From positions 1 to 49,570 of the forward strand of contig JAFSIW010000078.1 in NCBI GenBank assembly GCA_017439545.1: DNA of 49,570 bases. The letters are read 5' to 3'. Below the pieces are notes generated by a model. It did no database searches, had not been told where the DNA came from, and saw nothing but the letters and a program-made list of their open reading frames with translations. Positions 1 through 49,570 of this stretch are shown one piece after another (the stretch's first letter is position 1; each line of letters begins with the position of its first letter). The translations under genes and the position numbers were made by a program. The DNA is from Clostridia bacterium (GTDB taxonomy: Bacteria > Bacillota > Clostridia > Oscillospirales > Acutalibacteraceae).

Positions 1-2977
1 CTTCCAGCACCTGACCGATGTTCATACGGGAAGGTACACCCAAGGGATTCAGCACAATGTCCAGTGGAGTACCGTCGGGCAGGAAAGGCATATCTTCCAC
101 AGGCAGAATGCGGGATACAACACCCTTGTTACCGTGACGGCCCGCCATTTTGTCACCCACAGAAATCTTCCGTTTCTGAGCGATGTAACAACGAACCACC
201 ATATTAACGCCGGGGTTGAGTTCGGAGCAGTTGTGACGGTCGAATACCTTAACGTCAACAACCGTACCGTATTCACCGTGGGGCACACGCAAAGAAGTAT
301 CACGCACTTCACGGGCTTTCTCACCAAAGATGGCGCGCAAGAGGCGTTCTTCGGCAGTCATTTCGGTTTCACCCTTAGGCGTAACCTTACCAACCAGAAT
401 GTCACCGGCGTGCACTTCGGCACCAATGCGGATGATACCCCGTTCGTCCAGATCTTTCAGGGCATCTTCCCCCACGTTGGGGATATCACGGGTAATATCT
501 TCGGGTCCCAGCTTGGTATCGCGGGATTCCAGTTCATATTCTTCAATATGGATGGAGGTAAACACGTCGTCCCGTACTACTTTTTCGTTGATGAGCACGG
601 CGTCCTCGTAGTTGTACCCTTCCCAAGTCATAAAGCCGATCAGGGCATTTTTACCCAAAGCCAATTCACCGTGGTCGGTAGCAGGACCGTCAGCAATTAC
701 TTGCTTGGCTTCTACCCGCTCCCCTTCGTTAACAACGGGGCGTTGGTTAATACAAGTACCTTGGTTGGAACGCAGGAACTTGGTGACTTCATACACGTCG
801 GTTTCGCCGTCATCGGTCAAAATCTCGATGCGATCGGCCTGCACGTGGGTTACGGTACCGGCACGCTCCGCCAATACGCAAACACCCGAGTCAACAGCCG
901 CCTTATATTCCATACCGGTGCCCACAAAGGGAGCATCGGTCTTCAGCAGCGGAACTGCCTGACGTTGCATGTTGGCGCCCATCAAAGCACGGTTGGCGTC
1001 GTCGTTTTCCAGGAAGGGAATCAACGAGGTAGCAACCGAGATAACCATTTTAGGAGAAACGTCCATATAGTCGGCACGTTCCCGTTCTACTTCGATGAAC
1101 TCGTCGCGACAACGGGCAGATACTTTAGCGCGGGCAAAACGACCGTCTTCATCCAAAGGTTCGTTGGCCTGTACCACAATGTAATCGTCTTCCACGTCGG
1201 CAGTCATATATTCCACTTCGCTTAGCACCACGCCGGTTTCTTTATCCACGCGGCGGAAGGGGGCTTCAATAAAGCCGTACTCGTTGATGCGGGCATAGGT
1301 GGCAAGATAGGAGATCAAACCGATGTTAGGACCTTCAGGGGTTTCGATAGGACACATACGTCCATAGTGGCTGTAGTGAACGTCACGCACTTCAAAGCCT
1401 GCGCGGTCACGGGACAAACCGCCGGGACCCAAAGCGGACAGACGGCGTTTGTGAGTCAGTTCAGCCAAGGGGTTACCTTGGTCCATAAATTGAGACAAGG
1501 GAGAAGAACCAAAGAATTCTTTAATAGCGGCAACTACGGGACGGATGTTGATCAATGATTGAGGCGTTACAGCGTCCAGATCCTGCGCCTGAATGGTCAT
1601 TTTTTCACGAACCACTCGTTCCATACGGGTAATACCGATACGGAATTGATTTTGCAGCAATTCACCAACGCAGCGAATGCGGCGGTTACCCAGGTGGTCG
1701 ATATCGTCTACGTTACCGATACCGTATTGCAGGCCCAAAATGTAACTGACGGTAGCAAAGATATCGTCAACGGTGATATGGGTGGGAATCAGCTCAGTAC
1801 GAGCGGCGGCAACGGCAGCCTTCAAAGCTTCTTCGTCTTCGTTTTCATCCAACAAGCGGCAAAGCACGTCAAAGCATACCCGTTCATTGATGCCGCATTC
1901 AGCAGGATCAAAGGATACGTATTCTTCCATAGGTACGGTATGGTTGGAAATGATCTTGTGTTCACTTTCAACCCCTTCGTATTCCACGGCAACGTATACT
2001 TCGTGTACGCCTTTCACATCCAGCAGATTGGCCAGTTCTTTAGAGATGAGGGTCCCCTCCTCTGCCAACACTTCACCGGTGCGGGGATCGGCTACGGGAC
2101 GGGTGAGCACGCGCCCGGCAGCACGGGGGGCCAGAGCCAGCTTTTTATTGTACTTGTAGCGACCTACGCGAGACAAATCGTAACGGGTAGGATCAAAGAA
2201 CAAGTTATGGATATGTTGTTGTGCTCCCTCCACGGTGAAAGGCTCACCGGGACGCAGCTTTTTGTAGACTTCCAGCAAGGCTTCTTCGGGGGTGGCGGTA
2301 ATATCCTTTTCCAGAGTAACCAACAACCGCTCGTTTTCACCGAAGTATTCCTTGATCTGTTCATTGGTAGAAAGGCCGATGGCACGGATAAAGGTGGTCA
2401 AGGGCAATTTGCGGTTTTTGTCGATGCGGACGTACAAAATCTCGTTTTGATCCGTTTCGTATTCCAGCCAGGCACCGCGAGTAGGAATCACGGTAGAACT
2501 GAACAGATGACGGCCGGATTTGTCAATGGTTTCGTCAAAATACGCACCGGGAGAACGAATGAGCTGAGATACGATAGCCCGTTCTGCCCCGTTGATCACA
2601 AAGGTGCCGTAAGGAGTCATCAAGGGGAAATCTCCCATAAAGACTTCGCTTTCTTTGATCTCACCGGTCTCTTTATTTAACAGACGTGCGGTAACACGCA
2701 GAGCGGTTGCGTAAGTAGCATCCCGTTCCTTGCATTCAATGATGGTGTACTTGGGAGTTTCCTCCAAGCGGTAGTCAACGAAGGACAACTCAAGGTTTCC
2801 GGTATAGTCGCAAATGGGAGGCATTTCAAATAATACTTCCCGCAGACCTTTTTCCACAAACCACTGATATGAGGATTTTTGGATCTCAATGAGGTTGGGC
2901 ATTTCCAAAATCTCATTGATGGTCGAAAAGCTCATACGTTCGTTGGTACCAAGGCGCACTTTTTTCACATTTACCAT
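1..2977 (-). CDS. rpoB: RNA polymerase beta subunit, 3' end outside window
   Basis: Catalytic beta subunit of RNA polymerase. The minus strand reads without interruption from ATG at 2977 to base 1, about 992 codons; the family is usually 1150-1250 residues, so the C-terminal end lies outside the window. The N-terminus ([17 protein letters not shown]) and the rifampicin region ([16 protein letters not shown]) are clear, and the frame leaves the window in [19 protein letters not shown]. Residues equivalent to E. coli Q513, D516, H526 and S531 are wild type; the position of E. coli Q510 is Pro, which I think is natural in some clades. GGAG lies 11 bases before the ATG; an in-frame GTG 12 bases upstream is less likely. 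No rplL is seen upstream on this strand; instead the gene has its own promoter and faces hflX. Confidence 0.97.
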
Positions 2978-3106
2978 CGGTTTTACCACTCCATTCAAAT
3001 ATTGAACTTTTGTTGAAAAATACGGGTTTTGGGTGGGTGAAACCCATTTTTTGAAGGATTCCTCCTGCAAACAAGGGCACAGACACCCATATTGATACAA
3101 TTTAGT

Positions 3107-3135
3107 ATTGTAATACAACCGATTACAAATGTCAA
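3107..3135 (-). promoter_or_regulatory. promoter of rpoB
   Basis: On the minus strand TTGACA (3135-3130), 17 bases, then TACAAT (3112-3107). It gives an rpoB leader of about 120 bases containing a GGGTTT/AAACCC hairpin near 3026-3047 and an AGGAGG at about 3060-3065 followed by a short open frame that overlaps the rpoB start. Whether leader hairpin or short frame act in control cannot be told. Confidence 0.75.
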
Positions 3136-3276
3136 GGGGAATTTATAAAAAAGTTTTATTTTATATAAAAAATTGAAAACGGCGGCAAATCAAGGGGTTT
3201 ATCGTCTTGTTGAGAAACACACGGTAGCGTTGATTAAAACATAAGGTCATGGTTTTCTTCCTCTCTTCTGTTGCCC

Positions 3277-3305
3277 TTGACTTTTGATTAAGAATGGGAT
3301 ATAGT
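3277..3305 (+). promoter_or_regulatory. promoter of hflX
   Basis: TTGACT (3277-3282), 17-base spacer, TATAGT (3300-3305), about 30 bases before the hflX start. The stretch 3136-3276 between the divergent rpoB and hflX promoters is AT-rich and shows nothing else that I can name. Confidence 0.7.
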
Positions 3306-3334
3306 GAAACAAACACAAAATAAGAGGAATGTTT

Positions 3335-4582
3335 ATGATAGAATTGGAACAACACCCCGAACGAGCTTTACTGGTTGGATTAGACACAGGCGAAGAAAAC
3401 ACCGAAGCTCTTTTGGAGGAATTGGAAGAATTAACCGTCACCGCAGGAGCGCAGGTTATTGCCAAGGTGATTCAAAAACTCCCCTGCCCCGAAAAGGCAA
3501 CCTTTATCGGTAGCGGAAAGCTCACAGAGATCACCGAGTTTTGCGAAGCCAATGACATTGACCTATTGATTTTTGACACCGAGCTTTCGCCCACCCAACA
3601 GAGGAACATTGAAGAAGCAAGCGGTGTACGCACCATTGACCGCACCCTGCTGATTCTGGATATTTTTGCAGGCAGAGCCAGTTCGGGGGAAGGTCGCATC
3701 CAAGTTGAATTGGCGCGCTACCGTTACTTGCTTCCCCGTTTGACGGGGCAAGGTCAAAAACTTTCCCGTCAAGGCGGGATCGGAATGCGCCGCGGTGCCG
3801 GTGAAAGCAAACTGGAAACAGACAAGCGGCACATCCGTCGGCGGATTCATGCCTTAGGCGAACAATTAAAAGAAATTGAAGTGCGTCGGGAAAGCCAACG
3901 CAAGCGTCGCCGCAAAAACGGCATTCCTACCGTTGCCATTGTTGGATATACCAATGCAGGCAAGTCCACCTTGATGAATCACCTGACCGAAGCGGGCGTT
4001 TTGGTGGAAGATATGCTGTTTGCCACCTTAGACCCCACCGCAAGGGGATTAAAGTTGCCCGACGGGCGCAACGTGATGCTGGTGGATACCGTAGGTCTGA
4101 TTCGCAAGCTCCCTCACCATTTGGTGGAGGCATTTCATTCCACTCTGGAAGAAGCCGCCGAAGCCGATGTGATCTTAAACGTTTGCGATCTGTCCAATCC
4201 CGAAGCAGAAGAACATTTGCGGGTGACAAACGATCTGCTTACCCAACTGGGATGCGGCGAGATTCCCGTGCTTCCCGTTTTCAACAAGGTGGACCTGATC
4301 GACGACCCCATGATGCTTCCCAAGCGAAGCATTGGCATCTCTGCCTTAACAGGGCAAGGCATAGACCGTCTGCTGGAAGAAATTGCCCATGCCCTGCCCC
4401 CTACCCGCGTACGGGTGGAAATGCTGCTTCCCTTTCACAAGGGTGAGATCGCTCCTTTGTTACGGAAAAACGGCGTCATCCACGCTGAGGAATACGTGGC
4501 AGAGGGACTGAAATTGGATTGCACCATTGATAAGATGGATGCAGAGAAATATCAGGAGTTTATTATAAGAAACCTATGTTAA
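3335..4582 (+). CDS. hflX: ribosome-associated GTPase HflX
   Basis: GTPase that binds the large ribosomal subunit and helps split or rescue stalled and stressed ribosomes. 415 residues, normal for HflX. The N-terminal HflX domain is followed by the glycine-rich linker GQKLSRQGGIGMRRGAGE and then the G domain: P-loop GYTNAGKST (about residues 203-211), switch region DPTARG, G3 DTVGLI, G4 NKVDL (about 315) and G5 SALTGQG. Translation could also begin at ATG 3329, but AAGAGGA directly abuts that codon and is six bases from the ATG at 3335, so 3335 is preferred. Monocistronic, between its own promoter and a strong terminator. Confidence 0.96.
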   Translation: MIELEQHPERALLVGLDTGEENTEALLEELEELTVTAGAQVIAKVIQKLPCPEKATFIGSGKLTEITEFCEANDIDLLIFDTELSPTQQRNIEEASGVRTIDRTLLILDIFAGRASSGEGRIQVELARYRYLLPRLTGQGQKLSRQGGIGMRRGAGESKLETDKRHIRRRIHALGEQLKEIEVRRESQRKRRRKNGIPTVAIVGYTNAGKSTLMNHLTEAGVLVEDMLFATLDPTARGLKLPDGRNVMLVDTVGLIRKLPHHLVEAFHSTLEEAAEADVILNVCDLSNPEAEEHLRVTNDLLTQLGCGEIPVLPVFNKVDLIDDPMMLPKRSIGISALTGQGIDRLLEEIAHALPPTRVRVEMLLPFHKGEIAPLLRKNGVIHAEEYVAEGLKLDCTIDKMDAEKYQEFIIRNLC

Positions 4583-4587
4583 AAAGA

Positions 4588-4632
4588 AAAAATGTGTCTT
4601 GCAAGCAACCGGGACTTGCAAAGCACATTTTT
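4588..4632. terminator. bidirectional terminator after hflX
   Basis: AAAAATGTG and TTGCAAG (4588-4605) pair with CTTGCAA and CACATTTTT (4615-4632). A T-rich run follows on both strands, so it can end hflX and the convergent dockerin operon. Confidence 0.85.
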
Positions 4633-4652
4633 CTTTTATTCAGATGGAAAAA

Positions 4653-5504
4653 TTATTTATATAAAATCCCTACGGCAATCTTTAAGGCAGCCAAAGCATC
4701 AGAAGCCGATAAAATTCCATTTGTGTCATAGTCTGCCATTGTATAAGCCAACGATTCGTTAACTTGCTCTTTTCCTACCACATGCTTCAGAATGGTCAAC
4801 GCATCCCCGGAATCCACTTTGCCGTTTACATCGGCATCGCCCATCGTGGTGAAGCCAAGAGGGAAATAGGTTTGCAACCATTCGGCTAACTCCGGCGGAT
4901 TGGCATCGCCAACAAAATGATATAACACCGAGCAAAGCGTATGGTCCGACAGTTGGATGACCGTTTCTCTGCAAACACCTGTTTTATTATTTCCTTGGTT
5001 CGTTTGCGAATAGTAATAAGGAACCGTTATCGTTGGATAATTCAAATAAGTCCCCAAATAACCATAGCCGGACATATACGCCGTGGTTGTTCCATACTCG
5101 GTTAATTCAACCCACTCGTCCGGTTGAATCATCTCTGCGTATTCAGGCGCAATGGTGCCGGGATTTGCCACGTTCTTAGCAGTAAGCAACGCTTCATAAG
5201 GAGAGAGCAGGCTACCGCTATCATCAGGTGTTTTTCCATTGGTAAAAGCGATTCGCTCAACATAAAAACCGTCTACAATCATTTTGTTGACTGAATAATA
5301 GTAGGAACCATTAGTAGCCAAAACCAGGCGATTAACCGAAAAGCCATCCGGTAAAATCGGTGCCCAGATTTCTTCTACTTGTTGATTCAGCTTCAATTTC
5401 GGAACCGCCGTGCTGATAACATTTGTTTCTTCCGCTTGAATCGGGAACACAAAACAGCTTATAATCAATGATACCGCAACAAGTAAACAAACAGTTTTTT
5501 TCAA
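4653..5504 (-). CDS. secreted protein with C-terminal dockerin
   Basis: About 283 residues. A Sec signal peptide (KKTVCLLVAVSLIISC..., cleavage probably near QAEE) is followed by about 190 residues of unrecognised sequence. The last ~60 residues are a type I dockerin with two F-hand repeats: DADVNGKVDSGDALTILKHV and a second beginning ADYDTNGILSASDAL. Dockerins dock to cohesins in extracellular complexes, so this is probably a surface or secreted component. The start is taken as TTG at 5504, because AAGGAGG lies 8 bases before it; an in-frame ATG at 5522 has no ribosome binding site and would place that AAGGAGG inside the gene. It follows the subtilisin gene by about 31 bases, so both are probably co-transcribed. 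The function of the central region is unknown. Confidence 0.85.
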   Translation of the reverse strand: MKKTVCLLVAVSLIISCFVFPIQAEETNVISTAVPKLKLNQQVEEIWAPILPDGFSVNRLVLATNGSYYYSVNKMIVDGFYVERIAFTNGKTPDDSGSLLSPYEALLTAKNVANPGTIAPEYAEMIQPDEWVELTEYGTTTAYMSGYGYLGTYLNYPTITVPYYYSQTNQGNNKTGVCRETVIQLSDHTLCSVLYHFVGDANPPELAEWLQTYFPLGFTTMGDADVNGKVDSGDALTILKHVVGKEQVNESLAYTMADYDTNGILSASDALAALKIAVGILYK

Positions 5505-5535
5505 AGTAAAATCCTCCTTCATCGATTGGTGAAAG

Positions 5536-7574
5536 TTAGAACAAAGACTTGATTTCTCCGTTTAAATATTGATATGCACGTTCTTTGTCGGCTAAATTAA
5601 CCACACCATCGCGATTAACATCAACAGCAACCATATAACTATTATATTCCATACAAAAATCGATCCAACTAATCATACTGTCCAACGAACCAGTTCCACC
5701 ACCATCACCCAACAAATAATACGAATAATCGAGTGAGTTATTACCAACATCAACACTAAATCCATAATTTGCTAACATAAATTTGTCGGTAATAGTATCC
5801 GCCGGTGCAGCAAACCAAACCTCCAGCACAATGTTCCCGGCTCCAACAAATGTAGTTATGCTAGCCAAATCCATTGAAATTTCTCCAACTTCAAGGTCAA
5901 CTTCCACATTGTGCAAAAAACTATTGTTAATATACGAATCAACATATATGTCAGTCAATTGAAGTTGATTTATTGGAAATGTAATTGTAAATTCGGATGA
6001 TGTTGAAATTTGTTCGGTTGTTGATATACTAACGCAATAATTATACATTTTCGGACCGATACTCAACAATGCATCATTAACATTCAAAATTCCACTAGAG
6101 GCGCAATATCCATTCAACTCATCAATCACATTCACATTAGCAAGTATGGCATTTTTTATTTGTTGAACATTCAAATTAGAATTAACAGATAATAACAATG
6201 CAACCGTAGCCGTTACCATTGGAGCTGAAAACGACGTTCCATCTACTTCTTCATACCCTGTTGTAATACTTGTTATTTCGCCCGTAGTATCATCACGCAC
6301 AATATTAGTTGCATAACTAGTTAAAATCCCCTCGCCTGGTGCCATTAAATCTACATAATCTTCTCCCCAATTGGAGAACGTGGTAACATTATTATCTTGA
6401 TCGACCGAACCAACAACAATCATATTTATCAATCCGTCGTCTTTAAATGTTCCAGGATAGACAGGGTTGCCCCCTATCTCCAATTCACAAGAATCATTAC
6501 CTGCAGAATTTACAATAATACCCTGATAATTCTGTAATACCGCTAGCCAGCCATAGTCACGAACGTCGATACCAATTCGAATTCCTTGCACATATGAATT
6601 ATCGGTATTAATGCTAAAATTTACAGCTGGCAATTGTAATACACGTGCCATTGCAAAAGCACGAACATATGATGCTGCAACGATATTACCAGAATCATTC
6701 GTTACACGCAACGGCATTATTTTCACATTGGGCGCTATCCCCGTAATACCAATAGAATTCTGTGAAGCTGCGATTATCGAGGCCACTTTTGTTCCATGTT
6801 TGTCGGTTGCTGTGTCAATAAACTCTTCGGTATCGCCAACTGCTGGTAAATCATTAATGACAACACTTGTTTCCGTGTTGTGATAATCAGGTTCCGCCAT
6901 ATCATATCCAGCCACCAAATTATCTACCAAATCAGGTATCGGATCCACTCCAGTATCTATTATCCCTACAATAATCTCATTAGAACCTTTAGTAACTCCC
7001 CAAGCACGATTCGCCTTAATATCAAAGAGACTATATTGCCAACCAATATACGGATCATCCGTTATACCAAAATAATTATTTTCAAATTCATCAGCATTCG
7101 TCGACATCAATGATATACTATCATTCGAGCCAAAATCAAAACCATATTCATCGTCAACAATGGGCTCATAAATATAGTTGACACTTACAGAATATACAAA
7201 ATCCGATTTGCCAAATTGTTTTGCAACCTCAATTGTAACACTTTTATCCGAGGTATCTAAATACACCTCGAGTATCTGTCGGAAATTCTCGTTGCTCAAA
7301 TCGCTGTTAATCACTTTTTCGTCATTACTTGCAGTCAAATCAATGCAATCTTTCACATGCTCCGGATTGCCAAATTGAGACATTTCCCATACTTTATTAG
7401 GTAAACTATATTCTCTTTTTATACAAACAATCAAAATACCGCCCTCAAACGCATCATCCGTAGACGCAGAAAAAGGAATGGTATCTTCAACACTTAAAAT
7501 CGTATCTGCTTCTGCCGAAAAGAACGCCATAGAACACATTAATAACACCAAAAAACACTAAACAATTTTTTCAC
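5536..7574 (-). CDS. secreted subtilisin-like protease with signal-peptide frameshift
   Basis: S8 family serine protease. Numbered from TTG 7551 (671 residues), the triad is Asp199 (GIIDTGVD), His252 (DKHGTKVA) and Ser440 (GTSFSAP), with oxyanion Asn352 (NSAGND). An N-terminal prodomain-like region of ~150 residues precedes it. The C-terminus carries one dockerin-like calcium loop (VDVNRDGVVNLADKERAY). Translation should begin at GTG 7574, nine bases after AGGAG, giving KKLFSVF and then, with one extra base, the hydrophobic continuation LVLLMCSMAFF. The six-T tract at 7555-7550 (minus strand) is one base short of joining these frames, so the signal peptide is split and frame 0 meets TAA at once. 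TTG 7551 has no ribosome binding site. The gene is visibly more AT-rich than its neighbours, which suggests transfer. It is probably a functional gene with an error, slippage or phase variation, or else a recent pseudogene. Confidence 0.85.
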
Positions 7575-7595
7575 AATAAACATCTCCTTGCAATT

Positions 7596-7624
7596 ACTAT
7601 ATCAATAAAAAAACAAAAAGTCAA
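7596..7624 (-). promoter_or_regulatory. promoter of subtilisin-dockerin operon
   Basis: TTGACT (7624-7619), 17 bases, TATAGT (7601-7596) on the minus strand, some 20 bases before the GTG start. The intact promoter and ribosome binding site argue for the GTG start and against a long-dead gene. Confidence 0.7.
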
Positions 7625-7696
7625 TGTTCAACCACAAAGTATACCTTTAACAAACAGGTTGCTGAAAACTATCAAGAATTTGCATTAATTAAATCA

Positions 7697-7731
7697 GAAA
7701 AAGCCGAAAGAGAACACACTCTGTCGGCTTT
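7697..7731 (-). terminator. terminator of the HAD phosphatase gene
   Basis: AAAGCCGA/TCGGCTTT stem (7700-7707 with 7724-7731), reading into a T run on the minus strand. Confidence 0.8.
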
Positions 7732-7736
7732 GGTAT

Positions 7737-8381
7737 TTATAACAAAGCAAGTATTTCACTTGCTTGATCAATCAGGTGATTCGCGCCGCTCGATTGCAGT
7801 TCCAATCGGCCACGAAACCCCCAAGTGACTCCCACGGCGGTCAGTCCGGCATTTTTAGCAGTTTGCATATCTACCCCCGAATCTCCCACAAACAGGGTTT
7901 GAGAAGGATCGGCTTTTAACTGCGCCATCACGTGCAAGGTCATAGAGGGATCGGGCTTTAAGGGGAAATCGGGATTGTTGCCCCATACCCCTTGCATTTG
8001 TCCCCCAAACAAGGCATTCACAATATCCACCGCCATTGGTTGGGGCTTGTTGGTCACTACCGCCATAGTGATGCCTTTTTCATATAAAGCCTGCACCGTT
8101 TGCTTTACACCGTCATACGGTGCGGTTTTGACAAGATAGTGACTGCCGTAATAATCCAGATACTCCCCGAGGATGGTGGCAAACAGATCTTCGGGGATTT
8201 CTTCACCGATGGCACGCTTCAGTTGCATTTTAGCGCCGTTGCCCACGTATTGCTTAAAGTTTTCGGTGGGTCGAGGGGCAAACCCGTGACGGGCAAGCAC
8301 GGTGTTGGTGGCATCCGCCAGATCCTGCAAAGTATTACACAGGGTTCCGTCTAAATCAAAGAGTATTGCTTTCATAGCCAT
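7737..8381 (-). CDS. HAD-family phosphatase, phosphoglycolate phosphatase type
   Basis: Haloacid dehalogenase superfamily hydrolase of the Gph/PgmB-like branch, about 214 residues, cytoplasmic. All four HAD motifs are present: DLDGTLCNT with nucleophile Asp and acid Asp near the N-terminus, VVTNKP (motif II Thr), the Lys in KPDP (motif III), and VGDSGVDMQTAKNAG (motif IV). The helical cap insertion after motif I is typical of phosphoglycolate phosphatase-like enzymes. The substrate cannot be fixed from sequence; phosphoglycolate or a sugar phosphate is likely. Three in-frame ATGs (8390, 8381, 8375) lie close together; AAGGA is best spaced for 8381, and homology begins just after 8375. The 220 bases between this start and the HPr terminator hold no clear promoter. 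Confidence 0.88.
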   Translation of the reverse strand: MAMKAILFDLDGTLCNTLQDLADATNTVLARHGFAPRPTENFKQYVGNGAKMQLKRAIGEEIPEDLFATILGEYLDYYGSHYLVKTAPYDGVKQTVQALYEKGITMAVVTNKPQPMAVDIVNALFGGQMQGVWGNNPDFPLKPDPSMTLHVMAQLKADPSQTLFVGDSGVDMQTAKNAGLTAVGVTWGFRGRLELQSSGANHLIDQASEILALL

Positions 8382-8518
8382 TGTTCCCATTTCCTTCCCA
8401 AAATATTGCTAAATCCGTTTTCAAATTTCCATGCAGACGTTCAGTTTGAGGAACGCCGGCGTATATGGATACGTCAAGTGACTCAAATGGACGAAAAAGG
8501 AAAAGAATAAAGTTTGTT

Positions 8519-8558
8519 ATAAAAAAGGTGCTTTGCAAGAAGCCCCTCGCAAAACACC
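8519..8558 (-). terminator. terminator of the HPr gene
   Basis: Stem of GGTGCTTTGC (8527-8536) with GCAAAACACC (8549-8558), followed on the minus strand by a T run at 8526-8519. Confidence 0.85.
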
Positions 8559-8600
8559 ATTTAATTCTTTTCCTTTTGTTCTGCACAAAAGTGAAACGGA

Positions 8601-8864
8601 TTATTCGGCAAAACCGGACTGTACCAACTTAACCAAACCGTCCACAGCGGCTTCTTCGTCGGGACCGTCGGCAATGATAGAAATATCGGTGCCGCCTACA
8701 ATACCCAAAGACAAAACGCCCAGCAAGGATTTAGCGTTCACGCGGCGATCTTCCCGTTCTACCCAAATAGAGGACTTGTACTCATTGGCTTTTTGAATAA
8801 AAAAGGTAGCGGGGCGAGCGTGGAGGCCCACTTTATTTTGAACAGTAACTTCTTTGACAAACAT
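8601..8864 (-). CDS. ptsH: HPr-family phosphocarrier protein
   Basis: 87-residue phosphocarrier of the sugar phosphotransferase system. It passes phosphate from enzyme I to EIIA through a histidine and, in Firmicutes, also signals carbon status through a serine. GLHARPAT supplies the active-site His at about residue 16. The regulatory serine region reads NAKSLLGVLSLG, close to the family pattern NGKSIMGLMSL, so phosphorylation by HPr kinase is plausible. Because the catalytic His is present, this is HPr rather than Crh, which has Gln there. No enzyme I gene lies nearby. It is a single-gene unit with its own promoter and terminator. Confidence 0.92.
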   Translation of the reverse strand: MFVKEVTVQNKVGLHARPATFFIQKANEYKSSIWVEREDRRVNAKSLLGVLSLGIVGGTDISIIADGPDEEAAVDGLVKLVQSGFAE

Positions 8865-8910
8865 GATAATCTCTCCTAAATACAGTCAATCGTCATACTC
8901 ATATGCCAAT

Positions 8911-8938
8911 ATTATATCACAAATTTTGGTTTCGTCAA
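8911..8938 (-). promoter_or_regulatory. promoter of the HPr gene
   Basis: TTGACG (8938-8933), 16-base spacer, TATAAT (8916-8911) on the minus strand, about 45 bases before the start codon. Confidence 0.75.
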
Positions 8939-8958
8939 CGAATTTCGTCGAATCTTTT

Positions 8959-9007
8959 TTGAAAAACCAAAAGTTCTACTCCCCTGCCAAACCCTTTGGT
9001 TTTTCAA
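8959..9007 (-). terminator. terminator after trmD
   Basis: Long stem: TTGAAAAACCAAA (8959-8971) pairs with TTTGGTTTTTCAA (8995-9007), with a ~20-base loop. It stands between trmD and the HPr promoter; its U run lies inside the stem. Confidence 0.7.
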
Positions 9008-9048
9008 TCCACGAGTTTGTGCATTTTCAACAGAAATATTGGGGAGTT

Positions 9049-9801
9049 TTATTGCAACTCATCCAAAGACGAGGATTCCTCTAAACTCGCCAAAAACGCC
9101 TTGTCTTTTTTGGTCAGTTCCACCCGTTCCAGCATATCGGGACGCTTTTGTTTGGTACGAAGTAAAGACTGCTCCCGCCGCCACTGCTCAATGTTTTTGT
9201 GATGCCCCGACAGCAATACCTCGGGCACTTCTCTGCCCTTCCACTCTCGGGGACGGGAATACTGAGGATACTCCAATAACCCGTTAAAATGGCTTTCTTC
9301 GGTAAAGCACTCTTCGGCCGCCAACACACCGGGCACCATACGGCACACGCAGTCAGCCAATACCAACGCAGGTAACTCGCCGCCGGTAAGTACGTAGTCC
9401 CCAATGGAGATTTCTTCTACCTGCAGTTCCTCCAGCACCCGCTCGTCCACCCCTTCGTAATGCCCGCAGATGAGCACCAGTCGAGGAAGTTGGGACAGTT
9501 CCACCGCCCTTTGTTGGGTGAGTGGCTTGCCTTGGGGGGAAAGATAAATGGCGTGAGGAGGGGCAGGATGCATATCCTTCACGGTCATATAGCAATCATA
9601 GATGGGTTGGGCTTGCATGACCATACCCATACCGCCCCCAAAGGGCGCGTCGTCTACCTGCCGTTGCTTGTTGTCGGTGTAATCCCGAATATTATGGCAG
9701 GCAATATCTAAAATGCCTTTTTCCCAAGCTCTGCCCACAATGCTTTCCCCCATTACGGTGCGGCACAGTTCGGGAAACAGGGTAAGTATATCAATCCGCA
9801 T
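9049..9801 (-). CDS. trmD: tRNA (guanine-N1-)-methyltransferase
   Basis: Makes m1G at position 37 of tRNAs reading CNN and related codons, using S-adenosylmethionine, and prevents +1 frameshifting. About 250 residues, the usual size. The N-terminal MRIDILTLFPE is the classic TrmD start, and the trefoil-knot motifs are visible: LSPQGKPL, LICGHYEGVDERV and SIGDYVLTGGELPA. The ATG at 9801 is chosen because AAAGGA lies ten bases upstream; a TTG two codons earlier is possible. It overlaps the end of rimM by 11 bases, so the pair is translationally coupled. It ends a gpsA-rimM-trmD unit; rplS, often next, is not here. Confidence 0.97.
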   Translation of the reverse strand: MRIDILTLFPELCRTVMGESIVGRAWEKGILDIACHNIRDYTDNKQRQVDDAPFGGGMGMVMQAQPIYDCYMTVKDMHPAPPHAIYLSPQGKPLTQQRAVELSQLPRLVLICGHYEGVDERVLEELQVEEISIGDYVLTGGELPALVLADCVCRMVPGVLAAEECFTEESHFNGLLEYPQYSRPREWKGREVPEVLLSGHHKNIEQWRREQSLLRTKQKRPDMLERVELTKKDKAFLASLEESSSLDELQ

Positions 9802-10306
9802 CGTCAAATATTCCTTTCAAGGGGGTAATGAAAATTTCTTCCTTGTCCACGTCCACCATGTCCACGACCGAGGGGATGGCGGGAATCAGGTATTCCTTGC
9901 CCTCTTTTTTGATATGCCACACGTCGTTGGCGCCGGTTTGAGACACGTCGGAAATCTCGCCCAAAGCTTCCTTGGTGGCAGAGTCAAACACCTTGCAGCC
10001 AATGAGATCCACAATGAGATATTGCCCTTTGGCAAGTTTGAGTTTTTTGCGGTCTAAATACACGGTTTTATTCCGCAGAGCCTCGGCTTGTTCCACCGTG
10101 TCAATGCCTTTCACTTTCAAAATCACCATTTGCTTGTGAGCGCGGGCGTTGATGATTTGGATAGCATGGACGCCGTTTGCATCCAGATACAATTTTTTGT
10201 GTACCGTCAGATCTTCGGGAGAATCGCACCACGGTTGCACTCGCAGTTCCCCCCGCACGCCGTGGGTTCCTGTAATAAGACCCGTTTCAATATATTGTTG
10301 CTTCAT
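9791..10306 (-). CDS. rimM: 16S rRNA processing protein RimM
   Basis: Binds ribosomal protein S19 and assists maturation of the 30S head. 171 residues, normal length. It has an N-terminal RimM beta-barrel (YIETGLITGTHGVRGELRV) and a C-terminal PRC-barrel (LIVDLIGCKVFD..., KKEGKEYLIPAIPSVVDMVD). ATG 10306 follows AGGAA by seven bases; the AGGAA overlaps the stop codon of gpsA. Its 3' end overlaps trmD. In most Firmicutes rimM-trmD follow khpA directly; here gpsA and two dockerin genes separate them. Confidence 0.95.
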   Translation of the reverse strand: MKQQYIETGLITGTHGVRGELRVQPWCDSPEDLTVHKKLYLDANGVHAIQIINARAHKQMVILKVKGIDTVEQAEALRNKTVYLDRKKLKLAKGQYLIVDLIGCKVFDSATKEALGEISDVSQTGANDVWHIKKEGKEYLIPAIPSVVDMVDVDKEEIFITPLKGIFDDAD

Positions 10307-10316
10307 ACGCACGTTC

Positions 10317-11300
10317 CTATTCTTGCCGTTTTTTACGACCCATCAAATTTTCAACTGCCCTTTTCGGGGAGGCATTTTGATAGCACACCTGATAGCATTC
10401 TTCGGTAATGGGCAATTCCACACCCTGCTTTTGCGCCAACTCATAGGCAGACTCTACAGCAAAAAAGCCTTCAACCGTGCCCACCATTTCTACGGCGGTT
10501 TTGGGTGCAATGCCCTTGCCGATCAGTTCCCCTGCTCTGTGATTGCGGGAATAAATACTGCCGCAGGTTACGATCAGGTCACCGATGCCGGCAAGTCCCA
10601 AAAATGTTTCGGTTTTAGCGCCCAGAGATTCCCCTAAGCGAGCCATTTCGGCAATACCACGGGTCATCAATGCGGCTTTGCAGTTGTCACCCATATTCAG
10701 TCCGTCCGAAATTCCGGAAGCCAAGGCAATAACGTTTTTCAGCGCACCGCCCAGTTCTACCCCCACAATATCGGGGTTGACATACACCCGCAAGGAGGGC
10801 TGCATAAATACGTCCTGCACCCAGCGTGCGGCATCGATATCCGGTGAAGCGCTGACAATGGAGGTGGGCAAGCCACGGGCTACTTCTTCAGCGTGGGTAG
10901 GTCCCGAAAAAGCCACCACGGGGTGATGGGGTATTTCTTCTTCAAGGATCTGGCTCATACGGTATCCCGTACCCTTTTCGATCCCCTTGGCGGCATCGAT
11001 CAGCACACAACCGTCGGCAACCAACGGCTTGATTTTTTGGGCGGTGGAACGGATATGCACCGAAGGTACGGCAAAGATAATCCCCTCTGCCTTTGCTGAC
11101 AAGGCAAGGTCAGTGGTAAACCGAATCTCTTTGGGAAGAGGTACACCGGGCAACAGCTTAACGTGCTCCCGCTCCCGTTTTAATTCTTCAATTTCATGTT
11201 CAAAGCAAGACCAGACCGTAACCGTATGTCCGTTACGATGCGCCGCCAGCGCAAGGCCAAGTCCCCAGCCGCCGGCACCCAAAATCGTAATGTTTGCCAT
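10317..11300 (-). CDS. gpsA: glycerol-3-phosphate dehydrogenase [NAD(P)+]
   Basis: Reduces dihydroxyacetone phosphate to sn-glycerol 3-phosphate for phospholipid synthesis; cytosolic. 327 residues. The Rossmann motif ITILGAGGWGLGLA opens the protein; FSGPTHAEEVARG, the catalytic-Lys motif ELGGALKNVIALASGI and GLAGIGDLIVTC are all typical. ATG 11300 is fixed by GGGAGG a few bases upstream; an earlier in-frame ATG at 11321 would include the promoter -10 region. Transcribed with rimM and trmD from its own promoter. Confidence 0.96.
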   Translation of the reverse strand: MANITILGAGGWGLGLALAAHRNGHTVTVWSCFEHEIEELKREREHVKLLPGVPLPKEIRFTTDLALSAKAEGIIFAVPSVHIRSTAQKIKPLVADGCVLIDAAKGIEKGTGYRMSQILEEEIPHHPVVAFSGPTHAEEVARGLPTSIVSASPDIDAARWVQDVFMQPSLRVYVNPDIVGVELGGALKNVIALASGISDGLNMGDNCKAALMTRGIAEMARLGESLGAKTETFLGLAGIGDLIVTCGSIYSRNHRAGELIGKGIAPKTAVEMVGTVEGFFAVESAYELAQKQGVELPITEECYQVCYQNASPKRAVENLMGRKKRQE

Positions 11301-11331
11301 AGTAGCCTCCCAAATAAGCATTCTTGTTGGT

Positions 11332-11360
11332 ATTATACCAAAGACAAATCAAAAAAACAA
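11332..11360 (-). promoter_or_regulatory. promoter of gpsA-rimM-trmD
   Basis: TTGTTT (11360-11355), 17 bases, TATAAT (11337-11332) on the minus strand. The -35 lies in the T run of the preceding terminator, so the gpsA unit is separated from the dockerin genes upstream. Confidence 0.7.
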
Positions 11361-11388
11361 GAGGAACAAGGCAAAACCTTGTTCCTCT
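11351..11388 (-). terminator. terminator of the dockerin gene pair
   Basis: AGAGGAACAAGG (11360-11371) pairs perfectly with CCTTGTTCCTCT (11377-11388), then a T-rich run on the minus strand to 11351. Confidence 0.9.
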
Positions 11389-11393
11389 ATTCA

Positions 11394-13127
11394 CTATTCT
11401 TGTGTTGCAACCAACGCAAATTCCTGATGAACTACAGTTTCTGTAATAACGTCGTTTTCTACGGTGATGCGCTTGGTTTCTACCGAAAGGTTGGTTTTGT
11501 TAGCCACCAAGCCATCCACCCACACAAAGCACAGGTTATGCTGTTCTTCGTAATAGTTCACACTACTTTGATCTGAAAACAGTTCCATTTCCAAATACAA
11601 CGTATCGCCAAACAGAGAGTCCAATCCCACATTGATCGGGGTCAATCGGTGTCCCAAACAGTTCCAAGCCGAGGACATCACCACCAACGCTCTGCCGTCA
11701 GCAAAATCCGATTCAGAGACCATATTGTCATACCATTCCCCATTAGAAACGTAGGAATCTAAAATCTCATTATGCATCAACTGCAGGTATTCCTCGTAAG
11801 AATGGCAAATACCCGCCCTTTCAAAGGGTGCAAACGGAATAGCCGGATCGGCGAGTTTCAAGCTTGCATCCGCCTCCACCATTTCAAAACTCACGTTATT
11901 GATGGCGGTGGTTTTGATGGGACTGTAAAAGGGTTTAACATACTGACGGTCCGTTCCTACAGGCTGATCATTTTCATCAAAAAGCTTTACGGTAACCGAC
12001 AGCCAATGCTCTTCTTCGTAGTTCAAACCTTGCTCTTCCAGCCATTCGGTTTCCAGCCACAAAACGTACAACAAATGTTGTTCTACTTCACCACCGCCGT
12101 GCATTTCCAAGGTTACGTCAAGGGTCAACACACCATTGGCATCAATTTGGCAATTCCCAATTTGCGCCAAGCACCCCAAATTGCCGAAGGAAACGGCAAT
12201 CATCACGGGAACAAAACGCTTGTACGCCACGGGATGCAGATCATCATATTGCGTTTCGTCCATAGACAGCAACTGTTTTATATGGCGCTCGCTTCCCCGA
12301 CCCGATACCAAAAAGCCTTCAATTTCTGTGGGAGGAACATCGTGGTAATGCTCAAAGGATAGTTCCATACAATCAAGCTGACCGTGTTTTACGTTGGGCA
12401 GACGATAGGTTTCTTTGGTGGGAACGGAATCATCACGTTGATGACTTGCGGCAATGCTGAACAGCGCGGGGCTTTGCTTCAATTTGCCGATCTGCGCCCC
12501 GTACCAACGGGTATGCATCGTTTGGTTTGTTAACGGTGTACCGTACTGATGCTCCGATACCGATAGCACCAAGGTATTTCCTTCTCGATGTATCCAATCA
12601 AGAGTAACGTCTACCCGGTCTCTTTCGCAAAACGCAGAAAAAATCAGCAGGCTTTTTTGGGCAAAGAAAGATTCGTTATCGATCTCCTCCCCCGACAATA
12701 CGCCGTCTGTCACCAAGGCGGTGTACTGCTCATATGATTCGACCAACTCCACCTGTTCAAAGGTGCCTTTTCTAAGACTTGCCTGTTCTATGGAGTAAAA
12801 TTTTTCGATTACGGCGGTTTCGCCAAAGCGAGAGAATACGCGAATCTTCCCCACCACGTGCTGTAACACTTCCAATGCATCGACAGCATCGGGGACTCCC
12901 GTTTGGGCGGTAACACGGGCAAGATCCCGTTGGGATTCGTTTAAGACCACCTTGCCCACCACCGATTTTAGAATCAACAAAGCATCGTCGGCAGATACTT
13001 TACCGTCACCGTTCGGGTCACCGTACATAGGTGACGGCAGTTCCTGCGCCACAGCAGGACTCATTTGGGTTACCGTTGGCAGCAACAATAGCAAAACGCT
13101 TAACAAAAAGGCAACCATTCGTTTCAT
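11394..13127 (-). CDS. secreted protein with N-terminal dockerin
   Basis: 577 residues. After a signal peptide (MKRMVAFLLSVLLLLLPTV..., AVAQE end) comes a type I dockerin at the N-terminus (residues ~33-95): GDPNGDGKVSADDALLILKS and a degenerate second repeat GVPDAVDALEVLQHVVGK. The rest holds at least two copies of a fold with the pattern YEQY..L...ESFFAQKSLLIF...V.L..I...GNTLVLSV, reminiscent of PrcB-like domains, at about 115-230 and near the C-terminus (YEEYLQLMHNE...ALVVMSS). ATG 13127 follows AAGGAGTG. It stands 23 bases after its paralogue and shares an almost identical start with it. The role is unknown; the dockerin suggests a surface complex. Confidence 0.8.
   Translation of the reverse strand: MKRMVAFLLSVLLLLLPTVTQMSPAVAQELPSPMYGDPNGDGKVSADDALLILKSVVGKVVLNESQRDLARVTAQTGVPDAVDALEVLQHVVGKIRVFSRFGETAVIEKFYSIEQASLRKGTFEQVELVESYEQYTALVTDGVLSGEEIDNESFFAQKSLLIFSAFCERDRVDVTLDWIHREGNTLVLSVSEHQYGTPLTNQTMHTRWYGAQIGKLKQSPALFSIAASHQRDDSVPTKETYRLPNVKHGQLDCMELSFEHYHDVPPTEIEGFLVSGRGSERHIKQLLSMDETQYDDLHPVAYKRFVPVMIAVSFGNLGCLAQIGNCQIDANGVLTLDVTLEMHGGGEVEQHLLYVLWLETEWLEEQGLNYEEEHWLSVTVKLFDENDQPVGTDRQYVKPFYSPIKTTAINNVSFEMVEADASLKLADPAIPFAPFERAGICHSYEEYLQLMHNEILDSYVSNGEWYDNMVSESDFADGRALVVMSSAWNCLGHRLTPINVGLDSLFGDTLYLEMELFSDQSSVNYYEEQHNLCFVWVDGLVANKTNLSVETKRITVENDVITETVVHQEFALVATQE
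12976..13106 (-). repeat. duplicated signal peptide-dockerin DNA, copy 1
   Basis: This stretch and 13755-13886 are nearly identical. The 50-odd bases that encode the first dockerin loop match without a difference, while sequence on either side diverges quickly. It looks like a tandem gene duplication or recent gene conversion limited to the export and docking part. Confidence 0.85.
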
Positions 13128-13150
13128 ATTGATCACTCCTTGTTGCAGAA

Positions 13151-13906
13151 TCACTGTTCATAGAGATATATTTTCCAGCATTCGGGATTTTCTCTTCGAG
13201 AACCTAATCCTAAGTGAAACACATTCAAACGAATGGTATCATATTCAGACTGAAGCTTGTTGATCTCGGTGATAAAAAACAAATTGGGAGTCACATCGCC
13301 CGCCAAGCAAGAGGTCACGTCCACCATTTGCACCTGCAAGACTCGGTCAGCCACCCAAACAAACTCCACCTCGACGGGTGAATTCAGACGATAACGGTTG
13401 GCAGCTAAAACAAACAGGCTTTTATTCTCAAAATAGTCCTGCGCGTATTTGTCAAATTGGGAGGTCTCATTCCAAACTTCCAGCTCCTGCAAAGCCAGAT
13501 ATTGCTCATAAGTATCAATCACTTGTACCTGTTCATACGTATTAGAAACCTTTTTGGTATACTCCCATGCGTAAGTGGGTGTCGCAATCGTCACGTCCTC
13601 TTTCACGCGCAAAAAGGCAGTGCGCTTTCCCACCACGTATTGCAAAATATGCAGGGCATCATCGGCAGACGGGGCTTCTGCGGCGACAATCACCTGTGCA
13701 AGCTCAGCCTGTAAGTCGGTGAGCTGTGTTTTGCCTACCACGGAACGTAAAATCAGCAAAGCATCGTCGGCAGATACTTTACCGTCACCGTTCGGGTCAC
13801 CGTACATAGGTGACGGTAGTTCCTGCGCCACAGCAGGCCTCATTTGGGTTACCGTTGGCAGTAACAACAGCAAAATGCTTAACATAGAAGCTAAAACTTT
13901 TTTCAT
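13151..13906 (-). CDS. secreted protein with N-terminal dockerin
   Basis: 251 residues and first gene of the pair. The signal peptide MKKVLASMLSILLLLLPTV and the first dockerin loop are nearly identical to the next gene. The second repeat (APSADDALHILQYVVGK) has lost most calcium ligands. Residues ~115-230 contain one copy of the shared domain (TYEQYLALQ...DYFENKSLFVLAANRY...VEVEFVWVADRVLQVQMVDV). No catalytic motif is evident. A good Shine-Dalgarno (AAAGGAGAG) precedes the ATG. I see no convincing promoter in 13907-14040. The pair interrupts the usual khpA-rimM-trmD neighbourhood. Confidence 0.8.
   Translation of the reverse strand: MKKVLASMLSILLLLLPTVTQMRPAVAQELPSPMYGDPNGDGKVSADDALLILRSVVGKTQLTDLQAELAQVIVAAEAPSADDALHILQYVVGKRTAFLRVKEDVTIATPTYAWEYTKKVSNTYEQVQVIDTYEQYLALQELEVWNETSQFDKYAQDYFENKSLFVLAANRYRLNSPVEVEFVWVADRVLQVQMVDVTSCLAGDVTPNLFFITEINKLQSEYDTIRLNVFHLGLGSRRENPECWKIYLYEQ
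13755..13886 (-). repeat. duplicated signal peptide-dockerin DNA, copy 2
   Basis: Partner of the repeat at 12976-13106. The differences between copies are scattered single bases, mostly silent or conservative. Confidence 0.85.
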
Positions 13907-14040
13907 ATCTTTCTCTCCTTTGCTCTGTAAATATCTTTAAAATAATGGTAGAATAAATATGTTGCCGGGATTTCTCTTGCTCTTCTACTTATTAAACAAA
14001 GAAGATGGCGAATTGACTCACTAAAAAAACAATCCGTAAT

Positions 14041-14079
14041 AAAAAAACCAACCGACCCTGCTGTGGCAAGGTCGGTTGG
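14041..14079 (-). terminator. terminator of the ffh operon
   Basis: CCAACCGACC (14048-14057) with GGTCGGTTGG (14070-14079), then seven T on the minus strand. It closes ylxM-ffh-rpsP-khpA before the dockerin genes. Confidence 0.9.
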
Positions 14080-14135
14080 GTGACAGTGAGAGTCGTAGTA
14101 AGGGTATTCCTAATTGACTGCGGGGTCTGGAAAAA

Positions 14136-14369
14136 CTAGTCGATTTCCACAGCAACCTTCTGATCTTTGCGGCTTGCGGCGGCACGCATAACAGTGCGGA
14201 TTGCTTTTGCAATTCGACCCTGTTTGCCGATAACGCGACCCATGTCACCTTCTGCTACGTGCAGATGGTAAACAACAACGCCTTCTTCGTTGGCGTCGTC
14301 CACTGTTACGGTAACAGCGGCAGGATCTTCTACCAAACCTTGAGCCAGCGTGATAAGAAGTTCTTGCAT
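14136..14369 (-). CDS. khpA: KH-domain RNA-binding protein KhpA (YlqC)
   Basis: 77-residue single KH domain RNA-binding protein, in other Firmicutes a partner of KhpB/EloR and linked to RNA stability and cell elongation. The GxxG loop is GKQG in MGRVIGKQGRIAKAIR. ATG 14369 is set by GGGAGG upstream; 15 bases of in-frame extension lack support. It sits between rpsP and the terminator, its conserved position. Confidence 0.92.
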   Translation of the reverse strand: MQELLITLAQGLVEDPAAVTVTVDDANEEGVVVYHLHVAEGDMGRVIGKQGRIAKAIRTVMRAAASRKDQKVAVEID

Positions 14370-14390
14370 AATTATACCTCCCATTCAGAG

Positions 14391-14633
14391 TTAGATGATA
14401 CCATTATTCTTCAGCAAAGTTTTGACGGTTTCGGTGGGTTGAGCACCGTTAGCCAACCATTGCTTTGCTTTTTCGCTGTCAATTTTAACCACAGGGGTCT
14501 TTTCCAGCGGATTGTAATAGCCGATCTCCTCGATGAAACGGCCATCACGAGGGCTTCTGCCGTCTGCCACAACAATGCGGTAGAAAGGAGCCTTTTTGGC
14601 ACCCATGCGACGCAATCTCATTTTTACTGCCAT
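14391..14633 (-). CDS. rpsP: 30S ribosomal protein S16
   Basis: 80-residue S16, a 30S assembly protein. [20 protein letters not shown] and the [20 protein letters not shown] motif are diagnostic. ATG 14633 follows AGGAGGTG; an upstream in-frame start has no such site. Second-last gene of the ffh operon. Confidence 0.97.
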
Positions 14634-14690
14634 GTTTTTCACCTCCTGTGAAAGTAGAACAAAATATCTATTCAACATTTTGGTTGAACA

Positions 14691-16058
14691 CTAAAGTTTG
14701 AAACCGGGAGGAAGCATTCCTTCCAGACTGCCCATATTCATGGCTCGGTTGTACCGCTTGCCTTTTTTATTGGGCTTACGCATTTGCTTGAACATTTGCT
14801 TCATTTGCTCATATTGCTTGAGCAGACGGTTAACATCTTCCACCCGCATACCGCTGCCGGCGGCAATCCGCCGTTTGCGGGAGGGGTTGATCAGATCGGG
14901 CTTTGCCCGTTCGGCGGGGGTCATAGAAAGAATAATGGCTTCAATGCGGTAAATCTGACGGTCGTCGATCTCCACATCTTTCAGTTGCCGCTCCATACCG
15001 GGGATCATTCCCAGCATTTTTTTCATAGAGCCCATTTTTTTGATCTGCCCGAACTGATCCAACAGATCGTTCATATCAAATTTATTCTCTTGCAGACGTT
15101 TGGCCATTTCTTCGGCTTTTTTCTCATCCAACTGACTTTCAGCCTGCTCGATCAAGGTAAGGATATCCCCCATTCCCAAAATACGGGAAGCCATACGGTC
15201 GGGGTGGAACACCTCTAAATCGTCTAACTTTTCGCCCATACCGGCGAACTTGACCGGCTTACCGGTGACCGCACGCACCGAAAGGGCCGCGCCGCCACGG
15301 GTATCACCGTCTAACTTGGTCAAAATGACACCGTCAATACCCAAGGTTTCGTCAAAGGATTTGGCTACGGTGACCGCATCCTGACCGGTCATGGAGTCTA
15401 CCACCAACAGAATTTCGTTGGGGGTAACCGCCTGCTTCATGCGGCGGAGTTCATCCATCAGTTGTTCGTCCACGTGCAAACGACCGGCGGTGTCCAAAAT
15501 CACGAAATCGTTGCCGTGATCTTTGGCGTGGGCGTACGCTTCTTTGGCGGTTTTAACAGGGTCTTGGGTCCCCTTTTCAAACACGGGAGTCTCTGCCTTG
15601 GCACCCACCACTTTTAACTGGTCGATTGCGGCAGGACGGTAAACGTCACACCCGACAAGCAAGGGGCGATGCCCTTTGGAGCGGAGCATTTTGGCAAGTT
15701 TGGCCGAATGGGTGGTTTTACCCGAGCCTTGCAGACCGCACATCATAATGACGGTAGGGCCTTTTGCGGCAGTATTGATGCGGGCTTCTCCCCCGCCCAT
15801 CAGGTTGGTCAGTTCTTCGTTAACGATCTTAATGACCATTTGCGCGGGTGTCAAACTTTCGGTAATGTTCTCGCCGATGGCACGGGCGGTAACCGATGCG
15901 GTAAAATCTTTTGCGACTTTATAGTTCACGTCGGCATCCAGCAAAGCCAGACGCACTTCACGCATGGCTTCTTTTACGTCACTTTCAGTCAGACGACCGC
16001 GGTTTTTCATATTCTTAAAGGCTTTCGCCAATTTGTCGGTCAAGCCTTCAAATGCCAT
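14691..16058 (-). CDS. ffh: signal recognition particle protein Ffh
   Basis: SRP54-type GTPase that binds signal sequences and 4.5S/SRP RNA and targets nascent membrane proteins to FtsY. 455 residues, standard. It has an N-domain helical bundle, then the G domain with GLQGSGKTTHSAKLAKML (P-loop), DTAGRLHVDE (G3) and TKLDGDTRGGAALS (G4). The methionine-rich M domain (about 300-455: MGSMKKMLGMIPGMERQL, GSGMRVEDVNRLLKQYEQMKQM) follows. It lies 31 bases after ylxM and 57 bases before rpsP, in one operon. Confidence 0.97.
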   Translation of the reverse strand: MAFEGLTDKLAKAFKNMKNRGRLTESDVKEAMREVRLALLDADVNYKVAKDFTASVTARAIGENITESLTPAQMVIKIVNEELTNLMGGGEARINTAAKGPTVIMMCGLQGSGKTTHSAKLAKMLRSKGHRPLLVGCDVYRPAAIDQLKVVGAKAETPVFEKGTQDPVKTAKEAYAHAKDHGNDFVILDTAGRLHVDEQLMDELRRMKQAVTPNEILLVVDSMTGQDAVTVAKSFDETLGIDGVILTKLDGDTRGGAALSVRAVTGKPVKFAGMGEKLDDLEVFHPDRMASRILGMGDILTLIEQAESQLDEKKAEEMAKRLQENKFDMNDLLDQFGQIKKMGSMKKMLGMIPGMERQLKDVEIDDRQIYRIEAIILSMTPAERAKPDLINPSRKRRIAAGSGMRVEDVNRLLKQYEQMKQMFKQMRKPNKKGKRYNRAMNMGSLEGMLPPGFKL

Positions 16059-16089
16059 GCTGTGTCACTCCTTGATCGGGTAAATGAGG

Positions 16090-16431
16090 TTAAGAATCTT
16101 CTTGAATCTGTCGGGCAAGATAGGCAATCTGCACGCCGGCGGCATTGCCCTGCTTGGCAATCAGTTGCGCCAGCGTTTCGATCTGCTCGGCTCTGCGACG
16201 GTTACGCAGCACCGTTTGAGACAGTTTTAATTTCTTTTCGGTCTCTTGCAGCTTATGCTCTGCCGAGCGGATATTTTGCAACACACCTTGACGGGTGATG
16301 CCGTAAGCCTCAGACAGTTCAGACAAACTGAGATCATCGGCATAATAGCCTTCAAAGATCTCGCGCTGACGGGGACTGAGCAGTTCCCCGTACAGGTCAT
16401 ATAAAAAGGTAAGCGACATATCTTTTGCCAT
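16090..16431 (-). CDS. ylxM: YlxM family SRP-associated helix-turn-helix protein
   Basis: 113 residues. The helix-turn-helix resembles the sigma-70 region 4 fold (LSPRQREIFEGYYADDLSLSELSEAYGITRQGVLQNI), the mark of the YlxM/p13 family. These small proteins accompany ffh and are reported to modulate SRP GTPase activity. ATG 16431 is supported by GGGAGG. First gene of the operon, behind a strong promoter. Confidence 0.92.
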   Translation of the reverse strand: MAKDMSLTFLYDLYGELLSPRQREIFEGYYADDLSLSELSEAYGITRQGVLQNIRSAEHKLQETEKKLKLSQTVLRNRRRAEQIETLAQLIAKQGNAAGVQIAYLARQIQEDS

Positions 16432-16510
16432 AACCAAACCTCCCGAAGAAAACGATGCCCAGGTGTAAACCTGTTTTGGTTTGTAAAGCAGATTCACTTA
16501 ACACCTGATC

Positions 16511-16538
16511 ATTATAGCAGATAAAACGCATTTGTCAA
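16511..16538 (-). promoter_or_regulatory. promoter of ylxM-ffh-rpsP-khpA
   Basis: Perfect TTGACA (16538-16533), 16-base spacer, perfect TATAAT (16516-16511) on the minus strand. Confidence 0.85.
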
Positions 16539-16591
16539 GCGTTTTTTATAACTTTCTCAAATACAGAATTTAAATATCAACTCCACTTGTA

Positions 16592-16620
16592 TTGCTATTT
16601 ATAACTAAATATGATATAAT
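16592..16620 (+). promoter_or_regulatory. promoter of the 88-aa/zinc-ribbon pair
   Basis: TTGCTA (16592-16597), 17 bases, TATAAT (16615-16620), about 38 bases before the first start codon. Confidence 0.65.
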
Positions 16621-16657
16621 TTCTATCAACAAACTAGATTTTAGGAGCGTGTAATAA

Positions 16658-16924
16658 ATGTACAACCCACGTAACTATGCAATACGCATTGAAAAAATAT
16701 TAGGTACTCCCGAACACTTAACAGGAGAAATTGAAAAAGACCCTCTTACATTTTTGGAAAGCTTTCTTGACAAAGTATATGATACCAATGATACAAAAAC
16801 AAAATCAATTGATCTGTTTGACGAGAAATATGCAAAGTACAAGAACATACCTTTATGCAACTGGGTCGAGGAAGATGCAAAACAAATGACTGATGATTTG
16901 AAAATTATTTATTTAAAACAATAA
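16658..16924 (+). CDS. hypothetical 88-residue protein
   Basis: Small soluble charged protein with no signal peptide or membrane segment; not recognised. Acidic and aromatic residues are common ([32 protein letters not shown]). AGGAG stands 11 bases before the ATG and a promoter precedes it, so it is likely expressed. Only 14 bases separate it from the zinc-ribbon gene. Both are AT-rich compared with the ffh operon, as for recently acquired genes. Confidence 0.65.
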
Positions 16925-16938
16925 AAGGAGGAGAGAAC

Positions 16939-17457
16939 ATGGCACTTATTAAATGCCCCGAATGCGGAAAAGAGGTATCCGACAAGGCATCTGCTTGTAT
17001 ACATTGTGGCTTCCCACTAGCCACAACTACCCCAAGTGCACCCCAGCCGCAAAAAACTACAATCGTAACGCCTCAAATTAACGTTAAAGCACCAATGAAA
17101 ATGTTTTCTAAAAACGATTCGACCGTTAGTATAGAATGTTGCAACTGTAGTAAAGTTTATTCGTTTGATAAAAAATACTTTTCGCAAATAGATAAGAATT
17201 TCTGCTTGCCTAATACCACAATTATTTGCCCAAACTGTAACAACGGCATAACCGCAAACACAAAAATTGAAGCAAAAGCAAACAATCGCCCAATTTCAAA
17301 AGGACCTAAATGTCCTAAATGCGGTTCTACTTCTATTTCAACAGTAAATAGAGGTTATTCTATAGTGTGGGGCTTATTAGGGAGTGGTACTCCTATGAAT
17401 GTTTGTCAATCTTGTGGACACAAATGGGACCCCAAAAAGTCTTCATTTTGGGGTTAA
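16939..17457 (+). CDS. zinc-ribbon protein
   Basis: 172 residues with three Cys4 clusters: [20 protein letters not shown] at the N-terminus, CCNCSKVY...CPNCNN in the middle (about 71-112) and [10 protein letters not shown]...CQSCGHKW at the C-terminus. No transmembrane segment. The N-terminal ribbon is the common zinc_ribbon_2 type found on many otherwise unrelated Firmicutes proteins, so nothing specific about function follows. AAAGGAGGAGAG precedes the ATG. Second gene of an AT-rich pair; possibly acquired. Confidence 0.8.
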
Positions 17458-17489
17458 GATAGTCAAATCAATCCAATTTAATGAACAAA

Positions 17490-17519
17490 GAACCCGTCTT
17501 TTACAATGAAAACGGGTTC
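17490..17519 (+). terminator. hairpin after the zinc-ribbon gene
   Basis: GAACCCG (17490-17496) and TTTT pair with AAAA and CGGGTTC. The U run after it is poor, so it is only a probable terminator. The remaining bases up to 17698 hold a small ACGATTT/AAATCGT hairpin and nothing else clear. Confidence 0.5.
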
Positions 17520-17698
17520 ACTTCAGTTATATTTAGGGCTTTTTTGGTTAATTTTCAAAAGTAGTACGATTTACATAGTCCCTTGCAAATCGTGATATAG
17601 CGTGGCATAGATAGGTGCTTTTTGGCTATGTTCAAATACTACCGTCATAAAACAGTATAATAAACAAACAAATTCCATTGGTAACCGGAGGTATTGTT

Positions 17699-18223
17699 AT
17701 GAATCCTGTTTTAGAAACCCTGTTGACCCGTCGAAGCATCCGCAGCTTCACCTCTCAGCCCGTTTCCAAGGAAGATTTACAAACGATCGTCAACGCCGCC
17801 ATTTACGCCCCAAGCGGTATGAATCGCCAAACCTGGCAATTTACGGTAGTGGATGATGCAGATACCATCGCCCACTTGGCTAAGGTGGTGGGAGCTGCCG
17901 ATGGTCGAGGACCGGACTACGATTTTTACAAACCCACTGCCATTATTATTGCCACCAATCATAAGGACAGTCGTCACGGTTGCCCTGATTGTTCTTGTGC
18001 TTTGCAAAACATCTTTTTGGCGGCCCACAGTCTGGGTATCGGTTCGGTATGGATCAATCAACTGAATGCCACCTGCCATATGCCTGCCGTGCGGGCAGAG
18101 CTGACCCGACTGGGCGTGCCTACCGAGCACGTGGTATACTGAATGGCGGCTTTGGGATATGCCGCTACCCCTGTGAAAGAGCCGAACAAAAACACCGCCG
18201 CAATCCATTTTTATCAACCATAA
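17699..18223 (+). pseudogene. nitroreductase family protein with in-frame TGA
   Basis: FMN-dependent nitroreductase family. MNPVLETLLTRRSIRSF, the NAAIYAPSGMNRQTWQF flavin-binding segment and the ALQNIFLAAHSLGIGSVWINQL region are typical. After HVVY the frame meets TGA (18140-18142) and then continues in the same frame with MAALGYAATPVKEPNKNT to TAA at 18221-18223. That continuation is the usual C-terminal motif (...G.AALGYAA...PK). One base change (GGA to TGA) explains it. The 147-residue product would lack a conserved part of the fold. CCGGAGG before ATG 17699 is intact. It is a recent nonsense mutation, a sequencing error, or read-through. Confidence 0.8.
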
Positions 18224-18239
18224 TCAAACAAACAAGTAA

Positions 18240-18270
18240 GGCAGAGTTTCGTTAGAAACTCTGCCTTTTC
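18240..18270 (+). terminator. terminator after the nitroreductase gene
   Basis: GGCAGAGTTTC (18240-18250) pairs perfectly with GAAACTCTGCC (18255-18265), then TTTT. Confidence 0.85.
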
Positions 18271-18277
18271 ATTTTAA

Positions 18278-18316
18278 AAAAGTGCGGGGACGGGAAAACG
18301 ATGAAACCGCCCCCGC
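18278..18316 (-). terminator. terminator of the 1004-residue dockerin gene
   Basis: GCGGGG (18284-18289) with CCCCGC (18311-18316); on the minus strand a T-rich run follows at 18283-18276. Confidence 0.65.
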
Positions 18317-18332
18317 GGGAGGAAGTAAAAAG

Positions 18333-21300
18333 CTAATTTTTGTTGCAATAATCCAAAATCTGATTATGGCGTTTCAAGGAAGCCAGTTCTTGATCCAGAT
18401 AGGCTTCAGGGAAGCTGTAACCGCCAGTTGCCAGATCGGCAATAGGATTTTTCGCCGCTTCTTCGGGAACGGAGGTTGCCCAAGCCTTGCCTTCTTCGGT
18501 GGACAGCATTTCCTTGAATTTTTGTTGCAAGAACTGCAATTCCTTATATTGAGTAGAAGTCACGTACAGATCGCAAGCATAGTCCATCCACATAGTGCCG
18601 GGAATCCCGCCTGCTTCGTAAATGGCTTTGCACCAAGTAAACAAGGAACTCATCGTGTTGACTTGGCAACCCATCACGTAACTGTCTAAGCACAACTTAT
18701 CGGAATATTCGTATTTGCCCACGCTGTCGTTAATAACAGCCAAATCCATCATATGAGCAAAGGGCGGCGTTTTGGCCGTGTTGAATCCATATTTGGCGGC
18801 TTGACGAGTCAATTCATATACTTCGGAATTAAAGAACGGTGTGCAACAATAACTGCTATCGCCATAAATAATGCCGGAAGCTTTCAACAGCTCGGGTATC
18901 GCAGCGCCACGTCGTTGTTCGTAATACACGTGACGGTAGCGGGGATTGGTGGTGGTTTGAGAAATACCGGGAGCCAAAAACAAAGCATTTTCCGTACGCA
19001 AATAAACCTTGGCATTGTCAATGTCAGCATATTTCAGCATTTCTTTGTAATTGTCCACCCGTTGGGAGGTGCGGAACAGATCGTATTCCACCGATGCGGC
19101 AGTCCAGTCGTAGTATACCTCACCATTTAACGTACTGCCCAAGGATTCATCCGTAACCGAGATTTTTTCAAAGCTATCATACGAAGCGGAATACCGTTGG
19201 TTAAGCGCGGAAATATCATCCTCATAGGCAATCTTCAGCCATTGTTGCAGTGCTTTATCCGAAGAGGCATTGATGTGGTCCCGCCAGTTATTGGCATAGG
19301 TCATCCAGCCGTAGTTTTCTTCCACCGAAATGGGGATCTCTTTGGTTACTTTATCGTACACGTAGAAATCGCCGTAGCGAAGCAGATTCCACCGCGCCAA
19401 AATACCGTTGGCGGCATCCACATTTTTCTGCCCGGCAAAATCAACACGTCCACCCAGATCCAAGTTGGGATCAGATGCTCTTACCCGTGCCGCCGCAAGT
19501 CCATTGCGGTAGGGATATAGCGCGTGCCCTTCATAAGCGAATCCAAGTTTTCGGGCAAAGTCCAACATATACATGGTCATGTCGTAAGTGCCTACGTAAT
19601 CTCCCGTATAGGCTTGCGTTGTCGTAAGAGTATTGATTCCTGCCTCTTTGATGTTGAGGATTTCATTGAGAATAATGTCGTTGCAATAAGGACCACGGTC
19701 AATATTCCCTCGCATATCGGTCATATTCTGGGTCATGACCATAGGCTCGCGGGTACCGTCTTCTTTGATCACGTAATTCTTGTTGTAAGGATTCAAGGTA
19801 ATTTGAATAGAATCCGTTTCCACTTGAAGCGGCAAGCAAACCCGAGCCATTTCGTTTTTGTCGCCGTGCAATACCTTGAGCACAATTTCATTGGTCCAAG
19901 GAGCAGGTTGCACATACATCGTCCCCTTGGTGGCGGTAGAACCCACCTCATAAAGGGTGGTGAAAGAAGACATAAATTCTTCGTAATCCTTCAGCCAACC
20001 ATTACGTTCGGGTGCGTTGGGGTTTTCGTTGACCATCGCCTGCGGGGTAGTTACCTCCCCTGTTTCATTGGCAGTAAATTCAAAGGTAGCACTGGTCACT
20101 GCGCGGCTACCGATTAAATTTTCCTCATACAAATACCGTTCGTGTTCACTACGCATCATACCGTAAATCACAATGCGATATTCACCCGGCTCAAAGCCGT
20201 GACTGCCTGCATAACCTTTGGCGGCATTAAACAGCACCCAGAATTCTCCGTTTTCACCGGGGTACACGTAGTCAAGCAACGGATAGTACCAGTTGGGGTT
20301 GTCGCTGTAATAGGTCCATTCTCCATCAATTTTTTTGTAGAGTTTGGGAGCAAAGCGGAAGGTACTGTTGCCTTCCCCGTCCAAAATGGTACTGCCGGTA
20401 TTCTTATAAGAGAATTTAAACCAGGTGTAGGTAGAGCCGCTTTGAATATTGCCGGACTTTTTAATCTCGGTGGTATCAAAGGCAGGATAAGCCACCCCCT
20501 GCACATCCTTGGCGGGATCGGCATTCAGTTTCGGGTGATCGTTGTTATCATAGCCATTCACATAGCCTTCGTAAGAAAGTTCCACCGCGATGGGACCCGG
20601 CATATTCAAATCATAGTAGGGAGTTGTTTCCGAGGCGTAGCGATCGGCATCTTCAAAGGCGTTTGCCTGCAAATGCACCACTTCTCCCTCATTAGAGGTC
20701 ACCGAATAGGTCACGGGAATCATATCGTAGGCGGTGGCGTTTTCGGGAATGGAGTATTCCACTTTAGTGCCGCCCAGATTCAAAGTGCCGCTAACCTTTT
20801 TGGCGGAGTTGTATTTCGATAGTTCTCCCAATCGTTTGGCTTCGTTAGACAGCGGCGTATAAACCAATTTTTCGTCTACGGTTTTATAGGTTTCTACGTC
20901 GCCGGTTTCGGGCGTACCGCCCAGTTTATCTACAAGTTCTTGGGGTGTCATATCGTCGCTGATTGCGACAGGCTCCTCAAAATCTGAATAGTCTACTTTA
21001 TACTGTTGGTCCAAATTGTAATAGAAGCGTTCTTCTTCAGTCATAGAATTGACCAATTGCGCAGTGAAAATCTTAATTTTTCCCACCACGAATTTCAAAA
21101 TATCCAAGGCGTCGGAAGCGTTGGTTTGTCTGTCGGCATCTACATCCCCTGCCTCTGTTTGTTGTTGCGTGGGAGTTACCTTGCCAACGGTGATTTGCAA
21201 AACCACCAAAGCGTCGGCAGCCGAAACGGTTTCATCACCGTCCACGTCGCCGTACATTACTGTTTGAGCCATGGGAACAATGGTACAAACAGCCATCAAC

Positions 21301-21347
21301 ATCGTCACGGTCAACAACCATGCGATTCCTTTCAAAACTCTTTTCAT
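18333..21347 (-). CDS. secreted dockerin protein with glycosidase-like barrel
   Basis: 1004 residues. Signal peptide (~1-28), then an N-terminal type I dockerin with two full loops (GDVDGDETVSAADALVVLQI, GDVDADRQTNASDALDILKF). Next come ~350 residues of beta-rich sequence and a large C-terminal part that looks like a TIM-barrel glycoside hydrolase of clan GH-A type. ISVEENYGWMTY resembles the acid/base strand; KVYLRTENALFLAPG could carry the nucleophile. WLKIAYEDDISALNQRYSAS echoes the LKEKYG-ALN-WGT helix of GH42-like enzymes. GTMWMDYACDLYVTSTQYKELQF closes the barrel. I cannot assign a CAZy family. It is about half identical by eye to the next gene, and the same residues are kept. It has its own promoter; AAAGGA precedes ATG. 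Confidence 0.75.
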   Translation of the reverse strand: MKRVLKGIAWLLTVTMLMAVCTIVPMAQTVMYGDVDGDETVSAADALVVLQITVGKVTPTQQQTEAGDVDADRQTNASDALDILKFVVGKIKIFTAQLVNSMTEEERFYYNLDQQYKVDYSDFEEPVAISDDMTPQELVDKLGGTPETGDVETYKTVDEKLVYTPLSNEAKRLGELSKYNSAKKVSGTLNLGGTKVEYSIPENATAYDMIPVTYSVTSNEGEVVHLQANAFEDADRYASETTPYYDLNMPGPIAVELSYEGYVNGYDNNDHPKLNADPAKDVQGVAYPAFDTTEIKKSGNIQSGSTYTWFKFSYKNTGSTILDGEGNSTFRFAPKLYKKIDGEWTYYSDNPNWYYPLLDYVYPGENGEFWVLFNAAKGYAGSHGFEPGEYRIVIYGMMRSEHERYLYEENLIGSRAVTSATFEFTANETGEVTTPQAMVNENPNAPERNGWLKDYEEFMSSFTTLYEVGSTATKGTMYVQPAPWTNEIVLKVLHGDKNEMARVCLPLQVETDSIQITLNPYNKNYVIKEDGTREPMVMTQNMTDMRGNIDRGPYCNDIILNEILNIKEAGINTLTTTQAYTGDYVGTYDMTMYMLDFARKLGFAYEGHALYPYRNGLAAARVRASDPNLDLGGRVDFAGQKNVDAANGILARWNLLRYGDFYVYDKVTKEIPISVEENYGWMTYANNWRDHINASSDKALQQWLKIAYEDDISALNQRYSASYDSFEKISVTDESLGSTLNGEVYYDWTAASVEYDLFRTSQRVDNYKEMLKYADIDNAKVYLRTENALFLAPGISQTTTNPRYRHVYYEQRRGAAIPELLKASGIIYGDSSYCCTPFFNSEVYELTRQAAKYGFNTAKTPPFAHMMDLAVINDSVGKYEYSDKLCLDSYVMGCQVNTMSSLFTWCKAIYEAGGIPGTMWMDYACDLYVTSTQYKELQFLQQKFKEMLSTEEGKAWATSVPEEAAKNPIADLATGGYSFPEAYLDQELASLKRHNQILDYCNKN

Positions 21348-21373
21348 GTATTCACGTCCTTTCGTTTGCTGGG

Positions 21374-21402
21374 ATTATAGCGTATTGTCATTACAATTAC
21401 AA
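21374..21402 (-). promoter_or_regulatory. promoter of the 1004-residue gene
   Basis: TTGTAA (21402-21397), 17 bases, TATAAT (21379-21374) on the minus strand, 27 bases before the ATG. Confidence 0.7.
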
Positions 21403-21445
21403 CACAAAATCCTAATAATATGGACAATTTACAGACAAAATTATA

Positions 21446-21488
21446 CGCATCGAACTTTGGACAGAAGATTCTGCTAAAGTCCGATGCG
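21446..21488 (-). terminator. hairpin between the two barrel paralogues
   Basis: CGCATCG-AACTTT (21446-21458) pairs with AAAGT-CCGATGCG (21476-21488). The U run on the minus strand is weak (ATAATTTTG), so termination may be partial. Confidence 0.6.
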
Positions 21489-21525
21489 TGGATTCACACA
21501 GGGGACTGTATCCCCTCGTATTCAG

Positions 21526-24500
21526 TTAATTGCAAAAATCCATAATGATATTTTTGCGGGGCAGATTGGCAATGCAATCCTTGATATAAGCAGGATTGAA
21601 GCTATACGCATCTGCTACGTAAACACCGCTCAGAGGATCGGTTTGTTCGGCTTCGGGAATGTTGGTCGCCCAAGCCTTGCCCTCTTCGGTAGACAGCATT
21701 TCTTGCACCTTTTGGTTAAAGAATTGCAGTTCCTTATATTGGATTGCGGTTACGTACAAGTCGCAAGCATAGTCTTGCCACATGGTACCGGGAACACCGC
21801 CTGCCTCGTAAATCGCCTTGAACCAAGTGAACAGAGAGGCGTTCCGTCCGATAGCACAGGATTTTTGATAATCGGTAGTATTGTATTTTTCAGACACGTC
21901 GAAAGTGCCAACATAAGGATTGACGACAATATCAGTCAAGTGGTTAAAGCTGGGGGTCTTGGCGGTATTAAAGCCACCCTTTGCCGCTTGACGGGTCAAT
22001 TCGTAAACTTCAGAATCGGCAAGGGGCAGGAAACTATAACTGCTGTCACCGTAAATGATATCGGAAGCAGCCAGAATTTCGGGCACCGATGCAGATTTGC
22101 GTTGTTCGTAGAATATCTGACGGTAGTGAGAATTCTTGGTGGTGGGTTTGATACCGGGGGCTAAGAAAATGCCGTTTTCGCTACGCAGATAAACCTTAGC
22201 ACCTTCCACGTTTACATATTTCAGGAATTCCTTGTAATAACGAGTACGTTCCGAGGTGCGGAACAAGTCCAATTCGTTGGTGGCGGCGTTCCATGTAGGA
22301 CCGTAAACGTCTCCATTAAGTACCGTAGCAACCCCATCAGAGTAGCCTTGGTCAGATACCGTGATCTCATTAAAGTCGCCAAAAGAAGTACCGTAGGCCT
22401 TGTTCAACGCGTCGATATCGTCATCGTAACCGTCCTGCAACCACTTGTACAGCAAACGGTCGCAATAGCTATTGTCAATGCCGTAACGGTTGTTCAAGTT
22501 ATAGGTCATCCAGCCGAAGTTTTCTTCGATGGAAATAGGAACTTCTTTGGTTACGGGGTTGTAATAATAGAACTGACCGTAACGAATCAAATTCCAACGG
22601 GCCAAAATACCGTTGGCGGCATCTTGCTGTTGCATATTGAACATATCGCGACCGCTGCCCAAGGCAACCGTACGATCGGACGCCCGCACACGAGCCGTGG
22701 CATTTTGACCGCGGTAATAGTACAGGGCGTGACCTTCCAGCGTGAAGTTCATAGCACGGGCGCAGTCCAACATATACATACTCATATCGTACAAGCCGGT
22801 GAAATCGCCGGTGTAGGCATGGGTAGTGGTAATGGTATTGACCCCGGCTTCTTTCATATTGCGCAGTTCATTGAGAATGATCTCACCGCAATTAGGGCCA
22901 CGGTCAATATGACCGCGCATATCCGCCATATTCTGGGTCATCACCATCGGCGTGCGAGTACCGTCCTCTTTCACCACCCAATTGGTATTATAGGGATTGA
23001 GGGTCAGAGAAATGGAATCACTCTCTACGTTAATGGGAATACGAATGCCGTTGGCTTCACTTGAGTTGCCGTTGATGACCTTCAACACGATGGCGTCGGT
23101 CCAAGGGGCAACCTGCACGTACATGGTACCGGTGCGAGTGCCCACGTTCAGGAAGGAAGAGTAAGAAGACAAGAATTCTTCAAAATTACCCAGCCAATTG
23201 TTACGGGTGAATTGACCGTTTGCGGCGGTGGAAGTGTTTTTCACCGCATTGGGTGTAGTAACCCCGCCCGCAGCAGTAGCGGAAAAATCGAAAGTCGCAG
23301 TTGTTACCACTTTACCCGCCACTTGCATGGTGGGGAAATCAAAGTTATTTTGCTCATTGCGCAGGCAACCGTTAATTACAATACGGTAATCCCCTTCGCT
23401 TAAACCAAACTCGTTGGGACCGGTGTAGAACAGGCACCAGAAATCACCGCTCTCGCCGGGATACACATAGTCCAATAAGGGATAGTACTGGTTGGGAGTT
23501 CCGCCCACAGTGGTATAGGAGTTGCCGCTCTTCTTTTGCAATACCGCAGAGAAACGGAAGGTGCTGTTCCCTTCACCATCCAAAATGGTATTACCGGTGT
23601 TGGTGAATTTAAATTTGAACCAGGTATAATCGGCACCGGTCTTAACGGTACCGCTCTTTGAAAGCTGCGTAGTATCAAAAGCGGGATAACGAGACCCCTG
23701 AATATCCTTACTCGGATCTTTAGAAAGCATAGGCGCACCGCTACCGACGTTACCGTTTACATAGCCCTCGTAAGACAGGTCCATTTTGACAATACCGGGC
23801 AGGTTATTATCCATATAAACCGATGAAGGGGTTTGATAACGGGTCGCATCTTCAAAGGCGGTGGCTTCAAAATGCACCGGCAGATTTTTGGTGTTGGTAT
23901 TGACCGAATAGGTAATGGGCACTGCATCATAGGCCGTGGCGTTTTTGGGCACGGTATAAGTAATGGAAGTAGAGCCCGCCTGAATTACACCGGTGGTAAC
24001 GGGAATGTTGTTATATTTGGTCAGTTTGCCCGACCGTTTTGCCTCATTGGAAATAGGGGTGTAAGACAAGCGATTATCAGGTGTCATGCCCCATTCGTCC
24101 ACGTTGGCACTTTGGATATCGCCACCCATAGCTTCGAGAATCTCATAGGCGTCTTCACTATCAGAAATCTCAATGATTTCATTTTCAAAGTCAGAGTAAT
24201 TGACCTTGTACTGTTGATCCAACGCGTAATAGTATTGTTCTTCTGCGCTCATTGTGTTCACCACCTCGGCGGGGAATTTGTCAATCTTCCCTACTACGTA
24301 TTGCAGAATCATCAAAGCGTCGGCGGCGTCGACTTTTGTGCTCACGTCAACGTCACCGGCGGCAATTTGCTCATCATTCAAAGAAACCTTGCCCACCACC
24401 GATTTTAACACGGTCAGGGCATCGGAAGCGGTAACTTCCTTGTCACCGTCCAAGTCACCGTAGGTGACGGCGGCAGAAGCCGCCGGCACCACGGGAAACA

Positions 24501-24549
24501 TACTTACCAATAATGTAAGAATCAATAAAACTAATACAGAACGTTTCAT
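21526..24549 (-). CDS. secreted dockerin protein with glycosidase-like barrel, paralogue
   Basis: 1007 residues, same architecture as the downstream gene: signal peptide, N-terminal dockerin (GDLDGDKEVTASDALTVLKS, GDVDVSTKVDAADALMILQY), beta-rich middle, glycosidase-like barrel. Candidate catalytic segments are kept: ISIEENFGWMTY and KVYLRSENGIFLAPG, as are ILARWNLIRYG, IIYGDSSY and GTMWQDYACDLYVTAIQYKELQF. Retention of both Glu-bearing strands in divergent copies supports enzymatic function rather than binding only. It starts 13 bases after the CBM-dockerin gene ends, so it belongs to that operon. ATG 24549 is preferred to GTG 24558, although GGGTGAT is a modest ribosome site. Confidence 0.75.
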   Translation of the reverse strand: MKRSVLVLLILTLLVSMFPVVPAASAAVTYGDLDGDKEVTASDALTVLKSVVGKVSLNDEQIAAGDVDVSTKVDAADALMILQYVVGKIDKFPAEVVNTMSAEEQYYYALDQQYKVNYSDFENEIIEISDSEDAYEILEAMGGDIQSANVDEWGMTPDNRLSYTPISNEAKRSGKLTKYNNIPVTTGVIQAGSTSITYTVPKNATAYDAVPITYSVNTNTKNLPVHFEATAFEDATRYQTPSSVYMDNNLPGIVKMDLSYEGYVNGNVGSGAPMLSKDPSKDIQGSRYPAFDTTQLSKSGTVKTGADYTWFKFKFTNTGNTILDGEGNSTFRFSAVLQKKSGNSYTTVGGTPNQYYPLLDYVYPGESGDFWCLFYTGPNEFGLSEGDYRIVINGCLRNEQNNFDFPTMQVAGKVVTTATFDFSATAAGGVTTPNAVKNTSTAANGQFTRNNWLGNFEEFLSSYSSFLNVGTRTGTMYVQVAPWTDAIVLKVINGNSSEANGIRIPINVESDSISLTLNPYNTNWVVKEDGTRTPMVMTQNMADMRGHIDRGPNCGEIILNELRNMKEAGVNTITTTHAYTGDFTGLYDMSMYMLDCARAMNFTLEGHALYYYRGQNATARVRASDRTVALGSGRDMFNMQQQDAANGILARWNLIRYGQFYYYNPVTKEVPISIEENFGWMTYNLNNRYGIDNSYCDRLLYKWLQDGYDDDIDALNKAYGTSFGDFNEITVSDQGYSDGVATVLNGDVYGPTWNAATNELDLFRTSERTRYYKEFLKYVNVEGAKVYLRSENGIFLAPGIKPTTKNSHYRQIFYEQRKSASVPEILAASDIIYGDSSYSFLPLADSEVYELTRQAAKGGFNTAKTPSFNHLTDIVVNPYVGTFDVSEKYNTTDYQKSCAIGRNASLFTWFKAIYEAGGVPGTMWQDYACDLYVTAIQYKELQFFNQKVQEMLSTEEGKAWATNIPEAEQTDPLSGVYVADAYSFNPAYIKDCIANLPRKNIIMDFCN

Positions 24550-24562
24550 AGATATCACCCGA

Positions 24563-27500
24563 TTATTGTTCTACGGGGAACTTATCGATTTTACCAACCA
24601 CTTTTTTGAGGATGTTCAGCGCATCGGTGGCATCAACTTCGCCGTTGCCATCGGTATCGGCCAAAACAAGTTGTTCGTCGGTTAAGGTAACCTTACCAAC
24701 AACCGCTTTCAGTACCTCCAGAGCGTCGGTAGCTTCTACCTTGCCATTGCCGTCTACGTCACCGATAACGCCTTCTACCGGCATGGGCGCAGCTTCCAGT
24801 GCGGCAAGCACGGCATCCAGATGTTGTACTATTTCATCGGTAATATAGGCGCGTTGATCTTCGTTAAGCAGAGCCAGAGCTTCTTTTGCTTTTTGAGCTT
24901 TTCTGTCCAGAGCCTTGTCATACACTTCAATGGATTCGGCAGCGGGCAGTTTTTCGATGGTTTCGATCACTTCAAGATAGTTCATAAATTCGGGATAATC
25001 ATCAAAGAACTTTTCACCGTAACCAACATAGTTATAAGACCATTCAGCGCCCAGAGCGATCTGCATGGAAAGGGGATCCAATTCGCCGGTTGCAGCATCA
25101 TAAATGGGATCGTAGAATACGATGTTCAACTTGAAGCTTTCTTCCCCTTCTACACGAGGAACACGCATTTCAAAACCATAGGTGTTACCGGTGTTGAAAC
25201 CAACAAAGTTGGAAGGATCGGTCAAAAATTGATTTTTGGCATTCAAGCAACCGGCAGGAACAGTACCGTCGGCCATCATATAGAAGTTAAACAAACCGTC
25301 AGTGGGGAACTCAACATCCTGATAAGGTTTGCCGGAAACGATATTCATCGGATCGGGATCAATATAGGCGAAGAGTGAATCAAATTTCATGGCACTGCCG
25401 GTGTTCCATTCCACTTCATCAGGCATGAACACAATGCCGTTGTCATCAAATACCTCAAAGTAGATGTAGAAATAGTTCTCATCTGCCGCAGTTTGAATTA
25501 CACCGTAGGAATCGGTGGGGGTCAGATATATATCGGATTGAGAGGAGAACAAATACCCTTGTTCAATAGACCATGCGTCATCTCGTTCATAGGAAGGATC
25601 CTTTTTGCCGTCGATCTTTACAGCAAAGCACAGAGCATCGACTCGTTTAGCGACGGTATTGAATCTTGCCATTTTCTCGGGGTTGATATAGGAGACTAAA
25701 CCTCCCAAATTGGCGATCAGTTCACGAATTTCTTCTACTGCTTCCAAATCGTCCAGGTCCGCGTCGTCAGGCAAAGCATCGATCTTGGCTTCAATGGCAA
25801 TAAGTTCTTCACCGCGCACAGCTGCTTCCAATTCATCCATCTTGGCTCTGCAAGCAAGATAGCGCTCATACAAGGCTTCGTCAATAAATACGAGCCAACT
25901 GTCGGGAACAGCATCAAGGGTAGCACCAACGCTTGTTACCAGATCATAATCGTTTTCATAAGTGAGAGTAGAAGCATCTTCGGGCAATTTAGCCAATTCT
26001 GCTTCAATAGCTTCGATCTGAGTGGGATCGGTCATAACGTCAGCATCGGTCATCATATCATCCGTCCAGTGACCGGCTAAGTTTTCGTAGTTGATGTTCT
26101 TATTGGGCAGCATATAGTAGTTGGTATCGTAAGAAACCGAGTAAGAGCCGTTCTCACGATAGGCAACGGGAGACAGTTGCAACCCAATAGCGCCTGCGGT
26201 CTTGGGCAGGACCACTTCGTATTGACGAACACCGTCGCCAACGTAAGAAGCGTATTTGATTTCGCGACCGTCTGCATCAGCAGCACCGGTCATATTACCG
26301 GTAGCGGTATCCCATTGCAGGTAACCGCCGCCTGCTTGTTGGAACATAAAACCGGCCGCGGCATTGGTATTGGTAATGTAGTAAAGAAGGTCAATACCTT
26401 GGGTCATAAAGGGGTCGTGAATTTCAAAGTATACGTAGTTGAAATTATCGTCCCAAGCATAATACAGTTTGGTATAGATGTGGTGACGGTTAATGATCCT
26501 ACCGCCACCGGAACCACCGTAGGCGGTAGAGATGGTGGTGCATTTTTCTTCGGTATAGCGTTCGTCTTTAATGGCGTCCAGACCGTCTTCCGAAGGAGTG
26601 GGAGGAGGTACAACGGGTTCATCGGGAGGAGTGGGTTCCTCGCCGCCTTCGGGAACAAAGTTTTGTACCCAGGTGGATTCATCGGCATATTTTACGGCAA
26701 CCATGCTGGTGGTGTTGATATCCTTGCCGCTGGAAATAACGTTGCTGTTGGTCTTCATGGAGCAAACGTTGAAATGGAAACCGGTTGCAGCGGCGTCACG
26801 GGTGAATTTCAATTCGTATTTACGTACGCCGGTTTCGGCAACGTGTTTGTACAGTTCGATCACACCGTCCTTGGTCAAAGCACCGCCGAGCACGTTTTGC
26901 AGGTAAGCACCGCCGGATTGTTGGAAGATGAAGCCGCCGGTGGGCTCATTCAAATTGTTTTTCAGGTAGATGGCATCAATATAAGCTGCGCCGTTGGGGT
27001 CGGCAATTTCAACGTACATATAGTTGTAATTGTCATCCCAAGCAAACCAAGCGTTGGCTTTCAAGCCATCGGTATTGTCGATGGCGTTACCGTGATCACC
27101 GGTAAACATGGTGCTGATGGTGACTTTTTTGGTGTCAGCATAGCGTTCGTCTTTTACGCAGTCGATGGAAGTATCTTCTTCGGCAACTTTTTCTAATTTT
27201 TGTTCATACCAAGTGGATTCATTATTGAACACAACTTGTTTAGCACCGGCATTTTGACCAAAGGCACCGGTATAGCACACGCCATAGGCACCGTTGGTGG
27301 CGGCAGGGCTGATGCGGAAACCGCCGGTAGCATTGGCACCCAGCGCATACCGCAATTCGTAAGAACGGTTATTGGATCCTGCTGCACGGTTTACCTTGTA
27401 TTCAGCAGGAACGACAGCACCGCCGGAACCAGCCGTGCCGTCAGCATTAAACTGAATGTAACCGCCGTTGGGATCTTGGAAAATAAAGCCGGCGTTTTGC

Positions 27501-27823
27501 TCGGTGTTATTTACAAAATAGACATAGTCAGGACCGGTGGTAGCACTGGGGTCGGTAACGTCTACAAATACGTAGACATCGGTGGCATCCCAAGTATAGT
27601 ACACCTTCATGACCATACCGTCGGTGTTGGTTTTGGCAGCACCACTACCGCCTGCATCATAAGCGGTGGTGATCTCCAACATTTTCGCGTCGGTATAAAC
27701 GTCATCCTTTACACCGTCAACGGTGGGAGCAGTTTCGGCCGAAACTGCAAAGGGCAGAACGGTCAGGCAAGAGATTGCCATAACAACGGTCAAAACCCAA
27801 GCGAGTAAGCGTTTAGTTTTCAT
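24563..27823 (-). CDS. secreted four-module CBM9-like protein with C-terminal dockerin
   Basis: 1086 residues. After a signal peptide (~1-28) come three related beta-sandwich modules, each opening D.VKD..Y....K...I.T. and containing YYAWD..F.YVYFEI.DP (starts near 33, 215 and 412). A Pro-rich linker (~395-412) precedes the third. A helical stretch with heptad-like acidic repeats (~610-740) is followed by a fourth divergent module (VKIDGKKDPSYERDDAW..., NYFYIYFEVFDDNG), another helical segment and a canonical dockerin (GDVDGNGKVEATDALEVLKA, ADTDGNGEVDATDALNILKK). The modules resemble CBM9/DOMON-type carbohydrate-binding folds; no catalytic motif is visible. Probably a substrate-binding or scaffolding partner for the two barrel proteins in the same operon. 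GGAGG precedes the ATG. Confidence 0.8.
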   Translation of the reverse strand: MKTKRLLAWVLTVVMAISCLTVLPFAVSAETAPTVDGVKDDVYTDAKMLEITTAYDAGGSGAAKTNTDGMVMKVYYTWDATDVYVFVDVTDPSATTGPDYVYFVNNTEQNAGFIFQDPNGGYIQFNADGTAGSGGAVVPAEYKVNRAAGSNNRSYELRYALGANATGGFRISPAATNGAYGVCYTGAFGQNAGAKQVVFNNESTWYEQKLEKVAEEDTSIDCVKDERYADTKKVTISTMFTGDHGNAIDNTDGLKANAWFAWDDNYNYMYVEIADPNGAAYIDAIYLKNNLNEPTGGFIFQQSGGAYLQNVLGGALTKDGVIELYKHVAETGVRKYELKFTRDAAATGFHFNVCSMKTNSNVISSGKDINTTSMVAVKYADESTWVQNFVPEGGEEPTPPDEPVVPPPTPSEDGLDAIKDERYTEEKCTTISTAYGGSGGGRIINRHHIYTKLYYAWDDNFNYVYFEIHDPFMTQGIDLLYYITNTNAAAGFMFQQAGGGYLQWDTATGNMTGAADADGREIKYASYVGDGVRQYEVVLPKTAGAIGLQLSPVAYRENGSYSVSYDTNYYMLPNKNINYENLAGHWTDDMMTDADVMTDPTQIEAIEAELAKLPEDASTLTYENDYDLVTSVGATLDAVPDSWLVFIDEALYERYLACRAKMDELEAAVRGEELIAIEAKIDALPDDADLDDLEAVEEIRELIANLGGLVSYINPEKMARFNTVAKRVDALCFAVKIDGKKDPSYERDDAWSIEQGYLFSSQSDIYLTPTDSYGVIQTAADENYFYIYFEVFDDNGIVFMPDEVEWNTGSAMKFDSLFAYIDPDPMNIVSGKPYQDVEFPTDGLFNFYMMADGTVPAGCLNAKNQFLTDPSNFVGFNTGNTYGFEMRVPRVEGEESFKLNIVFYDPIYDAATGELDPLSMQIALGAEWSYNYVGYGEKFFDDYPEFMNYLEVIETIEKLPAAESIEVYDKALDRKAQKAKEALALLNEDQRAYITDEIVQHLDAVLAALEAAPMPVEGVIGDVDGNGKVEATDALEVLKAVVGKVTLTDEQLVLADTDGNGEVDATDALNILKKVVGKIDKFPVEQ

Positions 27824-27882
27824 GATTTTTCCTCCAATGTAATAGATTTATAAACAGACCTTGCGGTCAATGTTCCAATGGG

Positions 27883-29583
27883 TTAATAGGTAACGGTATG
27901 TTCGCCTTTACCGCTGACCACAACCAAGGCGTAGTCTAATCCGCCGATGGTCTTTTTGGTAACAGCCACCTCGTTACCGTCTACCTGCACCTTGTCAACA
28001 CAGGCGGGAAGCTTGACAACCATGGGGCTATCCCCTGCCAAAGTAACGGTAGCGCCTTGTTTGTTTGCGGTCAGGGTAGCCGCATCCCGTTCCATCCACC
28101 ACAGGCAAAGTTCGTCGGTGCCCGCGTTATATACCTGCCATCCCTTGGCGGCGCAATGATTGAGAATGGTATCAAAGGCACGCAAGGTCATAGTGGAATC
28201 GTACCCGCTATAAAAGGCCACGTAATGAGGATGAGAGAACAGGTTGATGGTTTGCCCATAATAGCCTGCATTGTCAGCGCACAGGTGAAGTTTTTCGCCG
28301 TCTTCACCGTATTGACCACCGATGCGAGGCTCATAATAGGTCATGGGAATGCCCACAAAGTTCAGACGTTCACTGCCGTGATCGGCATCGTCATAAACAA
28401 AATGGGGGAAGGCTGTACCAAAGCCGTAATCGTAGATGTTAAAGGCGTTGATATCGGCAAGATTCAGCGTGCCTTGCCGTCCTCCATCCCCTTTTACACC
28501 AAGAGCGGCTTGCCAGCGGGCGTATTCTGCATAGCCCACGTTGGCCAGACAGTGTGCCACGTTGCTGATGGGCAACTGAGGATAAGTTGCCATATACGTG
28601 CCCATTTGTTGCCGGAAGGATTCTTCCGTGAAGGGCACGCCGGTCATATTGTAGTGAAGCGCCAGTTCATGACCGCGGGCAATGATTTTTTCAAAGCCTT
28701 CTTTGTCTACGGTGTAATCCCCGTTTTCACTGCCGGGCATCAGATTGATGTGATACGGCAATCCTTTGGCAAACATAATTTGGGAAGCCCGCTCATCCAA
28801 CTCGGCAGAGGTATTATCATCGTCACCGCCGTAGAAGAACAGCAGATCGGCGGGGGTTACCCCATCTTTCATCACCGGCAACACGTGAAGCATAGGAAGT
28901 TTGCGGCTGTAAAGCAGATTTTCAAGCATCAGCAAATACAAGTCAGCCAGCGGTTGGGAGGAGTCGCATTCATAAGAAAGAGCGCGACCGTCAGGCACTC
29001 GTCCCACAGGGAAATAGTTGGACGGGCCTTCGGGCACCGGCTTGCCTTGAATGATCTTCAGCACCACGTAAGGCAGGTCAAAGGGAACGTAATAGGTATT
29101 CTCCCCTGCTACCAGACCGGGCAACAGTTGGTCACCCACTTGAACGGTGGCTTGCACTTTGCCCCCTTCGGTTACCAACACATCGGCCATCACAGGCAAT
29201 GCCACGTTCTTATTGGCAGGCAACACACTGTGAGGAGCGGTAAAGGTACCCACCGTTTCATACAAATCGGTTTGGGTCACTTTGCCCTTGACGGTGCAAC
29301 CGAACAACGCTTCGGCGCCTTTGGTGGCAAAGCCGATAACCAACGTTCCCTTGGCAGAGGCGGCTTGCAGGGCGCTGACCACTTCGGGAGAGAGGGTTTC
29401 GGCACCCACCAGCACCACGTCGTCTGCCTCAAAGGGGGTGGCGGACACTTGACTTACCGCCAATTTTTGTGCAGGCAGACCCAAACGGGAAGCAATTTCT
29501 TCCAAATACAAAGCGGAATACACACCGGTTTGAGCCGATTGGGCCGCCGCCTTCAATTCATTTTGCAAATAATAAACGGTCAT
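27883..29583 (-). CDS. polysaccharide deacetylase-like protein, function unknown
   Basis: 566 residues and no signal peptide, unlike its dockerin neighbours, so probably cytoplasmic. The N-terminal ~130 residues resemble a class I amidotransferase-like flavodoxin fold (DDVVLVGAETLSPEVVSAL, TLVIGFATKGAEALFG) without a catalytic Cys. The middle looks like a NodB/deacetylase barrel: FFYGGDDDN is similar to motif 1 (Asp-Asp) and HELALHYN to the metal-binding His motif, with FSHPHYVAFYSG further on. The C-terminal ~80 residues are beta-rich. Related architecture occurs in bacterial glycosidase-associated unknowns. The ATG lies one base after the stop codon of the upstream oxidoreductase, so the genes are coupled. 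Activity on a sugar or glycan is inferred only. Confidence 0.6.
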   Translation of the reverse strand: MTVYYLQNELKAAAQSAQTGVYSALYLEEIASRLGLPAQKLAVSQVSATPFEADDVVLVGAETLSPEVVSALQAASAKGTLVIGFATKGAEALFGCTVKGKVTQTDLYETVGTFTAPHSVLPANKNVALPVMADVLVTEGGKVQATVQVGDQLLPGLVAGENTYYVPFDLPYVVLKIIQGKPVPEGPSNYFPVGRVPDGRALSYECDSSQPLADLYLLMLENLLYSRKLPMLHVLPVMKDGVTPADLLFFYGGDDDNTSAELDERASQIMFAKGLPYHINLMPGSENGDYTVDKEGFEKIIARGHELALHYNMTGVPFTEESFRQQMGTYMATYPQLPISNVAHCLANVGYAEYARWQAALGVKGDGGRQGTLNLADINAFNIYDYGFGTAFPHFVYDDADHGSERLNFVGIPMTYYEPRIGGQYGEDGEKLHLCADNAGYYGQTINLFSHPHYVAFYSGYDSTMTLRAFDTILNHCAAKGWQVYNAGTDELCLWWMERDAATLTANKQGATVTLAGDSPMVVKLPACVDKVQVDGNEVAVTKKTIGGLDYALVVVSGKGEHTVTY

Positions 29584-29584
29584 T

Positions 29585-30757
29585 TTATTTCTTGCCTCGA
29601 TTCCGGAAATCAGGTACTTCTAACAAAGTACCACCCATTTCGCAAGACTGTGCCGCCAAAATTGCGGGAGCGGCGGTTTCTACTGCTTTGTAAACATCCA
29701 TAGGAGGCGTTTTATCATTGAGAATGGCATCCACAAAATAGTGAATGGGATAATAGTCGGTACCGCCGTGAGCCGCTTTTTGGATGAAATCGGGAGCATC
29801 GGGGTCATGACAGGTCCACTCCTGGGCAGTCCACTCTTTGGTTTCAGCATCATACATTTTGGGGGTATCGATGGTGGAACGAGCCCATTCCACCGATTTT
29901 TTGGTGCCTTTCAGTTGATACCAGTGAGCGCCGGTCTGGGCTTTGGAGCCGTAAGGAGAGGAATAACCGGTACGGACCGAGAAAACGGTATCGTTATCGT
30001 TATACATAATAGCGTTTTGAATATCGCGGGAATTAAGACCGGGGGTGCCGTAGCTCAAGGGTTGCACACCCATGCAAGAAACCTTGGTGATGCGGCCGCC
30101 GGTTACCGAAAGCAGCGGGCTCAAGGTGTGGGGCAAATAGAAAATGGGGTTGCGCCACAGCCAGTTGCGCCAAGAGTGACGGTATTCGGGATTGGCAAAA
30201 TAAGTAGTGTCAGAGGTAACCACGGTGTGACCGGTCTTGCGGTTAACGAAGTTGTCCCAAGCGGGTTCGTAGTGGAGGTATTCCCCATCGGCAAAGATGA
30301 TGTGACCCAACTCCCCTGCTTCGGCCATGGCTTTCCAATCCTGAATGAATTTCCAATAGCGGGTCTGTTCGGCCAACTGATATTTACAACCGGTAGCTTC
30401 TACGGCATCCACCAATTTTTCGCATTGTTCAATAGAGAATGCGGCAGGTACTTCGGTCATAACGTGCAGACCCTTATGCATGGCATCTACCGCGATATCC
30501 ACCTGCACGTCGGGATCGCAGGTAATGAGCACGGCATCCAGCTTTTCTTTTTTGACCATTTCTTCGTAAGAGGTGTAGGAACGAAGAGTTTGACCGCAGA
30601 TGCTTTGATAGATACCCACAAAGTGTTCGGCTTTGCCCATTGCGGTATCACAGCAAGCCACGATCTCCAGATCGGGATGCATATAATAACAGGTCATAAG
30701 AGCGTGACAGCGGGAACTGGTGCCCACCAGACCCATACGTACTTTTTTGTTTGCCAT
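29585..30757 (-). CDS. Gfo/Idh/MocA family oxidoreductase
   Basis: 390-residue NAD(P)-dependent sugar-type oxidoreductase. The N-terminal Rossmann fold (VRMGLVGTSSRCHALMTCYY, then LDAVLITCDPDVQVDIAVDA) is followed by the family C-terminal alpha/beta domain (GGRITKVSCMG, HWYQLKGTKKSVEWARS). The usual EKP, whose Lys is catalytic in many members, reads EVP (MTEVPAAFSIEQC), and the upstream paralogue has QVP, so chemistry may differ or rely on another residue. AAGGTGG precedes the ATG. Part of the minus-strand carbohydrate operon, directly before the deacetylase-like gene. The substrate is unknown. Confidence 0.85.
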   Translation of the reverse strand: MANKKVRMGLVGTSSRCHALMTCYYMHPDLEIVACCDTAMGKAEHFVGIYQSICGQTLRSYTSYEEMVKKEKLDAVLITCDPDVQVDIAVDAMHKGLHVMTEVPAAFSIEQCEKLVDAVEATGCKYQLAEQTRYWKFIQDWKAMAEAGELGHIIFADGEYLHYEPAWDNFVNRKTGHTVVTSDTTYFANPEYRHSWRNWLWRNPIFYLPHTLSPLLSVTGGRITKVSCMGVQPLSYGTPGLNSRDIQNAIMYNDNDTVFSVRTGYSSPYGSKAQTGAHWYQLKGTKKSVEWARSTIDTPKMYDAETKEWTAQEWTCHDPDAPDFIQKAAHGGTDYYPIHYFVDAILNDKTPPMDVYKAVETAAPAILAAQSCEMGGTLLEVPDFRNRGKK

Positions 30758-30796
30758 AATAATCAGCCACCTTTTAAAAGTGAATAAAGTATATTG

Positions 30797-31948
30797 TTAC
30801 CGAAAACTCGGAACTTCGATGAGTTTACCGCCCTGCTCGCTGGACTGAGCCGCCGCAATGGCGGGAGCCGCCAGTTCTACACAGGCGAGGGCATCCATAC
30901 GAGGCTTGATTCCTTTTTGAATGCCGTCTAAAAATGCCAGAATGGGGAACAGATCCACCCCACCGTGACCGCTTTCTTGTACCAGCGGATCATCGCTTTT
31001 GGGGGGCACGCCCCAATTCTCTGCCGTCCATTCTTTGGTGGCGGCGTCAAATCGTTTGGGAGTGTCGATCTCACTACGGGCCCATTCCACCGTGGCTTTG
31101 GTACCTTTGAGCTGATACCAATGGGCTCCCGTGCCCGCTTTAAAGCCGTGGGGAGTGGTAAATCCCGTTTTGACCACGAACACGGTGTCCTTATCGTTGT
31201 ACATCACGGCGGTTTCCAGATCCCGCACCATAAATCCTTCGGAAGAATAACTTTCCGGCTTGGTGCCAAAGCAAGAAACCTTGGTAATGCGACCACCGGT
31301 GACGGTCAGCAAAGGATTCAGCGTATGGGGCAAATACAGAATGGGGTGTTTGAACACCCGATGCCGCCAACTTTCCCGATACCCTTCTTCTTTACCAAGA
31401 GAGGCATCGTCGGTTATGATGGGCTTGCCGCTGTTTTCATCCACAAACCAATCCCATTTTGGTTCGTAGTGTAAATATTCACCCTCAGCGAAAATGATAT
31501 GTCCCAGTTCACCCTGCGCCATCAGCTTGCGCCATTCTTCCACAAACTGCCAGCAATGGGCTTGCTCGGCACCCACGAACACCACGCCGCTTTCTCGCGC
31601 AGCATCCATCAAAGCGTGACAATCTTCCATAGTCACTGCAACGGGTACCTGACACAGCACGTGCTTACCCCGTTTCATTTCTGAAACCGCCAGTTTGGGT
31701 TGGGTCTCGGGACTAAGGGCGATCATAACACCATCGTACTTGCCTTTCTTAGTCAGTTCGTCATAAGAGGAAAAGGCAGCAACCTCTTGCCCTGTTTGTT
31801 TTACAAAGGTTTGGCAGGCGTTTTGCAACACGTCGGCAGAGTGATCGCAAATAGCCACCAGATCGGCGCGACCTGTTTTTTGCAGATTCAGCGCCATGGA
31901 AAGGCCCATGGGTCCTGCCCCGATGAGAGCAATCTTTAACGGCTTCAT
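30797..31948 (-). CDS. Gfo/Idh/MocA family oxidoreductase, paralogue
   Basis: 383 residues, clearly homologous to the next gene throughout (EGEYLHYEPKWDWFV versus DGEYLHYEPAWDNFV; GAHWYQLKGTK in both). The Rossmann motif IALIGAGPMGLSMAL is intact. EKP is replaced by QVP (LCQVPVAVTMEDC). Two such enzymes in a row may act as a pair, for example oxidising and then reducing a sugar intermediate as in oxidoreductase-assisted glycoside cleavage; this is inference. First gene of the minus operon, with GAGGAGGGG before ATG, facing the AraC regulator. Confidence 0.85.
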   Translation of the reverse strand: MKPLKIALIGAGPMGLSMALNLQKTGRADLVAICDHSADVLQNACQTFVKQTGQEVAAFSSYDELTKKGKYDGVMIALSPETQPKLAVSEMKRGKHVLCQVPVAVTMEDCHALMDAARESGVVFVGAEQAHCWQFVEEWRKLMAQGELGHIIFAEGEYLHYEPKWDWFVDENSGKPIITDDASLGKEEGYRESWRHRVFKHPILYLPHTLNPLLTVTGGRITKVSCFGTKPESYSSEGFMVRDLETAVMYNDKDTVFVVKTGFTTPHGFKAGTGAHWYQLKGTKATVEWARSEIDTPKRFDAATKEWTAENWGVPPKSDDPLVQESGHGGVDLFPILAFLDGIQKGIKPRMDALACVELAAPAIAAAQSSEQGGKLIEVPSFR

Positions 31949-32080
31949 ACCTACCCCTCCTCATCCTTGTAGTTTTCGATTCCATTATAGCAAATAACCT
32001 TTCGTTTGTATTTATGAAATCATACAACAAATTTGTAAAATTATATAAAATCTTCTCATTCTTTGATGTTAATTATTTGT

Positions 32081-32105
32081 AAAAACCCCATAAAACGGGG
32101 TTTTT
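32081..32105. terminator. symmetric hairpin in the araC/oxidoreductase intergenic region
   Basis: AAAAACCCC (32081-32089) pairs with GGGGTTTTT (32097-32105) over a 7-base loop, with A and T tracts giving terminator form on both strands. It stands between two divergent genes, where a terminator is not needed; it may insulate them or be a leader element. The promoter of the minus operon could not be fixed. Confidence 0.6.
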
Positions 32106-32179
32106 GGCTGATTTCATTTAAGAAATCTTCTCTTATGGTCGTTTTATCATATCAAATCGATTTTTTCTTCATTTTTATC

Positions 32180-32208
32180 TTGTAATCGGATAAAATATTT
32201 GATAAACT
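32180..32208 (+). promoter_or_regulatory. promoter of the araC-type regulator
   Basis: TTGTAA (32180-32185), 17 bases, TAAACT (32203-32208), about 30 bases before the ATG. Moderate match. Confidence 0.5.
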
Positions 32209-32238
32209 ATGGTTATCAATCTATGGGAGGAATTACAA

Positions 32239-33141
32239 ATGGAATGGCAATACAACCCGATTTCTTGCTCCAAGGTAGTTGACATTACCGCTTTGGTTGC
32301 GGTGTATGATATCGATCTTCCCAAGAACTTCACCTTTACGCCGGAGCACCATCGTTGTTGGGAATTGAATTTTCACGATTACGGTGAAACACGTTTGTAT
32401 GCCGACGGCAAGGAATTTGCTCTTTCTAAGCACGATATGATTCTATATGCCCCCATGGTGGAGCACGGAATTACCGAGCAGACCGAAGATGCTTCCAACA
32501 CCGTTTCGGTATCGTTTGAAAGTGACAGTCCCCTATTATATCGATTGGCAAATCGAGTGATTCGCGTGCCCGGTGAACTACAAAAAACCTTGAGTTCTCT
32601 GTTAAAGCTTGCCACCTTTTTTACCGAGCAGGGATTGCAACCCAACCTTCTTACTCAGCCCTTCAACAGCACCGATCTGACCGAGCAGGAACAGATTGTT
32701 TTGCAACGAATGAAAGGTCTGCTTGAGGACTTCTTTTTACGCCTCCTCTTTGCCGACCAACAAGTATCGCAGTCCCAGCAAATGCCTAAGCTTACCGCTG
32801 AAAACCGACAAAAGAATCTTTCAAAATCGGTACAAGAATACATCGAATTGAATTTGGATAAAAAGCTGACCTTACAAAATATCGGCAATCATTTTAATGT
32901 AAGCGTCAGCAAGCTGTGTCGGGATATTAAAACCACTACCGGCTGTAGTTTGCAAGAGCTGATCGCCAACAAACGGCTGAAAGTGGCCAAACAAATGATT
33001 CTTCGGGAAGAGTATAACTTTACCGAAATTTCTGAGCGATTGGGATTTTCTTCTCTGCACTATTTCTCTCAATGGTTCAAAAAGATGACCAATCGTTCTC
33101 CTACCGAATACGCCACCTCGGTTAAGGGACGAAGTGAATAA
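32239..33141 (+). CDS. AraC family transcriptional regulator
   Basis: 300 residues. The N-terminal cupin-like sensor domain (HHRCWELNFHDYGETRLYADG, LSKHDMILYAPMVEHGI) precedes a C-terminal AraC/XylS DNA-binding domain with two helix-turn-helices: LTLQNIGNHFNVSVSKLCRD and FTEISERLGFSSLHYFSQWF. Regulators of this type usually activate carbohydrate genes when a sugar binds the cupin. The divergent position next to the Gfo/Idh operon makes that operon the likely target. ATG 32239 follows GGGAGG; an in-frame ATG at 32209 falls at the promoter and is rejected. Confidence 0.9.
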   Translation: MEWQYNPISCSKVVDITALVAVYDIDLPKNFTFTPEHHRCWELNFHDYGETRLYADGKEFALSKHDMILYAPMVEHGITEQTEDASNTVSVSFESDSPLLYRLANRVIRVPGELQKTLSSLLKLATFFTEQGLQPNLLTQPFNSTDLTEQEQIVLQRMKGLLEDFFLRLLFADQQVSQSQQMPKLTAENRQKNLSKSVQEYIELNLDKKLTLQNIGNHFNVSVSKLCRDIKTTTGCSLQELIANKRLKVAKQMILREEYNFTEISERLGFSSLHYFSQWFKKMTNRSPTEYATSVKGRSE

Positions 33142-33149
33142 AATGTTTT

Positions 33150-33177
33150 GAGCACAGGAAACCCTGTGCTCCTTTTT
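33150..33177 (+). terminator. terminator after the araC-type gene
   Basis: GAGCACAGG (33150-33158) with CCTGTGCTC (33163-33171), then a T run. Confidence 0.9.
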
Positions 33178-33282
33178 ATTGCATAAAACCTTGATCTAAC
33201 GGGAATTCTACCCATAGTAGAGCAACGAAAGAAATTCTATTTTTGCGAAAAAATTCATAGAATCCCTAAACCCAACAGTTCC

Positions 33283-33311
33283 GTGACAAAAGAGCGGGCG
33301 GGGCGTATAAT
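33283..33311 (+). promoter_or_regulatory. promoter of the hemolysin III-like gene
   Basis: GTGACA (33283-33288), 17-base GC-rich spacer, TATAAT (33306-33311). An ATTCTAT/ATAGAAT inverted repeat lies just upstream (about 33234-33264). Confidence 0.6.
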
Positions 33312-33344
33312 ATATTCATCAAATCAGAGAAGGAAGATACATTG

Positions 33345-34016
33345 ATGACAAGAACCAAACTGTGCGACCGCAAGTTGCCGACATACACCATCGGTGAGGA
33401 GCGGTTTAACATGATCTCACACATTGTTGGCGGAGGGTTTGGCGTGATCGCCCTGACGCTATCGGTAATTTTTGCCGCACTGAGCGGCGATCCCTATGCC
33501 GTAGTAGGCTGTTCGGTTTACGGCGCTACCATGGTGATCCTTTACACCATATCCAGTATTTACCACGGACTCAAACCACCCTTTGCCAAGAAGGTGATGC
33601 AAGTGCTGGACCATTGCGCCATCTACTTTTTGATTGCAGGCACATACACGCCGATTTTATTGACCGCCATTCGTAAGGTCAGTCCCGTGACCGCTTGGGT
33701 GCTATTCGGAGTTGTATGGGGCTTGGCGGCCCTTGCCACTACCCTGACCGCCATTGATTTGAAGAAGTATTCGGTTTTTTCCATGATCTGCTATATTTTT
33801 ATGGGATGGTGCATTTTGTTAGCCCCTAAAATCACGCTGCAAGCCATTCCCCTGCCAGGCTTTCTGTATCTGCTGGCAGGCGGCATTGTTTATTCCATCG
33901 GTGCAGTGCTGTACGGCCTGGGCAAAACCAAAAAATATATGCATTCGGTATTTCATTTATTTGTAGTAGCAGGCAGTATTTTACAGTTCTTATGCATTCA
34001 GTTTTACGTCATTTGA
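33345..34016 (+). CDS. PAQR/hemolysin III family membrane protein
   Basis: 223 residues, seven predicted membrane helices. Family signatures: EERFNMISHIVGGGFG at the start, SSIYHG, LDHCAIYFLIAGTYTP and HSVFHLFVVAGS, which supply the conserved Ser, Asp and His of the PAQR zinc site. Bacterial members (YqfA-like) are inner-membrane proteins of unclear role, proposed in lipid metabolism or membrane homeostasis; 'hemolysin' is a historic name. ATG 33345 follows AGGAAG; a TTG just before it is not needed. Single-gene unit. Confidence 0.93.
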   Translation: MTRTKLCDRKLPTYTIGEERFNMISHIVGGGFGVIALTLSVIFAALSGDPYAVVGCSVYGATMVILYTISSIYHGLKPPFAKKVMQVLDHCAIYFLIAGTYTPILLTAIRKVSPVTAWVLFGVVWGLAALATTLTAIDLKKYSVFSMICYIFMGWCILLAPKITLQAIPLPGFLYLLAGGIVYSIGAVLYGLGKTKKYMHSVFHLFVVAGSILQFLCIQFYVI

Positions 34017-34025
34017 CCATAAAAC

Positions 34026-34062
34026 AAAAAAGCCTTCGAGGATGTTCCCCGAAGGCTTTTTT
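34026..34062. terminator. bidirectional terminator
   Basis: AAAAAAGCCTTCG (34026-34038) pairs perfectly with CGAAGGCTTTTTT (34050-34062). It ends the PAQR gene and the convergent aromatic-acid operon. Confidence 0.9.
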
Positions 34063-34069
34063 CATTGAA

Positions 34070-34825
34070 TTACAGCGTATCGGCAGATTGGTCTTCTACC
34101 GCAACGGGAGCGTCTTCGGCAACCGAATCCGTCGTTTTAAAGGGGTTATAAAACACCACCGCTGCCACTACCAACAGCACAACCAAATACCCCACACTCG
34201 TGTTGAACCAATCAACGATCCCATTCAACAAACCGGTGTGATAGTTTACGGCAATTACGATGGCCTCAAAGCAATAAAACAGGTAGTTCAGTCCGTGGAA
34301 TATCACCACAACGCCTGCGGCAATATACTTGAACAGGATGGTAAGCTTCTTACCGTCAAGGAAATAATGCAAGCCAATCACTCCGAAGCCTGCCGTCATA
34401 GCAAGAGAGTAGATCACGTTACCCATCACGCTCAAGACAGTGGGAAAAACAAAGGAATAACCGCCGCCGAACATACCGAAAAAGGACAGCACCGCAATCG
34501 CCAGCAGGCCGATGGGGAACAAAACCTTGTATTTGGTTTGATTCAGCAGTAAGCCGGCAGGCAGAGCGAGGTATGCCAGATCCCACAGTAAGGTTACAAC
34601 AAAGGCGTTCCAAAACCAGACGACCACATTGTCCCACAACCACGGAAGGTGGAATTCAAACCCTTCAAACAGATAGATCAGGTGCTGAATGGTATCGCCG
34701 ATACTCACAAGTGCTTGATAACCGACCACCAACAAAGCGGCAGCCAGACAAATAGCGGCAATCAGAGTGGATTTATCTTGGGCAAGACCCCGCAAGGAGC
34801 CGTTGAGTTTTTCTTTCATATTCAC
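34070..34825 (-). CDS. unknown polytopic membrane protein
   Basis: 251 residues with about six hydrophobic helices and an acidic cytoplasm-like tail (TTDSVAEDAPVAVEDQSADTL). Not recognised. The start is GTG 34825, eight bases after AAAGGAG; ATG 34819 is the alternative. Last gene of the acyl-CoA ligase-iorA-iorB-paaK-ACT operon, 15 bases after the ACT gene, so a part in aromatic acid transport or efflux is possible but unproven. Confidence 0.7.
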   Translation of the reverse strand: MNMKEKLNGSLRGLAQDKSTLIAAICLAAALLVVGYQALVSIGDTIQHLIYLFEGFEFHLPWLWDNVVVWFWNAFVVTLLWDLAYLALPAGLLLNQTKYKVLFPIGLLAIAVLSFFGMFGGGYSFVFPTVLSVMGNVIYSLAMTAGFGVIGLHYFLDGKKLTILFKYIAAGVVVIFHGLNYLFYCFEAIVIAVNYHTGLLNGIVDWFNTSVGYLVVLLVVAAVVFYNPFKTTDSVAEDAPVAVEDQSADTL

Positions 34826-34840
34826 AGAATGCTCTCCTTT

Positions 34841-35272
34841 TTATAGTTTGGCAACGTCCGCATCGGTGATGATGTGGAATCCTGCATCCTCCAATGCCCT
34901 TTCGGTAGCGGCGTTATCCGCCACGCGAAGCACCACGTAGGCATGTTTTTCGGTACGGGTCATAAAGGCATACAGATATTCCATATTGATACCTGCCTTA
35001 TCCAGCACCGCCAAGGCTTTGGAAAGTTTACCCGGTTGATCCCCGATTTTAACCCCCACCACATCGGTCGTGTTGATCAAATGACCTTCCTCCGCCAAAG
35101 TTTTCAGCGCGGTTTCGTTGTCATCCACAATCAAACGAAGAATACCGAAATCCTGGGTGTCGGCGATAGACAGCGCACGAATATTTACTTGATGGACAGC
35201 AAGGGTATTGGTAATCTCTACCAAAGCACCTTGCTTATTTTCTACAAAAACAGTTAATTGCTTTAACGACAT
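34841..35272 (-). CDS. tandem ACT-domain protein
   Basis: 143 residues made of two ACT domains (1-~65: LTVFVENKQGALVEITNTL; ~70-140: VGVKIGDQPGKLSKALAVL). ACT pairs bind amino acids and act as sensors. Small double-ACT proteins of this type commonly stand beside paaK and iorAB in anaerobes, and this one has that place (17 bases after paaK). It probably senses an aromatic amino acid or related ligand. GAGGAG precedes the ATG. Confidence 0.9.
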   Translation of the reverse strand: MSLKQLTVFVENKQGALVEITNTLAVHQVNIRALSIADTQDFGILRLIVDDNETALKTLAEEGHLINTTDVVGVKIGDQPGKLSKALAVLDKAGINMEYLYAFMTRTEKHAYVVLRVADNAATERALEDAGFHIITDADVAKL

Positions 35273-35289
35273 AACCGATTACTCCTCTC

Positions 35290-36597
35290 TTATACCAATT
35301 TCCGTTTATCAATGACGCGTACGGCTTTGCCCTCACTGCGGGTGATGGACTTGGGCGGTACCAGATGCACGGCGGGATTGATGCCCAGCATCACTTTCAT
35401 CGCGTTGGACAGGGCTTTTTCTTGTTGGGTTACGCCGCTGACCGTATCGGTAAACTGTTCGGGATTCATTTCCACATTAACATCAAAGGTATCGTTGTTG
35501 CCCTTGCGGTCAACAATGATCTGATAGTTGGGTTGATAGCCTTCTTTGAGCAATACAGTTTCAATCTGGCTGGGGAATACGTTCACCCCGCGGATGATAA
35601 GCATATCGTCGGTGCGACCCATGGGTTTGGCCATTTTAATGAAGGTACGACCGCAAGAGCACTCTTTACGGGTGAGCACGCAAATATCACGGGTGCGATA
35701 GCGAAGCAGAGGGAACGCTTCTTTATCAAGAGAGGTGAATACCAATTCCCCTTTACTGCCTTCGGGCAACACTTCGCCGGTATCGGGATCGATGATTTCG
35801 GCTAAGAAGTGGTCTTCGTTGATATGCATACCGGTTTGCTCTTCACATTCAAAGGATACGCCCGGGCCGGTGGTTTCGGTCAGACCGTAAATATCGTAGG
35901 CTTTGATACCCAGCGTATCTTGAATTTGTTGGCGCATTTCTTCGGTCCAGGGTTCGGCACCGAAGATCCCTGCTTTGAGAGGAATATCTTCCGGCTTGTA
36001 GCCTTGTTCTTTCAAAGATTCGCCGATATAAGCGGCATAAGAAGGGGTACAGCACAAAATAGTAGCGCTCAGGTCGGTCATAAACTGAATTTGCCGTTCG
36101 GTAAAACCGGAGGACATAGGCAACGTCAGACAGCCCACCTTATGAGAGCCGCCGTTGAGTCCGGGACCGCCGGTAAACAAGCCGTAACCATAGGCTACCT
36201 GACAAACGTCTTTATTGGAGCCGCCTGCCGCAACGATGGCGCGAGCACAGCAATCTTCCCACAAATCCACGTCCTTTTGGGTATAAAAGGCTACTACACG
36301 GCGACCGGTAGTACCCGAAGTAGACTGAATGCGAACACAATCTTCTAACGGTTTGGCAAGCAGACCGTAAGGATAGGCATCCCGCAAATCTGCCTTGGTG
36401 AGGAACGGCAGTTTATGCAGATCTTCAATACCATGGATATCTTCGGGCTTCACACCCTTTTCATCCATCAAATTACGGTAGTACGGTACGTTTTCGTACA
36501 CGTGCTTGACCTGTTTCACCAGTTTTTCAGACTGCATTTGCTTGATCTGATCCACCGGCATGGTTTCAATTTCTTTTTGGAAATACCGTTTTTCCAT
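35290..36597 (-). CDS. paaK: phenylacetate-CoA ligase type enzyme
   Basis: 435 residues. ANL-superfamily adenylate-forming ligase that activates phenylacetate or similar aryl acids with ATP and CoA. Motifs: the P-loop STSGTTGRRVVAFY, YGLTETTGPG (A5) and YRTRDICVL, with C-terminal MLIIRGVNVFPSQIE and the AMP-binding C-terminal domain. In anaerobes it works with indolepyruvate:ferredoxin oxidoreductase, which makes aryl-acetyl-CoA from aromatic 2-oxo acids; run in reverse, the ligase can yield ATP. It lies between iorB and the ACT gene. AGAAGG precedes the ATG. The exact aryl acid is unknown. Confidence 0.93.
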   Translation of the reverse strand: MEKRYFQKEIETMPVDQIKQMQSEKLVKQVKHVYENVPYYRNLMDEKGVKPEDIHGIEDLHKLPFLTKADLRDAYPYGLLAKPLEDCVRIQSTSGTTGRRVVAFYTQKDVDLWEDCCARAIVAAGGSNKDVCQVAYGYGLFTGGPGLNGGSHKVGCLTLPMSSGFTERQIQFMTDLSATILCCTPSYAAYIGESLKEQGYKPEDIPLKAGIFGAEPWTEEMRQQIQDTLGIKAYDIYGLTETTGPGVSFECEEQTGMHINEDHFLAEIIDPDTGEVLPEGSKGELVFTSLDKEAFPLLRYRTRDICVLTRKECSCGRTFIKMAKPMGRTDDMLIIRGVNVFPSQIETVLLKEGYQPNYQIIVDRKGNNDTFDVNVEMNPEQFTDTVSGVTQQEKALSNAMKVMLGINPAVHLVPPKSITRSEGKAVRVIDKRKLV

Positions 36598-36632
36598 ACT
36601 TTTGCGCCTTCTTTTTTAAAATTTTAATTGAT

Positions 36633-37205
36633 TCAAGCGTGATAACCCAAATCAAACGCTTTTTTATTCATCTCTATAAACTTGGGAGCTACCGTGTTTT
36701 CAATGGCGGTGATCCACCGATCATAGGGAATGTCAAATTGTTTGGCAGCCTTGCCCATGAGCACGATGTTTACCGCTTTGGAAGAGCCTGCCTGCTCTGC
36801 CAAGGATAAGGCATCCAATGCATCCACATCCACACCTTTGGCGGTGAGTTCGCTAAGCACGTTCACGGGATATTCCGCCGCGCCGATGATCACCGGCATG
36901 GGGTCGATCTGTTGGGTATTGACCACGATTTTGCCGTCGGCTTTTAAATAGCGGGCATAGCGTGCCGCCTCTAATTTTTCAAAGGCAATGATCACGTCGG
37001 CTTCGCCGTCGGTCACAATGGGAGAATACACCTTTTCACCGAAACGGACGTAGGTTACTACCGAACCGCCCCGTTGGCTCATACCGTGGACTTCGCTTAC
37101 TTTTACGTCATAGCCTTCGTCCACCAAAAGACGACCCAAAAGTTTAGAGGCCAGCAGACTACCCTGTCCGCCGACGCCTACGATCATAACACTGGTTGTT
37201 TTCAT
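36633..37205 (-). CDS. iorB: indolepyruvate:ferredoxin oxidoreductase, beta subunit
   Basis: 190 residues. The gamma-type domain of 2-oxoacid oxidoreductases is seen in VMIVGVGGQGSLLASKLLGR, EVHGMSQRGGSVVTYVRFG and ADVIIAFEKLEAARYARYL. With IorA it oxidatively decarboxylates arylpyruvates from Trp, Phe and Tyr to aryl-acetyl-CoA and reduces ferredoxin; cytosolic, oxygen-sensitive. It lies 14 bases after iorA; AAGGAGG precedes the ATG. Length is normal. Confidence 0.95.
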   Translation of the reverse strand: MKTTSVMIVGVGGQGSLLASKLLGRLLVDEGYDVKVSEVHGMSQRGGSVVTYVRFGEKVYSPIVTDGEADVIIAFEKLEAARYARYLKADGKIVVNTQQIDPMPVIIGAAEYPVNVLSELTAKGVDVDALDALSLAEQAGSSKAVNIVLMGKAAKQFDIPYDRWITAIENTVAPKFIEMNKKAFDLGYHA

Positions 37206-37219
37206 AGCCGTTTTCCTCC

Positions 37220-38947
37220 TTACTCTTCAATGGCGTCAAAGGCGCACAGTTGATTGCAAACACCGCAACCCACACACAAGGTGGTATCGATCTTGGCTTT
37301 GCCGTTCTTCATACTGATGGCGGGGCAACCCAAAGTCATACAGCGTTTACAGGATTTACATTTCTCTTCATTGACTTTGAGAGCGGGTTTGGCTTTTACC
37401 GATTTCAGCAACACGCAAGGCCGGCGGGAGATGATGACCGAAGGTTCTTCCACCGCCAATTCTTCTTTAATGGCTGTATCGCAAGCCTTCAGGTCATAAG
37501 GGTCAACCACCCGCACGCGGTTGATACCAAGAGCTTTACAAAGGGCTTCCAAATCCACCTTGGCGGCGGGATCACCCTTAATGTTATAGCCGGTGGTGGG
37601 ATTTTGTTGATGTCCCGTCATACCCGTAATAGAGTTATCCAGAATGATCACCGTGGAGTTGGTGGCATTATATGCCACGTTCACCAGACCGGTCATACCC
37701 GAATGCATAAAGGTGGAATCCCCGATAACTGCCACCGATTTTTTCTCGGCTTCGGCACCTCTTGCCACGTTGAAGCCGTGGAGTCCCGAAATGGATGCGC
37801 CCATACAAAGGGTAGAATCCAAGGCGCTTAAGGGGGCTACCGCACCCAAGGTATAGCAACCGATATCACCCAATGCGGTGATCTTATTTTTGGACAAGGT
37901 ATAGAACAAACCGCGGTGGGGACAACCGGCGCACATCATAGGCGGACGGTTGGGGATTTCCGAATCGGCGGTCACCACCACTGGTAATTCTTTGCCAAAT
38001 GCGGCGGCAATGGTGGCTTGGGAGAACTCACCCAAGGGAGAGAACAGTTCCTTACCCACACATTCAATGCCAAGGGAACGAACGTGGGTTTCAATAATGG
38101 GATCCAGTTCTTCCACCACGTACAGTTTCTTTACCTTGGCGGCAAAATCTTTGATCAGTTGCACAGGCAAGGGATTGGGCATACCGATCTTGAGAATGGA
38201 GGCGCTATCCCCCATTACTTCTTTCACATATAAATAGGAGCAACCCGAGGTGATGATACCAATCTCGTCCCCATTCATTTCCACCGTATTATAAACGCAA
38301 TCTTCTGCCAGTTGTTGCAACTTCAAGGTACGTTCTTCCACAAAAGGATGGCGCTTAATGGCATTGCCCGGCATCATAATATATTTTGCGCCGTTCTTCA
38401 CGTAGTCTTTGAGCACGGCGGGTTGGGCTTCACCCATTTCAACAATGGATTGGCTGTGAGCAATGCGGGTGCAGGTACGAAGCAACACGGGGGTATCGTA
38501 TTCTTCCGAAAGAGCAAAGGCGGACCGGGCAAAGTCATATGCCTCCTGCGAGTCAGCAGGCTCTAACATAGGAATTTTGGAAGCAATGGCATAATGGCGG
38601 GAATCCTGCTCATTTTGCGAAGAGTGCATAGCAGGATCATCAGCCACGCAAATAACCATACCGCCGTTTACACCGGTATAAGAAAGGGTGAAAAGAGGGT
38701 CGGCGGCTACGTTCAAGCCAACGTGCTTCATGGCGCAAGCCGAGCGAGCCCCTGCCAAAGATGCACCGAAAGCAACCTCGGCGGCTACTTTTTCGTTGGG
38801 CGCCCATTCGGAATGAAGATCGTCATATTGGGATAAAAATTCGGTAATTTCGGTAGAGGGGGTGCCGGGATAAGAAGACACCACACCCAAACCGCCGTCG
38901 TGCAGACCTGCGGCTACCGCTTGGTTACCAATCATCAGTTTTTTCAT
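37220..38947 (-). CDS. iorA: indolepyruvate:ferredoxin oxidoreductase, alpha subunit
   Basis: 575 residues. The N-terminal pyrimidine-binding part (GNQAVAAGLHDGGLGVVSSYPGTPSTEI) is followed by the thiamine diphosphate domain with GDIGCYTLG and GDSTFMHSG...NATNSTVIILDN. The C-terminal bacterial ferredoxin module holds two 4Fe-4S motifs: CKSCKRCMTLGCP (~530) and CVGCGVCNQLC (~560). All cluster cysteines are present. It pairs with iorB downstream and follows the acyl-CoA ligase by 17 bases. AAAGGA precedes ATG. Confidence 0.96.
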   Translation of the reverse strand: MKKLMIGNQAVAAGLHDGGLGVVSSYPGTPSTEITEFLSQYDDLHSEWAPNEKVAAEVAFGASLAGARSACAMKHVGLNVAADPLFTLSYTGVNGGMVICVADDPAMHSSQNEQDSRHYAIASKIPMLEPADSQEAYDFARSAFALSEEYDTPVLLRTCTRIAHSQSIVEMGEAQPAVLKDYVKNGAKYIMMPGNAIKRHPFVEERTLKLQQLAEDCVYNTVEMNGDEIGIITSGCSYLYVKEVMGDSASILKIGMPNPLPVQLIKDFAAKVKKLYVVEELDPIIETHVRSLGIECVGKELFSPLGEFSQATIAAAFGKELPVVVTADSEIPNRPPMMCAGCPHRGLFYTLSKNKITALGDIGCYTLGAVAPLSALDSTLCMGASISGLHGFNVARGAEAEKKSVAVIGDSTFMHSGMTGLVNVAYNATNSTVIILDNSITGMTGHQQNPTTGYNIKGDPAAKVDLEALCKALGINRVRVVDPYDLKACDTAIKEELAVEEPSVIISRRPCVLLKSVKAKPALKVNEEKCKSCKRCMTLGCPAISMKNGKAKIDTTLCVGCGVCNQLCAFDAIEE

Positions 38948-38964
38948 TGGATTTTCGTCCTTTC

Positions 38965-40602
38965 TTACGATTTGTTCTGGGAATCCACCAAACCTTCGGC
39001 GCCGTAAATTTTGCGCAGTTTGGGTTTTTCGATCTTGCCGGTAGGATTGCGAGGTACGTCGGCAAAAATGATCTTACGGGGACGCTTATACCGAGGCAAT
39101 TCTTTGCAGAACTCGTTGATCTCTTCCTCGGTGCAGGTCATATCCTGCTTGATTTCAATAATCGCGGTAGCAATTTCACCCAAACGGGGGTCGGGCAAGC
39201 CGATGACTGCCACGTCTTTGATTTTGGGATGTGCCGCAAGGAAGTTTTCGATCTGCACAGGATATAGGTTTTCGCCCCCCGTGATGATCACGTCTTTTTT
39301 GCGGTCTACCAAATAAATGAAGCCGTCTTCATCCTGCATGGCCATATCTCCCGTATAAAGCCAACCGTCTTTGAGAGAATCAGCAGTGGCTTTTTCATCC
39401 CGATAGTAGCAGGTCATCACACCGGGGCCCGTCAGACACAATTCGCCTACGTCGCCTTGCGTGACCTCCTCCCCTTCGGGAGAAACGATCTTGGTTTGCC
39501 AGCCGTAACCGGGAACGCCGATAGCACCCACTTTATGAACGTTTTCGACCCCCAAGTGTACCGCGCCGGGCCCGATGGACTCGGAAAGCCCGTAGTTGGT
39601 ATCGTATGCGTGATGGGGGAAATATTCCAGCCAACGGCGGATCAGACTTTGGGGAACCGGTTGCGCACCGATGTGCATCAACCGCCAACGGGATAGATCA
39701 AACTCTTCTAATTTGATCTCACCACGGTCCAGCGCGTTGAGAATGTCCTGTGCCCAGGGCACCAACAGCCAAACAATGGAGCATTGCTCGGAACTTGCCG
39801 CTTCTAAAATGCTACGGGCGCCCGTTCCTTTTAAGATAACCGCTTTGGAGCCGGTAATCAGGCTACCGAACCAATGCATTTTTGCCCCCGTATGGTACAA
39901 GGGAGGAATGCAAAGGAAGCAGTCGTCTTTGGTTTGGCTGTGGTGGTTTTGTTCCACCTGACAGGAAAAGATCAGACTTTCGTGATTATGTAAAATGGCT
40001 TTGGGGAAGCCGGTAGTACCGGAAGAAAAGTAGATGGCGGCATCGTCCTGCTCGGTCAGCTCACATGCGGGGAAAATACCCGAGCATTCGGAGGTGAGAT
40101 CGTTATAATCGTCCGCAAAAGCGGGGCAACCGTTCCCGAAGTAGATCAGTTTACAGTTTTTACTGATCTTATCAGCCACCGCTTCTACACGTCCCACAAA
40201 TTCGTTGCCGAAGATCAGCACGTCAGCCTGAGCAAGATCCAGGCAATAGTCGATCTCATCGGACGAATAGCGGAAATTCAGCGGTACAGCCAGTGCGCCC
40301 GTTTTAAGAATACCGAAATAGATGGGCAACCAATCAATACAGTTCATTAACAGAATGGCTACCTTTTTCCCTTTACCAATGCCGCATTGGGTGAGCATAT
40401 TGGCAAGGCGATTGGCTTTTTCATTAAATACCGCCCAAGTGATCTCGCGGCGATAGTGTTTCACCCGATGGGTTGGCTCAACCAACTCATATTCATGCCA
40501 AGTGAGCCGTCGGGTCTCAGGCTGCTCGGGGTTGATCTCCACCAGCGCCGTATCCCCTGCGTAGTCACGGGCATTGCGTTCCAATAAATGTACAATGGTC
40601 AT
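38965..40602 (-). CDS. AMP-dependent acyl-CoA synthetase
   Basis: About 545 residues, ANL superfamily. A3 motif YFSSGTTGFPKAILHNH, A5 YGLSESIGPG, A7 YTGDMAMQDEDGFIYLVDR, A8 KKDVIITGGENLYPVQIE and the catalytic Lys in NPTGKIEKPKLR are all intact, so the enzyme should be active. Closest in style to fatty or aryl acid-CoA ligases; the operon suggests an aromatic or branched acid substrate. Start: ATG 40602 is ten bases from AAGGA; ATG 40611 directly follows it. First gene of the operon, behind a promoter with the CTTTAAAGTG element shared with the divergent symporter. Confidence 0.9.
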   Translation of the reverse strand: MTIVHLLERNARDYAGDTALVEINPEQPETRRLTWHEYELVEPTHRVKHYRREITWAVFNEKANRLANMLTQCGIGKGKKVAILLMNCIDWLPIYFGILKTGALAVPLNFRYSSDEIDYCLDLAQADVLIFGNEFVGRVEAVADKISKNCKLIYFGNGCPAFADDYNDLTSECSGIFPACELTEQDDAAIYFSSGTTGFPKAILHNHESLIFSCQVEQNHHSQTKDDCFLCIPPLYHTGAKMHWFGSLITGSKAVILKGTGARSILEAASSEQCSIVWLLVPWAQDILNALDRGEIKLEEFDLSRWRLMHIGAQPVPQSLIRRWLEYFPHHAYDTNYGLSESIGPGAVHLGVENVHKVGAIGVPGYGWQTKIVSPEGEEVTQGDVGELCLTGPGVMTCYYRDEKATADSLKDGWLYTGDMAMQDEDGFIYLVDRKKDVIITGGENLYPVQIENFLAAHPKIKDVAVIGLPDPRLGEIATAIIEIKQDMTCTEEEINEFCKELPRYKRPRKIIFADVPRNPTGKIEKPKLRKIYGAEGLVDSQNKS

Positions 40603-40641
40603 TTGTTTCATTCCTTACCTATTGTAAATGATATCTTATAT

Positions 40642-40670
40642 ACTTTAACACTTTAAAGCAAATATGTCAA
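40642..40670 (-). promoter_or_regulatory. promoter with operator, aromatic-acid operon
   Basis: TTGACA (40670-40665), 17 bases, TAAAGT (40647-40642) on the minus strand. GCTTTAAAGTGTTAAA (40659-40644, minus) covers the spacer and -10, the same place as in the divergent symporter promoter. Binding here would block polymerase, so repression is likely. Confidence 0.75.
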
Positions 40671-40760
40671 CCCTTCCCCATCATATTTTTATAAAAAGTT
40701 CAGGAAAAAACGCCAAAATTCAACAAAAAATATTTTTTTGAAAATTCTTTAAAAATCCTA

Positions 40761-40789
40761 TTGACAAGCACGCTTTAAAGTGCTAAACT
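40761..40789 (+). promoter_or_regulatory. promoter with operator, sodium:solute symporter
   Basis: TTGACA (40761-40766), 17 bases, TAAACT (40784-40789). GCTTTAAAGTGCTAAA (40772-40787) overlaps spacer and -10. Confidence 0.8.
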
Positions 40790-40800
40790 ACAATCAATCA

Positions 40801-40833
40801 CTTTAGCACTTTAAAGTTTTTATGCTTTAAAGC
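40801..40833 (+). promoter_or_regulatory. further operator copies
   Basis: CTTTAGCACTTTAAAG (40801-40816) is the inverted copy of the operator at 40772-40787; the two form a 15-base perfect inverted repeat with a 14-base gap, one half in the promoter and one at the transcript start. The palindrome GCTTTAAAGC follows at 40824-40833. The cognate regulator is not encoded in the window. Confidence 0.75.
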
Positions 40834-40853
40834 CACGAAAGGTCGTAATAGTC

Positions 40854-42461
40854 ATGAACACGTTCACTCCCCTGTTGGCCGCCGCCAACAACACCACGGT
40901 GTACATTGCCGTTCCCATGCTCATTTGCTTTTTTGCGTTAATGATCTGGGTGGGCATTGCTTGCCGCAAGCACGCCACAAGCGTTGACAGCTTTGTATTG
41001 GGCGGTCGTGCTGTGGGTCCTTGGCTTACCGCTTTCGCCTTTGGTACTTCTTATTTTTCGGCAGTTATTTTTGTTGGCTACGCCGGACAGTTTGGCTGGA
41101 ACTTTGGGTTGGCTTCTACCTGGATCGGTCTTGGTAACGCCTTTATCGGCTCTCTGCTTGCCTGGTCGGTTTTGGGACGGCGCACCCGTGTTATGACCCA
41201 GCATTTGGGGTCTAAAACCATGCCTGACTTTTTTGAAAAACGGTATGATTCCTCAAAACTGAAGGTCGTTGCCTCCTTTATTGTATTTGTGTTCCTGATT
41301 CCCTACACCGCTTCTCTTTACAACGGACTTTCCTCTCTTTTCAACAATGTATTTGATCTCCCCTACTGGGTAGTTGTAGTAATTATGGCGGTGCTTACCG
41401 GTGTTTACGTTATTTTCGGCGGGTATATGGCCACTGCCATCAACGACTTTATTCAAGGGATTATCATGCTGGTGGGTATTATTGCGGTGATTGCCGCTGT
41501 GCTCCATCAGAACGGTGGATTTACCGAGGCAGTTGCCAAGCTTACCGACACAGCCGGTTCTCAATACACGGCTCTGTTCGGACCCAATCCCATCTTCCTG
41601 TTTTTTGTTGTTATGTTAACTTCTCTCGGAACTTGGGGCTTGCCGCAGATGGTAGGAAAGTTCTACTCCATTAAAGACGAAGGCTCTATCAAAAAAGGTA
41701 CCATCATCTCCACCTTCTTCGCTATTGTGGTGGCAGGCGGATGCTACTTTTTGGGCGGTTTCGGTCGTTTGTACGACGCCCCCTCTTTGTATGCTGCCAA
41801 CGGCAAGATTCTGAATGACAAAATCATTCCCACAATGCTATCCGATCTTGCTCCTGTGATCGTTTCGCTGATCATTGTATTGGTGCTGGCCGCATCTATG
41901 TCTACCCTTTCTTCTTTGGTACTCACCTCCTCCTCTACCCTGACGCTGGACGTGGTCAAGCCTTTGGTCTCTAAGAAAAAAGCAATGAGTGAGAAAAAAA
42001 GCGTGCTTATTATGCGCCTGCTCATTGTCTTCTTTATTGCTCTTTCGGCAGTGATCGCCATCCTGAAAGACACCATTTGGTCAAACAATATGTTTATTGC
42101 TCAAATGATGGGGGTATCCTGGGGGGCTTTGGCCGGTGCTTTCCTCGCTCCCTTTATGTACGGCTTGTATTGGAAGAAAACCACCAAAGCTGCTGTGGTT
42201 GCCAGTTTTATCTTTGGCACAGGGCTGGAGCTTGTGCAGCTGTGCATTAGTGTTGGCTGGCTGTCAGTCAAAGGCATTCCCGTGCTGGATTTTGTATTCA
42301 CCAACTCCCTCTACTCCGGTGTATTCGCAATGGTAGGCGGTTTGATTTTGGTTCCCATTGTCAGCTTGCTGACCCAAAAAACCCTACCTGCCAACATTGA
42401 GGAAAAATTCAGTTGCTACGATGTCAAAGTGGTAACCAACAAAAAGGATTCTCTCGGTTAA
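40854..42461 (+). CDS. sodium:solute symporter (SSS family)
   Basis: 535 residues, about 13 membrane helices, sodium-coupled uptake at the cytoplasmic membrane. SSS signatures: SVDSFVLGGRAVGPWLTAFAFG at the start, VYVIFGGYMATAINDFIQG in the middle (sodium-binding helix region) and SSLVLTSSSTLTLDV. Close in style to proline, pantothenate or organic-acid symporters; the substrate cannot be read from sequence. Divergent from the aryl/acyl-CoA operon and under the same operator, so uptake of an organic acid used by that operon is a reasonable guess. AAAGG precedes the ATG. Confidence 0.9.
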   Translation: MNTFTPLLAAANNTTVYIAVPMLICFFALMIWVGIACRKHATSVDSFVLGGRAVGPWLTAFAFGTSYFSAVIFVGYAGQFGWNFGLASTWIGLGNAFIGSLLAWSVLGRRTRVMTQHLGSKTMPDFFEKRYDSSKLKVVASFIVFVFLIPYTASLYNGLSSLFNNVFDLPYWVVVVIMAVLTGVYVIFGGYMATAINDFIQGIIMLVGIIAVIAAVLHQNGGFTEAVAKLTDTAGSQYTALFGPNPIFLFFVVMLTSLGTWGLPQMVGKFYSIKDEGSIKKGTIISTFFAIVVAGGCYFLGGFGRLYDAPSLYAANGKILNDKIIPTMLSDLAPVIVSLIIVLVLAASMSTLSSLVLTSSSTLTLDVVKPLVSKKKAMSEKKSVLIMRLLIVFFIALSAVIAILKDTIWSNNMFIAQMMGVSWGALAGAFLAPFMYGLYWKKTTKAAVVASFIFGTGLELVQLCISVGWLSVKGIPVLDFVFTNSLYSGVFAMVGGLILVPIVSLLTQKTLPANIEEKFSCYDVKVVTNKKDSLG

Positions 42462-42476
42462 TGGGAGCCCTGTTAA

Positions 42477-42510
42477 GGATGCAGAAGTTTTGCTTTTGCA
42501 TCCTTTTTTA
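42477..42510 (+). terminator. terminator after the symporter gene
   Basis: GGATGCA (42477-42483) pairs with TGCATCC (42497-42503), then a seven-base T run. Confidence 0.85.
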
Positions 42511-42539
42511 TTGACTTTTTTGCCGTTCCCTTTTACAAT
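42511..42539 (+). promoter_or_regulatory. promoter of the 389-residue gene
   Basis: TTGACT (42511-42516), 17 bases, TACAAT (42534-42539), directly after the symporter terminator. Confidence 0.7.
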
Positions 42540-42570
42540 GAACTTGAAACCGTGCAAGGGAGGTTTATTG

Positions 42571-43740
42571 ATGAATTTCACCTTTCGTGACACCATATCC
42601 AAAGAGGTGCTTTGTAACTATCTCAGCCGCGCAGTAACCATGGCAGGCGGACCTCTTTCTCCCAAACAGACCCCTTACGTTGCCGATTTTATTTTGGATG
42701 TGGGCGCAAAGTATATTTGCCGTGCCACCCATTGTTGGCGTCCTTCTATCGACGACTACGCCACTTACCCCGATCAAAAGCGATTTATTGAACAACTACA
42801 CGAGAAAGATCCGGAGGTAGTCTTTGAAGCCTGCATTTTTGAAAACGTAACCCGAGAGGTGGAAACCATTCCCATTCCCCCGTACGTATTTGAGGAATTC
42901 GGTCTCCCTGTGGAAAACCGTTGTTTTTCGTTGGAAAAACTCTTGTTTCCCAACGGTTTTCTTTGGGAGTTGATCGGCAAGGAGGCAGGCGTGCCCGACA
43001 TCACCCAAACCGAGACTCAAATGTTCTTTTATTACCGTGCCTGTGAATACATGAAACTGGGATACGAAGCCCTGCACTTGGGGCAGATCGAATGGATCGG
43101 TTATCACGATCCTGACCGTGTGGCGTATACTGCTGTACTGAGTCGGATTCGTGCCTTTGCCAAACACCATGCTCGGCGGGGATTTGTCATCCTCAACTGC
43201 CATACCCACGGAGATATTGGCAGCGACGGGCGACTGCTGTTTGATTTTCATATGTTCCCCAGCCGCCCAAAAGCGGTAGGAAGCGAACCGCATCCCCCCA
43301 CGGCTGATAATCCTCAACGATGCATTTTAGAGCACGATCATTTGGATTCCATTTACGGCAAAAGTTTGGGCGGACGCACGTACAGCGGTTGGGAGTGTGA
43401 TTCTTTGCCCTATCTGGTAGAGTTGGATAATTACGGCAACAATCCTGCTATTCGCAATCAGCCCAATCCTGACCTGATCGAAAGTTGGGGAATGGATGAG
43501 ATCACCTGGTTTGCCAATCAGCCTGATCACTATCGGGCGGAGTTTTTGCGGTACGCTTATGAATGGATGCAAGATTGCGCTAAGGGCGACGGTTACTTTG
43601 CCATGCCCTGTCAGCGAATCGCTGAGTTGTATAACAAACAGGGTGAGATCGTATCCTACCAATACCGCGCCTACTTCCCCGACGCGATAGAGGGAGGTAC
43701 GGGAGATCAAGCAGTCATTCGTCAGCTTTGGAAGGAATAA
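42571..43740 (+). CDS. hypothetical protein, possible TIM barrel
   Basis: 389 residues, soluble, no signal peptide; not recognised. Several conserved-looking polar clusters stand on likely strand ends: CRATHCWRPSIDDY, FEACIFENV, LGQIEWIGYHDPDR, LNCHTHGDIGSDGRLLFDFH and LEHDHLDSIYGKS. The alternation suggests an alpha/beta barrel hydrolase or glycosidase-like fold with a His/Asp-rich active site. ATG 42571 follows GGGAGG; longer frames upstream run into the promoter. It has its own promoter and terminator, so it is not clearly tied to the symporter before it. Confidence 0.7.
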   Translation: MNFTFRDTISKEVLCNYLSRAVTMAGGPLSPKQTPYVADFILDVGAKYICRATHCWRPSIDDYATYPDQKRFIEQLHEKDPEVVFEACIFENVTREVETIPIPPYVFEEFGLPVENRCFSLEKLLFPNGFLWELIGKEAGVPDITQTETQMFFYYRACEYMKLGYEALHLGQIEWIGYHDPDRVAYTAVLSRIRAFAKHHARRGFVILNCHTHGDIGSDGRLLFDFHMFPSRPKAVGSEPHPPTADNPQRCILEHDHLDSIYGKSLGGRTYSGWECDSLPYLVELDNYGNNPAIRNQPNPDLIESWGMDEITWFANQPDHYRAEFLRYAYEWMQDCAKGDGYFAMPCQRIAELYNKQGEIVSYQYRAYFPDAIEGGTGDQAVIRQLWKE

Positions 43741-43752
43741 AATCAATAATAG

Positions 43753-43792
43753 ACCGCTTGCCGCAGGAAATTTTCTGTTGCAAGCGGTTTTT
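43753..43792 (+). terminator. terminator after the 389-residue gene
   Basis: ACCGCTTGC (43753-43761) with GCAAGCGGT (43780-43788), then TTTTT. Confidence 0.85.
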
Positions 43793-43827
43793 GCATAAAT
43801 TCCTTAAAAAAACATATAAATTAGGGA

Positions 43828-43856
43828 TTGCAAAACCAAAAGCATTGTGCTATAAT
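43828..43856 (+). promoter_or_regulatory. promoter of the glycine riboswitch/symporter unit
   Basis: TTGCAA (43828-43833), 17 bases, TATAAT (43851-43856). Confidence 0.8.
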
Positions 43857-43894
43857 AGCCAGCGAAATCCCCAAAGAAACCTTTGGAATGCAAA

Positions 43895-44058
43895 GACCGA
43901 AGGCGGAGGGAACTCTGGAGAAGCCCGTTTTACACGGGTGCCGAAGGTGCAAGGCAGATTCTGCCGAATCTCTCAGGCGAAAGGACAGAGAAACGTTACG
44001 TTCGAATGAACTGTTCTCCAGAGCTGTCTTTCTACGGGAAGGCAGTTTATTTTATTTT
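43895..44058 (+). ncRNA. glycine riboswitch with terminator platform
   Basis: A single gcvT-type aptamer. It shows the conserved core GGAGGGAACTCTGGAGAAGC (from 43905), GTGCCGAAGGTGCAAGGC and GAATCTCTCAGGCGAAAGG; P1 pairs CTCTG (43913-43917) with CAGAG (43986-43990). Downstream, CTGTCTTTC (44024-44032) and GGAAGGCAG (44037-44045) make a 9-bp hairpin before TTTATTTTATTTT, an intrinsic terminator. The aptamer's GAAAGGACAG (43979-43988) can pair with CTGTCTTTC instead, and CTCTGGAGA (43913-43921) with TCTCCAGAG (44015-44023). These predict that glycine-bound aptamer frees the terminator, an OFF switch, fitting control of an importer. The logic is inferred. Confidence 0.93.
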
Positions 44059-44072
44059 CAGGAGGAAAAAAC

Positions 44073-45614
44073 ATGTTAGACAAAATCACAGAAATAAACA
44101 GCGCAGTCAACGGCGTTGTTTGGGGAATTCCCGGTCTTGTTCTTTTGATTGGTACCGGTATTCTCATGACTCTGGTAACCAAGGTATTCCAAGTAACCCA
44201 CATTGGTCACTGGTTCAAAAAAACCTTGGGCAGCCTTTTCAAGAAGGATGTTATTAGCCACAGCAAAGAGAAAGGTTCCATTTCTCCCTTCCAAGCCCTT
44301 TGTACCGCGCTTGCCGCAACGGTTGGTACCGGTAATATTGCCGGTGTTGCCGCCGCGATTTGCATTGGTGGTGCAGGTGCCGTGTTTTGGATGTGGGTTG
44401 CCGCTTTCTTTGGCATGATGACGAACTTTTCCGAAAACGTTCTCGGTATGTACTTCCGTCGCAAAAACCCCAACGGCGAATGGTCCGGAGGTGCCATGTA
44501 CTACCTGCGTGACGGTCTTGGCAAAAAGAAAGGCTGTGGATGGATTGGCAAAGCCCTTGCTGTTTTGTTCTGTATCTTTACCATGCTCGCCTCTTTCGGT
44601 ATCGGTAGCATGGGACAGGTCAACAAAATTGTTGCCAACGTTGCCGCCGCATTTGACGTAAGCTCTCTTTCTTCTGTTGAAGTATTCAGCGGTGTTTCTC
44701 TTTACAACATCATTATCGGTGTTGTTATTATGGCCCTAACCGCTTTGATTACCCTTGGCGGCTTAAAACGAATTGCCAATGTTGCCGAAAAAATCGTACC
44801 CTTTATGGTTGTTCTTTTTGTTTTGGGCAGCCTTATCATCATTGGCATTAACTATCAAGCGATTATCCCCGCTTTCAAAGCTATTTTTGTAAATGCTTTT
44901 GCTCCTCAAGCTTTTGTAGGCGGTGGCATCGGCGGTGTGATTATCGCTATGACCAACGGCTTTAAACGCGGTGTATTCTCTAACGAAGCAGGTCTTGGCT
45001 CTTCGGTTATGGTTCACGCTAACTCCAATATCAAAGAACCTGTAAAACAAGGTATGTGGGGTATCTTCGAAGTATTTGCCGACACCATGGTAGTTTGTAC
45101 CATGACGGCTCTGGTTGTACTTACGTCCGGCGGTCTTGCAGGCGGTGTTTTCAACGTAGAAACCGGTGAAATCGCCGCAGGATTTACCGATGCTACTTTG
45201 GTTGGCGGCGCTTTCAACCAAGTCTTTTCTTGGGGTAACATCGGTCAAAGATTCATTGCCATCGCTATGTTCCTGTTTGCCTTTACCACCGTTCTTGGTT
45301 GGTCCCACTACGGTTCTAAGGCTTGGGAATACCTCTTTGGCGCCAAAACCACGGTTGTTTTCAGAGTCATTCACGTAATCACCGTTATTTTCGGCGCCGT
45401 GCTTTCTTCTTCCCTTGCTTGGGATATTTCCGACACCTTCAATGGTCTGATGATGATTCCCAACTTGATTGGTGTTGTTGTTCTCTGCCCCTTGGTTATT
45501 ACAATCACCAAGAGCTATGTTGACAGAAAACTGAAAAACAAAGCCGTGAAGCCTATTCTTTCTTACGACCCCGAAATTCAAGCGGAAGCCGAAGCCGATC
45601 TTGATGTTGATTAA
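44073..45614 (+). CDS. AGCS family sodium:glycine/alanine symporter
   Basis: 513 residues, about 11 membrane helices, cytoplasmic membrane. AGCS signatures: WGIPGLVLLIGTGILMTLVT at the N-terminus, QALCTALAATVGTGNIAGVA (sodium and substrate site), GGAGAVFWMWVAAFFGM, FSNEAGLGSS and FTTVLGWSHYGSKAW. The glycine riboswitch in its leader points to glycine (and alanine) as substrate. AGGAGG is 8 bases before the ATG, just beyond the riboswitch terminator. Single gene between promoter and terminator. Confidence 0.95.
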   Translation: MLDKITEINSAVNGVVWGIPGLVLLIGTGILMTLVTKVFQVTHIGHWFKKTLGSLFKKDVISHSKEKGSISPFQALCTALAATVGTGNIAGVAAAICIGGAGAVFWMWVAAFFGMMTNFSENVLGMYFRRKNPNGEWSGGAMYYLRDGLGKKKGCGWIGKALAVLFCIFTMLASFGIGSMGQVNKIVANVAAAFDVSSLSSVEVFSGVSLYNIIIGVVIMALTALITLGGLKRIANVAEKIVPFMVVLFVLGSLIIIGINYQAIIPAFKAIFVNAFAPQAFVGGGIGGVIIAMTNGFKRGVFSNEAGLGSSVMVHANSNIKEPVKQGMWGIFEVFADTMVVCTMTALVVLTSGGLAGGVFNVETGEIAAGFTDATLVGGAFNQVFSWGNIGQRFIAIAMFLFAFTTVLGWSHYGSKAWEYLFGAKTTVVFRVIHVITVIFGAVLSSSLAWDISDTFNGLMMIPNLIGVVVLCPLVITITKSYVDRKLKNKAVKPILSYDPEIQAEAEADLDVD

Positions 45615-45634
45615 TTGAATTGATTACATGTATT

Positions 45635-45670
45635 AAAATGCCCTGTGTGAAACTTCACACAGGGCATTTT
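45635..45670. terminator. bidirectional terminator between symporter and trpB
   Basis: AAAATGCCCTGTGTGA (45635-45650) pairs perfectly with TCACACAGGGCATTTT (45655-45670); it serves both converging genes. Confidence 0.9.
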
Positions 45671-45680
45671 CGTATGCGTC

Positions 45681-46913
45681 TTATTTATCCAAATTAAATT
45701 GCTCGCCGCAACCGTAATTCTCGTAAACGTAGTCAATATCCTTATCCCCACGGCCGGACAGGCAAACCAGAATAGAGCCGGTCTTCTTTTCCTTGGCGTA
45801 TTTGATAGCATAAGCTAAAGCATGAGAGCTTTCAATAGCGGGAATAATACCCTCATAGCGGCACAGCAAGAAGAAGGCTTCCATGGCTTCTTCGTCAGAG
45901 GCGGTGACGTAGTTCACACGACCCGCATCCCGCAGATAAGCATGTTCCGGACCGACACCGGGATAATCCAGACCGCTGGCGATGGAGTAAACCGGCAAGG
46001 GTTCGCCCTTTTCGTCTTGGAGCAGGTAGCTTTCAAAGCCGTGGAGTTTCCCCTTAGAGCCAAACTGCATGGTAGCCGCATGATCACCCACGTTGGTGCC
46101 GCGACCAAGGGGTTCCACACCATAAATCTCAACAGGGTCGCCCAAGAAGGGAGTAAACATACCAAGGGAGTTAGAGCCACCGCCTACGCAAGCGCAAATG
46201 GCATCCGGCATAATGCCGGTCATTTCCAAGAATTGTTCACGAGCTTCTACACCGATCACCGATTGGAAATCCCGTACCATTTTGGGGAAGGGATGGGGCC
46301 CCAATGCCGAGCCGATGCAATAAATGGCGTGGTCATATTCTTTGAGATAGGCTTCAAAGGCGGCGTCAACCGCTTCTTTTAAGGTTTTCAGACCGTGGGT
46401 AACGGGAATCACGTTAGCCCCCAGCATTTTCATGCGAATCACGTTGGGATGTTGCTTAGCGATGTCCACTTCGCCCATATACACGTCGCATTCCATACCG
46501 AAATAGGCGGCAGCGGTGGCGATTGCTACACCGTGTTGTCCTGCACCGGTTTCGGCAATCAGTTTTTTCTTGCCCATATATTTGGCAAGCAAGCCTTCCC
46601 CCATGCAGTGGTTGAGCTTATGGGCGCCGGTGTGGTTCAAATCTTCCCGTTTTAAATAGATTTGGCAATTACCAAACAGTTTAGAAAGCCGTTCGCAATG
46701 ATACACGGGGGTGGGACGACCTTGAAACTCTTTGCGAATGCGACGCAGTTCGTTGATAAACTGTGCCGAATGGCAAATCGCTTCGTACGAATCGCTGGCT
46801 TCTTTAAATGCAGGCTCTAATTCGGGAGGCAAAAAAGCGCCGCCAAATTCGCCGAAATACCCGTTTTGGTCGGGATATTGTTTTAAATAGGTTGTAAAAT
46901 CTTTATAATCCAT
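45681..46913 (-). CDS. trpB: tryptophan synthase beta chain
   Basis: 410 residues. PLP enzyme that condenses indole with serine to tryptophan. Motifs: [26 protein letters not shown], the PLP lysine in HTGAHKLNH (usually HKINN), [20 protein letters not shown] (phosphate loop) and GRGDKD. Length and motifs fit the TrpB1 type. No trpA is adjacent, so the enzyme may salvage indole or pair with a subunit elsewhere. ATG 46913 is eight bases after AGGAG; GTG 46916 is possible. Expression is controlled by a Trp T-box upstream. Confidence 0.95.
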
Positions 46914-46980
46914 CACAAATTCTCCTCAATATTGGTTTGATTGTTTTGATTTGTGGTTTTTCGCCATCGTGAGAGCCCAT
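46903..46980 (-). CDS. possible 25-residue leader peptide before trpB
   Basis: Short frame with CGGAGG 8 bases before ATG 46980. It begins [12 protein letters not shown] and contains no Trp codon, so it is not a classical attenuation peptide. Its stop lies 11 bases inside trpB, in another frame, which would permit translational coupling. It lies after the T-box terminator. Real but unproven. Confidence 0.35.
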
Positions 46981-46998
46981 AGAAATGCCTCCGTTACA

Positions 46999-47258
46999 TA
47001 AAAAACTCCTGCCCCAAAATTGGGACAGGAGTAGGATTCCTGCGGTACCACCCAAATTCACTCAAAACGAGTGCACTCAAACGACGTACGATCATACGTC
47101 TGCCGCTGTAACGTGCGGCTCACGGCTCCCCTACTCGCCAACGCTTTCAGTTTGCCCTCAAAAGTCCATTCACAAAGCCTCAACTTGTTGCAATTCCACC
47201 GCCTGCAACTCTCTGAAAAGCCAATCTGCTTTGCTACTCGTCTTTCTCAACGGTTTGT
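46999..47258 (-). promoter_or_regulatory. T-box leader for tRNA-Trp
   Basis: Minus-strand leader of trpB. The T-box core TGGGTGGTACCGC covers about 47054-47042. The terminator stem pairs ACTCCTGTCCC with GGGGCAGGAGT (47032-47022 with 47015-47005), then a T run to 46999. In Stem I the segment GTGAATGGACTTT places TGG (47168-47166) as specifier codon, i.e. tryptophan, matching the gene. Uncharged tRNA-Trp should stabilise the antiterminator and raise trpB expression. Confidence 0.93.
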
Positions 47259-47266
47259 TTTTTCTT

Positions 47267-47295
47267 ATTATATGTCTTGAAGGTAGGGTTGTCAA
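47267..47295 (-). promoter_or_regulatory. promoter of the T-box/trpB unit
   Basis: TTGACA (47295-47290), 17 bases, TATAAT (47272-47267) on the minus strand: a consensus promoter. Confidence 0.9.
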
Positions 47296-47306
47296 GAGTT
47301 TTTTTC

Positions 47307-47335
47307 TTTACATTTCCCCTTACCTGTGCTATAAT
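47307..47335 (+). promoter_or_regulatory. promoter of the structured RNA
   Basis: TTTACA (47307-47312), 17 bases, TATAAT (47330-47335). Its predicted start, about 47342, coincides with the first base of a perfect 15-bp RNA stem. Confidence 0.75.
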
Positions 47336-47341
47336 TGAATC

Positions 47342-47516
47342 ACCACACAAAAACTTCATAATCTATATTCGGAACGGTGTTTTTCTTTTCGGTAAAAACG
47401 CTCAGCTTCACTTTTCCGTTTCCGTTATAGGTTACGTTAAGTTTTTGTGTGGTAGCAAATCGAAGCCATGCGTTTTTCGGTGTGTGTGACCTCGGTTGCG
47501 CACACCTTTTTGTTTT
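47342..47516 (+). ncRNA. unidentified structured RNA with terminator
   Basis: The predicted transcript opens with ACCACACAAAAACTT (47342-47356), which pairs perfectly with AAGTTTTTGTGTGGT (47439-47453). Inside are CTATA/TATAG, CGGAACGG/CCGTTTCCG with a bulge, and GTGTTTTT/AAAAACGC, making one long hairpin with internal loops. Then GGTGTGTG (47479-47486) pairs with CGCACACC (47499-47506), followed by TTTTTGTTTTTT, an intrinsic terminator. It ends ~12 bases before a coding start, so it is a leader with attenuation or a separate small RNA. P1's GTGTG arm could compete with the terminator's CACAC arm. It does not match purine, TPP, SAM, lysine, c-di-GMP or other riboswitches I know, nor 6S RNA. 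Confidence 0.6.
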
Positions 47517-47529
47517 TTCGGAGGTTCCT

Positions 47530-47823
47530 ATGAATTCACGTGTACAAGCCTATTTGAACGCCCATCGTCATCTGCCCACCTACGAACACCGAGCCGTTGC
47601 CGTACATCACCCCGAAAAGTGGGCGGCATATCAGCAGGACGTTTTGCTGTTGGCGGGACTGTTTGATAAAATATACCACTCCCAACACACAGGCGAGTTC
47701 TGTTACGTAGAATCCGACCCGAAAAGCGGAATGATACGCTACTACAAGCGGCAAGCTATTGCTGTAACCGAAGAGGAATTCCGCTTGATTCAACAGTATT
47801 CCCCCATCGCCTATAACGAATAA
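47530..47823 (+). CDS. hypothetical 97-residue protein
   Basis: Soluble, no signal peptide, rich in His, Tyr and Gln (AYLNAHRHLPTYEHRAVAVHHPEKW, GMIRYYKRQAIAVTEEEF). Not recognised. CGGAGG precedes ATG 47530 directly after the RNA terminator, so expression would need read-through of that terminator. It stands 92 bases before the cotJ genes and may be sporulation-linked, but no evidence fixes this. Confidence 0.65.
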   Translation: MNSRVQAYLNAHRHLPTYEHRAVAVHHPEKWAAYQQDVLLLAGLFDKIYHSQHTGEFCYVESDPKSGMIRYYKRQAIAVTEEEFRLIQQYSPIAYNE

Positions 47824-47844
47824 TGCACCCCCGCTTTTCTTTGG

Positions 47845-47852
47845 CATACAGT
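47845..47852 (+). promoter_or_regulatory. possible sigma-E -10 element of the cotJ operon
   Basis: CATACAGT fits the sigma-E -10 consensus (CATACA-T), about 64 bases before cotJA; cotJ genes are sigma-E dependent in B. subtilis. No good -35 is evident at the expected distance. Confidence 0.45.
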
Positions 47853-47915
47853 AATAATGGACAGGCAAATGCTGTCTGTTCACGGTGATCACCAGTCAAA
47901 GAAAGGAGTTATTTT

Positions 47916-48110
47916 ATGTTACAACTGTTTGAACGAACAGGCGACGACAAGACCCCCTCTCCCCTGCCCGAAGAGATTTCCCTTGCCATTGCCTACGTAC
48001 CGTTTCAGCAGACCCCGCAAGCGGTATCTTCGGATGAAGGGTTCAAGCGGGGCACCATTTTCACCGAGCTGTACAAGCCCTTTACCGGCAAACGGGGTGA
48101 GCGGCGATGA
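47916..48110 (+). CDS. cotJA: spore coat-associated protein CotJA
   Basis: 64 residues; the CotJA core AYVPFQQTPQAVSSDEGFKRG and TIFTELYKPF is clear. Inner spore coat component made in the mother cell; works with CotJC. AAAGGAG precedes the ATG; the stop overlaps the start of cotJB (ATGA). Confidence 0.88.
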   Translation: MLQLFERTGDDKTPSPLPEEISLAIAYVPFQQTPQAVSSDEGFKRGTIFTELYKPFTGKRGERR

Positions 48111-48367
48111 ACGACCGTCAGGCATTGCTCAATCGCATCTCGGTGGCACGCTTTGCCGCATGGGAACTGCATATTTATTTGGATACGCACCCCAATGACA
48201 AACAAGCCATGCGAAACTTTGAAAAATACCAAAAAACAGCCGATGAGTTAACCGTCCAATATGAGGCGAAATACGGCCCCCTGATCTCGTCTGATGTTTA
48301 CGGCGACACCAGCTGGCAGTGGATCAACGCTCCTTGGCCCTGGGAATGCGGGGAGGTGTGCGACTGA
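48107..48367 (+). CDS. cotJB: spore coat protein CotJB
   Basis: 86 residues. LLNRISVARFAAWELHIYLDTHP, then YEAKYGPL and the C-terminal WQWINAPWPWE are the hallmarks of CotJB. Overlaps cotJA by four bases and cotJC by one (TGATG). Full length for the family. Confidence 0.9.
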   Translation: MNDRQALLNRISVARFAAWELHIYLDTHPNDKQAMRNFEKYQKTADELTVQYEAKYGPLISSDVYGDTSWQWINAPWPWECGEVCD

Positions 48368-48816
48368 TGTTTATGTACGAAAAACGGTTGCAATATCCCG
48401 TTAAGATCAAAACGCCAAACCCCAAACTCGCCAAAGCCATCATCACCCAGTACGGCGGTCCTCACGGGGAGCTTGGCGCATCCCTGCGGTATCTCAGCCA
48501 GCGATTCTCTATGCCCTACCCCGAAGTAAAAGCCGTGCTTACCGATGTAGGTACTGAAGAACTGGGACACTTAGAGATGGTGGGTACTATTGTGTATCAG
48601 CTCACCCGCAATCTGACCCCTGAGCAGATCAAAGCCGCAGGCTTCGACGATTACTTTGTGGATCATACCACAGGCATCTATCCCGTAGCGGCTTCGGGCG
48701 AATCCTTTTCTGCCAATACCTTCTCGGTCACCGGCGATCCGCTGGCAGACTTGCACGAGGATCTGGCAGCAGATGCCACGACCGTCAAAGAACAACCACT
48801 ATTTTCGAAAGCCTGA
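48367..48816 (+). CDS. cotJC: spore coat catalase-like CotJC, C-terminally truncated
   Basis: Manganese catalase family coat protein. 149 residues read against about 190 in B. subtilis CotJC. MFMYEKRLQYPVK, QYGGPHGELGASLRYLSQRF, DVGTEELGHLEMVGTIVYQL and FVDHTTGIYP are well conserved and carry ferritin-like Glu/His metal ligands. After GDPLADLHEDLAAD (to ~48774) homology stops; the family's last ~60 residues (EEKARATYQWLI...H.QRF.EA), with further ligands, are missing and a foreign-looking tail ATTVKEQPLFSKA is read. The last metal ligands would be lost, so the product is probably inactive unless the truncation is an assembly artefact. Confidence 0.85.
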   Translation: MFMYEKRLQYPVKIKTPNPKLAKAIITQYGGPHGELGASLRYLSQRFSMPYPEVKAVLTDVGTEELGHLEMVGTIVYQLTRNLTPEQIKAAGFDDYFVDHTTGIYPVAASGESFSANTFSVTGDPLADLHEDLAADATTVKEQPLFSKA

Positions 48817-49079
48817 AAACCCTTGATATGACTGGCTTTTCGGCACTTTGAGCCTTTTTGCAAAAATGGCATACCTGCAACCATACAAGAACAACATAAC
48901 CGCAATTTACACTAAATTTTAAAAAACTTACGATAGGACAAGCTGTTTCCGAGAAATCAAATAAATTAGGTGTAATATGTTCTACCACAGATACTTATAC
49001 GCCTTTCTTCGGTAAACCCTTTCCTATACTCCTTCCTATGCCCCTCTTTATGCCCCTATTTTCCCCCCTTAATAAAGCA
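48775..49079. other. non-coding stretch after an abrupt junction
   Basis: From about 48775 the sequence no longer continues cotJC. It contains no credible gene: a T/A-rich segment, a short pyrimidine-rich run with TATGCCCCT twice (about 49037-49055), and no clear inverted repeat ends or target duplication. It may be the end of an inserted element, a deletion scar, or a contig-joining error. Confidence 0.5.
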
Positions 49080-49107
49080 AAAGACGTTGCAACGAAGCAA
49101 CGTCTTT
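49080..49107 (-). terminator. terminator of the NifX-like gene
   Basis: AAAGACGTTGC (49080-49090) pairs with GCAACGTCTTT (49097-49107); a T-rich stretch follows on the minus strand. Confidence 0.85.
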
Positions 49108-49113
49108 GTTGAT

Positions 49114-49524
49114 TTAATGACAACCGTGAGAACCGCAATTACTGCCGCAACCGTGGTCTCCGCAAGCGTGTCCCTCACCGTGACGATGGTCGTGGTGGTC
49201 ACACTTGGCTTCAGGATCATAGTTCAAGCTATTTGCAAGGAATGCCTCCACTGCCTTGTCTGCATCACCGTGGACACCGCCGAAAAGCTTGATGCCTGCC
49301 TGGGCAAGTGCCATCTGTGCACCGCCGCCGATGCCGCCGCAAATAAGGACGTCTGCATTCAGTGCAGAAAGAAGTCCTGCCAATGCACCGTGGCCGCTCC
49401 CGTTTGTGTCTACGACCTTCGCATTTACGATCTTGCCATCCTCTACTTCGTAGAGCTTAAACTGCGCGGTATGACCGAAGTGCTGAAAGATCTGTCCGTT
49501 TTCATAGGTTACTGCAATTTTCAT
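49114..49524 (-). CDS. NifX/NifB-type Fe-Mo cofactor biosynthesis family protein with His/Cys tail
   Basis: 136 residues. The dinitrogenase iron-molybdenum cofactor domain (MKIAVTYENGQIFQHFGHTAQFKLYEV ... DVLICGGIGGGAQMALAQAGIKLFGGVHGDADKAV) fills residues 1-~105. In this family it binds metal-sulfur clusters; most members, as here without nif genes, have no known role. The last ~30 residues are packed with His and Cys (CDHHDHRHGEGHACGDHGCG...), probably binding metal. GGAGAAG precedes the ATG. The 46 bases after it to the window end hold nothing more. Confidence 0.9.
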   Translation of the reverse strand: MKIAVTYENGQIFQHFGHTAQFKLYEVEDGKIVNAKVVDTNGSGHGALAGLLSALNADVLICGGIGGGAQMALAQAGIKLFGGVHGDADKAVEAFLANSLNYDPEAKCDHHDHRHGEGHACGDHGCGSNCGSHGCH

Positions 49525-49570
49525 TGTATCTTCTCCATTTCTACTTTTTTAAGTGATTTTTTGAATTGAA

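Follow-up and report, generated by a model that had tools for sequence, protein, structure and literature searches.

A small AraC regulon devoted to the breakdown of one particular glycan, perhaps one that contains acylated amino sugars, is proposed to comprise two operons in a bacterium related to Clostridia of animal guts, one of these operons being the locus described here; I put the probability of this reading at about one half. The window, that is, the whole stretch of DNA analysed, is 49,570 nucleotides long. In the proposed pathway, secreted CBM9-dockerin and barrel-dockerin proteins would bind the glycan and open it at the cell surface, and a putative importer would take up oligosaccharides or glycosides. 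In the cytoplasm, two Gfo/Idh proteins, GfoA and GfoB, would use bound NAD+ to cleave the glycosidic bond through chemistry of the GH109/GH188 type, which is rare among glycosidases, with transient oxidation at C3 followed by elimination, water addition and re-reduction. The deacetylase-like protein DAC, together with an M20 deacylase of the second operon, would remove acyl groups, while the co-regulated, propeller-like protein P669 may serve some further step. The secreted and cytoplasmic parts would act on a single substrate.

The evidence consists of gene order and its conservation, a promoter element shared by the two operons, GH109-type residues in the Gfo pair, and the computed folds of DAC and of the barrel. 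A broader version of the proposal is tentative and quite doubtful: a multi-protein oxidoreductive deglycosylation-deacylation pathway (GfoA/GfoB, DAC, P669 and the M20 deacylase) would occur in several families of one class with interchangeable transporters, and in one genus a common AraC operator would couple it to a surface module that is carried on dockerins and built around a divergent GH42-like barrel, whose specificity would be new; P669 would be a new propeller-fold eliminase or hydratase that acts on the oxidised sugar. If the proposal is correct, redox-assisted glycosidases are tied to dockerin-borne surface machinery, a combination that, judged by the listings, appeared in none of the open papers searched; in addition, DAC and P669, both without a Pfam family, and the divergent GH42-like barrel gain a common testable context.

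A directional gene set opposite an AraC gene

According to the ORF calls, six minus-strand ORFs lie opposite one AraC ORF, with the coordinates given by a first-pass annotation that had described a single directional set under a divergent regulator. The AraC-type gene (ORF 32209-33141, plus strand) probably starts at ATG 32239, which is preceded by the RBS-like GGGAGGA, and would then span 32239..33141; its product contains an HTH_18 domain (7.1e-18, Pfam). A terminator-like stem lies 3' of it at 33150..33171 (plus strand). The minus-strand unit comprises, in the order of reading, gfoA (30797..31948), gfoB (29585..30757), the DAC gene (27883..29583), the gene of the CBM9-like dockerin protein (24563..27823), and the DocB (21526..24558) and DocA (18333..21347) genes. 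Downstream of DocA, an inverted repeat with a 13-bp stem (18238..18267, listed on both strands) also resembles a terminator, both terminator-like features being consensus matches only. The intergenic gaps from gfoA to DocA measure 39, 1, 59, 4 and 178 bp. The DocA gene may be partly independent, since the 178-bp gap 5' of it contains a promoter-like site, a kind of match that is common there (38 found vs 22 in shuffles).

No transporter was recognised within this unit, as the annotation had remarked, and the cores of several relatives do have EamA- or Opp-type transporter genes beside them. The locus had also been called complete. This description does not stand: because a second operon shares the predicted operator (see below), the window unit is incomplete alone.

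Conservation in the genus and beyond

The window gene order is not due to chance because it is kept in a sister species, G395. There, an AraC gene whose product is 53% identical to that of the window occupies the same divergent position opposite GfoA, GfoB, DAC and CBM9-dockerin genes, followed by the start of a dockerin-barrel gene at the contig end. In addition, contig L021 of the MAG RGIG7216 keeps the DAC-CBM9-barrel-barrel part, with a CBM9 protein 69% identical to the window one.

In loci from beyond the genus, conservation is limited to a smaller core: Gfo stands beside DAC in 4/6 of them, often accompanied by AraC and by a transporter of EamA or Opp type. The arrangement is AraC opposite Gfo-Gfo-EamA-DAC at L051, AraC opposite Gfo-EamA-DAC at L052, Gfo-EamA-DAC plus AraC at L092, and DAC-P669-Gfo with SBP_5/permease genes at L094, while L091 has DAC and no Gfo within 19 kb. 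EamA thus adjoins the core in three of the six loci, and Opp-type transport genes occur at L094 and L091. No relatives of the dockerin genes were recognised beside the Gfo/DAC core outside the genus. An EamA relative was found in 0/5 genus genomes, in a weak search that had no positive control.

The secreted proteins

Each of the three large secreted proteins has a type I dockerin domain (Dockerin_1 above the Pfam cut-off in 3/3), through which they would attach to a cellulosome. The 1086-aa protein contains CBM9_1 in two stretches (4.2e-08) and a C-terminal dockerin (1.4e-09), in agreement with its first description as a multi-module CBM9-like protein. DocB (1010 aa) is composed of an N-terminal dockerin, beta domains and a glycosidase-type TIM barrel, and DocA (1004 aa; Dockerin_1 2.5e-08) is a paralogue 55% identical to it in the alignment. 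The two had been presented as dockerin barrel enzymes; the dockerins and the glycosidase-type fold are there, but no catalytic Pfam family reaches the cut-off in either protein. With the GH42 model PF02449, DocB scores 17.6 of 21 bits over a short stretch and DocA gives no match. A GH42 assignment was rejected on this ground, although one of the nine barrel paralogues in the genome (L012:9360-12353) passes with 29.8 bits.

In GH42, a Glu at the end of strand 4 is the acid/base and a Glu on strand 7 is the nucleophile. In the barrel, E678 is invariant and lies at the end of strand 673-678; no invariant Glu was seen on the likely strand 7, the model being weak at 872-905. The whole-chain Foldseek matches of DocB have low TM-scores, and identity to GH42 and the neighbouring (beta/alpha)8 glycosidases GH164, GH5 and GH14 is about 6-13% in the listed structures. 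The barrels are predicted to be distant GH42-like proteins of glycoside-hydrolase fold.

A serious contender, somewhat unlikely in my view, is that the dockerin genes have no functional tie to the Gfo/DAC core and form a genus-specific CBM9/barrel module placed behind several promoters, this one included. Elsewhere in this genome, pairs of CBM9-dockerin and barrel-dockerin genes stand behind cytoplasmic cassettes of quite another make-up, one of NagK/SIS/DegT/ceramidase-like composition (C85) and one with glycyl-radical enzyme, GDSL and ADH genes (C34). With the window, three differing cassettes therefore precede such pairs, and the link between the dockerin genes and the Gfo core may be opportunistic; the core found elsewhere, devoid of recognised dockerin-gene relatives, fits this explanation as well. 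Furthermore, G395 has at the corresponding position a CBM9 protein only 37% identical to the window one, which is no closer than the C85 and C34 paralogues (39 and 40%), and the idea that CBM9 divergence between cassettes signals differing targets was dropped for that reason. By contrast, the order and direction preserved in G395 and the DAC-CBM9-barrel-barrel arrangement of L021, with its 69% identical CBM9 protein, speak against this explanation.

A promoter element shared with a second operon

A direct repeat with 21-bp spacing is present at a fixed distance from the -10 box 5' of gfoA in three species, and the same element precedes p669 of the second operon in all three. In the window, 31984..32037 (minus strand) holds the putative AraC operator, whose two half-sites are spaced by 21 bp, and the gfoA promoter's extended -10, TGCTATAAT. 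Direct repeats about 21 bp apart near a -10 box are typical of AraC proteins, and the AraC-type protein of the locus is the putative binder of the shared element. The joint element was found in 6/6 promoters examined (three species) and in 0/1000 dinucleotide shuffles of each, with a pattern that was composed after the sites had been seen; the reversed-pattern control of the genome scans gave 0. Both gfoA and p669 carry the element in the three genus genomes that possess both genes, and the two genus genomes that lack a close GfoA also lack p669.

The rarity of the element comes from its combination with the -10 spacing and not from the 21-bp repeat alone. When the test took the top-scoring 21-bp repeat irrespective of its type, two of the three intergenic regions gave no significant result (the best score was reached by 38/500 shuffles for the window, 131/500 for G395 and 0/500 for G397), and in the window and G395 the best-scoring pair was not the operator site itself. 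By BLAST, four of the ten element matches are not 5' of cassette genes, two being in G396 and two in G395 (C21 and C76). The C21 match adjoins another AraC-type gene. The element provides a handle for defining the regulon and its inducer.

The second operon encodes P669 and the M20 deacylase. P669, whose group has no Pfam family, gave weak propeller-like matches only, including 'Cake' entries, which are designed propellers; a p669 relative sits within the Gfo/DAC cassette of another family (L094). No transporter was recognised among the genes scanned behind the element of this operon (C71), so that, with EamA relatives in 0/5 genus genomes, the search for a co-regulated transporter advised in the annotation yielded none.

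GH109-type residues in GfoA and GfoB

GfoA and GfoB match GFO_IDH_MocA above the Pfam cut-off and hence have the PF01408 NAD-binding fold of GH109. In the alignment, the lysine of the EKP motif is replaced by Val in 11/11 cassette Gfos (QVP in GfoA; E102 V103 P104 in GfoB), and E130, Y160, H162, H210 and H330-GG (GfoB numbering) are retained in all eleven. The full residue set is found in 0/5 of the other Gfo/Idh proteins compared, which have EKP in 5/5. NagA (2IXA) and AmGH109A (6T2B), both of GH109, share with the cassette proteins the Gfo/Idh fold and, in the alignments as printed, the Val at the position of the EKP lysine. The Tyr, the His and the HGG His align with 2ixa (Y160 and H210 of GfoB); Y160 aligns with 6t2b as well, H210 falling outside the aligned stretches of 6t2b. 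Of the GGHGG loop, the His and the following GG are kept in 11/11 whereas the preceding GG is absent (SGHGG in GfoA, AAHGG in GfoB).

In a PDB profile search, 2ixa alone among the 60 matches listed had a best stretch covering the whole chain (3-384, E 1.5e-26), all other best stretches stopping by position 178; 6t2b gave a weak additional stretch, 325-384, that spans the HGG loop (i-Evalue 0.15). PMC10755693 links the Tyr and the second His of AmGH109A to C2 proton transfer and the leaving group, roles that were transferred to GfoB on the assumption that the two numberings differ throughout by 25. The Pfam model of the GH109 C-terminal domain, PF21252, stays below cut-off for GfoA (14.6 of 27 bits) and does not match GfoB. 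The window proteins also differ from these GH109 enzymes in that they form a tandem pair lacking signal peptides, and in that their operon encodes a deacetylase-like protein as well. Altogether, the alignments support the view that the Gfo pair carries GH109-type residues, as the oxidation-elimination reading predicts; the oxidation-assisted breakdown put forward in the annotation is supported in part. The NAD-dependent sulfoquinovosidases of GH188 (SqgA) are comparable by description: PMC10755693 gives them a Gfo/Idh fold and the same proposed oxidise-eliminate-hydrate-reduce chemistry. No sulfo-sugar genes were recognised at the window locus.

It is rather unlikely, in my estimate, that the Gfo pair acts as sugar dehydrogenases or reductases, plain or coupled (making and re-reducing 3-keto sugars, for instance), and has only its ancestry in common with GH109, cleavage being left to another protein such as P669, which is retained alongside the cassette. 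Both proteins match DgpA, a glycoside dehydrogenase, over their NAD-binding halves, and split oxidation, elimination and hydration systems with Gfo proteins are known: in DgpA/PuCGE and AtOGE, as PMC10628242 describes them, glycoside oxidation is coupled to bond elimination, with separate eliminases. However, DgpA keeps EKP, as printed in the alignment, whereas the eleven cassette Gfos have lost it and bear the GH109 residues, and the absent EKP lysine and the HGG loop together weaken an ordinary dehydrogenase assignment. In UBA8921, the Gfo that adjoins the barrels is of the ordinary EKP type, a point against the proposed pathway.

A deacetylase-like protein of predicted three-domain fold

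DAC (566 aa) lacks a signal peptide; it matches nothing in Pfam up to E 0.1 or in NCBIfam, and a profile search of PDB sequences up to E 1 was likewise negative. The structure model comprises a GATase-like domain (1-228), a CE4-like barrel (about 243-502) and C-terminal strands from 503. This is the layout, alpha/beta/alpha domain, CE4-like barrel and C-terminal strands, of the de-N-acetylases Agd3 (CE18), PelA (CE21) and PelADA (CE26), as given in PMC7229062 and PMC13254593, and it conforms to the CE18 architecture. The model agrees with the earlier description of a deacetylase-like cytoplasmic protein, and DAC is predicted to be deacetylase-like. The same resemblance to de-N-acetylases of exopolysaccharide systems (PMC7229062 and PMC13254593), with EamA proteins acting as exporters at the 3/6 loci where they adjoin the core, would suit a system that recycles or modifies amino sugars of the envelope or cell wall and has no part in nutrition, which is improbable given that no glycosyltransferase or polymer-export gene was seen among the part of the neighbours scanned and that the dockerin/CBM9 companions in the genus and the Opp-type genes at L094 and L091 point to uptake.

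DAC differs from Agd3, PelA and PelADA in its HxxxH metal motif, in which H310 is present and the second His is absent in 9/9 alignment rows covering the site (the residue four positions after H310 being T, T, T, N, L, I, V, L and T); a plain CE4 assignment was ruled out by this feature and by the lack of a PDB match up to E 1. In common with those enzymes, DAC has an Asp-Asp base/metal motif, D254 D255, in 9/9 rows covering that site, and a conserved Arg and late His.

Organization of the locus

The seven ORFs lie where the first-pass annotation had placed them, as borne out by an ORF check, and its description of the locus holds. The AraC gene is divergent from a minus-strand row of GfoA and GfoB (the Gfo/Idh pair), DAC (a deacetylase-like protein of 566 aa), a CBM9/dockerin protein of 1086 aa, and DocB and DocA (paralogous dockerin barrel proteins of about 1000 aa each), separated by gaps of 39, 1, 59, 4 and 178 bp, and the order recurs in G395, another genome of the genus. 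Inspection by eye finds a signal-like hydrophobic N-terminus in the three large proteins (CBM9/dockerin, DocB and DocA) and none in AraC, GfoA, GfoB or DAC. Pfam matches above cut-off comprise HTH_18 in AraC, two GFO_IDH_MocA, three Dockerin_1 and one CBM9_1; the GH42 match of DocB falls below cut-off, and DAC has no Pfam family above it. Among the NCBIfam matches listed for the window proteins (the best 25 of 33 for GfoA and AraC), no family reached its cut-off.

G395 carries AraC, GfoA, GfoB, DAC and the CBM9-dockerin gene, followed at the contig end by the start of a dockerin-barrel gene. In a further genome of the genus, G397, GfoA and GfoB are followed by DAC, of which only the start is present before the contig ends; contig L021 of MAG RGIG7216 has the end of DAC and then CBM9, barrel and barrel genes. 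Their equal ORF coordinates suggest that G397 and RGIG7216 are one MAG.

Elsewhere in the window, at 4653-7551, a subtilase (PF00082) stands beside a small protein whose C-terminus resembles a dockerin but scores 21.5 bits, narrowly short of the 22.9-bit cut-off. At 11394-13906 are two neighbouring proteins without a Pfam family, in frames that resemble the dockerin-bearing N-terminal part of DocB. A glycine riboswitch (43905-43998) lies 5' of a sodium:alanine symporter gene (44073-45614), and a minus-strand T-box leader (47018-47259) lies 5' of a gene for a PLP-dependent enzyme (45681-46916).

The cassette Gfo proteins carry GH109-type residues

For both GfoA and GfoB, the closest solved sequences are GH109 enzymes, which are NAD-dependent glycosidases. 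When a profile of eight cassette Gfos (those encoded with DAC) was compared with PDB sequences, 2ixa was the only one of the 60 listed whose best stretch covered the whole chain (3-384), the best stretches of the others stopping by position 178; for 6t2b (AmGH109A), a second stretch spans the HGG loop but is by itself weak (i-Evalue 0.15). Sixteen sequences were then aligned: 11 cassette Gfos, a Gfo encoded beside barrel genes in UBA8921 (L028), and the four other Gfo/Idh proteins detected in the window's own genome. All 11 cassette Gfos have Val at the position of the lysine of the EKP motif of ordinary Gfo/Idh proteins, and all retain E130, Y160, H162, H210 and H330-G-G (GfoB numbering). The five non-cassette proteins all have EKP and none has the GH109-type set, although H210 is common to four of them.

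An excerpt of PMC10755693 assigns His404 of AmGH109A, in the GGHGG loop, to C3 oxidation/reduction, Tyr226 to C2 and His259 to the leaving group, and describes two of these three residues as structurally conserved in GH188. H330, Y160 and H210 of GfoB each align with 2ixa; H330 and Y160 also align with 6t2b, whereas H210 lies beyond the stretches aligned to it. Adding 25 to the 6t2b sequence position would make H330 and Y160 the equivalents of AmGH109A 404 and 226. The boldest proposal of the first-pass annotation, oxidation-assisted cleavage, thus gains specific support from these residues, and the cassette Gfos may act in this way. GfoA and GfoB fall outside the curated GH109 C-terminal model and are therefore named GH109-like rather than GH109. 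They are 47% identical to each other; the Gfo pair of genome G021, at 78% mutual identity, looks like a separate duplication.

A promoter element shared with a second operon

In the window, G395 and G397, the block [CT][AG][CT]AAA[TG]-N14-[CT][AG][CT]AAA[TG]-N20-TATA[AC]T lies 5' of gfoA, with its end 32-35 nt from the start codon. A scan of the own genome with the 35-nt pattern of two half-sites, allowing up to 3 mismatches, gave two matches, one at gfoA (0 mismatches) and one at C71:49323 (1 mismatch), and none with the reversed control. The latter site precedes the gene for P669, a 669-aa protein with weak propeller-like matches and, by eye, no signal peptide, followed by genes for an M20-type deacylase and a CBM9_2 protein (L097, 1042-11397). 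Two genomes from a different family of the class encode a P669 homologue: in G472 (55%) its gene separates DAC from Gfo, and in G435 (57%) it adjoins DAC; this homology played no part in finding the C71 site.

The second half-site plus the -10, searched in five genus genomes with up to 2 mismatches, gave 10 matches (control, 0). Six are the gfoA and p669 promoters of the own genome, G395 and G397; by BLAST, no cassette gene lies behind the other four. The P669-M20 order is kept in these three genomes, the CBM9_2 gene being matched behind it in the own genome only, and G394 and G396 lack both P669 and a close GfoA. All six promoters (6/6) contain the joint element, and none of the 1000 dinucleotide shuffles made for each promoter does, a figure that overstates its rarity because the expression was composed after the sites had been seen; its position 5' of orthologous genes is independent of that. 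On C71, P669 is preceded upstream by a DeoR/amidohydrolase/FGGY kinase/SIS/TIM/UPF0047 cluster; portions of this cluster also adjoin P669 in G395 and G397.

The Gfo/DAC core outside the genus

Relatives of DAC turned up in 2/393 other genomes of the order and, by profile (E 1e-15), in 4/390 of the class and 0/397 of the phylum, these draws partly overlapping. A cassette-type Gfo lies within two genes of DAC in four of the six non-genus loci (L051, L052, L092 and L094); L091 has no Gfo across 19 kb, and L093 is cut by the contig end. An AraC-type gene adjoins the core in L051, L052 and L092. Outside the genus, the core often has a transporter next to it: an EamA protein (PF00892, above cut-off) is encoded between Gfo and DAC in L051, L052 and L092, and Opp-type transport genes flank L094 and L091. 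The lack of a transporter in the locus, which the earlier reading had found odd, is therefore a true difference from its relatives. A search without a positive control found no EamA relative in the five genus genomes.

Possible re-use of the surface module

The own genome (1.88 Mb, 85 contigs, the window being contig 50) contains 89 DocB matches, of which nine are long, DocB and DocA included, and 80 are short and centred on the dockerin. Eight of the nine long proteins have a dockerin. Five match GH42 with an E-value no higher than 0.01, and one of these five (C26, L012:9360-12353) exceeds the cut-off, scoring 29.8 bits where 21 are required. In a set of 60 relatives, all five genus genomes, the own included, contain barrels at an E-value of 1e-40 or lower, against 0 of the 55 others. 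Searching named genomes yielded 28 barrel loci, 25 in Clostridia-type MAGs and three in Phycisphaerae, Planctomycetes and Verrucomicrobia MAGs; the family thus extends beyond the genus.

A CBM9-dockerin and barrel-dockerin pair closes two further gene rows of the own genome. On C85 (L009, 4294-16183), where the layout is that of the window locus with a different cassette, a divergent AraC gene accompanies genes for a NagK-like kinase, a SIS protein, two DegT aminotransferase-like proteins and a ceramidase-like protein, then the pair. On C34 (L010, 471-11478), the pair directly follows genes for a glycyl radical enzyme, its activase, a GDSL hydrolase and a zinc alcohol dehydrogenase; a glycyl radical enzyme next to dockerin proteins looks unusual. 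This arrangement suggests a surface module re-used with differing intracellular chemistry, and is the main ground for caution about a single substrate.

Barrel pairs without a cassette of the C85 or C34 kind are found on C59 and C26. C12 (L013, 7804-10545) encodes a single barrel paralogue, matched over 155-997, without a dockerin or an evident signal peptide and with GH14 and GH42 matches slightly under cut-off. In UBA8921 (L028, 2-7488), three barrel relatives flank a 253-aa gene and the gene for the EKP-type ordinary Gfo/Idh protein.
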